In this document: positions 1 through 46,648 of the stretch, in pieces
How positions within the stretch are numbered: the stretch's first letter is position 1
Layout: the number at the start of each line of letters is the position of its first letter
Assembly: GCF_900107485.1 (NCBI RefSeq)
Contig: NZ_FNQE01000030.1
Location: 1 to 46,648 of the forward strand
From: Proteiniborus ethanoligenes
GTDB taxonomy: Bacteria; Bacillota; Clostridia; Tissierellales; Proteiniboraceae
Direction: 5' to 3'
Length of the DNA: 46,648 nucleotides
The notes under the pieces: model-generated
What the model was told of the DNA's origin: nothing
The model's input: the letters and a program-made list of their open reading frames with translations, nothing else
The model's database searches: none
Translations under genes and position numbers: made by a program

Positions 1-226
1 TTCTTCTTTGAATGTAGTATTCCTTTTTTCTAGTGCTTGACTCCCTAATGGTCTCATCAAGCATTTCTAGAGCTTCCTTCACTATTTTAACTCCTATTTC
101 ATCTAGGGATTTTCCTGTATTTATGATGAAATGAGAAATGTCTTTACTATCTAATATTAGGTCCTCTAAATTATTTTTCATATCCAGGGTGATTTTTTCT
201 ACTATTTCGTGTATAATTGTATTCAT
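1..226 (-). CDS. ISLre2-type (UPF0236) transposase, N-terminal part
   Basis: The reading frame starts at the ATG at 226 on the minus strand, behind a perfect AGGAGG (235-240), and runs open off the left edge, giving about 75 codons. The protein begins MNTIIHEIVEKITLDMKNNL and continues with a charged stretch ending near ESSTRKKEYYIQR. This acidic/helical start followed by a Ser-Arg-Lys-rich turn is typical of the N-terminus of UPF0236/ISLre2 transposases, recognised from memory of the family. Only the start is in the window, so the catalytic part and intactness cannot be judged. Confidence 0.72.
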   Translation of the reverse strand, partial: MNTIIHEIVEKITLDMKNNLEDLILDSKDISHFIINTGKSLDEIGVKIVKEALEMLDETIRESSTRKKEYYIQRR

Positions 227-295
227 AAGAATAGCCTCCTCTGTGTTTTGGTGTGTTGCTTTGACACTTCCATCATAACATATGGGGCTATTCTT
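227..295 (-). repeat. Inverted repeat that can mask the transposase RBS
   Basis: On the minus strand AAGAATAGCC (286-295) is followed about 50 bases later by GGCTATTCTT (227-236), a perfect 10-base inverted repeat. The second arm overlaps the AGGAGG and lies against the ATG of the transposase gene. A transcript entering from outside would fold and hide the ribosome-binding site, a strategy known in other insertion sequences. The same stretch probably contains the end of the element; its exact terminus is not visible. Confidence 0.5.
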
Positions 296-349
296 TTTAT
301 ATTTTTTCCTACAATTATTTTACACTAAGTTACAAAGGGAAATAATAAA

Positions 350-381
350 GAAGCGGGAATAGTTTTAACAATTTCCGCTTC
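350..381 (-). terminator. Terminator at the end of the salvage cluster
   Basis: GAAGCGGGAAT (350-360) pairs with ATTTCCGCTTC (371-381). On the minus strand the stem is followed by TTTATTATTT. It lies directly after the stop codon of the SnoaL-like gene and would end the long minus-strand cluster. Confidence 0.75.
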
Positions 382-389
382 TGAATTTT

Positions 390-749
390 TTACTCTTTTG
401 GGATTGGAAGGCCATGCTTTCTTAAAAATGATAATTTGTCCCAATAACCTCTTTGAAATACAATTTTATCATTTATAATATGGAAAAAACCACATCCTCT
501 TAGTCCAAGTGGATCTTTCCATTCTAAAATTGCCCATTCACCATCTTCAAAAATGTTTTCTATAATACAAACCATTTTAGCTTGAGCAAATTCTTCTTCA
601 AACATTTTTTTGATTTCTTCTTTCCCCTGAATTGGAGTGTTGGGTACTTGGTAGTTTATAGCCTCATCGCCATAAAAACTTATTAAATCAGTAACATTCG
701 CATTATTAAAAGCTTCAACCCATTTTTCAATGACTTCTTTTGGTCTCAT
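390..749 (-). CDS. SnoaL-like (NTF2 fold) protein
   Basis: A small soluble protein of 119 residues. It opens with a helix (VIEKWVEAFNNANVTDLISF) followed by YGDEAINYQVPNTPIQGKEE, and then alternating strands including a WKDP motif and a C-terminal YWDKLSFL. This pattern is that of SnoaL-like or nuclear transport factor 2-like domains, which bind or transform small hydrophobic ligands. The ATG at 749 is chosen because GGAGGT sits 5 bases upstream; the TTG four codons earlier overlaps that site. It is the last gene of the cluster, 34 bases after the class II aldolase, but its role in salvage is unknown. Confidence 0.75.
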   Translation of the reverse strand: MRPKEVIEKWVEAFNNANVTDLISFYGDEAINYQVPNTPIQGKEEIKKMFEEEFAQAKMVCIIENIFEDGEWAILEWKDPLGLRGCGFFHIINDKIVFQRGYWDKLSFLRKHGLPIPKE

Positions 750-783
750 GATTACCTCCAAAATATTTCTATAAAAATATTAA

Positions 784-1428
784 TTATTTTCTTTGACCAT
801 ATGTTTTGAATTTATCCAACATTAATATCATTTCTTCCTCTGATAAAATAACAGGCTCTCCTATGGATTTTGTTCTATAGTAAAGCTCTGCACAATATTC
901 TATCTCTTCTGTAATATTAAAAGCGTTTAATAAATCATTTGCTCCTGCTAAGAGTCCATGATTTGCTAATAAAACTGCCTTCCTGTCTTTCATAGCTTCA
1001 AAAGCATTTTCTGCAAGCTCTTTAGTACCGTATGTAGCATATTTAGCACATCTTACATCTAAGCCTGCTAGTGCTACCATATAATGAACTGGTGGTAAGG
1101 ACCAGTTTAGACATGCTAGGGTTGTAGCATACATGGTATGAGTATGAATAATAGCATCTATATCTGTTCTTCTTTCATAAAAAACTCTGTGCATTTCAAC
1201 TTCACTTGAAGGCTTTCTATGTCCCTCTACTTGCTCTCCATCAATGCTTAATATAACTACATCCTCTGGCTCAGTTTGAAAATAGTCAATGCCTGTAGGG
1301 CTTATAGCAAACAGTCCTTTATCTCTATTGAATATACTTAAATTACCACCTGTACCCTTTGTTAACCCTGAGGTCAAAAGCTTTTTACCGTATTCTACAA
1401 TTAGCTGTCTTTCTTCCTTCATTAACAT
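784..1428 (-). CDS. drdA: Class II aldolase, DrdA/Ald2-like
   Basis: A class II (zinc) aldolase of the fuculose-phosphate aldolase family, about 214 residues. Family marks are TKGTGGNLS (phosphate site), KPSSEVEMH with the catalytic Glu, the IIHTHTMYA zinc histidines, and LANHGLLAG with a third histidine. In known 5-deoxyribose salvage and the DHAP shunt, such an aldolase splits 5-deoxyribulose-1-phosphate or 5-methylthioribulose-1-phosphate into DHAP and acetaldehyde or methylthioacetaldehyde. It follows an MtnA-like isomerase as in drd operons, which supports that job. The start MLMKEERQ (1428) matches the usual family start; an ATG at 1470 adds 14 residues but has no clear RBS. Confidence 0.82.
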   Translation of the reverse strand: MLMKEERQLIVEYGKKLLTSGLTKGTGGNLSIFNRDKGLFAISPTGIDYFQTEPEDVVILSIDGEQVEGHRKPSSEVEMHRVFYERRTDIDAIIHTHTMYATTLACLNWSLPPVHYMVALAGLDVRCAKYATYGTKELAENAFEAMKDRKAVLLANHGLLAGANDLLNAFNITEEIEYCAELYYRTKSIGEPVILSEEEMILMLDKFKTYGQRK

Positions 1429-1484
1429 AATTTCATCAGTCCTTTCTTGCTTTATACAATAAATATTCATAAATGGACAAATAG

Positions 1485-2519
1485 TTAATCACTATAATAT
1501 CTATTTAAATCGTAAGGAGTAAATATACCTTTGTCAGTAATTACAGCACTTACTAAATGAGGAGGAGTAATATCAAACAATGGATAATAGCCTTTCACAC
1601 CTTCCATTGCAGTTCTTACACCCATAGCCTCTAAAACATAGCTTGCATCTCTTTCTTCTATCTTTATTGTTGAAACACTATCATGCCCCTTGTCTGGAGT
1701 CCCAGTTACAAAATAAGGAATTCCTAAGTACTTTGCTGCTATTGCAATTTGAAAAGTGCCAATCTTATTTACTACATGCCCATCCATGCAAATAGCATCT
1801 GCTGCTGATGTGAATAAATCTACTTTTTTGCTTAGCATTGTATAGGCAGGCATATTATCTGTTATAACCGTTACATCAAAACCTTGCTCATAAACGACGC
1901 TAGCAGTAAGCCTTGCTCCCTGAAAATATGGTCGTGTCTCTGGACATATAACTTTAATATCCTTGCCCCGTTTTTTTGCTTCCTTAAGCATTTGACCTAC
2001 TATAGTTTCTCCAAAGCATTGTGTCATAATGGTGCCTTTATCTGGGAACATATCCACAAGATAATTTGCAACCTTGCCTATCCTAATATAGTTATTGTTT
2101 ATTGTTGCTAAGGTGTGATGAAATATTCCTTCATCAACCCTTTCCCCTTGTTTTATAGCCTCCTGAGCTGCATTTAAACACCCCTCTACAACTATTTCCA
2201 TACGTTTGACCGTAGTAGGTCTTGCATGTGAAAGTGTATAGGCTGCATCCTTTAAATATTCAAGCAACTGTTCTGAAGATTTGTCCTTTGCCTCATGAGC
2301 AGCAAGTGCCATTCCCATACCAGCAGCAACATATGGCCCCCCACTTTGAGTTACCATATCAGCAATCGCCTTAGCTACTTCTGTATGGTGGTAGCAAGTA
2401 ACAAACTGTACTTTAGTAGGGTATATTCTCCTATCTAATATTTTAACCATACCATTCTCATACCATGCTACATTTTCATACTGAAGCATAAATGCCAAAC
2501 CTTTATCAGCTCTTATCAA
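1485..2519 (-). CDS. drdI: MtnA-like sugar-phosphate isomerase, DrdI-like
   Basis: A 344-residue member of the MtnA/eIF2B-alpha family. The catalytic pair of MtnA is kept: Cys about 168 (MTQCFGETIVG) and Asp about 241 (AADAICMDG), followed by NKIGT. The phosphate loop differs from true MtnA: RGAPAIG is replaced by QSGGPYVAAG. Together with the adjacent class II aldolase this resembles the 5-deoxyribose-1-phosphate isomerase of Bacillus 5-deoxyribose salvage rather than a second MTR-1-P isomerase, but overlap of substrates is likely. It starts at TTG (2519), 7 bases after AGGAGG. A true MtnA is encoded at 8110 in the same cluster. Confidence 0.78.
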   Translation of the reverse strand: MIRADKGLAFMLQYENVAWYENGMVKILDRRIYPTKVQFVTCYHHTEVAKAIADMVTQSGGPYVAAGMGMALAAHEAKDKSSEQLLEYLKDAAYTLSHARPTTVKRMEIVVEGCLNAAQEAIKQGERVDEGIFHHTLATINNNYIRIGKVANYLVDMFPDKGTIMTQCFGETIVGQMLKEAKKRGKDIKVICPETRPYFQGARLTASVVYEQGFDVTVITDNMPAYTMLSKKVDLFTSAADAICMDGHVVNKIGTFQIAIAAKYLGIPYFVTGTPDKGHDSVSTIKIEERDASYVLEAMGVRTAMEGVKGYYPLFDITPPHLVSAVITDKGIFTPYDLNRYYSD

Positions 2520-2642
2520 CTTAATTCCTCCTAATTATGGCAGTATTAGTTGTTAGTCTTTAGCTGTTAGCTAGAAGATAATCTAAAGCTTTCAGAGTCA
2601 CTCTATATTTTGCGACTTTGTTGTATAGTTTATATTCAGTCT

Positions 2643-2667
2643 GAGCATGTAGATAAAACTCATGCTC
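2643..2667 (-). repeat. Hairpin between the lyase and drdI
   Basis: GAGCATG (2643-2649) and CATGCTC (2661-2667) form a 7-base stem with an 11-base loop, just after the stop of the lyase gene. No T-run follows, so it is not a standard terminator. The 156-base gap (2520-2675) holds nothing else I can name apart from short TTAG-rich repeats near 2548-2575. Confidence 0.35.
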
Positions 2668-2675
2668 TATTTTAC

Positions 2676-3866
2676 TCATATCATTGATAGTGCATTATCT
2701 AGGTCTTCAATTATGTCGTTCACATCTTCAAGTCCTACAGATATTCTTATCATGCTTTCAGTTAATCCAAATTTAGCTAGCTCTTCTTTTGGGTATCCTC
2801 TATGTGTCATAGCTGCTGGAAGCTCTATTAAGGTTTCACAGTCTCCAAGGCTTACAGCAAGCTGTGCTAGTCTCACAGAGTTAACAACCTTCTTAGCAGC
2901 TTCTAAATCCCCATTTATTTCAAAGCTTATCATGGCTCCAAAGCCACTCATCTGTTCTTTTGCTATTTCATGTCCTTTAAAATCCTCAAGTCCAGGATAT
3001 AAAACTTCTTTTACCTTTGGATGACGCTTTAAAAACCTAGCTACCTCAAGCGCATTTTTCTCATGCTGTCTCATCCTTACACCAAGTGTTTTAAGTCCTC
3101 TAAGCAAGAGCCATGCATTAAACGGACTCATTACTCCTCCAAATTCACACATGTAATCAAATTTTAGAGATTGTATATAATCTGCATTTTTAGAGATAGC
3201 AACTCCACCTACAACATCTCCATGACCACAGATATATTTGGTAGCACTATGAACTACTACATCTGCTCCTAAGGTCAATGGTCTTTGGAAGTACGGTGTA
3301 GCAAAAGTATTATCTATTACTACCTTTACCTCTTTTTCCTTTGCTATTTTTGAAATTTTTTTAATATCTATAAGCATTAGGTTGGGATTTGAAGGGGTCT
3401 CAAAATATATTACCTTAGTTTTTTCGTCAATTAAGTCTTTAAGCCCATCTGTATAGCTTAAATCTGCTATTTTATAATCCACATTGTACTGAGGAAGAAG
3501 ATGTGTAACAACGTTGTAGCTAGATCCATATAAGGTTTTATTTACTATTATATTGTCACCTGGCTTAAGAAATGAAAATAGAACCGAGCTTATTGCAGCC
3601 ATTCCTGAAGAAAATGCAACTGCTCCATTACCTTCCTCTAAAGCAGCCATTCTGTTTTCAAAAAGTCTTAGGGTAGGATTGTTCCCCCTAGTATATACAT
3701 AATCGTCACTTTCAAAGGACATAACCTTTTCAACATGTTCAATGCTATCAAATACAAAAGTAGATGTTTGATAAATTGGCGGATTCAATGCATTATTTGC
3801 ATTTTTTCCTTGGCTCCCAGCATGTATTGACATAGTTTCAAATCTGTATTTTTTATTTTTGTCCAT
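2676..3866 (-). CDS. Methionine gamma-lyase-like PLP enzyme
   Basis: A 396-residue Cys/Met-metabolism PLP enzyme. Visible are the PLP lysine K210 in HSATKY, D185 in VVIDNTFATPY, and Y113 in TLYG. Val338 (AVSLGDCETL) stands where cystathionine gamma-lyases have a specificity Glu, as in methionine gamma-lyases. However, the reactive Cys of classic methionine gamma-lyase (Pseudomonas Cys116) is Ser115 here, and the Lys240 position appears to be Met. A gamma-elimination of methionine to methanethiol, 2-oxobutyrate and ammonia is likely but cystathionine or O-acetylhomoserine activity is possible. It sits between the salvage genes and drdI-drdA, with an RBS AGAGAGGTG. Confidence 0.75.
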   Translation of the reverse strand: MDKNKKYRFETMSIHAGSQGKNANNALNPPIYQTSTFVFDSIEHVEKVMSFESDDYVYTRGNNPTLRLFENRMAALEEGNGAVAFSSGMAAISSVLFSFLKPGDNIIVNKTLYGSSYNVVTHLLPQYNVDYKIADLSYTDGLKDLIDEKTKVIYFETPSNPNLMLIDIKKISKIAKEKEVKVVIDNTFATPYFQRPLTLGADVVVHSATKYICGHGDVVGGVAISKNADYIQSLKFDYMCEFGGVMSPFNAWLLLRGLKTLGVRMRQHEKNALEVARFLKRHPKVKEVLYPGLEDFKGHEIAKEQMSGFGAMISFEINGDLEAAKKVVNSVRLAQLAVSLGDCETLIELPAAMTHRGYPKEELAKFGLTESMIRISVGLEDVNDIIEDLDNALSMI

Positions 3867-3926
3867 AAAAGCACCTCTCTCTGTTATTAACCTAATATTT
3901 TAGTATCTAATAACTAAACTACTATT

Positions 3927-3978
3927 AGGTACTAAATACTAAATACAAAAAAGATTTTCTATTTAGTATTTAGTACCT
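3927..3978. repeat. Perfect 19-base inverted repeat
   Basis: AGGTACTAAATACTAAATA (3927-3945) is followed after a 14-base loop by its exact reverse complement (3960-3978). The arms carry an internal direct repeat (TACTAAA twice). It lies upstream of the lyase gene and downstream of the ECF S gene. No T-run follows on either strand. It could be a processing or stability hairpin or an operator. Confidence 0.7.
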
Positions 3979-3993
3979 TTATATTGAATACAC

Positions 3994-4010
3994 AGGGGGG
4001 AATCCCCCCC
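3994..4010 (-). other. GC hairpin after the ECF S gene
   Basis: GGGGGG and CCCCCC(C) separated by AAT lie 6 bases after the stop of the S-component gene. It is strongly GC compared with its surroundings. It lacks a T-run, so it may block 3' exonucleases or cause partial termination rather than act as a full terminator. Confidence 0.5.
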
Positions 4011-4015
4011 CTATG

Positions 4016-4810
4016 TTACTGCATAAAGCTCCCAACAAATGTTGCTAATACGCCTAATCCTGCTACTAATGCTACACTCATTCCTTCAGCTACTCCAGAG
4101 CCAAAGCTGAAAAGCTCTTGCCCAGCACCTAGTGCAACTGCTAATCCTCCTATAAGGCCTACAACTGTACCTAAAAACATGATTATAGCACCAATTCTTG
4201 CTGTTCCACCAGTTTTAGGTAGGTCTTCTTCTGGCATTATATCCGTCCATAGAAGGTCCCATTTCTTAATTCTCGGATATAAAACTATTAATAGAGGTAT
4301 ACCAAGGATTATTGAAGGAATTGAATTGTTTAAAGATATTATAGCTCCTAGTGCTGCAAATGGCACCATTCCAAGTATTTCAAGTCCCCAGCCTATAATG
4401 AGAGCACATGATAATGCTCCACCTAAAGTTGCAAGAATATATGCCACTACTTTCTTCCCAGATTTAAGATTTGGTTCTGCATCGTCTTTATCAACTACAC
4501 CTAGGTTGTGCCATACTTTGTATGGTACATAAGCAAACATAAAGTTCCCAAAGAAGCCAAAAATACTACCAACACCTAATGAACCAAAGAAATCTCCTAT
4601 AAGGTTACCTATAGCTGAACCCCAAGCTCCCGCAGGTCCAAATAAAAGTCCAAATACTATAGGTAATGCACTTGCAGGTCTAAATTCTGTAATTCCAGGA
4701 ATTAAAACTAGTGCTTTGAAAGGTATTAATAATGCTGCATAAAGGCCTGCACATAATGCTACTAAAACTACCATTTTAGTTGACTTCCACATTTTAAATA
4801 CTTCTTTCAT
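4016..4810 (-). CDS. ECF transporter S component (substrate unknown)
   Basis: A 264-residue membrane protein with about six hydrophobic segments, starting with MWKSTKMVVLVALCAGLYAA, where the Ala-rich first helix is typical of S components that dock on EcfT. GLLFGPAGAWGSAIGNLIGD is a second family-like stretch. A cytoplasmic loop near residues 110-130 is charged (VVDKDDAEPNLKSGKK). It lies in the same operon as its own T and A components and the MTA phosphorylase, so a nucleoside or thio-sugar substrate (MTA, 5'-deoxyadenosine or MTR) is inferred. ATG with GGGGGAT upstream. Confidence 0.8.
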   Translation of the reverse strand: MKEVFKMWKSTKMVVLVALCAGLYAALLIPFKALVLIPGITEFRPASALPIVFGLLFGPAGAWGSAIGNLIGDFFGSLGVGSIFGFFGNFMFAYVPYKVWHNLGVVDKDDAEPNLKSGKKVVAYILATLGGALSCALIIGWGLEILGMVPFAALGAIISLNNSIPSIILGIPLLIVLYPRIKKWDLLWTDIMPEEDLPKTGGTARIGAIIMFLGTVVGLIGGLAVALGAGQELFSFGSGVAEGMSVALVAGLGVLATFVGSFMQ

Positions 4811-4831
4811 TACAAATATCCCCCTTTATTA

Positions 4832-5599
4832 TTAGAGTTTAATAATTGCATTTTGACAGTTACAACTTTCCTGGTCTAGGTTTTCTCTAAATACTCTTAA
4901 AAAAGCCTTACTAATTTTTTCTTTGTTCGCAGACAATGTACCTCGAATATCATGTAGGGTAATCTCTCCTTTAATGCCTGTACACCAATTTGTGATTATC
5001 CCAACTGTTGCATAACACATTCCTAATTCCTTTGCTAGTACTACCTCTGGCACATTAGTCATGCCTATTACATCACCTCCTAAATTTTTATACATTTTTA
5101 CTTCGTATTCTGTTTCAAATCTAGGACCTTCAGTGCATATATATACTGCATTTCCTTTTACATGAACTTCTTCAATCTTTGCTGCATCATAAAATTTGTT
5201 TCTAAGGTTTCTACAATAAGGATCACCCATATCTGTATGTTTAACGGGCTCCTCTCCACCTTCAAAGAAAGTAACAGGTCTTAATTTAGTAAAATCGATA
5301 AAATTATTTACTACTACAACATCCCCTGGAGCATAATTCTCATTACATGAGCCAACTGCTGCAGTTGCGTAGATATATTTAACTCCTAGTTGTTCTAATG
5401 CCTTCATATTTGCTCTGTAATTTATTAAATGTGGTGGTGTTGAATGGTCTTTTCCGTGTCTTGCTAAGAAAACTATATCTTCTCCGTTAATATTTACTAT
5501 ATCAACTTCTACATTTCCGTATTTTGTTTCAACAATTTTGGCATGGCTTCCTACTCCAATATCGTAGACACCTGTACCTCCAATAATAGCCTTCTTCAT
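4832..5599 (-). CDS. mtnP: 5'-methylthioadenosine/methylthioinosine phosphorylase
   Basis: A 255-residue purine nucleoside phosphorylase of the MTAP family. Motifs: IGGTGVYD (phosphate), ARHGKDHSTPPHLINYRAN, ATAAVGS, TEGPRFETEYEVKMY and GGDVIGMTNVPEVVLAKE. The base-recognition position reads ITNWCTG, with Asn204 where adenine-specific MTAPs have an Asp; Asn is typical of 6-oxopurine specificity. This fits a route in which MtaD first deaminates MTA to methylthioinosine. The product would be 5-methylthioribose-1-phosphate (or 5-deoxyribose-1-phosphate) plus hypoxanthine. The gene sits between EcfT and the S component, with AGGAGG 8 bases before ATG. Confidence 0.88.
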   Translation of the reverse strand: MKKAIIGGTGVYDIGVGSHAKIVETKYGNVEVDIVNINGEDIVFLARHGKDHSTPPHLINYRANMKALEQLGVKYIYATAAVGSCNENYAPGDVVVVNNFIDFTKLRPVTFFEGGEEPVKHTDMGDPYCRNLRNKFYDAAKIEEVHVKGNAVYICTEGPRFETEYEVKMYKNLGGDVIGMTNVPEVVLAKELGMCYATVGIITNWCTGIKGEITLHDIRGTLSANKEKISKAFLRVFRENLDQESCNCQNAIIKL

Positions 5600-5611
5600 A
5601 ATATTTACCTC

Positions 5612-6370
5612 CTATAATTTAAATGCTATTTTTGAGTATATAGAAAATATTACTGCTAATATTGTTATTACCATAAGTGCATAATCCTTTCCATCAAAGC
5701 CTATTTCCATGTAATTAGTTCTTTCTTTGTCATAGCCAAAGCCTTTTGATTCTAGGGCCATAGAAAACACATTTGTACCTCTTATAACAGAAATAAGTGT
5801 TGGTATCAATAATGGTACATATTTTTTAGCTTTTTGAAATAACGTTCCTGAATCTAAGTCTAATCCTCTGGACTTTTGTGCTTGAGTAATTGTATAACTA
5901 GTACCTACTATCATAGGAACAAGTCTTATTGCAGTTGAAAATGCAAATGCTCCTCTGTAAGGCACCTTTAATTTGACAAGACCTAGGGATATTTCTTCGA
6001 TTTTTGTAGAGCTTAGGAAAATCATCCCAGAAATAATCATTATGTCAAACTTTAAACCTATCATGATTCCATGTAAGAGTCCTTCTAGAGTTATAGGTCC
6101 CAGTAGCTTTGTTTCCCCGCCCTTGGTCAAGGACCATATAATTATTGACATTAAAGCAATCATGAATAATATTACCCTTATACGCTTTAAATTTGATAAC
6201 ACTCTTCCTGATTGTCCATATAAGAAAATAACTATTCCTAGTCCAATTAGTATAGGAAGAGAATTAAATAAAAGTGCAATTGCAAAACTACCAAACATGA
6301 CTAGCAGCTTAGTTCTAGGATCTAATCTATGAAGGAAAGTATTCTTGTCTATATATAAGAACATATCCAT
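5612..6370 (-). CDS. ecfT: ECF transporter T component (EcfT)
   Basis: A 252-residue membrane protein. The start carries the EcfT hallmark HRLDPRTKLL, followed by several hydrophobic segments. Two cytoplasmic coupling motifs are visible, AQKSRGLD and ALESKGFGY, which bind the ATPases. It begins one base after the stop of the ATPase gene, so translation is coupled. It forms the transmembrane scaffold for the S component at 4016. Confidence 0.88.
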   Translation of the reverse strand: MDMFLYIDKNTFLHRLDPRTKLLVMFGSFAIALLFNSLPILIGLGIVIFLYGQSGRVLSNLKRIRVILFMIALMSIIIWSLTKGGETKLLGPITLEGLLHGIMIGLKFDIMIISGMIFLSSTKIEEISLGLVKLKVPYRGAFAFSTAIRLVPMIVGTSYTITQAQKSRGLDLDSGTLFQKAKKYVPLLIPTLISVIRGTNVFSMALESKGFGYDKERTNYMEIGFDGKDYALMVITILAVIFSIYSKIAFKL

Positions 6371-6371
6371 G

Positions 6372-8093
6372 TTACTTCGCCCCCTTAGTGCATCTAATCA
6401 TTTCATCTATTGACAGTATTGTATTTCCTAGCTTATTGCTTAAGCTTACTATATGAGGTGTTTTTAAATAAGATTTTAAAAGCTCCTCTTCATTTTTAAA
6501 TACCTCTCTAGTAGTGCCATACATCTTTATTTCTCCATCATTTACTACTGCTACCCTATGAGCATATTCAGAAACTACCCACATTGTATGGGTTATCATT
6601 ATTATGGTATGCCCACTTTCATTAAGCTTTTTTATTAGCTCCATCATCTGTCTTTGCTCTTTATAGTCAAGTCCAGTAGTAGGCTCATCTAGGATTATAA
6701 CTTTTGGTCTGGCAGACAATATAGAAGCTACTGCTATTCTTTGTCTTCCGCCCTTAGTAAGTGAAAATGGGTCTTCCTCCTCATATCCTTCCATATCAAC
6801 TGCCTTTAGTGCTTCTTTAACTCTTTCATCTATTTCTTCCTTTGAGCAGCCTCTAATCTTAGGGCTAAAAGCTACTTCTTCATAAACTGTATCAGCAAAT
6901 ATCTGATGGTCAGGGTTTTGAAAAGCATATCCTACCTCTTTACCTATCTCAAATATTGTTGAATTCTTAGTGTCTTTTCCATTTACTATTACATTCCCAT
7001 TTGTAGGTAATAGTAATCCATTAAAATGCTTTACTAAAGTAGTCTTACCGCTTCCATTGTGCCCAAGTACAGCTAAAAATTCTCCTTCTCTTACCTTTAG
7101 ACTAGCTCCTTTTAAGGCAGTTTTCCCGTTAGGATAAGTGTGCTCTAGATCCTTTACTTCTATTATTACATTTCCATATTTACTATCTCTTTTTTCTTCT
7201 CCACAAAGAATTTCTGCATATTTTTCTTCATCTATTTCAAGTCCTAGACTCTTGAATTTTTCTAGGCCTTCATCAGGTGTTAAGGGTAGTTCTTCTTTTT
7301 TTATTAAGGACATTTGAGAAAAGTATTTTGGAATTTGAAGGGACATTATTCCTATACGATCTGTTAATTCTATTTCTTTTAGAACCTCTTTAGGGCATCC
7401 ATCCTTTAAAATATGTCCGTCTTCCATAATTATAAGCCTATCAGCGTTTAATGCCTCTTCTGTTTCATGCTCTATTATTATAAGGGTAAGATCTTTGTCT
7501 TCATGTAACTCTTTAGCTATTGTAAATATACCTAGCTTGCCCACTGGGTCCAGATCTGTAGTTGGCTCGTCCATGCAGATAATACTTGGTTGAGAAGCGA
7601 GAACAGAGCCTATAGCTAATCTTTGCTTCTGGCCTCCAGATAATGTTGAAGGCTGCCTAGCTTCAAAGCCTTGAAGCTTAACTGTCTTTAATATTTTTTC
7701 TATTCTTCTTTTTATTTCTTCTCTATCAACCTTAAAATTTTCAGGTCCAAATGCAATCTCCAGCATTGTATTTGTAGAAAACAACTGTGATTCAAAATCT
7801 TGAAAAACTAATCCTATTTCCCTCGCCATTTTGCTCACACTATTTTCCCTTGCATTAGCACCATTTATTAAAACTTCACCGCTGTATTGTCCTCTAATGA
7901 AATGAGGTACTAGTCCATTTAAGCAATTTGCCAAAGTAGATTTACCTGCACCGCTAGGCCCCATTATTACTACAAATTGACCTTTTTCAATATCTAAGTT
8001 TATATCTTCAATAGCATTTTTATCTTTTTGGTCTTTATACTTAAAAGTCAGGTTTTTTATGGATATAGCCTTTACTTCCTCTTTATTACCCAT
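6372..8093 (-). CDS. ECF transporter ATPase, two fused ATP-binding domains
   Basis: A 573-residue protein with two ABC ATPase domains in one chain (about 8-255 and 305-555). Domain 1 has GPSGAGKST, LSGGQKQRLAIGS and CMDEPTTDLDP. Domain 2 has GHNGSGKTT, a divergent signature LTKGGRQRIAVAS in place of LSGGQ, and ILDEPTTGLDY. The fusion replaces separate EcfA1/EcfA2. It powers the EcfT and S proteins encoded just downstream. A dedicated ATPase gene in the operon means this is a stand-alone (group I) ECF transporter. RBS AAGGAGG. Confidence 0.9.
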   Translation of the reverse strand: MGNKEEVKAISIKNLTFKYKDQKDKNAIEDINLDIEKGQFVVIMGPSGAGKSTLANCLNGLVPHFIRGQYSGEVLINGANARENSVSKMAREIGLVFQDFESQLFSTNTMLEIAFGPENFKVDREEIKRRIEKILKTVKLQGFEARQPSTLSGGQKQRLAIGSVLASQPSIICMDEPTTDLDPVGKLGIFTIAKELHEDKDLTLIIIEHETEEALNADRLIIMEDGHILKDGCPKEVLKEIELTDRIGIMSLQIPKYFSQMSLIKKEELPLTPDEGLEKFKSLGLEIDEEKYAEILCGEEKRDSKYGNVIIEVKDLEHTYPNGKTALKGASLKVREGEFLAVLGHNGSGKTTLVKHFNGLLLPTNGNVIVNGKDTKNSTIFEIGKEVGYAFQNPDHQIFADTVYEEVAFSPKIRGCSKEEIDERVKEALKAVDMEGYEEEDPFSLTKGGRQRIAVASILSARPKVIILDEPTTGLDYKEQRQMMELIKKLNESGHTIIMITHTMWVVSEYAHRVAVVNDGEIKMYGTTREVFKNEEELLKSYLKTPHIVSLSNKLGNTILSIDEMIRCTKGAK

Positions 8094-8109
8094 TTTCTTT
8101 CATCCCTCC

Positions 8110-9147
8110 TTATTTAAGTTTTAATATGTTTTCTCTATATGGTGGTCTTACTATTCCTTTTTCCGTTATAATCCCTGTAATATTTTCACTTGGCGTCACA
8201 TCAAATGCAGGATTAAATACGTCCATACCTTCTGGTGCTATTCTAACGTTTTCGATGTGAGTAACCTCCTCGCTACCTCTCTCTTCAATTTCTATTTCTT
8301 CTCCTGTTTCTATATCAAAATCTATAGTAGTTGTTGGAGCAACTATATAGAACGGTACATTATAAGCCTTTGCTACTACTGATAACATAAATGTTCCAAT
8401 TTTATTTGCAGTGTCTCCGTTTAAGGCTATTCTATCTGCACCTACTAATATTACGTCTATTTTCCCATCTCTTATTAAGGTCGCAGCCACATTATCTGCA
8501 ATAAGCTTTGAGGGTATTTCCTCTTGCCTTAGCTCCCATGCAGTAAGTCTTCCGCCTTGAAGTCTTGGCCTTGTTTCATCAGCATAAACAAATATATCCT
8601 TTCCAGTATAGAATGCCTCTCTTACTACTCCTAAAGCTGTACCAAACCCAGCTGTAGCTAGAGCTCCTGTATTGCAATGGGTCAGAATAGTAGCTTTTTC
8701 AGGAATAACTTCATTACCATGTTTTCCCATTTGTTTGTTTGTTTGTATGTCTTCATTAAAAATGTTATCTGCTTCTATTCTTATTTTTTCATATATGTCA
8801 TTTACTGATAGCTCTTTGTTTTCTTCTATAAGGTTTCTCATTCTTCTTATTGCCCACATTAGATTTACTGCTGTTGGTCTTGACTTGTTTAATAAGTCCA
8901 ATGCTTCTTCCATGTTCTTAAAAAATTCATCCTTACTATTATTTAGGAATTCTTTTGCAGCTAGGACTACTCCATATGCTGCAGTTGCTCCTATGGCAGG
9001 TGCTCCTCTTACAACCATATCTTTAATGGCAAAATCTACTTCCTTATATGTCTCGCACTGGAATATTTCATAAGTTATCGGTAATTTTCTTTGATCTATT
9101 AGATATAAAATATCATCCTTAAATTCAATTGTTTTAATTTCTTTCAT
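8110..9147 (-). CDS. mtnA: 5-methylthioribose-1-phosphate isomerase
   Basis: A 345-residue MtnA with the canonical phosphate loop VVRGAPAIG, catalytic Cys158 (LTHCNTGALAT) and Asp238 (GADRIALNGD), followed by ANKIGT. It converts 5-methylthioribose-1-phosphate (the MtnP product) to 5-methylthioribulose-1-phosphate. Genes for the later steps of the classic methionine salvage pathway (MtnB, MtnC, MtnD, MtnE) are not in the window; a class II aldolase at 784 offers the DHAP shunt instead. RBS AGGAGG 8 bases upstream. Confidence 0.93.
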   Translation of the reverse strand: MKEIKTIEFKDDILYLIDQRKLPITYEIFQCETYKEVDFAIKDMVVRGAPAIGATAAYGVVLAAKEFLNNSKDEFFKNMEEALDLLNKSRPTAVNLMWAIRRMRNLIEENKELSVNDIYEKIRIEADNIFNEDIQTNKQMGKHGNEVIPEKATILTHCNTGALATAGFGTALGVVREAFYTGKDIFVYADETRPRLQGGRLTAWELRQEEIPSKLIADNVAATLIRDGKIDVILVGADRIALNGDTANKIGTFMLSVVAKAYNVPFYIVAPTTTIDFDIETGEEIEIEERGSEEVTHIENVRIAPEGMDVFNPAFDVTPSENITGIITEKGIVRPPYRENILKLK

Positions 9148-9177
9148 ATTTTTTTCCTCCTCTTATACTGAATAAAT

Positions 9178-10128
9178 CTAATTCATTTGTAAATCGAATA
9201 CTGCTTTTAGGGCATTTTTATCTTCAAAAGCGCTTTTAAAGTCTTTTAGTGAGTAGATTCCACTTACTAGTCCATCTACAGACACTAGCTTTCTTTCTAA
9301 AAGCCTTAACGCTGCATCTATAGGTCCACATCTTGTGCCTAATATGGTTATTTCGTTTACAACCCAGCTTGTAGGGTTAAGCATAGCCTCAGAGTTATAA
9401 GTGCTTTTTAGTATTATTGTTCCCATTGCTTTCACTATATCCTTAGCATATTTTAAGCCTTGAGAATTACCTGTGCAGTCAATTGCTACATCAAAATAAT
9501 TTTCAAATTTAGAATCTTGTAAAAGTATTGTTTTTGCTTTTCTTTTTAATAAATCTAGTTTCTCAGAATGCTTTCCAATTACAGTTAAGTCGCAGGATGT
9601 TAAGCTTATAACTTGAGTAATCATCTGTGCTAGCTTGCCATCTCCAATTATAGCGACTTTATCCGTAGGTTTTATATGATACATATTAGTTATTTGAAGC
9701 GCAGCAGCTAAAGGCTCTGCAAATACAGCTTCCATGTCTGACACTCTATCAGGAACTACGTGTATATTCTTGTTTGGAAGAGTTATATAATCTGCAAATG
9801 CCCCATCCTTATGGGTCATTCCTAATATTTTTCTGTTTCTACAATGATTTTGGAAGCCTTTATTACAAAAATCACATTGATTGCATCCTATATTGATTTC
9901 TCCAACTATTCTTTTGCCAACCAAATCCTTCTCCTCTGATTCTTCAACTACTCCAACAAACTCATGCCCCAATATGCCTTTAAAATCCTTGTAGCCTTTC
10001 ACTATCTCTTTATCTGTATTGCATATTGCAGCATAGGTAATCTTTATTAGAGACTCGTTGCTTTCTATTTGAGGCTTTGGTATATCTTCTCTGTATTGAA
10101 GCTCCCCATCAAAGTATACAGCTCTCAT
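9178..10128 (-). CDS. Zinc-dependent alcohol dehydrogenase (MDR)
   Basis: A 316-residue medium-chain dehydrogenase. Catalytic zinc residues are seen in AAICNTDKEI and GHEFVG; the structural zinc site is CNQCDFCNKGFQNHC. The NAD(P) fold carries AIIGDGKLAQ. It is shorter than the usual 340-350 residues. Its place between MtaD and MtnA suggests reduction of the aldehyde made by the aldolase (methylthioacetaldehyde or acetaldehyde) to an alcohol, which would re-oxidise NADH; this is inferred from context only. Confidence 0.82.
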   Translation of the reverse strand: MRAVYFDGELQYREDIPKPQIESNESLIKITYAAICNTDKEIVKGYKDFKGILGHEFVGVVEESEEKDLVGKRIVGEINIGCNQCDFCNKGFQNHCRNRKILGMTHKDGAFADYITLPNKNIHVVPDRVSDMEAVFAEPLAAALQITNMYHIKPTDKVAIIGDGKLAQMITQVISLTSCDLTVIGKHSEKLDLLKRKAKTILLQDSKFENYFDVAIDCTGNSQGLKYAKDIVKAMGTIILKSTYNSEAMLNPTSWVVNEITILGTRCGPIDAALRLLERKLVSVDGLVSGIYSLKDFKSAFEDKNALKAVFDLQMN

Positions 10129-10168
10129 CTTCTCACCCTCTCATTAAAAAATTTAGGTATTAAGAAAG

Positions 10169-11452
10169 CTATTTAATTAAGCTCTTTGCACACTTTTCTG
10201 CATTATACATTACTTTCTCTACATCTATTGTTTTAAGCTCATAATTCTCCATTAGGATTTTCCCATCAACTATTACCGTTTCTACATCTGAAGCCTGAGC
10301 AGAATAAGCCAATGATGCAACTAGATTATATCTTGGATAAAAATGCGGTTTGTTTAAATCCAAGATTACAATATCTGCTTTTTTCCCAACTTCTAATGTT
10401 CCTACTTCTTTTTCTAAACCTAGAGCTTTAGCCCCATTTAAAGTAGCCATCTTAACAGCAGTAGCTGCAGGTATGGAGGTAGTATCACCTTTTAATGCCT
10501 TATTAACAAGAGCAGCTAAATTTATTTCTTCAAACATATTCAGATTATTATTACTAGCAGAACCATCTGTTCCCAATGCTACATTTACTCCTTTTTTAAG
10601 CATATCCTCTACTCTTGCAAAACCATTTCCTAGCTTTAGATTGCTACCAGGGTTGTTTGCTACATTTACCTTTTTATCTACCAATATGGCTATATCCTCG
10701 TCTGATAAATGTACACAATGAGCAGCCAATGTAGGTAATTCAAAAAGTCCTAAATCATGAACATGCTTAATAGGAGATTTTCCTCGAAGATTATAGCTAT
10801 CTTCTACTTCTTTCTTGCTTTCAGATAAATGAATATGTATTCCCATTCCCTTTTCTGCTGCCATGTTTATGACTTTATGTAAAAATGAAGGCTCACATGA
10901 ATATGGAGCATGAGGTCCTGCCATTACTGTTATTCTTCCATCTGCCTTACCATGCCAGCTATCATAATATTTTTTAGCATTGTTGATCTTTAGGTCCTGA
11001 TCTCCACTATCAGACATGCCTATTGACAAGCTTGCCCTTATTCCTGTTTCATCTACTGCCTTGGCTACCTCGTCCATGAAGAAATACATATCTGCAAAGG
11101 ATGTGACACCTGATTTAATCATTTCAACTATACTAAGCATAGAGCCCCAATAAACATGCTCAGGTATTAGCTTTTCTTCAAGAGGCATTATTCTCTCTGT
11201 TAACCAAGGCCAAAAAGGTAGATCATCAGCATAGTTTCTAAAAAGGGACATAGCTATATGAGTATGTGAATTAATTAATCCAGGCATAACTAGCTTGTTT
11301 GTTCCATCTATAATTTTGTCTGCTTTTAGGTTCTCTGAGTTTCCCCCTATACCTTTAATCTTTCCATCTTCTATGAATACACTAGCATTATTTATAAGCT
11401 CAGCATGATCAGTCATTGTAAGAACTGAAGCATTTTTGATTAAAATATTCAT
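10169..11452 (-). CDS. mtaD: MTA/SAH (5'-deoxyadenosine) deaminase
   Basis: A 427-residue amidohydrolase of the MtaD/DadD group. Metal and substrate motifs are [31 protein letters not shown] and [15 protein letters not shown], in the right order. Members deaminate MTA, S-adenosylhomocysteine, 5'-deoxyadenosine and adenosine at the purine. Here it stands first among the enzymes, directly after the regulator, and fits the Asn-type phosphorylase at 4832, which should prefer the deaminated nucleoside. RBS GGAGGAG before ATG. Confidence 0.9.
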
Positions 11453-11493
11453 ACGTTCTCCTCCTCTTATATTTTATTTTCTATAATTCTTAT

Positions 11494-12225
11494 TTATCTT
11501 ATCCTGTTTACTATAAATTTAAATACGTCTGTATTAAAATAATCCATTGAGTATATTTGTGGACTACCTTCTTTGTCGTAATGTACTTGATGTAGTAACA
11601 AGAAAAGCTGATTCTCCTTTATCTTCATATGTTTTATCATTTCAGCTGTGGGAAGAGTGGGAATAATCTCTGCTATAGCGTATTCAGGCTCTATTCCATG
11701 CTTTTCCTTTAAATAGTTGAACATGGACTCTTCCTCAATGATTTGTGGAATTTTTTCCATTGTATCTGTTCTTTTTATTGTATCTACACAATACACCGCA
11801 ACCTTTCCATTGGCAGTTCTAATCCTCGTAAAAGTCACTACTTTATCATCTTCCTCCAAGCCCATTTTATCCACCATATCCTTTGTGGGAAGGTTTTCCT
11901 CAATGCCAATCCAAATAGTGCCTGGTTCATATCCATAGCTTTCTATTATTTCAGTAATGCTCTCTAGTTTTTCAAGTCCACTCTCAATGTGAGTAGGTAC
12001 CTTGTTTACAAATGTACCTTTCCCCTGAATCTTATATAATATTTTATCTTGTTCTAATAGGGCTAATGCTTCTCTTACTGTATATCTGCTTACTCCAAGC
12101 ATTTCAGTTAATACAGCCTCCGAAGGAATTACACTATCAGGCTGAAGATTTTCATTCATTATATATTCAGTAATTTTCTCTTTAACCTTTTGACTTAGAG
12201 AAACAGATTTTTCTTTAATTTTCAT
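11494..12225 (-). CDS. GntR-family (HutC/UTRA) regulator
   Basis: A 243-residue repressor with an N-terminal winged helix (about 10-75; PSEAVLTEMLGVSRYTVREAL, helix-turn-helix) and a C-terminal UTRA ligand-binding domain (about 90-240). It is the first gene of the salvage cluster, 42 bases ahead of mtaD. A perfect 16-base palindrome lies in its leader just after the -10, so autoregulation and control of the whole cluster are likely. The ligand may be a phosphorylated pathway sugar, which is typical for UTRA domains. Confidence 0.88.
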   Translation of the reverse strand: MKIKEKSVSLSQKVKEKITEYIMNENLQPDSVIPSEAVLTEMLGVSRYTVREALALLEQDKILYKIQGKGTFVNKVPTHIESGLEKLESITEIIESYGYEPGTIWIGIEENLPTKDMVDKMGLEEDDKVVTFTRIRTANGKVAVYCVDTIKRTDTMEKIPQIIEEESMFNYLKEKHGIEPEYAIAEIIPTLPTAEMIKHMKIKENQLFLLLHQVHYDKEGSPQIYSMDYFNTDVFKFIVNRIR

Positions 12226-12252
12226 TATAAGTGCTCTCCTTTATCTTTGACT

Positions 12253-12268
12253 TGTCAGACGTCTGACA
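12253..12268. promoter_or_regulatory. Putative operator of the GntR regulator
   Basis: TGTCAGACGTCTGACA is a perfect 16-base palindrome. It covers the expected start point of the promoter at 12279-12307, the classic position for a repressor. I saw no second copy in the window, which fits one operator for one long transcript. Confidence 0.75.
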
Positions 12269-12278
12269 TCTCGTTTTA

Positions 12279-12307
12279 ATATTATCATTTTATGAATTTT
12301 CTGTCAA
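12279..12307 (-). promoter_or_regulatory. Promoter of the 5'-deoxynucleoside salvage cluster
   Basis: On the minus strand TTGACA (12302-12307), 17 bases, TAATAT (12279-12284): an almost consensus vegetative promoter. The start point would fall at about 12270, leaving a leader of about 45 bases up to the GntR gene. No riboswitch fits in that leader. Confidence 0.8.
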
Positions 12308-12416
12308 TATTACTTGGTAAATTTTTTCTTTTTATAACGAGTAGGAAAACTCTACTCTGGCACTTCTATTGTGGGAATTTTTCGGATTGGAATATATTGA
12401 TTTCTCAAAAAACAAA

Positions 12417-12440
12417 AGATAGCTAGTTTTTTAGCTATCT
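12417..12440 (-). terminator. Terminator of the CDF gene
   Basis: AGATAGCTA (12417-12425) pairs with TAGCTATCT (12432-12440). On the minus strand it is followed by TTTTGTTTTTT. It directly follows the stop codon of the CDF transporter. Confidence 0.8.
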
Positions 12441-12445
12441 AAAAT

Positions 12446-13336
12446 TTATTCATCTTTTTCTTTATTAAATACATCGGCTGGTTCAACGTGTACTATTACT
12501 TCTTTTACACCTTCTAGCTCTTCTTTTAGCATATCCTCAATTTCATGGGCTAGCTTATGTGAATATTCAAGGGTAAACGCTTTGTCTAATCCCACATGCA
12601 AATCCACCATTATATAATTTTCTTTTCCCCTTGTCCTTATTTTATGGCAATACTGCACTTGCGGAACTTTAATTACTAAATTATATATATTATCTGAATC
12701 AATCATACTAGCATCTGATAATATATTTATTCCAGGTATGAGTATTTCAAGTCCAGCTTTAATAATAAGTATTGCTATAATACCAGCAATAATTGTATCT
12801 ATAATTACAAAGCCTAATCTTATAGCAATCAAGCTCACAATAACTGAAATAGAAACATAGATATCACTTCTCGTATGCATAGCATCCGATAATAATATAC
12901 TGCTTTTTAGTTCTCTTCCTCTTTTAGCTTCATATGTAGTTACCCAAAGATTAACTCCTAAGGTAGCTATCATAACAATAAAGCTATAAATACTTATTTC
13001 TGGAGTTATAGGGTTTTTAAATCTATAATAAGCGTCTGACAATATATTATAAGAAACAAAAAAAAGCAAAAGGCTTATTACTATGGTTGAAAGAGTTTCA
13101 AACTTTTGATGCCCATATGGATGACTCTCATCTGCTGGTCTGGCAGCTATCCATATTCCTATTAAACCTACAACATTGGACGAGCCATCTGAAAAAGAAT
13201 GGTATCCGTCTGCAATCATACTTGAAGTATTAGTGATTTTACCAAAGATAACTTTTGCAAGCGCTACTAAGATGTTCAGTACTAAAATACCTCCTAGTAC
13301 ATTTCTGACTTGCTTATAGTTGCTTTTTTCTGCCAT
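12446..13336 (-). CDS. Cation diffusion facilitator metal exporter
   Basis: A 296-residue CDF protein with the metal site residues DGYHSFSD in the second helix and SDAMHTRSD in the fifth, six membrane segments, and a C-terminal cytoplasmic domain (about 210-296) with histidines (DLHVG, VHVEP). It exports divalent metals such as Zn, Mn or Fe using the proton gradient; the exact metal cannot be read here. It is probably a single-gene unit with its own terminator. RBS AAAGGTGG. Confidence 0.9.
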   Translation of the reverse strand: MAEKSNYKQVRNVLGGILVLNILVALAKVIFGKITNTSSMIADGYHSFSDGSSNVVGLIGIWIAARPADESHPYGHQKFETLSTIVISLLLFFVSYNILSDAYYRFKNPITPEISIYSFIVMIATLGVNLWVTTYEAKRGRELKSSILLSDAMHTRSDIYVSISVIVSLIAIRLGFVIIDTIIAGIIAILIIKAGLEILIPGINILSDASMIDSDNIYNLVIKVPQVQYCHKIRTRGKENYIMVDLHVGLDKAFTLEYSHKLAHEIEDMLKEELEGVKEVIVHVEPADVFNKEKDE

Positions 13337-13370
13337 AATATGTGTCCACCACCTTTAAACCTTCAGAAAA

Positions 13371-13403
13371 AAGCAGCCCATTAACATAGCCAATGAACTG
13401 CTT
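13371..13403 (-). terminator. Terminator of the ABC exporter operon
   Basis: AAGCAGCCCATT (13371-13382) pairs with AATGAACTGCTT (13392-13403), a 12-base stem with two G-U pairs. The minus strand continues with TTTTTTC. It lies after the small gene at 13420 and would end the exporter operon. Confidence 0.75.
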
Positions 13404-13419
13404 AGTCTGTAGTTAATAT

Positions 13420-13707
13420 TTAATGTAGATTTGAATCTACTGTATTTTGAAGTAATTCTCTTAGGCTACGGGCAGTAAAATCTCTGACACTTACCCAGCC
13501 ATCATTAGAATTATTGTACTCATTTAATTTATCGTTAAATATATACCCATCTCCACCTTCATTAAAACCCTTTGCTACAAGTTTAAATGTATTGTTCTCA
13601 TTTAAATAATATGAGTATTCATTTCTATCGTCTTTTACTTCAACTATATTATTAAATGAATTTAATATAGCTCTTTTTTCTTTTAATGTTACAAAGAACA
13701 TTTTCAC
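13420..13707 (-). CDS. Hypothetical protein, 95 residues
   Basis: I do not recognise a family. The protein is small, acidic-neutral and soluble, rich in Asn and aromatic residues, with a central YSYYLNENNTFKLVAKGFNE and GGDGYIFNDK; no membrane segment or signal is visible. The chosen start is GTG at 13707, 7 bases after AAGGAGG; an ATG two codons later is possible. It lies 69 bases downstream of the second ABC half-exporter with no terminator between, so it is probably expressed with it. Confidence 0.65.
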   Translation of the reverse strand: MKMFFVTLKEKRAILNSFNNIVEVKDDRNEYSYYLNENNTFKLVAKGFNEGGDGYIFNDKLNEYNNSNDGWVSVRDFTARSLRELLQNTVDSNLH

Positions 13708-13776
13708 ACTATAGCCTCCTTAGTAGAAATATTCATGGATTTACTTACATAATATTCTACCTAAAATAAGACTTTT

Positions 13777-15639
13777 TTATCCTTTAAGTACTTTGGCATT
13801 TTGTTCTTCTATAAACTGATTTGTATATAGTCTATAATAATATCCTCTTTTCTTCAATAGCTTTAGATGGTTTCCTTCTTCAATAATCTTGCCATCTTTA
13901 ATGACAAGTATTCGATCTGCAGTTCGTATTGTAGAAAGCCTGTGAGCTATAATAAAGCTGGTTCTTCCCTTCAACACCTTGTGTATAGCATCTTGAATTT
14001 TTTGTTCTGTTTCTGTATCAATAGAAGAAGTAGCTTCATCTAATACAAATATTCTTGGATTAGCAAGAATTGCTCTTGCAAAGGATATAAGTTGTTTTTC
14101 ACCAGTAGATAGCTTACTGCCTCCTTCTCCAACTTCTGTATCATAGCCTTTTTCTAGTTTTTTAATGAAGTCATGTGCATTTACTAGTTTAGCTGCTCTT
14201 ATAATTTCTAATTCACTTGCATCTAAATTTCCATATCTAATATTGTCTTTTATAGTGCCACTAAACAAGTGAGGTCCTTGTAGAACATATCCTAGATTTG
14301 AATGTAGCCAAAGTAAAGGCATTTTCTTATAATCAACACCATCTATGAATATTTGCCCCTTTGTAGGTTCATAGAATCTACAGGCAAGATTTACTATAGT
14401 ACTTTTTCCTGAACCAGTTTCTCCAACTAATGCTATAGTTTCTCCCGCTTTAATATGAAGATTAAAGTTTTCTAATACCTTTTCACCAGTATTATATGCA
14501 AAGGTTACATCCTTATAGGTTATATCGCCCTTAATTTCTGGCCAATCTTTTTTATTAGGATTTAAGGAATCTCCATATTCAGCTGCTACATCCTCACTAT
14601 CTTTTATTTCAAGCTTTGTATCTATCATTGACAATACCCTTTCAGCAGAAGCTTGAGCTGATTGAAGCTCTGCAAACACACGGGCTACTTCTCTAACAGG
14701 CTCAAAAAAACTAACTGTATATGATATAAATGCTACTAGTGTACCATAGCTAATAGCTTGCAAAAATACATTTTCTCCTCCATACCAAAGAGCCAGACCT
14801 GTACCTATAGTAGATAACACTAGAACTACAGGCTGAAATAATGAGGAAAATACTGCTGCTCTTACAGAATAAGTTTTCATGCTTTTTGTCAATTCTACAA
14901 ATTCATGAAGGTTGCCTTCTTCTCTCACTAAGGTTTTAGTTGTTCTGGCACCCATTATGCCTTCATTAAATGCACCAGTAATACGTGAATTTATTTTTCT
15001 TGTCTGTCTATGTGCCTTTAGAATTTTTTTCTGAAAATACATGCTAACTACTGCTAGTATTGGCATTACAGAAAGGACAATTAGTGCAAGCTTCCAGTTA
15101 AGCAATAGCATTACTATACTAATAGCTATCATTAAGGTAAATCCCCAAACCATGTCTACGATACCCCAGGCAATAGTATCTCCTAGTCTTTGAACATCCG
15201 AAGTCATTCGAGCCATTATCCATCCTACAGGTGTATTATCATAATATGAAAAGGATAGCTCCTGTAAATGCTTAAAGCCTTCTTTTCTTATTTCGTATAC
15301 AACCCCTGTCTCGATTTTACCAGCTATAGCTATGAAAAATCCTATAGTTCCTACTTGGATAAGGACTAATACTCCATATATAATTCCAAATACTATAATC
15401 CCATCAATATATATCCTATTAAATAATGTTATTCCTTTAAGATTACTATTAACTACATAGTTATCTATTATGAACTTTGTCATAAGAGGAAATATTGCAT
15501 CTATTACTGCAAGACTTACCATAAGGAAGCATAATAAAATTAATTCCTTTCTTAAAGGCTTTGCATAATAGAGTATCTTTTTCCATAATTTTAAATCAAA
15601 TTTATTGTTGTTATACTCTTGTTCTTGAAACGAACTCAT
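13777..15639 (-). CDS. ABC exporter half, membrane plus ATPase (BmrD-like)
   Basis: A 620-residue type IV ABC exporter subunit: six membrane helices (about 25-340) and an ATPase (about 375-605). Walker A GETGSGKST, Walker B FVLDEATSS with the catalytic Glu. Its signature is LSTGEKQ instead of LSGGQ, so the ATP site that uses this signature is degenerate. With the partner at 15674, it forms a heterodimeric multidrug exporter like BmrCD or TM287/288. It follows the partner gene by 34 bases. Confidence 0.92.
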   Translation of the reverse strand: MSSFQEQEYNNNKFDLKLWKKILYYAKPLRKELILLCFLMVSLAVIDAIFPLMTKFIIDNYVVNSNLKGITLFNRIYIDGIIVFGIIYGVLVLIQVGTIGFFIAIAGKIETGVVYEIRKEGFKHLQELSFSYYDNTPVGWIMARMTSDVQRLGDTIAWGIVDMVWGFTLMIAISIVMLLLNWKLALIVLSVMPILAVVSMYFQKKILKAHRQTRKINSRITGAFNEGIMGARTTKTLVREEGNLHEFVELTKSMKTYSVRAAVFSSLFQPVVLVLSTIGTGLALWYGGENVFLQAISYGTLVAFISYTVSFFEPVREVARVFAELQSAQASAERVLSMIDTKLEIKDSEDVAAEYGDSLNPNKKDWPEIKGDITYKDVTFAYNTGEKVLENFNLHIKAGETIALVGETGSGKSTIVNLACRFYEPTKGQIFIDGVDYKKMPLLWLHSNLGYVLQGPHLFSGTIKDNIRYGNLDASELEIIRAAKLVNAHDFIKKLEKGYDTEVGEGGSKLSTGEKQLISFARAILANPRIFVLDEATSSIDTETEQKIQDAIHKVLKGRTSFIIAHRLSTIRTADRILVIKDGKIIEEGNHLKLLKKRGYYYRLYTNQFIEEQNAKVLKG

Positions 15640-15673
15640 TAACTAACACCACCTTTTTGTCAAATAAAGTAGC

Positions 15674-17482
15674 CTATACTGTTTTACTCTCAACCATAAG
15701 CTCCTGTTCTAAAGAATTTTGGATATCCCATATTCTTCTATATAATCCTTGTTGGCTTATTAACTCCTGGTGGGTACCAGATTGAACTAGCTGTCCACCA
15801 TCTAGAACAAGAATAATATCTGCCTCTGCTAAGGTAGAAATCCTATGTGATATTATAAATGTAGTAGTATCCTCTTTTCTTGATTTTAAAGCCCTTCTAA
15901 TATTGGCATCAGTCTCGGTATCCACCGCACTAAGAGAATCATCAAAAACAAGAATCGGATAGTCATTGATTATGGTCCTAGCAATAGCTACTCTTTGCTT
16001 TTGACCGCCTGAAAGAGTAACTCCTCTTTCTCCTACTAATGTTTCGTAGCCTTTTTCAAAGTCTAATATAACATCATGAATAGAAGCTATTTGTGCTGCC
16101 TCATAAACCTGTGAATCTATTGCATCCTTCTTTGCTATTTTAATATTCTCTTTTATATTTTTTGAATACAAGAAAGGTTCTTGTAAGATAATACCTACAT
16201 TTTTTCTTATCCATTTCTTATCTATTTCTTTTAGCTCTACACCATCTATTTTAATTGAACCTCCTTGATAATCATAAAGTCTACCAAGAAGATGAACTAA
16301 AGTAGATTTGCCTGCTCCAGTAGGTCCTAATATAGCAACTGTTTGCCCTTTTTTTACTTTAAAGGTGAGTTCCTTTAATATAGGCCTATCTTTTTCATAT
16401 TCAAAGTATACGTTTTGAAAATCTATATCTCCTTTTATTTCAGGTTTTAATAGCTTTTCATCAGTAATTTCTAAGGGTTCATTTATTATTTCTCTTATTC
16501 TATTTAGAGAAACTATCATTTTCCCGAAATCAGCTAATATTCTTCCCATTTGCCTAACAGGCCAAAGAAGCATCCCCTCGTAGGTTGTAAAAACTACTAA
16601 GGTACCTAGGGATATTTCTCCTTTAGCAGCCCAGTGAGCACCAAAGATTAACACTGCTCCAATCTGTAAAAGGCATACTAAGTCTGATAATGCCCAATAG
16701 CCTGCTAATAATTTAATTAGCTTATAAGTTAAGCTTCTAAATTCTATATTTTTATCATCAAACTTATCTATTTCATATTGCTGTCTAGCAAAAGCTCTAA
16801 CTACTCTTATTCCTGTAAGGTTTTCTTGGAGCACATTAGAAAGTCTACCTTCAGCCTCATCAGAGTTTTTAAAGGCATCTCTTATCTTTATAAAAAACAC
16901 TATTGCTGCTACAAAAATAATTGGGACTACTGACATAGCAATCATAGTAAGCTTTACATTTAGAGAAAACATTATACTCATGACTATTGCTACCATAAAA
17001 ATAGCCTGCCCTATTTCAACAAATTGAACTGCTAAAAACCTTCTTATTGTATCAATATCTGAAGTACATCTCTGAATCAAATCTCCCGTTTCTGCTTTTA
17101 CATGGTATTCATAAGATAAATGCTGCAGGTGATCATAAACCTCTTCTCTAATATTCTTTGCTATAGACTCAGAGGCTACTGCTGACCACTTTCCTCTAAA
17201 ATATATGAATATCCCTCTTCCCATAGTTAAAATTAAGAGTGAGATACTCAATAACCAAAGATTTTGTACCAGTATACTTCTTCCTCCTATTGAATTAATT
17301 ATGTTTTCTATCCAAATAGGTAGCTCCATAGGCTGATTACCTATTACAGAGTCAATAGAAAATCTAAGCACTAGTGGTCCTGCTAGCGTAAAAGCTGTAG
17401 CAAATCCTACACTCATTATTGCTCCAATATATAATAACCTATTTCCCTTCATCCATTTTATTAACATTCTAAAACCGTCCAT
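15674..17482 (-). CDS. ABC exporter half, membrane plus ATPase (BmrC-like)
   Basis: A 602-residue half exporter with six membrane helices and an ATPase with GPTGAGKST, a canonical LSGGQKQRVAIAR, and Walker B LVFDDSLSAVD. The catalytic Glu after Walker B is Asp here, the classic mark of the degenerate subunit in heterodimeric exporters; the matching degenerate signature is in the partner. Substrate is unknown, but the leader-peptide attenuator upstream suggests induction by a ribosome-acting compound. Confidence 0.92.
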   Translation of the reverse strand: MDGFRMLIKWMKGNRLLYIGAIMSVGFATAFTLAGPLVLRFSIDSVIGNQPMELPIWIENIINSIGGRSILVQNLWLLSISLLILTMGRGIFIYFRGKWSAVASESIAKNIREEVYDHLQHLSYEYHVKAETGDLIQRCTSDIDTIRRFLAVQFVEIGQAIFMVAIVMSIMFSLNVKLTMIAMSVVPIIFVAAIVFFIKIRDAFKNSDEAEGRLSNVLQENLTGIRVVRAFARQQYEIDKFDDKNIEFRSLTYKLIKLLAGYWALSDLVCLLQIGAVLIFGAHWAAKGEISLGTLVVFTTYEGMLLWPVRQMGRILADFGKMIVSLNRIREIINEPLEITDEKLLKPEIKGDIDFQNVYFEYEKDRPILKELTFKVKKGQTVAILGPTGAGKSTLVHLLGRLYDYQGGSIKIDGVELKEIDKKWIRKNVGIILQEPFLYSKNIKENIKIAKKDAIDSQVYEAAQIASIHDVILDFEKGYETLVGERGVTLSGGQKQRVAIARTIINDYPILVFDDSLSAVDTETDANIRRALKSRKEDTTTFIISHRISTLAEADIILVLDGGQLVQSGTHQELISQQGLYRRIWDIQNSLEQELMVESKTV

Positions 17483-17621
17483 ATTTTCACCGTCCCTTTA
17501 TAAGTGTCCTTCTATACATGATTTTTAACCTGTTTCAATAATATAATCCTTACTTAACCCTAAAATTCCTTTACAATTTTTGTTCAATAGACTTAACATT
17601 TTAACTCCCCCTTTTTTGATG

Positions 17622-17650
17622 AAAAAAGCCATAGGATTATTTCCTATGGC
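17622..17650 (-). terminator. Attenuator terminator 2 (proximal to ABC operon)
   Basis: On the minus strand GCCATAGGA (17642-17650) pairs with TCCTATGGC (17628-17636) through a 5-base loop, followed by TTTTTTC. It lies 140 bases upstream of the first ABC gene and behind a leader peptide and another terminator, so it controls read-through into the exporter genes. Confidence 0.85.
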
Positions 17651-17722
17651 AATATAAGCACATAAGGGTAGCAGAAAGCCTTCAAATCATAAAGACAATC
17701 CAGACACTCTTAGGGTAAATAT

Positions 17723-17759
17723 AAAAAGCCATAGGAAAGCATACACAATCCTATGACTT
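17723..17759 (-). terminator. Attenuator terminator 1
   Basis: On the minus strand AAGTCATAGGA (17749-17759) pairs with TCCTATGGCTT (17726-17736), 11 base pairs with one G-U, and ends in a T-run (17723-17727). Its downstream arm TTCCTATGGC is an exact complement of the upstream arm of terminator 2 (GCCATAGGAA), so an alternative stem would break both terminators. Confidence 0.8.
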
Positions 17760-17792
17760 TATCAGCTAATATAAAATTTCAAAATATTTACA

Positions 17793-17873
17793 TTAAAAAA
17801 CTAAAGACACCGGTCGTGTATATAAAATATTTAATTCATTTTTATTTAGTAGTAAATTTATTCTATTTCTCAT
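17793..17873 (-). CDS. Leader peptide of the ABC exporter operon, 26 residues
   Basis: ATG at 17873 stands 7 bases after a perfect AAGGAGG (17881-17887), the strongest RBS in this part of the window. The frame reads MRNRINLLLNKNELNILYTR, then PVSLVF and TAA (17793). It ends 34 bases before the first of two tandem terminators in front of the exporter genes. Leader peptides of this kind control bmrCD-type exporters: slow or stalled ribosomes change the RNA fold and allow read-through. The peptide itself has no recognised family. Confidence 0.75.
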   Translation of the reverse strand: MRNRINLLLNKNELNILYTRPVSLVF

Positions 17874-17882
17874 GACACGACC
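17812..17882 (-). promoter_or_regulatory. Stem that can hide the leader peptide RBS
   Basis: GGTCGTGT (17875-17882, between and overlapping the RBS and start) is an exact complement of ACACGACC (17812-17819) inside codons 19-21 of the leader. Initiation and ribosome passage would open it. It suggests that translation of the leader can itself be gated. Confidence 0.5.
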
Positions 17883-17911
17883 TCCTTTTCATAATATTTT
17901 CTAACATAACC

Positions 17912-17940
17912 AGTATATTAAAATAAAATGGAAATTACAA
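17912..17940 (-). promoter_or_regulatory. Promoter of the leader/ABC operon
   Basis: Minus strand: TTGTAA (17935-17940), 17 bases, TATACT (17912-17917). The start point would be near 17905, just ahead of the leader RBS. It faces away from the RND promoter at 18054. Confidence 0.6.
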
Positions 17941-18053
17941 CTATTTTTTCAATTTGTAACACATTTGTAATGTTTAAAAGGCAAAGCCAGTACGTGGTTT
18001 GTATAACTACAACATGTTTCTTTATTATAATGTCGTGTTATTTTAAAAACTAT

Positions 18054-18082
18054 TTGACATACAAATTGCATAATAATACTAT
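18054..18082 (+). promoter_or_regulatory. Promoter of the RND efflux operon
   Basis: TTGACA (18054-18059), 17 bases, TACTAT (18077-18082). The transcript would have a leader of about 97 bases before the adaptor gene. The roughly 110 bases between this and the divergent ABC promoter hold a short imperfect repeat near 17998-18014 (TTTGTA and TACAA) but no clear operator. Confidence 0.65.
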
Positions 18083-18185
18083 AAATATATATAAATTATA
18101 TTTAAATCTATATTGTTTTATTTTTATATTGAAATATAATTTTATAAGATACAGATAATTTTTTATAGTTTTTGGAGGAGATAAA

Positions 18186-19394
18186 ATGAGAAGAATATTT
18201 TGCTTCATTATAATGCTATCTATGGTTTTTTCAGTAGGCTGCTCTAGTATAGATAATAATAGTCTAGAGGAAAATATAAGACCAGTAGTAGTGGAAAGCC
18301 TAGAGCCAACAACCTTTCCTATTTTAATAAATTACATAGGTACATTACAGTCTAAGGATTTAAAGAAATATAGCTTTAAAAGTAGTGCAAAAATTAAGAC
18401 CATATATATTTCCGAAGGTCAATATGTTAAAAAAGGTGACCTGCTTATAGAATTAGATGCCGATGATTTAAACAAGGCAGTGTCAGCTTCTAAGCATCAA
18501 ATGGATGCTGCTAAGGCCCTTTATGACAAATCAATAAAAGGTGCTACCTCAGAGCAAAGAAATCAAGCAGAGTTGACAGTTAAGCAAGCACAGGACGGAT
18601 ATGATTTTGCATTAGAATCCTATGGGAAAATGCAAAAGCTATATGAAGCAGGTAGTATTTCAAAGCAGCAGCTAGATGAAGTAAAGCTACAGCTAGACAA
18701 TGCTGAAAGCTCCTTAAAGCTAGCAAGGGAAGCTTTAAATCAGGTAAATAGTGGAGCAACTGAGGAGGATAAAAGAGCTGCACTCTCACAATATGAACAA
18801 GCCAAAACAGCATATGAAGCTCAGCTTAGCTTACTAGATGATGCTTCTTTAGTATCTGACTCAGATGGATATATTGTAAGCATATTGTATAAGGAAGGAG
18901 AACTAGTTCCTCAAGGGTATCCTGCCATAGTAGTTCGTACAGATGAACAAATTGTAAGTGTAGGATTATCACAGGAGGATATTAGCAAAATAGACCTTAA
19001 AACTAGAGCAAATATAATTATAAATGATGTAAATTTTAAAGCTCATGTTTCGAATATAAACAGAGCCGTAGATATGGAAACCTTAACCTATAATGTTGAG
19101 CTAAGCATTGATGAACAGTTATCTGAAAAGGACTTTCTTTTAGGTGCCATTGCAAAGGTAGAGCTTCAAATAGGTGAAGAGAGTGGGATCTGGATTCCTA
19201 TAGTAAATATAATGAGTGATGGAGAAGATTATGTTTATGTTGTTATGGATGAACATGTAGTTAGAAAGAATATTAGTATTTTAAGTGTTTACGAAGATAA
19301 AGTATTAGTAGAAGGCCTATCTCCCAATGAAAAGCTTATAGTCAAGGGTATGAAAAATGTAAAAGAAGGTTATAAGGTCATCATTGAGAATTAG
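18186..19394 (+). CDS. RND efflux adaptor lipoprotein (HlyD/MFP family)
   Basis: A 402-residue periplasmic-adaptor-type protein. It has a lipoprotein signal with lipobox VGC (Cys19), a barrel-sandwich half (about 50-100; LQSKDLKKYSFKSSAKIKTI), an alpha-helical coiled hairpin (about 85-205, rich in Ala, Gln, Lys), the second barrel-sandwich half (LVSDSDGYIVSILYKEGELV) and a C-terminal beta domain. In a Gram-positive cell it would be anchored to the outer face of the membrane. It is followed by its RND permease 14 bases later. RBS TTGGAGGAG. Confidence 0.9.
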   Translation: MRRIFCFIIMLSMVFSVGCSSIDNNSLEENIRPVVVESLEPTTFPILINYIGTLQSKDLKKYSFKSSAKIKTIYISEGQYVKKGDLLIELDADDLNKAVSASKHQMDAAKALYDKSIKGATSEQRNQAELTVKQAQDGYDFALESYGKMQKLYEAGSISKQQLDEVKLQLDNAESSLKLAREALNQVNSGATEEDKRAALSQYEQAKTAYEAQLSLLDDASLVSDSDGYIVSILYKEGELVPQGYPAIVVRTDEQIVSVGLSQEDISKIDLKTRANIIINDVNFKAHVSNINRAVDMETLTYNVELSIDEQLSEKDFLLGAIAKVELQIGEESGIWIPIVNIMSDGEDYVYVVMDEHVVRKNISILSVYEDKVLVEGLSPNEKLIVKGMKNVKEGYKVIIEN

Positions 19395-19408
19395 GCGGAG
19401 GTGAGATT

Positions 19409-22400
19409 ATGAAAAAAATTATTCAAAGTGCAGTAGGTAATAAAAGAATTACTCTCTTTTTAGCCTTAATAGTAACTATAGCTGGTCTATATAGCTATTA
19501 CATAGTTCCAAAGCAAGATAATCCAGATGTGGCACCTTCTGTTGCAATGGTTACAGCAGTATATCCAGGAGCTTCTCCCGAAGATGTTCAAAAGCTAGTT
19601 ACTTCAAAATTAGAAGAGAGGATTGAACAAATAAAAGATTTCGATAAGGTCGTATCCTATTCTAAAAATAGTGTTGCTATAATAGTTGTATATCTAACTA
19701 ATGATGCCGATGTGGATAAATCCTGGACTGAGTTAATAAATAAAGTAAACGAAGCTAAATCAAATTTACCTGATGAAGTTACTGAAATAAAAGTAAATAC
19801 ACAGTTAGCTGATACTTCTGGAATCATAATTAGCTTCTCAGGAGACAGCTATAGCTATGAACAGCTTGCTGCTTATGCGGAGAATATAAAAAATGAGCTC
19901 ACAAAAATAAATGGAGTTTCTCGGTTTGAAGTAGATGGTAAGCTTGAAAAAGAAGTTAGTGTTACTGTAAATGTGGATAAAATAAATCAATTAGATATTT
20001 CTTTAGATGAAGTTCTTCAATTGTTACAAATACAAAATATGGAGATACCATCTGGAAGCATAAAGAGTGAAACCTCAAAGATTAATGTGAAAATTCCAGG
20101 AGCTTATACATCTGTTCAAGACATAGAAAATACTATTATTGGAGTTTCTAAAGAATCTGGCGCCTATATTAGGCTAAAAGATATCGCAAAAGTATCTCTA
20201 GAGCTTGAGGAAGGAAGCCTAAAATACAAGAAAAATGGTAAAAATGCTGTTTTATTGACAGGATACTTCGATCAAGATAAAAATATTGTATTAATAGGTA
20301 AGGAAGTTAGAAAAACTCTCAACAGCTTAAAATCATCTGTACCTGAAGATATAATATTTGATGAGGTTCTATTCCAGCCTGATGACGTAAGTAATGCAGT
20401 GTCTGGATTTATGAGTAGTTTAGTACAAGGTATAATATTTGTATTAATTGTAGTATTTATTGGGATGGGTCTTAGAAATGCCTTAGTTGTATCAACTGCT
20501 GTTCCACTATCTATTATTGTTACTTTTGTTGGCATGGGCCTAATGCAAATTAAGATTCATCAAATATCTACTGCTGCACTTATAATTGCATTAGGTATGT
20601 TGGTAGATAATGCAATAGTAGTCAGCGATGCTATCCAATATTTAATAGATGAAGGTCATGATAAGCTATATTCAGTTATTGAAGGTACTAGAAAATCTAT
20701 GGTTCCAATATTTACTTCCACATTAACTACTATAGCTGCTTTTATACCATTACTTTTGCTTCCAGGTATGGTGGGGGAATTTGTTTTCAGTCTTCCAATG
20801 GTAGTAATATTATCATTAAGTGCTTCCTTTTTAGTTGCTATGATAATTACTCCTACTCTAGCTTATATATTCTTTAAGCCTACAAGCAATAGTAAGTTTA
20901 GACTAGGAAAGCTATACCCCTTCTTCAATAAAATGCTTTTATGGGGACTAAGGAAAAAGAAAGCCACTATAGCCATATCCTTTGGTGCATTACTATTAAC
21001 TGGTTTTTTGACTTATCAATTAGGCCTTCAATTTTTTCCTTACATAGATAAGAATGTACTATATATAGATATTCAGTCCGAAAACGAAGGAAATATTGAA
21101 GATACAGAACAATTAACTGAACAGATAGAAAGCATTCTTGCAAAGCAAGAAGAAGTTATAGATTATACCACTTCAATAGGTGGTGGATTACCTAAATTTT
21201 ATTTAACCGTTCAGCCTACTATTCCCTCTGCAGATCATGGTCAAATATTGATAAAGTTGGATCTTAAAAAAGGTGGTCGCTTTAAATCTAATGAAAAATT
21301 TGCAAATCATCTTCAAGAGGCTTTAGACCACAATATAGTAGGAGGAACAGCTACGGTTAAGCTATTAGAATATGCAGAGCCCATAGGAGCACCTGTAAGG
21401 ATTAGGATTTCTGGTGAGAGTCTTGATAAAGTAATGAAGGCCTCTGAACAGCTTCAGGACGAAATTAGAAATATATCCGGTACTATAAACATTAGAGATG
21501 ATGCACCTAATAAAAGCTATGAGTACATTGTAGATATTGATCCAGATGTAGCAATGCGTCATGGTATTACTAAGATAGACGTTCAAAGACAAGTAAATAT
21601 TGCCTTAATGGGCGCAAAGGCTTCTACATTTAGAAAGGGTGGAAATGAGTATTCTATCATTGTAAAGAGCAACATCTACACTAAGAGTGAGCTTGAAAAT
21701 TTAGCTATAAAATCCTCCTTAGGAGGACATAAGGTTTTACTAAAACAAATAGCAAATATTGAGCTTGGTGTGCAAACAGACACCATAACAACTTACAATA
21801 AGGAGGTTACTGTCACAGTATTTAGTGATGTTAAGGATGGATATAGCTCAGTAGATATTCAAAATAACATTGAGAAAAATAAGCTTAACAATATAGATAC
21901 TGAGGACCTTACTATTACCTTTGATGGAGAAAGAGAACAAATAGTTGATAAATTCAGTAATGTTGGTTTTTCAGCTATGTTCGCTGTATTAGCCATATAC
22001 ATAATACTTATGTTCCAATTTAAATCCTTTGCTAAGCCTTTAATTATACTCATTACTCTACCTCTTTCCTTAATAGGCTCTTTAGTTGGATTATTTGTTT
22101 TCAGACAGCCACTATCATTTATGGCATTCTTAGGAATAGTTAGTCTTTTTGGAGTAGTTGTCAATAATGCAATTCTACTTATAGAATATATAACTACTGC
22201 TAGAAATGAAGGTCATAGTGCAGAAGAAGCTTGTATAGATGCAGTAGATAAAAGATTTAGGCCAATTATTCTAACCACTACTACTACAGTTATAGGTCTA
22301 ATTCCACTAGTGCTTTCAGGCAGTCCAATGTTTACTCCAATGGCCGTTTCATTAATGAGTGGACTTATGGTATCTACAATTTTAACATTAGTCATAATAC

Positions 22401-22441
22401 CTGTAGTCTATTCATTTCAAACAGGCATTACTGAAAAATAA
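19409..22441 (+). CDS. RND efflux permease (AcrB/SwrC-like)
   Basis: A 1010-residue RND transporter with the usual two repeats of one helix, a large outer loop and a bundle of five to six helices. Visible: YSYYIVPKQDNPDVAPS after helix 1, VYPGASPEDVQKLV, and GMLVDNAIVVSDAI in TM4, where the proton-relay Asp is present and the second Asp of AcrB is Asn, as in many RND relatives. It exports drugs, surfactin-like lipopeptides or metals; I cannot choose. Gram-positive relatives include SwrC/YerP. GGAGGTGAG precedes the ATG. Confidence 0.92.
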   Translation: MKKIIQSAVGNKRITLFLALIVTIAGLYSYYIVPKQDNPDVAPSVAMVTAVYPGASPEDVQKLVTSKLEERIEQIKDFDKVVSYSKNSVAIIVVYLTNDADVDKSWTELINKVNEAKSNLPDEVTEIKVNTQLADTSGIIISFSGDSYSYEQLAAYAENIKNELTKINGVSRFEVDGKLEKEVSVTVNVDKINQLDISLDEVLQLLQIQNMEIPSGSIKSETSKINVKIPGAYTSVQDIENTIIGVSKESGAYIRLKDIAKVSLELEEGSLKYKKNGKNAVLLTGYFDQDKNIVLIGKEVRKTLNSLKSSVPEDIIFDEVLFQPDDVSNAVSGFMSSLVQGIIFVLIVVFIGMGLRNALVVSTAVPLSIIVTFVGMGLMQIKIHQISTAALIIALGMLVDNAIVVSDAIQYLIDEGHDKLYSVIEGTRKSMVPIFTSTLTTIAAFIPLLLLPGMVGEFVFSLPMVVILSLSASFLVAMIITPTLAYIFFKPTSNSKFRLGKLYPFFNKMLLWGLRKKKATIAISFGALLLTGFLTYQLGLQFFPYIDKNVLYIDIQSENEGNIEDTEQLTEQIESILAKQEEVIDYTTSIGGGLPKFYLTVQPTIPSADHGQILIKLDLKKGGRFKSNEKFANHLQEALDHNIVGGTATVKLLEYAEPIGAPVRIRISGESLDKVMKASEQLQDEIRNISGTINIRDDAPNKSYEYIVDIDPDVAMRHGITKIDVQRQVNIALMGAKASTFRKGGNEYSIIVKSNIYTKSELENLAIKSSLGGHKVLLKQIANIELGVQTDTITTYNKEVTVTVFSDVKDGYSSVDIQNNIEKNKLNNIDTEDLTITFDGEREQIVDKFSNVGFSAMFAVLAIYIILMFQFKSFAKPLIILITLPLSLIGSLVGLFVFRQPLSFMAFLGIVSLFGVVVNNAILLIEYITTARNEGHSAEEACIDAVDKRFRPIILTTTTTVIGLIPLVLSGSPMFTPMAVSLMSGLMVSTILTLVIIPVVYSFQTGITEK

Positions 22442-22459
22442 AATCTTTACTTTCTAGTT

Positions 22460-22490
22460 AAGGTAAGTATTCAATAGAGTGCTTACCTTT
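22460..22490 (+). terminator. Terminator of the RND operon
   Basis: AAGGTAAG (22460-22467) pairs with CTTACCTT (22482-22489), followed by TTC. The T-run is short, so strength is moderate. The rest of the 313-base gap to hsp20 is AT-rich without other signs until the hsp20 promoter. Confidence 0.65.
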
Positions 22491-22679
22491 TCTGATTTGT
22501 TTTGTTATTTGTTTTCAATGGGTTTTTATCATCCTATTTTAACAAAAAGTCTAATTTTTATATAACACATTAATATTTAAAGAAATTACAAGTTTTCTCA
22601 AGATTTCTCTATATATTTAAGCTGTATCCTATTTTTCGCAAGATACTCTTTGTTTTCCGCCTAAAATATAGCTTGAATT

Positions 22680-22708
22680 TTGACAGATTTTACATTAAAA
22701 TATAGATA
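22680..22708 (+). promoter_or_regulatory. Promoter of hsp20
   Basis: TTGACA (22680-22685), 17 bases, TAGATA (22703-22708), immediately followed by the CtsR site. It is a vegetative-type promoter placed so that the repressor would cover the start point. Confidence 0.7.
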
Positions 22709-22709
22709 A

Positions 22710-22726
22710 GGTCAAAGAAAGTCAAA
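22710..22726 (+). promoter_or_regulatory. CtsR operator
   Basis: GGTCAAA, three bases, AGTCAAA: the tandem heptad that the heat-shock repressor CtsR binds in Firmicutes. It overlaps the transcription start of hsp20. A third partial GTCAA follows at 22727-22731. Confidence 0.85.
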
Positions 22727-22754
22727 GTCAACAAAATTTACAGGAGGTGTTTAT

Positions 22755-23216
22755 ATGTTTGGATTAGTTCCATACAGCAGAAGAAGTAAAAGTATGATAA
22801 GTAAGCCAAATGACTTCTTTAATTTTGATAGCTTTAATAGTTTTGTAGATAGCTTCTTTAATGCTGATTTATTTCCTACAGCTCTAAATAACAGTCAAAT
22901 AAAGGTTGACATAAAAGAGAAGGATAGTGAATATATTCTAGAGGCAGAGCTACCAGGAGTAAATAAAGAAAACTTAAATGTAGAGATTAAAGATGACATG
23001 CTTACAATATCTGTTGAAAAAAATGAGCAATTTGAAGAAGAGAAAGAAAACTATATCAGAAAAGAGCGTAGATTTGGTTCTCTATCAAGAAGCTTCTATG
23101 TAGATAATATTAAAGCTGAAGATATCAAAGCAAATTTTGACAATGGGATTCTATCAATTTCCCTTCCTAAAAAAGAAGTCAAGGCAAATAGCAGTAGAAA
23201 AATAGATATTAATTAA
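22755..23216 (+). CDS. Small heat shock protein Hsp20
   Basis: A 153-residue alpha-crystallin-type chaperone. The N-terminal arm is Phe-rich (NDFFNFDSFNSFVDSFF); the core includes EAELPGVNKENLNVEI and the conserved FDNGILSISLPKK. It holds unfolding proteins during stress. Single-gene unit with CtsR control and its own terminator. RBS AGGAGG 7 bases before ATG. Confidence 0.95.
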   Translation: MFGLVPYSRRSKSMISKPNDFFNFDSFNSFVDSFFNADLFPTALNNSQIKVDIKEKDSEYILEAELPGVNKENLNVEIKDDMLTISVEKNEQFEEEKENYIRKERRFGSLSRSFYVDNIKAEDIKANFDNGILSISLPKKEVKANSSRKIDIN

Positions 23217-23240
23217 GATTACCCCTTTACCCTCTAAAAT

Positions 23241-23278
23241 CACAAAAGTCCAGCTTGAATAAAAGCTGGACTTTTGTG
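23241..23278. terminator. Bidirectional terminator between hsp20 and leuS
   Basis: A perfect 16-base stem, CACAAAAGTCCAGCTT (23241-23256) with its complement (23263-23278), between the two convergent genes. The plus strand is followed by CTATTTTT and the minus strand by ATTTTAG. Confidence 0.85.
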
Positions 23279-23297
23279 CTATTTTTATGCTTTTTAT

Positions 23298-25715
23298 CTA
23301 CTTAACCACAATGTTAAATATTCTTCCTGGTACATATATTTCCTTAACGATTGTTTTGCCCTCTATTAGACTGTATAGCTTTTCATCCTCTGCAAATTTT
23401 GCTTTTGCTACTTCTTGAGTTGCGTCAGATGGAATTAGCATAGTTCCCCTTACCTTGCCATTTATTTGAACTGCAATTTCTATTACATCATCTATTGTTT
23501 TATCTTCATCCCAAACAGGCCATGATTGTTCATTTAGCATACCACTAAATCCGTTTGCAGCCCATATTTCCTCTGTAATATGTGGGGCTACTGGATTTAA
23601 TAGTATCAAGAAGGTTTTAAATTCTTCTTTATTGACTTTCCCAGCATCATTAAATTCGTTAAGCAAGCTCATTAGTGCTGCTACAGCTGTGTTAAACTTC
23701 AAGGTTTCAAAGTCTTCGCTTACCTTCTTTATTGTCTTATGCATACTTGTTTCTAGTTCTTTAGAATATTGTTCACCATCTACTAATAGCTCTTGAAGTC
23801 TCCACACTCTGTCTAAGAATCTTCTGCATCCCCTAACACCGTTTTGAGACCAAGGAACACTCTTTTCAAAGTCGCCTATGAACATTTCATATAGTCTTAA
23901 AGTATCTGCTCCAAATTCATCTACTATCTCATCTGGGTTTACTACATTTCCTCTTGATTTTGACATTTTTTCATTATTTTCTCCCAGTATCATACCATGT
24001 GAGGTTCTTTTCCCATATGGCTCTGGACAATGTACTACACCATAGTCGTATAAGAACTTATGCCAGAATCTTGAATACAATAAATGTAGTGTTGTATGCT
24101 CCATACCACCATTGTACCAATCTATCGGAAGCCAATAATCTAAATTTTCCTTGCTTGCAAGCTCTTTATCATTATGTGGATCAGTATATCTTAGGAAATA
24201 CCAGGATGAGCCTGCCCATTGTGGCATTGTATCCGTTTCTCTTTCAGCATAGCCTCCACACTTAGGACAAGTAGTTTCTACCCACTCTCTAATATTTGCT
24301 AATGGTGATTCTCCTGTATCTGTCGGCTCATAGCTTTCTACTTCTGGTAATAGTACTGGAAGCTGTTCTTCTGGCACTGGTACCCAACCACATTTTTCAC
24401 AATATACTAGTGGTATTGGTTCTCCCCAGTATCTTTGTCTTGAAAATACCCAGTCTTTTAATTTATAATTAGTTTTTCTGTGGCCTATTCCCTTTTCCTC
24501 GATCCAATCGCTTATTTTCTCTTTTGCTTCTTTCACTGGAAGACCATTGATAAAGTCAGAATTTACTATTACACCATCTTCAATATCAGTAAATGCGCTT
24601 TCTTTGATGTTTCCTCCTGCTACTACTTCAACTATAGGCAGACCAAACTTTGTAGCAAATTCCCAGTCTCTAGTATCATGCCCAGGAACAGCCATGATTG
24701 CACCAGTTCCATAGGACATAAGCACATAGTCAGATATCCAAATAGGTATTTCTTTCTTATTTACAGGATTTATTGCATTTATTCCATCGATTTGTACTCC
24801 TGTCTTTTCTTTATTCAATTCAGTCCTTTCAAAGTCTGATTTTTTATGTGCATATTCTCTATATTCTTCAATTTCATCAAAATTATTGATTTTATCTTTT
24901 AGTTCATCTATGAGTGGATGTTCTGGAGATATTACCATATAAGTTGCACCAAAAAGAGTATCTGGTCTGGTTGTATATACAGTAACTTTTTTATCACCAG
25001 TAATATTAAAGTCTACCTCCATACCTTCTGAACGACCTATCCAGTTTTTCTGTTGTATTTTAACTCTTTCAATATAATCAACTAAATCTAAATCATTGAT
25101 TAATCTTTCTGCATATTCTGTGATCTTTAACATCCATTGGTTTTTTGTTTTTCTAACTACCTCTCCTCCACATCGTTCACAGCCACCATTTACTACTTCT
25201 TCATTTGCAAGTCCTACTTTACAGCTGTTGCACCAATTTATAGATGCTTCTTTCTTATACGCTAATCCTTTTTCAAAAAGCTTAAGGAATATCCACTGTG
25301 TCCACTTGAAATATTCAGGATCAGTTGTATTTATCTCTCTAGACCAATCAAAAGATAGTCCTAGAGATTTTAGCTGTTCTTTGAATCTAGCAACATTTTT
25401 TTCTGTTACTATTGCAGGATGAATTTTGTTCTGTATTGCATAGTTTTCAGTTGGTAGTCCAAATGCATCCCATCCCATAGGATAAAGTACATTATATCCT
25501 TCCATTCTTCTTTTTCTAGCTACTACATCTAGTGCTGTATATGGTCTAGGATGGCCTACGTGAAGTCCCTGTCCTGATGGATACGGGAATTCTATTAATG
25601 CATAGAATTTCGGCTTCGATTTATCTTCAGAAGCATAAAAGGTTTCTTTTTCATCCCAAATGTCTTGCCATTTTTTTTCAATTGATTTTGGATTATACTC
25701 TTTCAAAGCTCTCAC
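23298..25715 (-). CDS. leuS: Leucyl-tRNA synthetase
   Basis: An 805-residue class I synthetase, normal length for the bacterial enzyme. The HIGH-type motif is HVGHPRPY near residue 53 and the KMSKS motif is intact (KMSKSRGN near 570). Zinc-ribbon cysteines ([14 protein letters not shown]) and the editing domain ([21 protein letters not shown]) are present. It charges tRNA-Leu. It is controlled by the T-box at 25756-25985. Confidence 0.97.
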
Positions 25716-25755
25716 TCCTTGATTAAAGTTGGTTTCATAGTTTTAAAAACAAAAA

Positions 25756-25985
25756 AACCTTTCAACTCATATAGAGACGAAAGGTTCGCGGTACCACTCT
25801 AATTGACAGTATAATTAATACTATCCACTCAAAAATTTTAACGGATTTATCCGATTAAGGCTAATGTATTCACCTTAATAGCTCAGAGACGAGTTCGGAT
25901 ACTGTTGCTGTCGTTTTTCACCAGCCAACGACTCTCTAAAAACAACTCCATAGCCTACTACTTCTCTTCAATGCAATTATATCAA
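25756..25985 (-). promoter_or_regulatory. T-box riboswitch, leucine type
   Basis: The T-box sequence AGAGTGGTACCGCG is at 25787-25800 on the minus strand. Stem I shows AGAGAG and GGCTGGTGAAAAACGAC features further upstream (about 25910-25945). In the specifier loop I read GAACTCG, giving a CUC Leu codon at 25891-25893. The terminator is AACCTTTC (25779-25786) with GAAAGGTT (25756-25763) followed by TTTTT. Uncharged tRNA-Leu would stabilise the antiterminator and turn on leuS. Confidence 0.92.
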
Positions 25986-25994
25986 TTATATGGT

Positions 25995-26023
25995 ATTGTA
26001 CCAAATTTTATTATATAAAGCAA
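25995..26023 (-). promoter_or_regulatory. Promoter of leuS
   Basis: Minus strand TTGCTT (26018-26023), 17 bases, TACAAT (25995-26000), just ahead of the T-box. The following 26024-26138 stretch upstream is AT-rich and I see nothing more in it. Confidence 0.6.
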
Positions 26024-26138
26024 ATGTTTTTGTAACGAATAGGAAAGAATATTTTAGTATTTGCAATTAATTGATAAAAAATACTTACTTGCTTAAATTA
26101 TTTAGTTATGACTATAAAGTTATTGGGGCTGATTTACA

Positions 26139-26855
26139 TCACATATTCTCAACAAAAAAGCCCAATATTCTAAAAGTAATTTTGCCTATTTTAGGGTACA
26201 AGTTTCTTACTGCATCAGAAAATTCTTGGACATTTACTGGTGTTTTAAAAAGAAAGTCTCCGGTTCCCTTAGTCTTGAATACAGTAATTATTCCTTTTAC
26301 CGTATCTCCAACAGCTACATTTGCCTGAGCATATCCTCCCATTGCAAAATGTTGTGCTATTGCAGCTCCTCCCATCGCCATATAATATCCAAAGGCAGCA
26401 CCCCCTAGTGCAAATCCAAGGGATCCTGCTAATCCACCTAAGGCTATCAATAATCCTATGGAAACCCCGCCAAAGCTAAATAATCCAAAGGATATTCCGC
26501 CAAGGCTAAGTACGCCTATAGAAACTCCACCAACTGCTATAATACCTTTAGCGACACCGTTTCTTCTGTTATTTATGTGAACTAATGGAATTCCAAATAT
26601 CCTTGTTTTAGATATATATTCATACTCTGGATACCTATAGCCATAATCATCTTTCAAATCCATATTTTCTCTAAATTCTTTTGCAACTTCTTGTGGGTCT
26701 CCCATTAGTCTCCAGGGATCTGTTTCACCTGTTTCAAAAGATTTTATCTGAATATGATTAAGTAAATCTTCTTTTATCTTTCTTTTTGTAATTTCATTAC
26801 ATCTAATATTATTTATAACGGATTTTATATATCTTTCATGGCTTGAATTTTTCAC
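26139..26855 (-). CDS. HAAS-domain protein with glycine repeats
   Basis: A 238-residue protein. Residues 1-70 form a helical HAAS-like domain (NIRCNEITKRKIKEDLLNHI, then DPWRLMGDPQEVAKEF), which is often found next to PadR regulators. Residues about 98-185 are a run of small hydrophobic/glycine repeats such as GGVSIGVLSLGGISFG, likely membrane-embedded or a beta-type repeat stack. The C-terminus (about 195-238) is basic and soluble. It starts at GTG two bases after the PadR stop, so the two are coupled. The PadR partner probably senses or controls it; no enzymatic function is visible. Confidence 0.75.
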   Translation of the reverse strand: MKNSSHERYIKSVINNIRCNEITKRKIKEDLLNHIQIKSFETGETDPWRLMGDPQEVAKEFRENMDLKDDYGYRYPEYEYISKTRIFGIPLVHINNRRNGVAKGIIAVGGVSIGVLSLGGISFGLFSFGGVSIGLLIALGGLAGSLGFALGGAAFGYYMAMGGAAIAQHFAMGGYAQANVAVGDTVKGIITVFKTKGTGDFLFKTPVNVQEFSDAVRNLYPKIGKITFRILGFFVENM

Positions 26856-26857
26856 TC

Positions 26858-27199
26858 CTACTCATCTCCCTTTAGTATGCTTTTAGTGCTCTCTAAAAAA
26901 TCATTCCATTCCTCAATATATACCTTCAGTACAGCCTTACCTTTTTTAGTAATTTTATAATATTTTCTAGGCACAGTTCTTTTATAAGGCTCTTGATTCC
27001 AATAGCTTTCAATAAGTCCTTCATCCTCTAATCTATAGAGAACAGGATATAGAGAGCCTTCCTTCAGCTTAAAATAACCATTGCTTTTTTCATCCATTAT
27101 TTGAATTAGTTCATAGCCATACATATCCTTTCTATTTATCATTTTTAGAATTAGAATATTTAAAACCCCTTTTTTTAGCTGTTTATCAATTCCGCTCAA
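26858..27199 (-). CDS. PadR-family transcriptional regulator
   Basis: A PadR winged-helix repressor of about 113 residues: KKGVLNILILKM, MYGYELIQIMDEKS, LKEGSLYPVLYRLEDEGLI and the basic PRKYYKITKKGKAVL, all characteristic. The start is probably TTG at 27199, 5 bases after GAGGTG; a TTG at 27214 lies upstream of that RBS. A large palindrome overlaps the promoter, suggesting autoregulation. Confidence 0.9.
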   Translation of the reverse strand: MSGIDKQLKKGVLNILILKMINRKDMYGYELIQIMDEKSNGYFKLKEGSLYPVLYRLEDEGLIESYWNQEPYKRTVPRKYYKITKKGKAVLKVYIEEWNDFLESTKSILKGDE

Positions 27200-27213
27200 A
27201 GCTTCACCTCGCA

Positions 27214-27250
27214 ATTATACTATACTTAGTATTGCTAAGTATAGTATAAT
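27214..27250. promoter_or_regulatory. Large palindrome, putative PadR operator
   Basis: ATTATACTATACTTAG (27214-27229) and its exact reverse complement (27235-27250) are separated by TATTG. It covers the -10 and start region of the PadR promoter. A further ACTAAGT at 27251-27257 repeats the inner arm sequence. Confidence 0.75.
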
Positions 27251-27271
27251 ACTAAGTGTTTAATTGTGCAA
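27243..27271 (-). promoter_or_regulatory. Promoter of the PadR/HAAS operon
   Basis: Minus strand TTGCAC (27266-27271), 17 bases, TATACT (27243-27248). The -10 is inside the palindrome, so a bound regulator would block the polymerase. Confidence 0.65.
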
Positions 27272-27303
27272 GTATTTTTTATTTTCAATCAAAAACAAAA
27301 AAA

Positions 27304-27342
27304 GACTTTTAAATGATTACTGTACTTAATCAAATAAAAGCC
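27304..27342 (-). terminator. Terminator of the lysO/iadA operon
   Basis: A 16-base stem with mismatches, arms at 27304-27319 and 27327-27342; on the minus strand it is followed by TTTTTTTGTTTTT. It lies about 30 bases after the stop of iadA. Confidence 0.7.
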
Positions 27343-27371
27343 TTGCTAGTTTTTTAAGAATTACTATTCTA

Positions 27372-28547
27372 TTATACTTCAAATGTTCCTCTAACTTTTA
27401 CTTCGCCATTTTGAATCACTACCTTACCTCTAGCTATTACCGTATCTATTATAAGGTCAGTCTTGTTTAAAAATACTATGTCGGCATCATTTCCTACTTT
27501 AATATAGCCTTTATCTTTAAGCATGTAGTTATCTGCTGGATTTGAAGTAATCAACCTCAATCCATCCTCTAAAGAAACTTTTTCCGATGATACAGCATCT
27601 CTTACAGCAGCATATAGAGAAGTAACCTTTCCAACACCTAGCCCTACATATCTTTTTTTCTCATCAAAAATAGGTAGGCTACCTTGCCCATCAGAGGTAA
27701 ATGTTATGTTTTTAATATTTACACCATTACTAAGCATAGTATTCAAAGCCTTACTAGGCGTCAGCTCACCATTATCATTTGTTTCCCTTGAGCTGCTAGT
27801 AGTAATATCTACTAACCCCCCCTTTTTAGCATATTCTATTGAAGCTTTGAAGAGCTCTGAATTTCGACTAATATGAGTCAAGATAAATTGTCTGGATGGT
27901 ATCTCAGTTTCTTCTAGTATTTTCTCTATGAAACTTATCATTCTTTTCCCGTCACCCATATGAATATTCACAATACCTGCTTTTCCTGATAGTATCCCTC
28001 CAACCCTAGCTTCAGCAGCGATTTTAGCTATATCCTCTAATGTAGGCTGTGAAGATCTGTGGTCTGATAATGCCACTTCTCCAACTCCTATTATTTTATC
28101 TATAAGTATTATATCGTCTTGAATGCTGCCTGTAACTGTTCTTATCGGTACTTGATATGAGCCTGTTAGTACATAACAACTTATGCCCTCTTCTTCTAAA
28201 GCATATGCCTTCGCCAGTAAGTTTGACATAGTTCTAGTAGTCCCATCAGTTCCAAGAACTCCTATAACCGTAGTAACTCCGCCTTTTGTAATGTCTGTTA
28301 GTTGAATTTCTGGTGTTCTAGTTTTAAAGCCGCCTTCGCCTCCTCCACCAGTTATATGAACATGTCCGTCTATAAAACCTGGAACTACTATTCGATTACT
28401 TGCATCTATGACTTCAATATCTAGGAAGTTTTCTGGAATACTTATGAAATCCTCTATATATCCAATTTTCTCTCCTGTTATTAATATATCTTTTTTCCCA
28501 ATATAATCTGGTGAATATACTTCTCCATTCTTGATTAGCTTTATCAT
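27372..28547 (-). CDS. iadA: Isoaspartyl (beta-aspartyl) dipeptidase
   Basis: A 391-residue amidohydrolase. Zinc ligands are seen at GFIDGHVHITGG (His62, His64), in VNIHMGDGK and FILTHISRN, and the catalytic Asp in TFTSDGQGSLP. The glycine-rich GGGGEGG after HVH is typical of IadA. It hydrolyses beta-aspartyl dipeptides released from damaged proteins or storage polymers such as cyanophycin. It is downstream of a lysine exporter pair, 70 bases away. RBS GGAGG. Confidence 0.9.
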   Translation of the reverse strand: MIKLIKNGEVYSPDYIGKKDILITGEKIGYIEDFISIPENFLDIEVIDASNRIVVPGFIDGHVHITGGGGEGGFKTRTPEIQLTDITKGGVTTVIGVLGTDGTTRTMSNLLAKAYALEEEGISCYVLTGSYQVPIRTVTGSIQDDIILIDKIIGVGEVALSDHRSSQPTLEDIAKIAAEARVGGILSGKAGIVNIHMGDGKRMISFIEKILEETEIPSRQFILTHISRNSELFKASIEYAKKGGLVDITTSSSRETNDNGELTPSKALNTMLSNGVNIKNITFTSDGQGSLPIFDEKKRYVGLGVGKVTSLYAAVRDAVSSEKVSLEDGLRLITSNPADNYMLKDKGYIKVGNDADIVFLNKTDLIIDTVIARGKVVIQNGEVKVRGTFEV

Positions 28548-28597
28548 ACTTAGTTCCTCCTCTCTTAAGTGGTAACTCTATCTTCGTACTAGAAAAG

Positions 28598-28619
28598 CAA
28601 CAACCCCGTCCCTTGCTTT
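28598..28619. repeat. Degraded half copy of the GGGGACGGGG repeat
   Basis: AACCCCGTCCCTTGCTTTA sits in the gap between lysO and iadA. It matches one arm of the 56-base palindrome at 33873-33928 with one base lost, so the element occurs at least twice in the window. Confidence 0.6.
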
Positions 28620-29211
28620 AAAGCTTTATGATAACTGACACTAATATTGGCACAGAAGTAGACAATATAACTCCGCTAATAAATGCAATAATTGCAGTGT
28701 GAGGATTTGTAGAGCTAGCTATGAGGGGCAATGATGTATCCATTGAAGTAGCTCCTGCAGGGGCTACACTTTCTACGTCTCCTATATATTTAGCTATAAG
28801 GGGTATTGTTAGTAGTGCTATAATCTCTCTAGTAACATTTGAAATAAATGCAAGTGCACTTAGCTTTGATGAGTATGTGGATAGCATCATAGAGGATAAT
28901 GAGTACCAGCCTAAGCCTGCTCCTACTGCTCCTGCCTCATTTGCAGGAATACCTAAAATAAACCCCGCCACAACACTTCCAAATATGCTCCCTATTATTA
29001 TCATAATAGGTACTAGAAGTACCCTAAAGCCTATTCTCTTAATTGTATTAAATACATCCTTGTGCTTTCCTATATCAATGCCCACAAAAAATAAAAGCAA
29101 GCATATACCTATATCTAGTATATAATCTGTATATTGTAATAGATGGCTAGGTAAGGCAAAATATCCTATTCCAACCCCTGCTGCTACTGCTAATATGATT
29201 TTAAAGCTCAT
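28618..29211 (-). CDS. LysO lysine exporter, C-terminal unit
   Basis: A 197-residue membrane protein with about five hydrophobic segments. LLLFFVGIDIGKH, GFILGIPANEAGAVGAGLGWYSLSS and LALIS...NVTREIIALLTIPL are typical of the larger half of LysO (YbjE/DUF340). Together with the small unit encoded just before, it would form the lysine (and thialysine) exporter. The two genes overlap by 11 bases in different frames. Its own RBS AAGGAG is present inside the end of the upstream gene, so it is a normal split gene. Confidence 0.82.
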   Translation of the reverse strand: MSFKIILAVAAGVGIGYFALPSHLLQYTDYILDIGICLLLFFVGIDIGKHKDVFNTIKRIGFRVLLVPIMIIIGSIFGSVVAGFILGIPANEAGAVGAGLGWYSLSSMMLSTYSSKLSALAFISNVTREIIALLTIPLIAKYIGDVESVAPAGATSMDTSLPLIASSTNPHTAIIAFISGVILSTSVPILVSVIIKL

Positions 29212-29512
29212 TTTTCTGCTCTCCTTGCTTCATATTTTTTACAACATATTTTTTTACACTCATTACCAATAGTACACTAAAAACTATTGTGAATACTGAA
29301 ATTATAAGTGCTTGTAGTCCTAGCTCTAAGAATGAGGATATGACTTTTTCATCTAATCCCATTCTAACACCCATTATAAAGAGCAAAAACAAAAGACATA
29401 TGGTCTGAATAATTCCTAACTTTGAATTTAGCTTCTCTCCACCAAAGCCTTTGTAGCCAAATATCCCACCTATAATCAATAATCCTAAATATAATAAAAG
29501 TCTAATGCCCAT
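29201..29512 (-). CDS. LysO lysine exporter, N-terminal unit
   Basis: A 103-residue membrane protein with three hydrophobic segments: LLLYLGLLIIGGIFGYKGFG, LGIIQTICLLFLLFIMGVRMG and a third near 72-90. The sequence FIMGVRMGLDEKVISS matches the small N-terminal half of LysO. It is the first gene of the lysO-lysO-iadA operon. RBS AGGAGG 6 bases before ATG. Confidence 0.8.
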   Translation of the reverse strand: MGIRLLLYLGLLIIGGIFGYKGFGGEKLNSKLGIIQTICLLFLLFIMGVRMGLDEKVISSFLELGLQALIISVFTIVFSVLLVMSVKKYVVKNMKQGEQKNEL

Positions 29513-29576
29513 CTAATTCCTCCTGTTTTCGATTGTATTTTAAGGTATATTATGCTCTATAGATTCTTATCTATCT

Positions 29577-29605
29577 ATTTTACTTTATTAGTATATTCAG
29601 GTCAA
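29577..29605 (-). promoter_or_regulatory. Promoter of the lysO/iadA operon
   Basis: Minus strand TTGACC (29600-29605), 17 bases, TAAAAT (29577-29582). The leader would be only about 55 bases, too short for a lysine riboswitch. Confidence 0.6.
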
Positions 29606-29618
29606 TTCAGAAAAAACA

Positions 29619-29638
29619 GCAGAGATTAATTTCTCTGC
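29619..29638 (-). terminator. Terminator of the zinc-ribbon gene
   Basis: GCAGAGA (29619-29625) with TCTCTGC (29632-29638); the minus strand continues TGTTTTTTC. It lies 12 bases after the stop codon. Confidence 0.75.
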
Positions 29639-29649
29639 CGCTTTCTATT

Positions 29650-31350
29650 TTAATAATTATAATATTCTTCAATTTTTTGACCAAGCCAAAAAGCTCTTTC
29701 TTCGATTGAACTTATAAAATTGTACATTTCATACTCATCCATCTTGAATACATTTAATTTACTGTATTTATCAAAGTCTGGTTTATCCTTCACACTATTT
29801 TCTTTTATAATATTTGCACTAAGATTAATCTTAAGTACATCATCATAGTAATCCTTATATGTAAATTGGATCTCATCAGATATAAAAGAAATAGATTTGT
29901 TAGATAATTTAAAATCACCTATTGTATTAAATCTTATGCTTTCACCATCTGCAGATAATTTTATATCTAAATCAAAGTTATTCCTATCCTTATTAAAATC
30001 AATTTTAGTTGATGAGTTAAAGATTACTTCTTCGCCATAATAGGTTTTCACAGTAAATTTGCTATTATCTATAAACATATTGTTTTTTCCTGTATGATTA
30101 CCTTCGCTTTCAAACATTATCTTCTCATCTGCTACTGCAATCTCTAGCTTGAAATTATCTATAAGACTTTTTTCGCCTAAAAGCTCAATATTAGCTTCTA
30201 GTCTATCCTCCTCATAATCACTATCAGGAATGATTATGAATTCAGCCTTTACTACCTTCCCATTATTAGTAAATAAATCTATAGAGACTTTATCAGCTTT
30301 AAAATTTTCCTTTAATTCATATTTAGCTTCATCTATAGCTTCTTCAAAATCATAATAGCTATATCCTTGGTTAAAGCTATTTGACCAAGTTTTTATCATA
30401 TCATCTGACTTTAAGGCATTTAAAAAATCCATAAGTCCTTGTTTTACATTATCTTCCCTCAGAAGTATAGTAGTTCTATTACATTTTTTCATTGCCCCAC
30501 CAATCATCAAGGTTGTACTTCCATTTTTCTCATAACGTCCGTTAGCTAACATTGTTTTAAATGAATCTATATATCTACTTTTAGTTTGGGTATCCGTTTC
30601 TGCTGGGTTTTGCATCTTTAACAAATTTGAAAGAGATATGTCCAGGTCATCATCAAAACTATAATAGCTTTCTCTACCAAATATTGATCTGTTCCACTCA
30701 CTTCCAAAGCTTTTAGAAGGTACGCTTATAGCCTCGTCAAATAGCTCTGGCACGTTCAATAACAATTCATTATCATCAAGCTTTAAATTTAAGGACGCTA
30801 CATCATTCCCAGATATTTGGTATTTGCCAGCGAAATAGTATTCTTTGTTTTTGTTATCAAAAATAGTTTTAAAATCTATACCTAATCCTTTTAAAATATA
30901 CAAGTTTGCATTCTCCCATAGATCTGTGTGGCTTGCATCTTTTATAGATACATTAGCACTTGTAGAATAGCTTAAATCTGATGAATTATTTCCTAATATT
31001 AGTGACTGCATTTTATAATAATCCTTTGTTACACTATGTATGGTATTACCAAAAGCATTTTTAATATAAAGCTCTGGAGATATGGCATATATTACATAAT
31101 CTTTAGCCATCAAACCTATAAGTAATATGATTACTAGAGATATAGCAATTATAGCCCATTTAGATTTAGACATGGATACATTTCTCTTTTTTATCTCTTT
31201 TTGATTTTCGTATGTAGCTATAGTACTTGACTCCTGAGATAGCTGTAATTGCTGGGATTCTTGCTTTTCTTCTCCCTTTACCATGCTGCCACAGCTACTA
31301 CAAAATTTTGCCTCTTGCTCCAATTTGTTGCCACACTCTGTACAAAACAT
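29650..31350 (-). CDS. Zinc-ribbon membrane protein, unknown function
   Basis: A 566-residue protein. It starts with a zinc ribbon (Cys3, Cys6, Cys17, Cys20; MFCTECGNKL and FCSSCG), then a charged linker, one membrane helix (about 65-86) and a long extracellular part of about 470 residues rich in beta strands, Asp, Asn and Tyr. The layout resembles YvbJ-type Bacillus proteins: a cytosolic ribbon with an outside domain. No catalytic motif is visible. Single gene with its own promoter and terminator. Confidence 0.75.
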   Translation of the reverse strand: MFCTECGNKLEQEAKFCSSCGSMVKGEEKQESQQLQLSQESSTIATYENQKEIKKRNVSMSKSKWAIIAISLVIILLIGLMAKDYVIYAISPELYIKNAFGNTIHSVTKDYYKMQSLILGNNSSDLSYSTSANVSIKDASHTDLWENANLYILKGLGIDFKTIFDNKNKEYYFAGKYQISGNDVASLNLKLDDNELLLNVPELFDEAISVPSKSFGSEWNRSIFGRESYYSFDDDLDISLSNLLKMQNPAETDTQTKSRYIDSFKTMLANGRYEKNGSTTLMIGGAMKKCNRTTILLREDNVKQGLMDFLNALKSDDMIKTWSNSFNQGYSYYDFEEAIDEAKYELKENFKADKVSIDLFTNNGKVVKAEFIIIPDSDYEEDRLEANIELLGEKSLIDNFKLEIAVADEKIMFESEGNHTGKNNMFIDNSKFTVKTYYGEEVIFNSSTKIDFNKDRNNFDLDIKLSADGESIRFNTIGDFKLSNKSISFISDEIQFTYKDYYDDVLKINLSANIIKENSVKDKPDFDKYSKLNVFKMDEYEMYNFISSIEERAFWLGQKIEEYYNY

Positions 31351-31490
31351 ATTAGTATCTCCCTTCTGTTATTATGAAAGACTTTTTATCCTTTGCATAA
31401 TAAATTTGCATTCATAGGTTAAATATTTTTTGCAAGGTTTGCTGTATATTAAAATTTTATTTCTATAAGTCTTTCTTAAGCCTTATAGAT

Positions 31491-31519
31491 AATATACAAC
31501 ATAGAAAGCTACATTGCAA
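31491..31519 (-). promoter_or_regulatory. Promoter of the zinc-ribbon gene
   Basis: Minus strand TTGCAA (31514-31519), 17 bases, TATATT (31491-31496). The leader of about 135 bases is AT-rich, with no recognisable riboswitch. No clear promoter was seen for the divergent lipoate ligase gene. Confidence 0.45.
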
Positions 31520-31620
31520 TCAAGATTGAAATAGTTTTAGACATAAAGTCTTTTCAGTGGAAGCAATTTAGGGTATATTAATATTAAATGAAAAGTATAT
31601 ATGAAAAGGACGTGAAAATA

Positions 31621-32616
31621 TTGATAAATATTAAAAATGAATGTAATAATCCATACTTCAATCTTGCATTGGAAGAGTATGCTCTAAAGCATTTAATTTT
31701 AGAAGATGACATAATAATACTATGGATTAATGAACCAACAGTAGTTATTGGAAGGAATCAAAACACTATAGAGGAAATAAACAGTAAATTCATTAAGGAT
31801 AATAATATAAACGTAGTTAGAAGAATGTCTGGTGGTGGAGCAGTATTCCATGATCACGGCAACTTAAACTTTACTTTTATCACCTCCAGCCAAGGTGATA
31901 GTGCAAATAATTTTAGAAAATTCACAAAGCCAGTAATAGATGCATTAAACATGCTTGGTGTAAATGCAGAGTTTTCAGGAAGAAATGATATAACTGTAGA
32001 TGGTAAGAAAATTTCTGGGAATGCTCAATACTACTACAAAGATAAAATGCTTCACCATGGGACTATTTTATTCCATACTAATTTAGATATACTTAAGGAT
32101 GTCCTAAATGTAAAATTAGACAAAATAGAATCAAAGGGAATCAAATCAGTTAGAAGCAGAGTTGGCAATATATATGATTACCTTCCCCAAAAAATGAGTG
32201 TTGAAGAGTTTAAGGAAACCCTTTTAAAATTCATGCTTGGCACTGATAATATTGAAAATAAAGAGTATAAGCTAACAGAAGAAGATCTTGCAGTTATTAA
32301 CAAAATGAAGGATGAGAAATATAGTACTTGGGAATGGATTTATGGAGAATCTCCTGATTTTGATCTTCAAAAATCTAAAAGATATGCAGGAGGAGGCTTA
32401 GATATAAGACTAAATGTTCACAATGGAACAATTAAGGAATGTAAAATATTTGGTGATTTCTTCGGGAAAGAGGATTTATCTGAACTTGAACAACTCTTAG
32501 GTGGTATTAGCTTTAGGGAAGATTCTGTGAGAACCCTACTAAATTCCATAAGCTTTGGAGAATATTTTTATGGTATAAGTATTGATGATTTTATTGATTG
32601 TATGTTTTTTGAGTAG
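31621..32616 (+). CDS. lplA: Lipoate-protein ligase
   Basis: A lipoate-protein ligase of about 331 residues, with PYFNLALEEYALKH at the start, VVIGRNQNT, RRMSGGGAVFHDHGNLNFTF, and GRNDITVDGKKISGNAQ followed by LHHGTILF: the LplA catalytic core and then an accessory C-terminal domain (about 250-331). It uses ATP and free lipoate to modify E2 and GcvH proteins. The only lipoyl protein in the window is the PDH E2 at 35341. An ATG at 31588 adds 11 residues but lacks an RBS; TTG at 31621 has AAAAGGA 10 bases upstream and gives the usual start. Confidence 0.92.
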   Translation: MINIKNECNNPYFNLALEEYALKHLILEDDIIILWINEPTVVIGRNQNTIEEINSKFIKDNNINVVRRMSGGGAVFHDHGNLNFTFITSSQGDSANNFRKFTKPVIDALNMLGVNAEFSGRNDITVDGKKISGNAQYYYKDKMLHHGTILFHTNLDILKDVLNVKLDKIESKGIKSVRSRVGNIYDYLPQKMSVEEFKETLLKFMLGTDNIENKEYKLTEEDLAVINKMKDEKYSTWEWIYGESPDFDLQKSKRYAGGGLDIRLNVHNGTIKECKIFGDFFGKEDLSELEQLLGGISFREDSVRTLLNSISFGEYFYGISIDDFIDCMFFE

Positions 32617-32630
32617 AATATAGCTGAAAA

Positions 32631-32670
32631 GTGCTGTAACGAAATAAATATAGTTACAGCACCTTTTTTC
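32631..32670. terminator. Terminator of lplA, convergent with PII gene
   Basis: GTGCTGTAAC (32631-32640) pairs with GTTACAGCAC (32653-32662), followed by CTTTTTTC. On the minus strand it is followed by TTTTCAGC, so it may also serve the PII gene. Confidence 0.85.
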
Positions 32671-32722
32671 TATATAAGTTCTATTTAGTTTATAGTGCAA
32701 CGATAAAAGACTTTTTAGCCTA

Positions 32723-33049
32723 TTATTCCTCTATATTATCTCTATGATGTAATCCTAAAAGATTACCTACAGGAAGTGTAAATATAATTCCTGTTCCTGG
32801 ATCATTTAACTTACCTGCTTCTACTATTGCATCATATATCGGCTTCATTTTATCTTTTTCTACTAGAATGATTATTAATTCCTTTGATGATTCTATGTGA
32901 ATATTAAATAATTTTTTTTCCTCGTGAGTACCTGTTCCTCTTCCGTATAAAATAGTAGCACCTTGAGCTCCTGCTTCCTTTGCTTTTTTTACAACATAGT
33001 CAGCTTTTCCTCTTTCAACTATAGCAATAATCCCTAATACGTCTAGCAT
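32723..33049 (-). CDS. PII-like nitrogen regulatory protein
   Basis: A small PII-fold protein of 108 residues: GIIAIVERGKADYVVKKAKEAGAQGATIL, then a T-loop region GRGTGTHEEKKLFNIHIESSKE and the C-terminal GTGIIFTLPVGNLLGLHHRD. Unlike GlnB it lacks the Tyr51 region and the B-loop of canonical nitrogen PII. Its gene follows a DUF1538 membrane protein, so it probably regulates that transporter. The ATG at 33049 has AAAGGAGG 7 bases upstream; an in-frame TTG at 33073 precedes the RBS. Confidence 0.85.
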   Translation of the reverse strand: MLDVLGIIAIVERGKADYVVKKAKEAGAQGATILYGRGTGTHEEKKLFNIHIESSKELIIILVEKDKMKPIYDAIVEAGKLNDPGTGIIFTLPVGNLLGLHHRDNIEE

Positions 33050-33062
33050 TTTAAAACCTCCT

Positions 33063-33761
33063 TTATCTAACAAGTATACCTAATGTAAGCACAGCAACAA
33101 TAGGCATTAAAGACATGATTCCAACAATTCCAAAACCATCCACTAAGGCATTACTGGAGCCTACTATTCGGGTCAATCCTATGGCTATAGCCATGTTCAA
33201 TGGCACGTTTACAGGACCTGTAGTTGATGTAGCAGCATCAAAAGCAATACCTGTGAATTCCTTTGGTGTAAAGTAAAGCAATACTGCTATTACTAGAAGT
33301 ATTGGCATAACAATTTTTGATGTAGGTATTCCATTAAGTATTTTAAACATACCTATTGCCATACCTATACCAAATCCTAAGGCTACTGTTTGAAGTAGTA
33401 TTTTGCTGCGTATTACTCCTATGGATATTTCTTCTACCTCTAGGGTCAATGCCCTCAGTGCTGGCTCTACTAAGGTAGAAGCATAGCCTATGAAAAATGC
33501 AATCAGAATAATAAAATATTTATTATCAACATTTACAAGGCTTTCTCCTACAGTATCTCCTAAGGGTATAATACTCAAATAGATTCCTTTCAAAAATAGA
33601 TTGAGTCCTATTATTGAAAGTATAAGGCCTATTACTAATCCTTTGATATTAGTTAATGGTTTTTTTAGTACAACTATTTGAAAAAATAATAATACTGTCA
33701 ATATTGGAATAATACTTTTAGCAGTTTCCCATAAATCTTTAAAAATCTCAATCGCTTTCAA
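33063..33761 (-). CDS. DUF1538 membrane protein
   Basis: A 232-residue membrane protein with about seven hydrophobic segments. YASTLVEPALRALT and FDAATSTTGPVNVPLNMAIAIGL are DUF1538 hallmarks. DUF1538 proteins usually occur as a pair; a paired form (UmpAB of Halomonas) has been described as a Na+/H+-type antiporter, from memory. Only one member is here, 13 bases before a PII-like gene. It starts at TTG with AAGGGGG upstream. Confidence 0.8.
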   Translation of the reverse strand: MKAIEIFKDLWETAKSIIPILTVLLFFQIVVLKKPLTNIKGLVIGLILSIIGLNLFLKGIYLSIIPLGDTVGESLVNVDNKYFIILIAFFIGYASTLVEPALRALTLEVEEISIGVIRSKILLQTVALGFGIGMAIGMFKILNGIPTSKIVMPILLVIAVLLYFTPKEFTGIAFDAATSTTGPVNVPLNMAIAIGLTRIVGSSNALVDGFGIVGIMSLMPIVAVLTLGILVR

Positions 33762-33820
33762 TTATTCTAGCCCCCTTTCTCTATTGTTTCTTTAAATACT
33801 ATTGCATTTTCCGCTCATAT

Positions 33821-33849
33821 AATCTATTTTATCCTATATACATTGTCAA
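33821..33849 (-). promoter_or_regulatory. Promoter of the DUF1538/PII operon
   Basis: Minus strand TTGACA (33844-33849), 17 bases, TAGATT (33821-33826). Confidence 0.6.
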
Positions 33850-33872
33850 TTCAAGAATAAATGTTTGTCTCC

Positions 33873-33928
33873 AAGCAAGGGGACGGGGTTAGTGCTTCAA
33901 TTGAAGTACTAACCCCGTCCCCTTGCTT
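33873..33928. repeat. 56-base palindromic GGGGACGGGG repeat
   Basis: A 28-base arm beginning AAGCAAGGGGACGGGG and its complement meet at a centre TTCAATTGAA, with 27 of 28 positions complementary and one G-T. It is GC-rich in an AT-rich setting, lies just after lpd, and a half copy is at 28598. No T-run follows, so it is not a normal terminator. The form is like dispersed palindromic repeats (REP/MITE-like). Confidence 0.8.
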
Positions 33929-33941
33929 TATTGCCCTTGCT

Positions 33942-35327
33942 TTATTGTTTTAAAGTATGGATTGGACTGCCTAATGCCAGATGTGCTGCTTCCATAACTG
34001 TTTCTGAAAGCGTTGGATGAGGGTGAATTCCTCTAGCTAAATCTTCTAGAGTTCCTTCTAGCTCCATGGTCATGACCCCTTCTGCAATCATGTCTGTAGC
34101 AGTGGATGCCATCATATGAACTCCTAAAATCTCACCGTATTCTTTACTTGCTACAATCTTTACAAATCCATCTCTTTCCCCTTCTGCTAATGCCTTACCA
34201 TTCGCACCTAATGGGAAATTGCCTACTACTATATCATAGCCTTTTTCCCTTGCTTCATCTTCTGTTAAGCCTACAGTTGCAATTTCAGGGAAGCTGTATA
34301 TACATGATGGTATCTTATCATAACTCATTTTACTGTCCTTGCCCATTATGTTTTCAACGGCAATTATACCCTCTGCTGAGGCTACATGAGCCAGTAAATC
34401 TTTCCCGTTTACATCTCCTATTGCATATACTCCCTCAATGTTAGTTCTCAACCTTTCATCTGTAATGATACCTTTTCTATCAGTTTCAAGGTTTAAGCTT
34501 TCTAAGCCTTTTAAATTAGGAGTTCTTCCTAGACTGACTAGTATCTTATCTCCTTCAAAGATTTTTTCCTCTCCATTTACTTCTACTACTATTTTATTTC
34601 CTTCAAATTTTTTGTGCTTCACTCCATAAACTATCTTTACACCTTTTCTAGTTAATACCTTTGCCATTGCTTCACTTAGGTCTTTATCGATTCCTGACAA
34701 TATCCTTGGAGAACGTTGAAGTATGGTTACTTTACTGCCAAGTGCATTATATAATGTTGCAAACTCGATGCTTATAGTACCTGCACCTACTACTATTAAA
34801 TGCTCTGGAATTTCCTTTGGATCAAGAACTTCTGTGCTAGTAACAGCATAACCTTGCTCGAAAGATTCTTTTATACCTTCTACCTCTGGTATCATAGGAG
34901 ATGAGCCTGTAGCAATGATTAGGTTTTTAATATTTAGCACTTCATCATTTACTTTTACAGTGTTTTTGTCTACAACTTCACCAAAGCCTTTGTAAATGTC
35001 TACACCATTTTTTTCTAATAATAGCTTTACTCCACTTGTCAATCTCTTAACTGCTTGATTCTTTCTCTTAACCATTCCATCAACATTAACAGATACTAAA
35101 CTTTTGTCCCCAATATTGATGCCATACTTATCTGCATTCATTATGCTTTCGTATACCTTTGCACTCTTTAATAATGTTTTAGTAGGTATACAGCCTACAT
35201 TGAGGCACACTCCTCCTAATTCACCTGCTTCAACAATTGCAGTCTTAGCTCCCATTTGCGCAGCCTTAATGGCAGCTACATAGCCTCCTGGACCTGCTCC
35301 AAGAATTAAAATGTCATACTGTTTCAT
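33942..35327 (-). CDS. lpdA: Dihydrolipoamide dehydrogenase (E3)
   Basis: A 461-residue flavoprotein disulfide reductase with GAGPGGYVAAIKAAQ (FAD), GGVCLNVGCIPTK (redox disulfide), VVGAGTISIEFA (NAD), AIGDVNG, and the C-terminal active base HPHPTLSE. It re-oxidises dihydrolipoamide on E2 with NAD+. Last gene of the PDH operon, 13 bases after E2. RBS AAAGGAGG. Confidence 0.96.
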   Translation of the reverse strand: MKQYDILILGAGPGGYVAAIKAAQMGAKTAIVEAGELGGVCLNVGCIPTKTLLKSAKVYESIMNADKYGINIGDKSLVSVNVDGMVKRKNQAVKRLTSGVKLLLEKNGVDIYKGFGEVVDKNTVKVNDEVLNIKNLIIATGSSPMIPEVEGIKESFEQGYAVTSTEVLDPKEIPEHLIVVGAGTISIEFATLYNALGSKVTILQRSPRILSGIDKDLSEAMAKVLTRKGVKIVYGVKHKKFEGNKIVVEVNGEEKIFEGDKILVSLGRTPNLKGLESLNLETDRKGIITDERLRTNIEGVYAIGDVNGKDLLAHVASAEGIIAVENIMGKDSKMSYDKIPSCIYSFPEIATVGLTEDEAREKGYDIVVGNFPLGANGKALAEGERDGFVKIVASKEYGEILGVHMMASTATDMIAEGVMTMELEGTLEDLARGIHPHPTLSETVMEAAHLALGSPIHTLKQ

Positions 35328-35340
35328 CCTTTGACCTCCT

Positions 35341-36636
35341 TTAGCTTAGTAACAGCAACATAGGGTTACTCAAAAGCTCCTTTAGCCTCATTAAAAATCT
35401 TCCTGCGTCTCCACCATCTATGATTCTGTGGTCAATGCTCAGAGATACAGGCATCATATGCCTAATAACTATTTCATCATTTAATACCACTGGTTTTTTA
35501 TCAATCTTTCCTATTCCTAGTATTGCCACTTCAGGATACCTTATTACTGGCACTCCATAGGTTGAACCCAAAGCACCATAGTTTGTTATTGTAAAGGTTC
35601 CACCATATAGTTCCTCTATACCTATAGTTCTATTTCTAGTTTTTTCAATTGTTTCATCTAAATCCTTTGCTAATTCTAATATTCCCTTACTATCAACGTT
35701 TTTAATAACTGGAACCATTAACCCTTCTTGAGTATCTGTTGCTATACCAATATTATAATATCTTTTGTAAATAATTTCATCCTTTATATCATCAAAACTG
35801 GAATTAAATACAGGGAATTCCTTTAAGGCTATTGTTAAGGCCTTTATAATAAACGGTATATAGGTTAGATTTATACCTTTATCTATGGCTATTTCTTTTT
35901 GTTCTGTTCTTATTTTTACTAGCTCAGTTACATCAAATTCATCCATTGTAGTAGCATGTGGAATTATGGTCTTGGATAAAACCATGTTTTCTGCAACAGT
36001 TTTTCTAAGCCTTGATATAGGAACTCTTTCTACTTCGCCATATACCTTTATTTCCTCACGTATGGCTGGTTGCTTTATGAAGGTATCTCCTACTGGTTGG
36101 ATAAATACATTGCTTTCTTTTATATCTTTGTTTTTCTCATTATAGGATTGTATATCTTCCTTCATCACTCTTCCAGCAGGTCCTGTACCCTTTACTTGAT
36201 TTATGTCCACTCCTAAATCCTTAGCTAGCTTTCTGGCTACAGGAGTTGCAAGCACCTTGACTTTTATGTCTTTTTCTTCATATTTCCCCTCATCACTGCT
36301 TTCTATAATCTCAGAAGATACTTCTATTTCACCTACTACACCTGCACCTTTTTCATCCTCACTTACAGGCTCTTGCTCTTTTTTAGTTTCTGAGAGTTCC
36401 CTTCCGTCATCTATAATTACTACTGTATTCCCTACGTGGATTGTATCTCCTACCTCAGCCATAAGCTTATTTATTTTGCCCCCTACTGGTGATGGTATCT
36501 CTGCATTTACCTTGTCTGTTTCTACAAGAAATAGTGAATCACCTTCTTTTATATTATCTCCTTCTTTTACAAACCATTTAAGAAGTACTCCCTCGTGAAT
36601 ACCTTCTCCAATATCTGCAAATTTAAATTCAAACAT
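35341..36636 (-). CDS. pdhC: Pyruvate dehydrogenase E2, dihydrolipoyl acetyltransferase
   Basis: A 431-residue E2 chain. There is one lipoyl domain (1-78) with lipoyl Lys42 (ETDKVNAE), an acidic linker, a peripheral subunit-binding domain (about 130-165; LATPVARKLAKDLG...GTGPAGRVMKEDI), a second linker, and the catalytic domain (about 205-431) with HRIIDGG and the active His. It transfers the acyl group to CoA. A branched-chain or acetoin complex is possible, but the E1 subunits look pyruvate-type. Confidence 0.92.
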   Translation of the reverse strand: MFEFKFADIGEGIHEGVLLKWFVKEGDNIKEGDSLFLVETDKVNAEIPSPVGGKINKLMAEVGDTIHVGNTVVIIDDGRELSETKKEQEPVSEDEKGAGVVGEIEVSSEIIESSDEGKYEEKDIKVKVLATPVARKLAKDLGVDINQVKGTGPAGRVMKEDIQSYNEKNKDIKESNVFIQPVGDTFIKQPAIREEIKVYGEVERVPISRLRKTVAENMVLSKTIIPHATTMDEFDVTELVKIRTEQKEIAIDKGINLTYIPFIIKALTIALKEFPVFNSSFDDIKDEIIYKRYYNIGIATDTQEGLMVPVIKNVDSKGILELAKDLDETIEKTRNRTIGIEELYGGTFTITNYGALGSTYGVPVIRYPEVAILGIGKIDKKPVVLNDEIVIRHMMPVSLSIDHRIIDGGDAGRFLMRLKELLSNPMLLLLS

Positions 36637-36647
36637 TTAATCACCTC

Positions 36648-37625
36648 CTAGAACTTTACTACTTCTCTGATTTTATAAGCTATTTTCTTTGGTTCAATAA
36701 TAAAATGATGCTCTCCCTTTGGTAGTGGAACAGTTATATCAAATCCAGTAAGTCGTGTAGGTGGAGCCTCCAGATATAAAAACGCTCCTTCATTTACTAT
36801 GGATATAAGCTCTGCACCTGCCCCAAAGGATTTTACTGCTTCATGGACAACTAGAAACCTTCCTGTTTTCTTTACTGATTCAATTATTGTTTCCTTGTCT
36901 ATTGGAGATATAGTTCTCAAATCTATTAATTCAACGTTGATTCCTTCTTTTTCTACTTCCTCTATTGCCTTTTGAGCTTCTCTAACTAAGGCACCCCATG
37001 TTACTACAGTTATATCCTTTCCACTTTTAACTATCTTAGCCTTTCCTATTGGAACTGTATAATCTTCCTCAGGAACCTCTTGCTTAAAGGCCCTATATAT
37101 TCTCTTTGGCTCCATAAATATTACTGGGTCTGGATCTCTTATTGCTGATAGTAATAAGCCTTTTGTGTCATAGGGTGTAGAAGGGATTACAACCTTTAGT
37201 CCTGGAATATGTGAGAATATTGCTTCTAAGCTTTCCGAATGATGCTCTAAGGCTCTAATTCCACCACCATAGGGCATTCTTATTACCATAGGAAGATTGT
37301 ATTTGCCCCTACTTCTATTCCTCATTCTAGCAGCATGTGCAAGTATTTGATTGACTGCTGGAAGTACAAATCCTGAAAATTGAATTTCAACAACAGGTTT
37401 AAGTCCGTTTATGGCCATTCCAATAGCTGACCCAACTATTGCTGCCTCTGAAAGTGGTGTGTCAAAGCATCTATCCTTACCGTATTTTTGCTGTAGCCCA
37501 ACTGTAGCTCTAAAAACTCCACCTTCATGACCTACGTCTTCTCCATAAACTACAACAGACTTATCTCTTTCCATTTCTTTATCTAATGCATGTGTCAATG
37601 CACCTATATTATTTAGTAATGCCAT
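36648..37625 (-). CDS. pdhB: Pyruvate dehydrogenase E1 beta
   Basis: A 325-residue E1 beta subunit: YGEDVGHEGGVFRAT, FDTPLSEAAIVGSAIGMA, EIQFSGFVLPAVNQI, MPYGGGIRALEHHSES, and LIDLRTISPIDKETI. It completes the ThDP active site with E1 alpha. The last base of the alpha stop overlaps its start region (37625 shared), so translation is coupled. Confidence 0.94.
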   Translation of the reverse strand: MALLNNIGALTHALDKEMERDKSVVVYGEDVGHEGGVFRATVGLQQKYGKDRCFDTPLSEAAIVGSAIGMAINGLKPVVEIQFSGFVLPAVNQILAHAARMRNRSRGKYNLPMVIRMPYGGGIRALEHHSESLEAIFSHIPGLKVVIPSTPYDTKGLLLSAIRDPDPVIFMEPKRIYRAFKQEVPEEDYTVPIGKAKIVKSGKDITVVTWGALVREAQKAIEEVEKEGINVELIDLRTISPIDKETIIESVKKTGRFLVVHEAVKSFGAGAELISIVNEGAFLYLEAPPTRLTGFDITVPLPKGEHHFIIEPKKIAYKIREVVKF

Positions 37626-38710
37626 TATTGTCCCTCCTCTTCAAGATACTTCTTATATTCTTCATATTGCTCTATTAAGTTTGGAGTCATTTCATCATAA
37701 GTGTATTTAAATACATCCTCTAATGAAACTAATCCTGATTCTTCAACTTTCTTAAAGGTTTCCCCTACATAGCTTTCATATTCCTCATAAAGTGCTTTAT
37801 CCTTTTCTTCACTCCATAAGCCTTTATCTATGAGATACTTCTTAAATCTTTCAATTGGATCTTTCTTTTCCCATTCTTTAACCTCACTATCATCACGATA
37901 TATTGTTGGATCATCTGAAGTTGTGTGAGGCCCTAGTCTATATGTTACTGCCTCAATAATAGTAGGTCCTTCACCTCTTCTAGCTCTATCTACTGCTTCC
38001 TTTGTTGCTGCATACATTGCTAGAACATCATTACCATCCACCTGAATACCAGGTATTCCATAGGCTATTGCCTTTTGTGCCAATGTTTTTGACTTTGTCT
38101 GCATACTCCTAGGCACTGATATAGCCCATTGGTTGTTTTGAATTAGGAATATTACAGGTGCATGAAATACAGCAGCAAAATTTACTGCCTCGTGGAACTC
38201 TCCCTGTGATGTCCCCCCATCTCCAACATATGCAATAGCCACATCATTTTCTCCTTTTATCTTTGAAGCCATAGCTATGCCAGTCGCATGGTTTAGCTGT
38301 GATGCTATAGGAACGGACACAGGAAGCATTTTTACATCTTCAGAAAACTTGCTGCCTATTTCATTTCCATACCAGTACAGGTATACCTGCTCTAGAGATA
38401 CTCCCTTGTAAAGCCATGCCCCTAGCTCCCTAAAGGCTGGAACTAACCAATCACTTTTTTCTATAGCTGCTATGGAGCCTACTTGAGCAGCCTCTTGACC
38501 TCTATTAGGCGCATATGTGAGCATCCTACCCTGACGTTGGTATTGCAATGCTTTTATGTCTGCCACCTTTGCCAGAACCATAGTGTGGTACATCTTCAAT
38601 AGATTATCATTCTCAATAAAAGGCTCTAAATTAGCATCTACTATGTTTCCTTCATAATCTAGTATATTAAGCATCTCTTCTTTTAATGGATTAAACTTTT
38701 CTGTTAACAT
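37625..38710 (-). CDS. pdhA: Pyruvate dehydrogenase E1 alpha
   Basis: A 361-residue E1 alpha with the ThDP motif GDGGTSQGEFHEAVNFA and closing NN, RQGRMLTYAPNRGQEAAQVGS, PVSVPIASQLNHATG, and a phosphorylation-loop-like RLGPHTTSDDPT. The N-terminal FNPLKEEMLNILDYEGNIVD resembles Gram-positive pyruvate-type E1 alpha. It decarboxylates pyruvate. The ATG at 38710 is chosen for AGGAGG 9 bases upstream; an ATG at 38749 lies before that RBS. Confidence 0.93.
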   Translation of the reverse strand: MLTEKFNPLKEEMLNILDYEGNIVDANLEPFIENDNLLKMYHTMVLAKVADIKALQYQRQGRMLTYAPNRGQEAAQVGSIAAIEKSDWLVPAFRELGAWLYKGVSLEQVYLYWYGNEIGSKFSEDVKMLPVSVPIASQLNHATGIAMASKIKGENDVAIAYVGDGGTSQGEFHEAVNFAAVFHAPVIFLIQNNQWAISVPRSMQTKSKTLAQKAIAYGIPGIQVDGNDVLAMYAATKEAVDRARRGEGPTIIEAVTYRLGPHTTSDDPTIYRDDSEVKEWEKKDPIERFKKYLIDKGLWSEEKDKALYEEYESYVGETFKKVEESGLVSLEDVFKYTYDEMTPNLIEQYEEYKKYLEEEGQ

Positions 38711-38829
38711 TAAATCAATCCTCCTATTCTTTGCTTTAATAGTTTTCATATATGGAAAACTAATCCTCTAAAATTAAATTAGTTTTGTTCTCTTACTTTA
38801 ATATTACCCTTTTAAATGGAAATAAAAAC

Positions 38830-38858
38830 ATAGTTAATTTTTTGATAATTTTTGTCAA
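38830..38858 (-). promoter_or_regulatory. Candidate promoter of the PDH operon
   Basis: Minus strand TTGACA (38853-38858), 17 bases, AACTAT (38830-38835). The -10 is weak. The leader of about 115 bases shows no recognised riboswitch. Confidence 0.45.
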
Positions 38859-38867
38859 AATAAAAAT

Positions 38868-38926
38868 AGAGATCTTTTTAAATCTTAAGAAAACGAAATT
38901 ATCATCTTAAGAACATGCCGATCTCT
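38868..38926 (-). terminator. Terminator of the two-component operon
   Basis: AGAGATC (38868-38874) with GATCTCT (38920-38926) closes a stem that has an inner TCTTAAGA repeat; the minus strand continues ATTTTTATTTT. It follows the response regulator gene. Confidence 0.7.
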
Positions 38927-38955
38927 AATATATATGCTCTATACTATTAGTTTTT

Positions 38956-39648
38956 TTAATCTTCCCTCAGTCTATACTTGTTCTGAGGTCTCCCAACTTT
39001 TCCATATTCAAGCTCAAGGACTATTTTTTGTTCTTTTTCTAGAAAATCTAAATATCTTCTTGCTGTAATTCTTGAGACTCCAATATCCTTAGCTACCTGC
39101 TGAGCGGTAAAGGTTTTCCCCTTCATTTCTTCTATATACTCTAATACTTTTTCATAGGTATATTGACTAAATCCTTTAACTTCTCCGATATCCTCTAGGA
39201 GATTAGTAGCGGCTTTCTTTTCATTTAGAAGGTATTTATCAATTATTTCTTGGTTTATACAACCATTAGTTTCAAGTCCCTTTTTTCTGTTTCTATATTG
39301 ATTCATTGCTTCTTTGAACCTTTCGAATACAAAAGGCTTAATAATATAATCTACTGCTCCATATCTAAAGGCCTCTTCCACAGATTCCATATTTCTATCA
39401 GCAGTTATTAATATTACATCAATTTTCATATCTTTTTTCCGTATCCATTTTAAAAGCTCTAAACCCTTCCCCTGTGGGAAAAATATGTCTAATAAAATGA
39501 GATCAGGACATTCTTCTAAAATCAGTTCCTTAGCTCTTTCTATTGAACTTGCACTATTTAGTAGCTTATAGCCTTCTACTCTTTTTAAAAATTTTTCGTT
39601 TATTTCCCTAACCATAGGATCATCTTCAACTATTAAAACCTTTATCAA
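38956..39648 (-). CDS. Response regulator, CitB/DcuR type
   Basis: About 230 residues. The receiver domain (1-120) has the acidic pair in VEDD, the phosphate acceptor Asp in LILLDIFFP, and the conserved Lys in YIIKPF. The C-terminal part (about 175-230) has a helix-turn-helix (FTAQQVAKDIGVSRITARRYLDFLE). This is the CitB/DcuR/MalR group, which answers extracellular carboxylate or related signals. It starts at TTG (39648), one base after the kinase stop, with AGGAGG 7 bases upstream. Confidence 0.88.
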   Translation of the reverse strand: MIKVLIVEDDPMVREINEKFLKRVEGYKLLNSASSIERAKELILEECPDLILLDIFFPQGKGLELLKWIRKKDMKIDVILITADRNMESVEEAFRYGAVDYIIKPFVFERFKEAMNQYRNRKKGLETNGCINQEIIDKYLLNEKKAATNLLEDIGEVKGFSQYTYEKVLEYIEEMKGKTFTAQQVAKDIGVSRITARRYLDFLEKEQKIVLELEYGKVGRPQNKYRLRED

Positions 39649-39649
39649 A

Positions 39650-41224
39650 TTAATCCCTCCTATTTGCTGGAATAAATACATTCCAGCTTGTCCCTTTATC
39701 AGAATTAAGCTCTATTATCCCATCTGCTTCATCTATGATTTTTTTAACTATGTTTAATCCATACCCTCTATTCCCTACTTTAGTAGTAAATCCTTTTTTA
39801 AAAATCTTATCTCTCATCTCTTTTTTTATTCCCAATCCATTGTCCTTAACTATTATTCTTAATCCATCTGTGTCCGAATTGATCTTAATATAAAGCTTCC
39901 CATTTTCTATTTTAACTAACTCATCTATAGCATTTTCTATTAAGTTCCCAACTATAGAACATACCTCGTCAACAGTAACTGTATCTGGAATAACTGTTAA
40001 GTTTGAACTAGGATCTATTATCATTTCTATTTTAGATTCAGATGCTTTATTATACTTTGAAAGCAATATCCCAGCTAAATGAGCATCCTTTATCTTATAT
40101 GTTAATGTTCCTAATATCTCATGTCTTCTGTCAGATAAATCAGATATATAATCAATAGCCTTGTTATATTCTTCTAGTTGTATAAGTCCTGATATAGTAT
40201 GAAGCTTATTCAGGAATTCATGATTTTGAGCTCTAAGGTCATTAGTAAGCTTTTTTATACCTGTAAGCTCTTCTGCCATGCGTTTAACCTCAGATAAATC
40301 TTGAAAGCTAGATACTACTCCTATTATTTCGTTTCTATGATCTTTCATTATAGTATGACTACAAAGAAGTACTTTCCTAAGGTTTATTTTAACCTCTTCA
40401 TTATATATAGATTCACCATTTTCTAACACTTCACTTAACTGTTTTGTATATGCTAGGTTTAAATCGTATATATTCTTCCCTACATCTTCGTCTTTCAAGC
40501 CAAGAATATCTTTTGCATTCTTGTTTAATAATATAATTTTTCCTTTTTCATCAATTGCCATAATCCCATTTTTTAAGCTATGGATTATATTATCTCTTTG
40601 CCCAAGTAAAAGTGCGATTTCTTTCGGCTCTAAACCAAAAATAGTCTTTTTAATATTGTAAGAAAGAACTGCTGCGCAAATAACACCTACAATAAGTCCT
40701 ACTAAAAGAGTCTTCCAAAAATTAAATATATAGGGTCCTATTTCTTCGTATACCGTGTTGTTTAAGAGTCCCACCAATACTGCTCCAACTTGTTCTCCTT
40801 CATGGTAAATTGGTGCAAAAGCTCTTATAGCTGATATTAGTACATTTCTGTCTGCCGAAACATAAGCCTCTCCTGTTTTTAATACCCTTTCTTCCCCGCC
40901 ACTAATATATTTTTTCCCTAAATCATATTCTATAGGATATGAGTACTTTATACCCTCCATATCCATAACAATAATATATTGAAATCTAGTCTCATGTCTA
41001 AAGCTTTCAATCTTGTCTTGTATAACTCTATAATCCTTTGTTGTAGCCAAAGTCTCTTTTATAATATCCATAGAAGCTATAGTTACTGCCAAGTCCATAG
41101 CATTATTTTCCATTTGATTCTCTATGGTGTTTTCAACTTGCTTAAAGGTTAATACGCCAACACCACCTACTACTACAATAAGCATCAAGGTCATAAATAT
41201 AGTAATCTTATACTGTAGTTTCAT
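39650..41224 (-). CDS. Sensor histidine kinase, CitA/DcuS type
   Basis: A kinase of about 524 residues. TM1 (about 4-27), an outside sensor domain of about 145 residues (Cache-like; FQYIIVMDMEGIKYSYP...GEAYVSADRNVLIS), TM2 (about 165-188), a PAS domain (about 205-310), the SpoOB-like H-box with LRAQNHEFLNKLHTISG, and an ATPase with LIENAIDEL, DNGLGIK and GYGLNIVKK. The ATG at 41224 follows AAGGGG; an ATG at 41260 adds 12 residues without an RBS. It sits 86 bases downstream of the FMN-binding lipoprotein gene. Confidence 0.88.
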   Translation of the reverse strand: MKLQYKITIFMTLMLIVVVGGVGVLTFKQVENTIENQMENNAMDLAVTIASMDIIKETLATTKDYRVIQDKIESFRHETRFQYIIVMDMEGIKYSYPIEYDLGKKYISGGEERVLKTGEAYVSADRNVLISAIRAFAPIYHEGEQVGAVLVGLLNNTVYEEIGPYIFNFWKTLLVGLIVGVICAAVLSYNIKKTIFGLEPKEIALLLGQRDNIIHSLKNGIMAIDEKGKIILLNKNAKDILGLKDEDVGKNIYDLNLAYTKQLSEVLENGESIYNEEVKINLRKVLLCSHTIMKDHRNEIIGVVSSFQDLSEVKRMAEELTGIKKLTNDLRAQNHEFLNKLHTISGLIQLEEYNKAIDYISDLSDRRHEILGTLTYKIKDAHLAGILLSKYNKASESKIEMIIDPSSNLTVIPDTVTVDEVCSIVGNLIENAIDELVKIENGKLYIKINSDTDGLRIIVKDNGLGIKKEMRDKIFKKGFTTKVGNRGYGLNIVKKIIDEADGIIELNSDKGTSWNVFIPANRRD

Positions 41225-41310
41225 ACTAATACCCCTTTTGTTATAATCCGTAATAAACAAAACTTCTTCCGGAGAAGTCTTGGCTATTATTCATGGACGA
41301 ATGCAATGTA

Positions 41311-41667
41311 TTATTTATTTGGTGCTATAAGTGCCTTATTAAGCCCATCATTAATAGCTTCAATAAGCCCAACACTTGTATAGGAAGCACCAGCAACAAC
41401 ATCAACGTTTGCATTATTAGTTTTTATTACTTTTTTAGGTATTTTATCGTAAACAATAACTGCCAGTTCTGGCATTTCATATTCTTCAATTACTAGGATA
41501 TCTATTATACTGTATTCATCTGTAGTAACTATTACTCTAATAGGACCATGATGGCCTTCTCCAACGCCAACATATTCTCCTGGATTATATAGCTGTTTTT
41601 TAGGTCCACAGCCTAATAATCCTGTACATAATATTATTATAATTAAAATGAAAATAGTCTTTCTCAT
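41311..41667 (-). CDS. FMN-binding lipoprotein
   Basis: A 118-residue exported protein with a lipobox LLGC (Cys20) and one FMN-binding domain. DVVAGAS (Asp89 to Ser95) matches the ApbE target pattern Dxx(S/T)GA(T/S), with Ala in place of the first S/T; Ser95 would carry the phosphodiester-linked FMN. HHGPIRVIVTTDEYSIIDI is typical of the fold. It would be an extracytosolic electron carrier. A matching ApbE is encoded at 45220. It is first in an operon with the sensor kinase and regulator. Confidence 0.85.
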   Translation of the reverse strand: MRKTIFILIIIILCTGLLGCGPKKQLYNPGEYVGVGEGHHGPIRVIVTTDEYSIIDILVIEEYEMPELAVIVYDKIPKKVIKTNNANVDVVAGASYTSVGLIEAINDGLNKALIAPNK

Positions 41668-41753
41668 TTCTATCCTCTCCTTATGCCTAAGTAGAGATAA
41701 TATACTAGATATAAATACATGATTTTGGTCTTAATGTAAATATTGTTTATCCC

Positions 41754-41782
41754 ATTATACCATTTAGCAGGTCTTTTGTCAC
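41754..41782 (-). promoter_or_regulatory. Promoter of the FMN-lipoprotein/two-component operon
   Basis: Minus strand GTGACA (41777-41782), 17 bases, TATAAT (41754-41759). Leader about 80 bases. Confidence 0.6.
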
Positions 41783-41845
41783 ATGCTATGTCTTATTAGG
41801 CATTTTAAAAATATAATCCTTGGTTCAGCTCTTTGAGCAAATAAA

Positions 41846-41883
41846 AACCTATAGAATGTACTAAGTATTCCATCCTATAGGTT
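41846..41883 (-). terminator. Terminator of the ndh/polyprenyl synthase genes
   Basis: AACCTATAG (41846-41854) with CTATAGGTT (41875-41883) and an inner GAAT/ATTC pairing; the minus strand continues TTTATTTG. It follows the polyprenyl synthase stop by 38 bases. Confidence 0.8.
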
Positions 41884-41921
41884 GATTTAAAACAGCTCAT
41901 TAAAAAATTTTAATTTGGGAT

Positions 41922-42893
41922 CTAATAATCTCTTTTTAATAGATTTATAACCGTACTTCTGATTATATCCTTTGATTCACAATTTGGAAGCTTTTCAATC
42001 CTTGCAATTGCTTTTTCAGTATATCTATCTGCTACCTCTTTAGCACGACTAGTTCCATTATATAAATTGACTAATTCTATTATTTCCTTTGTTTCTTCAT
42101 CAGATAAATCTTTATTATCAATTAATTTTAATAACCTGCCATCCTTATCTTTTTCTAATGCTAATATTAAAGGCAAAGTATAATACCCTCTTTTTAAATC
42201 TCTTAATGCAGATTTACCTAGCTGTTCAGTATTACCATCATAATCAAGTATATCGTCTATTATTTGAAAAGCCATTCCTGCATTATATCCAATCTTTCCT
42301 AAGGATTTGGAAATCAGTTCATTGCACTTCGCTTCATTAGCTCCTGTATAAAAGCTTAATGCAAATAACGCAGCAGTCTTTCCTGATATTATTCTTATAT
42401 AATTTCTTAAGCTTGCGTGCTTAGCATATCTTAGATTATATTGAGTTATTTCTCCCATGCAAATCTTAGTTAAAGCCTTAGATATATTCTTTAAATCCTC
42501 CATATTATAATCATAATTCGCTAGCATATTGATACATTGGCAAAAGAGAAAGTCTCCAATATATACTGCATATTCCTTCCCGTATTTATACTGTACAGTC
42601 TCACTACCTCTTCTAAGCCTAGCATCATCAATAATATCATCATGAATTAAAGTCGCCATATGAAGCATTTCGATTACAGCAGCAATGTTATATATTTTTT
42701 CAGGATCAGGCTCTCCAAATTTACTTGATAGAAGAAGAAATGCGGGTCTAAGCATCTTTCCGCCACCATCAACCATTGGCAGTATTGCCTCTTCTAAATA
42801 CTTCTCTCTTGAACTAATATTCTTCTTTATAAGGTCTTTAACTTGATTTAATTCATGAAATAATACTGGATAGTCCTTCCAAAATCTATTCAT
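41922..42893 (-). CDS. Polyprenyl (heptaprenyl-type) diphosphate synthase
   Basis: A 323-residue trans-prenyltransferase. The first aspartate-rich motif is IHDDIIDDARLRRG, the second is QIIDDILDY, and GGGKMLRPAFLL is the expected N-terminal motif. It chains isopentenyl units for a quinone side chain, probably (demethyl)menaquinone. It follows the type II NADH dehydrogenase, which reduces quinone. RBS AAAGGTGAG. Confidence 0.9.
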   Translation of the reverse strand: MNRFWKDYPVLFHELNQVKDLIKKNISSREKYLEEAILPMVDGGGKMLRPAFLLLSSKFGEPDPEKIYNIAAVIEMLHMATLIHDDIIDDARLRRGSETVQYKYGKEYAVYIGDFLFCQCINMLANYDYNMEDLKNISKALTKICMGEITQYNLRYAKHASLRNYIRIISGKTAALFALSFYTGANEAKCNELISKSLGKIGYNAGMAFQIIDDILDYDGNTEQLGKSALRDLKRGYYTLPLILALEKDKDGRLLKLIDNKDLSDEETKEIIELVNLYNGTSRAKEVADRYTEKAIARIEKLPNCESKDIIRSTVINLLKRDY

Positions 42894-42903
42894 TTTCTCA
42901 CCT

Positions 42904-42936
42904 TTACCCGTCTAGTTTATAAATGATATTATGCAT
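42904..42936 (-). CDS. Possible 10-codon leader ORF
   Basis: ATG (42936) 8 bases after AAAGGAG opens a frame MHNIIYKLDG that stops at TAA (42904), overlapping the RBS of the polyprenyl synthase. It could couple translation of the next gene. It may be chance. Confidence 0.25.
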   Translation of the reverse strand: MHNIIYKLDG

Positions 42937-42959
42937 ATATATTCTCCTTTATAATGAAA

Positions 42960-42989
42960 TGTCCTTCTAAAGAAATCTTTAAAAGGACA
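42960..42989 (-). terminator. Hairpin after ndh
   Basis: A stem of 13 bases with one mismatch (arms 42960-42972 and 42977-42989), loop AAAT. The minus strand follows with TTTCATT, a weak T-run. It may cause partial termination or protect the ndh message. Confidence 0.5.
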
Positions 42990-43005
42990 CCCATTTTAGA
43001 AGTTA

Positions 43006-44874
43006 TTAATCAATATATAGATATGTCTTCTTTGCAAAACCTGTATTCTTCCACCATTTTTTAAGAACAGGCAGCACATAATAATCTAATCCAAGTGTGC
43101 TTCCAGAACCGCCTATTAAGGCAATACCTGCTACAAAGTACCATAGCATTTCCGTTGGTGCCATTCCAGAAGACCATATCATTAGTCCCATTGCTAATGT
43201 TATTAAAGAAGCTAAAGCTGTGAATAAACCTGCTAATAATAGTAATCCTACTATTATCTCACCTATTACCATTCCTGCTTGGAAGACTTCAGCTAATTTT
43301 GTATAGCCTCCATCAGGTGTATAGAAAAATGCATTCATTGACCATTCAACAATATTTTCAATAAATCCAGGAACCGGTAAAGCTTCTCCCCATTGTGACA
43401 CTACTTCTGCAGCCTCTCCTGCTGCTTGTGAAGCTGCTGCTACTGCATCTGATGCACCACTTGTAGCAGCAAGTGGGGATGCTGGTATCAAGAATATCTT
43501 TGAAGGATCCTCTAAAATACTTGGTAATTTCTCTAATCCTTGTACTAGCCACTTATATCCTACAAACAATCTAAGTGGGAATAGCCAGAAATTTGGAGAG
43601 CGTTTAGCTAAATGTCCGCCTATAAAGCTTCTATTATCTTTTACATTGAAGAATTCATACATAATATAAGACCAGCATTTATTGAATCCAGCTACTTGGA
43701 AGAAGTACAGTATATTAATAAAATGTTTAGCAAGCATTGCAAAGAAGCTTGGCAATCCAAAGAATTTACCCGGTAAACCTACATGTGCAACACCATATTT
43801 GCCTCCTATACAAACCATAGCTCCATGGAATGAAGGCTTATATGATTTCTTTTCTCCACCTTTAATATCTGCGTAAATATTGTTTGCAACCAACGGAGCA
43901 GAATGTTCTGCATTCTCAACCATTTGAGGAACAGGTCTTTCTTCTCCCTCTGGTATATAAAATATATTATCTCCTACTACATAAACATTATCATAATCTA
44001 CTGATTGAAGTTTATCATTTGTAACTATTCTTTTTCTACCTTTTTGTTCAATATCTAAATTATCTAGCAGGTCAGCACCTTCCACACCTGCTGCCCATAC
44101 AATGGTTTGAGATTCTATTGTGCCTTTTTCTCCCATTATTACAGCATCTGGTTTAACTTCTGTAATCCCAGCATTTGTAATTATTTCAACCCCAAGCTTT
44201 CTTAGTCTTTTTTCCGCTTTATTAATTAGCTTATCTGGAAATATTGGAAGTATCTTAGGTAATGCATCTACTACATAAAGCTTTACCTCTTCCTTATCTA
44301 CATAGAACTCTTTACATAGTCTATCCTTCCATTCTCCAAGCTCACCTATCATCTCTACTCCAGTAAATCCAGCACCAACTACTACAAATGAGAGCATCTT
44401 TCTTCTTTTCTCTGGGTCATTTTCTTTTACAGCTTCCCTAAACATATGAAGAATATGTTCTTTAAGCTCTACTGCATCTTCATAGGACCAAAGCTTCTTA
44501 GTATATTCCTCTGCACCAGGCACGCCAAAATAAGTTGGTTTACAGCCAGTACCTAATACTAAATAATCGTATTTGTAATTACTTTTTTCTGATTTAAGAG
44601 TATTATTTTTAAAGTCAATGTCTGTTATTTCGTCAAGTACAACGTTTACCTTTCTCTTAGCAAAAACCTTTGAAAACTCAATTCTAATAGAATCCTCTGG
44701 AACTCTATCAGCAGCAACCTCATGTAATTCTGTCAACATTGTATGATAAGGCTTTTTATCAATCAATGTAATCTCTACGCTGTCATCTTTTTTAAACAAT
44801 TTACCAAGCTTTTTTGCTGCTATGATACCACCATAGCCTCCGCCTAGTACTATAATTCGTTTAGTATCAGCCAT
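43006..44874 (-). CDS. ndh: Type II NADH dehydrogenase with C-terminal membrane domain
   Basis: A 622-residue protein. Residues 1-about 400 are an NDH-2 with IIVLGGGYGGIIAAKKL (FAD), VVVGAGFTGVEM (NADH) and VYVVGDNI. Residues about 425-610 are an added membrane domain with four hydrophobic segments, DoxX-like (NFWLFPLRLFVGYKWLVQGLEK; GMVIGEIIVGLLLLAGL). Ordinary NDH-2 is about 400 residues. It passes electrons from NADH to quinone. Listeria's electron-export Ndh2 is also over 600 residues with an extra membrane part. The polyprenyl synthase is directly downstream. Confidence 0.9.
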   Translation of the reverse strand: MADTKRIIVLGGGYGGIIAAKKLGKLFKKDDSVEITLIDKKPYHTMLTELHEVAADRVPEDSIRIEFSKVFAKRKVNVVLDEITDIDFKNNTLKSEKSNYKYDYLVLGTGCKPTYFGVPGAEEYTKKLWSYEDAVELKEHILHMFREAVKENDPEKRRKMLSFVVVGAGFTGVEMIGELGEWKDRLCKEFYVDKEEVKLYVVDALPKILPIFPDKLINKAEKRLRKLGVEIITNAGITEVKPDAVIMGEKGTIESQTIVWAAGVEGADLLDNLDIEQKGRKRIVTNDKLQSVDYDNVYVVGDNIFYIPEGEERPVPQMVENAEHSAPLVANNIYADIKGGEKKSYKPSFHGAMVCIGGKYGVAHVGLPGKFFGLPSFFAMLAKHFINILYFFQVAGFNKCWSYIMYEFFNVKDNRSFIGGHLAKRSPNFWLFPLRLFVGYKWLVQGLEKLPSILEDPSKIFLIPASPLAATSGASDAVAAASQAAGEAAEVVSQWGEALPVPGFIENIVEWSMNAFFYTPDGGYTKLAEVFQAGMVIGEIIVGLLLLAGLFTALASLITLAMGLMIWSSGMAPTEMLWYFVAGIALIGGSGSTLGLDYYVLPVLKKWWKNTGFAKKTYLYID

Positions 44875-44997
44875 TGATTTACCTCCCTTTATTTATAGCA
44901 TTCAAAGAGCAAGCCTTTGAATTAAATATTTATTTATGCATAACACATGGATGATGTTACCTTCTATTTCTAAAGTTTGATAATACACAAACTATCC

Positions 44998-45033
44998 TAG
45001 TTAAAATATTATCATATACTTGTCAAATGTCTA
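44998..45033 (-). promoter_or_regulatory. Promoter of ndh
   Basis: Two overlapping options on the minus strand: TTGACA (45021-45026), 17 bases, TAACTA (44998-45003); or TAGACA (45028-45033), 16 bases, TAATAT (45006-45011). Confidence 0.5.
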
Positions 45034-45067
45034 TATTTGCTAAGTTTTTGGTCATTAGGGATACTTT

Positions 45068-45095
45068 TTGTTAATTTTGTTCATAGGATTATAAT
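45068..45095 (+). promoter_or_regulatory. Promoter of apbE
   Basis: TTGTTA (45068-45073), 16 bases, TATAAT (45090-45095). The leader would be about 120 bases. Confidence 0.5.
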
Positions 45096-45219
45096 ATTAA
45101 TTTTACTTTAAAGGTGCTATTATTAGTGCTATAATGATTTTGTCACAATATTGTATATTTTAGGTTTTAATTATTTGTTTACGATTGCGAACATTTATAG
45201 ATTAATTTGGAGGATAGCT

Positions 45220-46284
45220 ATGAAAAAAAATAATAAAACAATAATATTTGTGTTACTTGTCACAATAGTTGCCCTTGGAGCTTTTATTTTTGTTAATAAA
45301 AATAAAGGCACGAATAATTCAAGTGCTAATTTAATAACTGAAAAATCTGGATTCATGCTGGGAACATTAGTTAAAATTAAACTCTTTGAACCACAGCCTG
45401 AAGAATTGTTTGAAGAAGCATTTAACATTATTGAAGATATTGAAAACAAAATGAGCATAAATATAAAAGAAAGTGAAGTTATGGAGATTAATAAAAATGC
45501 GGGTAAGGCTTATGTTAAGGTGTCTCCTGAAACTTATTTTGTTATTAAAAAAGGAAAATATTATTCAGAAATCTCAAATGGAAAATTTGATATAAGTATA
45601 GGACCTTTGGTTAAGCTTTGGGGCATAGGTCAGGAGGGTGCAACTGTACCACCACAAAAGGAAATAGATGAAGCTATAAGCATGATAGGCTACAAGGATA
45701 TTTTACTTAACGAATCTGAACAGAGTGTTATGCTTGCAAATGAAGGTATGATAATTGATTTAGGTGCAATAGCAAAAGGATATACTGCTGATGTGCTTGC
45801 AGAATTTCTAAGGTCAAAGAATATTAACAGTGGAATAATAGACTTAGGTGGTAATGTATTAGCCTTAGGAGCAAAGGATGGAAAGTACCCTTGGAGCATT
45901 GGTGTTCAAAATCCCTTTGATCAAAGAAATAAGTCTATAGGAGTATTAAAGGTCATAGATAAAACCATAGTTGCATCTGGAGTATATGAAAGATATTTTT
46001 TTGAAAGCGGCAAAAGATACCATCATATTTTAGATCCATTCACAGGCTATCCTGTAGAAAATGAGTTGATGAGTGTTACCATAGTTGCAGATACGTCTAT
46101 TGATGCTGATGGATTATCGACTACAGTATTTGCTTTAGGAATTGAGAATGGAATGAAGCTAATTGAAGGCCTAAATGGAATTGATGCAATTTTTGTAGAC
46201 TTGGATAAAAATGTTTATGTGACAAGTGGTCTTAAAGATACTTTTACGATTGATAATGACGAATTTAAGGAAAAAAGCTTCTAA
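45220..46284 (+). CDS. apbE: FAD:protein FMN transferase (ApbE)
   Basis: A 354-residue ApbE with an N-terminal membrane helix (about 7-26) without a lipobox Cys, so it is anchored facing outside. Motifs: MLGTLVKIKLF, DISIGPLVKLWGIG, IDLGAIAKGYTAD, GIIDLGGNV, and DADGLSTTVFALG. It moves FMN from FAD onto Ser/Thr of exported flavoproteins using Mg2+. The FMN-lipoprotein at 41311 is an obvious target. The ATG at 45220 has GGAGG 7 bases upstream; an in-frame ATG at 45151 lacks an RBS. Confidence 0.93.
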   Translation: MKKNNKTIIFVLLVTIVALGAFIFVNKNKGTNNSSANLITEKSGFMLGTLVKIKLFEPQPEELFEEAFNIIEDIENKMSINIKESEVMEINKNAGKAYVKVSPETYFVIKKGKYYSEISNGKFDISIGPLVKLWGIGQEGATVPPQKEIDEAISMIGYKDILLNESEQSVMLANEGMIIDLGAIAKGYTADVLAEFLRSKNINSGIIDLGGNVLALGAKDGKYPWSIGVQNPFDQRNKSIGVLKVIDKTIVASGVYERYFFESGKRYHHILDPFTGYPVENELMSVTIVADTSIDADGLSTTVFALGIENGMKLIEGLNGIDAIFVDLDKNVYVTSGLKDTFTIDNDEFKEKSF

Positions 46285-46331
46285 AACAAACACCACAGGA
46301 AATGATGTTACCCCCTAAATCCGGACTGATA

Positions 46332-46648
46332 TGATACCTCCAAAGTAGACAGTCTAATTAATTAAAATTAGATTATCTACTTGGAGGTATTTTTTATGGG
46401 GAAGAAATCACAGTATAGTATAGAAACAAAAACTCAAGCATGCAAAGACTATGAGAAAGGTAAAGGTAGTTTTCAAAGCATAGCCGAGGAAATTGGAGTT
46501 AATTGGACAACATTAAGAGAATGGTACTTTAAATATAGAGAACATGGGGTCAATGCATTTGATACTACAAAGAGAAACAATTCTTACACTAAGGAGTTTA
46601 AACTAGAAGTTATAGAAGAATATATAACTAACAAAGGATCTTATATAG
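46332..46648 (+). mobile_element. IS3-type insertion sequence, left end
   Basis: The element seems to begin near TGATACCTCC (46332). A long imperfect inverted repeat follows: ATACCTCCAA (46334-46343) to TTGGAGGTAT (46381-46390), the arms reaching inward through GTAGA and TCTAATT with a one-base bulge. The second arm contains the GGAGG of the first transposase gene. The right end is outside the window, so the ends and target duplication cannot be checked. Confidence 0.65.
46396..46648 (+). CDS. IS3-type transposase OrfA, N-terminal part
   Basis: ATG at 46396, 8 bases after GGAGG, opens a frame of 84 codons that is still open at the right edge. The protein has two helix-turn-helix units: SFQSIAEEIGVNWTTLREWY and, after NNSYTKEFKLEVIEEY, the start of a second, as in IS3-family (IS150-like) OrfA proteins with two HTH domains. 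It binds the element ends. Completeness is unknown. Confidence 0.78.
   Translation, partial: MGKKSQYSIETKTQACKDYEKGKGSFQSIAEEIGVNWTTLREWYFKYREHGVNAFDTTKRNNSYTKEFKLEVIEEYITNKGSYI

Follow-up and report, generated by a model that had tools for sequence, protein, structure and literature searches.

The window analysed here, a 46,648-nucleotide stretch of DNA from Proteiniborus ethanoligenes, holds the core of a predicted electron-export locus in a genome that, judged by homology, carries most of the known Gram-positive electron-export machinery with its genes scattered; the novel part of the locus is a proposed sensor unit composed of an FMN-binding lipoprotein, a kinase and a response regulator. 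Our preferred interpretation, to which we would give about an even chance, is a split FLEET-type electron-disposal module for which DHNA is probably external, and in which the small FMN lipoprotein would make up a unit of three genes with the neighbouring kinase and regulator rather than be a PplA-type outlet. Homology shows the following parts: a membrane-tailed NDH-2; DmkB together with an enzyme of MenA/DmkA type, both for (demethyl)menaquinone; EetA/EetB, assigned to the export of FAD; ApbE, assigned to covalent FMN attachment; and a single exported FMN lipoprotein. Electrons would pass from NADH to NDH-2, then to (demethyl)menaquinone and on to an acceptor outside the cell, for instance ferric iron or a dissolved quinone, with the DHNA head group probably imported from the surroundings.

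An earlier note on this DNA had placed an FMN_bind lipoprotein, a polyprenyl diphosphate synthase, an NDH-2 and an ApbE within 5 kb, and this set was borne out. The note had assigned all four to Listeria component classes, which holds for Ndh2 (38% identity), FmnB (42%) and DmkB (43%) but not for PplA, and it had omitted the two-component pair (38956-41260) into which the locus continues leftward; on the right, the contig end truncates the locus 364 bases past apbE. ApbE, an FAD:protein FMN transferase (45217..46284, plus strand; PF02424 307.1 bits), aligns with Listeria FmnB over 353 aa (E 5e-97) and retains the active-site Ser, Arg, His and Asp named in passages of PMC12052999, as read by eye from an alignment with 7esa; its listed open reading frame begins further upstream, with a TTG at 45151. 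The DmkB-type synthase (41922..42893, minus strand; PF00348 222.7 bits) matches Listeria DmkB at E 2e-92. The NDH-2 (43006..44874, minus strand; 622 aa; PF07992 150.2 bits) aligns with Listeria Ndh2 over 624 aa, that is, over its full length including the C-terminal DoxX/DoxD-type membrane tail. This tail gives a weak match of that type, under the cut-off in the NDH-2 of this locus, and of 22 aligned relatives, DoxD and DoxX are each matched by 14 (E<=0.01). Its helices lie at residues 431-455, 526-548, 552-568 and 576-587 in the structure model, in which residues 468-496 have a pLDDT <50; the matches listed by Foldseek cover the soluble part and include no tail relative. The working definition of FLEET given in passages of PMC8238504, which asks for a flavinylation gene cluster that includes an NADH dehydrogenase (K03885) bearing a transmembrane helix, fits this locus, where an NDH-2 with a predicted membrane tail adjoins apbE and an FMN_bind gene by Pfam and the model.

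The grouping of these genes exceeds chance. Their order, with apbE divergent from ndh2 and ndh2 followed by dmkB, the FMN lipoprotein, the kinase and the regulator, is kept in both congeners examined, and the gene classes recur around NDH-2 in 80 relatives. Two hairpins on the minus strand separate the genes: one between ndh2 and the synthase gene (42954..42995; z -4.48, equalled by 0/200 shuffles) and a terminator-like one with a U run between the synthase and lipoprotein genes (41846..41883; z -3.06, equalled by 1/200), which a consensus scan with a loop limit of 8 does not list. A promoter-like site precedes the lipoprotein gene (41754..41782, minus strand; GTGACA-17-TATAAT, 11/12); it is weak, since the region holds 48 such sites against 39.8 (sd 5.8) in shuffles.

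Three further FLEET parts lie on other contigs, so that the description of the locus as a split version was correct. EetA and EetB are encoded on contig C44 (PF07009 and PF07456, over cut-off; E 1e-15 and 1e-32 against Listeria) and a MenA of the DmkA type on contig C17 (380 bits with the DHNA polyprenyltransferase model, cut-off 289); with NDH-2, ApbE and DmkB, each matches a FLEET protein of Listeria or Enterococcus with an E of at most 1e-15. The earlier note had made its proposal depend on EetA/B-type genes and on a tail akin to that of electron-exporting NDH-2; such genes are present, and the tail alone aligns with that of Listeria Ndh2 at E 2e-11. Full-length Ndh2 homology and the EetA/EetB/DmkA homologues elsewhere in the genome therefore support a split FLEET-type module. 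The role assigned to EetA/EetB, that of a link from quinone to flavoprotein, has to be abandoned: according to passages of PMC9973259, Listeria EetB is a subunit of an FAD exporter, and EET activity persisted after clean deletion of eetA. As in the Listeria monocytogenes FLEET locus (NZ_LR134400.1, L159), a flavin-transferase side diverges from an ndh2 side, and NDH-2 with its tail, ApbE/FmnB, DmkB, EetA, EetB and MenA/DmkA are homologous. Here, unlike in Listeria, eetA, eetB and menA lie away on other contigs, the locus has a kinase-regulator pair attached, its FMN lipoprotein is not PplA, and DHNA synthesis was not found in the genome.

The lipoprotein (41311..41667, minus strand) is, as described before, small and single-domain, with one PF04205 domain (42.4 bits, cut-off 22) and an LLGC lipobox identified by eye. 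Its structure model matches 8p2b (E 2.5e-6), which supports an FMN_bind fold, and 8p2b and 8p2a are its closest solved relatives by sequence and fold; these, however, are repeats from proteins described in passages of PMC10339131 as carrying 4 and 3 flavins, whereas here a single lipid-anchored domain is found. The ApbE target motif attributed to it reads D-V-V-A-G-A-S; it keeps the G, the A and Ser as acceptor, but position 4 is Ala, off the D-x-x-[S/T]-G-A-[S/T] published in PMC12052999. The Ala and the Ser acceptor count against our preferred interpretation. The G, A and Ser/Thr acceptor are kept in 15/15 aligned members, and the first motif of Listeria PplA itself starts with Glu. Equating the lipoprotein with PplA did not hold up. 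BLASTP against Listeria PplA gave no match outside the signal region, and the two fall in separate clades of a tree that contained true PplA domains but neither RnfG nor NqrC, which rules out orthology; moreover, the lipoprotein accompanies a sensor kinase. A first tree that included RnfG and NqrC had long branches and placed L119 with the small lipoprotein group (90/84), whereas the second tree places it with PplA.

It is conceivable, though on the unlikely side, that the small FMN lipoprotein is nonetheless the functional PplA of the genus, acting as the surface electron outlet, and that the kinase merely regulates the locus. PF04205 occurs in three places only in the genome, and the lipoprotein is the sole exported FMN_bind protein found there besides Rnf- and Nqr-like subunits; its fold and domain suit a covalent-FMN protein. 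This search found no two-domain FMN lipoprotein of the PplA kind, and one of Listeria type would probably be detected, because PF04205 finds Listeria PplA at 48.2 bits, making both it and the lipoprotein FMN_bind proteins by Pfam. A divergent PplA may be hidden, because Pfam FMN_bind at E<=0.001 recovered 6/8 clostridial or bacillar PplA-like proteins tried and missed two (L109, L085). Against the outlet role stand the separate clade, the persistence of the lipoprotein beside the kinase where it is distant from ndh2, and its coexistence with PplA-like proteins in L058 (Pfam-supported), L085 (home-made profile and tree only) and L053 (a frame-split ORF, with a piece whose FMN_bind match is below the Pfam cut-off). 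The home-made profile grew from 16 to 69 proteins over three rounds and may include wrong members, so only E<1e-5 was counted; at that threshold no FMN_bind-type protein was found at 18/38 non-Paenibacillaceae NDH-2 loci, some of which are incomplete, a result that counts against our preferred interpretation. Under that interpretation the lipoprotein may additionally carry electrons outward here, no PplA having been found. Lactococcus likewise is missing pplA and still produces current (passages of PMC8837199).

The partners of the lipoprotein point to the sensor unit of our preferred interpretation. Upstream of a DcuR-like response regulator (38956..39681, minus strand; Response_reg and a DpiA-like HTH; 183.3 bits with the DcuR model, below the cut-off of 262) lies a DcuS-like sensor kinase with an altered ligand pocket (39650..41224, minus strand; sCache_3_2, PAS, SPOB_a and HATPase; 428.3 bits with the DcuS/MalK model, below the cut-off of 520). 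The kinase likely starts at an ATG (41224), and the listed ORF starts from a TTG at 41260. In 13/13 related loci with the close kinase, as well as in the window, a lipoprotein gene immediately precedes a DcuS/DcuR-like pair, and the pairing holds even five or seven genes away from dmkB or ndh2. Domain order and outer-domain homology are those of DcuS/DcuR and CitA-type systems. In DcuS the pocket residues are R107, H110 and R147 (passages of PMC12772337); unlike in DcuS, R107 and H110 are replaced in 14/14 lipoprotein-linked kinases, where the three positions read K/Q, Y and R (K, Y and R in the window), and a flavoprotein gene is attached. A reading of the kinase as a plain dicarboxylate sensor was rejected on the loss of R107 and H110. 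Among 19 sensor loci, only three have an FMN_bind neighbour, and these are the three with the changed pocket; past the 11 next-best sensors, L151 reads K..H, L152 R..H and L153 neither, and the comparison excludes L154 and L155 (not aligned and not a kinase, respectively). The kinase-lipoprotein link is confined to a single clade and may therefore represent one ancestral event.

We tentatively propose, as a possibility well short of even, a three-component redox sensor in which a lipid-anchored covalent flavin at the surface would read the state of extracellular acceptors or of the quinol and set the kinase with its rebuilt pocket, thereby governing an export chain fed by scavenged naphthoate. 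Our preferred interpretation itself holds only that the outer domain of the kinase would receive a signal from the lipoprotein, either the redox state of its bound flavin or something that it handles. If the unit is such a flavin-based sensor, it would open a way to study how Gram-positive cells detect an extracellular electron acceptor. No paper on a flavoprotein-kinase sensor unit was found in searches of an open-licence library, and the main text of PMC8238504 does not contain 'histidine kinase'. A paper on the Brucella ovis flavoproteome matched the theme of FMN-binding, ApbE and sensor histidine kinase. The passages on EET in Lactiplantibacillus plantarum (PMC10746273) and Lactococcus (PMC8837199) make no mention of such an attached unit. 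The unit is shared with Fervidicella metallireducens (L053), one of the relatives with a full gene set and described as iron-reducing (PMC4007986), whose NDH-2 is about 71% identical and whose apbE, ndh2, eetA, eetB, dmkB, lipoprotein, kinase, regulator and menA lie within 10 kb of each other; unlike here, eetA, eetB and menA are in the cluster, together with the frame-split PplA-like ORF.

ApbE and EetB could, contrary to a split module, exist for Rnf alone; eetB is often linked with Rnf in clostridia (passages of PMC9973259). More broadly, and in our view rather improbably, there may be no electron export, with ApbE, EetA and EetB serving Rnf-/Nqr-like complexes and NDH-2 with trace quinone balancing redox or feeding an internal acceptor. 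The sole ApbE match in the genome does have predicted Rnf- and Nqr-like clients, EetA/EetB are not encoded near the locus and head-group synthesis was not found in the genome. However, all three members of the genus and several distant relatives have apbE next to ndh2 in divergent orientation, as Listeria has fmnB-pplA and ndh2, and MenA and DmkB are retained. The Rnf- and Nqr-like clients of ApbE were absent from the earlier note.

The quinone head group of the proposed module is probably scavenged, because no enzyme for DHNA synthesis was found in the genome: MenB and MenD were not found over cut-off, and no MqnA/D was found. The weak matches to MenB and MenD, judged by eye on their ORFs and gene neighbourhoods, look like an enoyl-CoA hydratase next to a 3-hydroxyacyl-CoA dehydrogenase, a crotonase within an acyl-CoA gene cluster and an acetolactate synthase next to ilvD. 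This absence had been missed before. It extends to relatives, with MenD in 1/43 non-Paenibacillaceae genomes with such an NDH-2 and strong MqnA/D in 0/43, a count that excludes weak PF02621 matches (27-43 bits; over cut-off in 9/43 genomes and under it in two more). The survey covered 51 genomes, of which 45 came from the 80 relative loci (38 of them outside the Paenibacillaceae and kin, 7 within) and 6 did not. Record titles placed 42 of the 80 loci, Brevibacillus among them, with the Paenibacillaceae and kin, and these were counted apart; L020 (contig C48) was not among the loci used. G181, being the same genome as G293 (L050), was dropped, which leaves the set of 43, where further duplicates may occur. 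L. plantarum similarly carries ndh2 and the genes that finish the quinone, lacks DHNA synthesis and draws on exogenous DHNA, its quinone uptake route being said still to be found (passages of PMC10746273); its FLEET locus, unlike the present one, is described in passages as complete with pplA. Synthesis of the head group by a route yet to be described seems improbable to us: many genomes without MenD or strong MqnA/D retain a MenA or MqnP-like prenyltransferase, but the L. plantarum precedent and an ABC importer gene set adjoining MqnP/UbiD/UbiX-like genes in several relatives argue against it. ABC substrate-binding proteins are encoded beside L051, L092, L101 and L106. With DHNA synthesis missing in nearly all sampled clostridia with such an NDH-2, quinone cross-feeding would be a testable need for electron export, reaching well past lactic acid bacteria, and the ABC-importer, MqnP-, UbiD- and UbiX-like genes are candidate salvage genes.

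NDH-2 enzymes commonly feed a quinol oxidase, but an aerobic respiratory role is largely refuted and seems extremely remote, a cytochrome bd being ruled out by a genome search for CydA, the oxidase looked for, which found none here and was positive in 10/14 control genomes. Within the window, a CbiQ-family gene at 5612-6370, looked at as an FmnA (ECF-T) candidate, lies beside a QueT-like S subunit.

Read downwards from 44874 to 38956, the minus strand carries ndh2 (43006-44874), a polyprenyl diphosphate synthase gene of the DmkB type (41922-42893), an FMN_bind lipoprotein gene (41311-41667) and genes for a DcuS-like kinase (39650-41224) and a DcuR-like regulator (38956-39681), with apbE (45217-46284, plus strand) diverging from the ndh2 side. 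The four genes named by the earlier note were correctly identified, but the adjoining two-component pair was left out. A family search returned this genome and two congeners, both of which preserve the complete order, with apbE diverging from ndh2-synthase-lipoprotein-kinase-regulator. The contig ends 364 bases beyond apbE, cutting off a transposase-like ORF of which only the start is present (46381-46648, plus strand, by eye); at this position both congeners carry a gene for a Cu_amine_oxidN1 and glucosaminidase protein. After the regulator come genes for a 2-oxoacid (pyruvate-type) dehydrogenase complex (33942-38749, minus strand), as in both congeners (by eye). NDH-2 matches of at least 300 bits were found in 62 of 291 sampled genomes of the class (by our count) and in none of the 12 sampled from other families of the same order, so the distribution of ndh2 is patchy.

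The observation of the locus stands and, judged from sequence, the system is of the FLEET type (the flavin-based extracellular electron transfer, or EET, locus of Listeria) in split form, as the earlier note held. Direct comparison used the Listeria monocytogenes locus in record NZ_LR134400.1, which is filed as a plasmid and looks chromosomal, with ribosomal protein genes adjoining the FLEET locus; NZ_CP030101.1 and NZ_CP154629.1, also filed as plasmids, measure 2.9 and 2.6 Mb and look chromosomal too. NDH-2 is 38% identical to Listeria Ndh2 over 624 aa, and its tail, compared alone (last 187 aa), is related to that of the Listeria protein (34% over 100 aa, E 2e-11); Pfam DoxX barely passes in the Listeria tail (23.9 bits, cut-off 23.6) and falls below the cut-off in that of the window. 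The synthase is 43% identical to DmkB and ApbE 42% identical to FmnB, keeping, in our reading of an alignment with structure 7esa, all four active-site residues named in PMC12052999. The search of the remaining genome proposed earlier recovered EetA, EetB and a MenA-like protein. Contig C44 carries the genome's one PF07456 (EetB) gene, adjoined by a NusG_II (EetA) gene (E 1e-32 and 1e-15, respectively, against the Listeria proteins), and the only UbiA-family gene found, on C17, scores 380 bits with the DHNA polyprenyltransferase model (cut-off 289) and matches Enterococcus MenA at E 6e-69. The parts outside the window are thus present but scattered, and the module falls within a published working definition of an EET cluster (PMC8238504).

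EetA and EetB had been taken earlier as a quinone-to-flavoprotein link, a role that does not hold: in Listeria, an exporter of FAD has EetB as its substrate subunit, and EET activity survives clean deletion of eetA (PMC9973259). Such a pair supplies ApbE and is not a step of the electron path. One ApbE was found in the genome, with three possible FMN_bind clients, namely RnfG (C35), an RnfG/NqrC-like subunit in an Nqr-like cluster on C42 (below the cut-offs of both models) and the window lipoprotein, so that the adjacency of apbE says less about the lipoprotein than one might suppose. The C42 cluster (8516-12445), a second Rnf/Nqr-like cluster besides the Rnf on C35, comes directly after acyl-CoA/thiolase genes and comprises subunits B, C, D and E together with one resembling NqrF (287.8 bits, below the cut-off of 295); inspection of the 17 kb contig by eye revealed no NqrA.

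The earlier note also equated the small lipoprotein with PplA, which we reject. Both are FMN_bind proteins, but BLASTP found no match to Listeria PplA beyond the signal region (E 0.13), further BLASTP gave no PplA match at E<1, and a 40-row domain tree separates 14 small lipoproteins, that of the window among them, from every PplA and PplA-like row (support 100/100). Both kinds are present at locus L058 and at L085, where the PplA-like protein is unconfirmed by Pfam, while L053 (Fervidicella metallireducens) combines a small lipoprotein with a PplA-like ORF broken over two frames. The fold model (pLDDT 90.8) matches the covalent-FMN domains 8p2b and 8p2a. The motif, D-V-V-A-G-A-S with Ser as acceptor, has Ala at position 4, where the ApbE target consensus has Ser/Thr (PMC12052999). 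In an alignment of 15 members the G and the A never vary and the acceptor is always Ser or Thr, but Glu or Asn sometimes takes position 1 and Ala is frequent at position 4; the consensus is not strict, since Glu opens the first motif of Listeria PplA itself. Our own profile was also applied to the DNA examined around ndh2 of the 80 best NDH-2 relatives among at least 573 in a named-genome scan. It found an FMN_bind-type protein at all but one of the 42 Paenibacillaceae-type loci, 36 of which have a two-domain one, and at 20 of the 38 others, nine of which do; the remaining 18 include loci shortened by contig ends and proteins scoring slightly below threshold.

The small lipoprotein gene instead keeps company with the kinase. 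At all 13 close-kinase loci (11 of the 80 named and the two congeners) it immediately precedes the kinase gene in the same orientation, with anything from a 4-base overlap to a 69-base gap; the window distance is 86 bases to the likely ATG. The lipoprotein-kinase-regulator unit is also intact five genes from the synthase gene (L051, L092, L101) or seven from ndh2 (L106), and in the window a terminator-like hairpin (z -3.06; absent from the consensus-scan list) separates synthase and lipoprotein genes. The kinase outer domain is DcuS-like (3by8, E 1e-12), the complete protein falling below the cut-off of the DcuS/MalK model. At the DcuS pocket residues R107, H110 and R147 (PMC12772337), 14 kinases have K (10) or Q (4), Y (all) and R (all), respectively. 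In a control search of the 291 genomes for the outer domain (19 loci in 18 genomes), an FMN_bind neighbour within 1.5 kb occurs at exactly the three altered-pocket sensors (this genome, G084 and G181, the last being the genome of L050), and each of the 11 sensors next in score retains R..H. As the altered-pocket sensors form one clade, the link counts as an association and does not demonstrate repeated evolution.

On the simplest reading, the unit would sense the state of the acceptor or of the quinol, a new and testable part within an already known kind of system. Its lipoprotein could alternatively be an electron outlet whose gene is regulated by the adjoining pair. Acceptor-dependent regulation has precedent, in that DHNA together with iron induces ndh2 and pplA in L. 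plantarum, and a missing PplA is no bar to export, since anode reduction by L. plantarum requires ndh2 and not pplA, and Lactococcus makes current without pplA (all from PMC8837199).

Electrons would pass from NADH to NDH-2, then to (demethyl)menaquinone, presumably made by MenA and DmkB from imported DHNA, and from there outward. On quinone supply the earlier account was incomplete. In this genome, given as 99.8% complete, the best MenB matches (152.6 and 145.5 bits, cut-off 342.7) and MenD (74.5 bits, cut-off 244.2) fall short, and no MqnA/D was found. MenD passes in one of 51 genomes searched (Oceanirhabdus); strong MqnA/D (best copy >215 bits) is confined to the seven Paenibacillaceae and kin, all of which have it, and the 43 others reach 43 bits at best, so that 42 of these 43 have neither, although absence in any single genome is weak evidence because some are draft MAGs. 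L. plantarum, a quinone auxotroph, is a known parallel (PMC10746273). MenA occurs in the DNA examined around ndh2 at 21 of the 38 non-Paenibacillaceae loci. Also recurrent there are an MqnP-like prenyltransferase, a UbiX-like protein and an ABC permease (eight of 38 each, in slightly different sets), and a UbiD-like decarboxylase and a substrate-binding protein (six each). Together they form a candidate salvage set for naphthoate import and finishing; having only one UbiA gene found, the present genome is placed on the MenA route. At L051 (7335-8294 and 13073-17564) MqnP-like and UbiD-/UbiX-like genes accompany an ABC importer with an NMT1/SsuA-type binding protein: UbiD scores 658.6 bits with the menaquinone-decarboxylase model (cut-off 495.9), the prenyltransferase passes a general UbiA-like model and fails the MqnP models, and the binding protein passes Pfam NMT1 and fails the SsuA model. 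The set stands in part beside ndh2 of L092, L101, L106, L108, L118, L125 and L127. Elsewhere in the window (4016-8093, minus strand), an ECF transporter set with a QueT-like S subunit, a CbiQ-type T subunit and a double ATPase (by eye) adjoins a methylthioadenosine phosphorylase-like gene (by eye).
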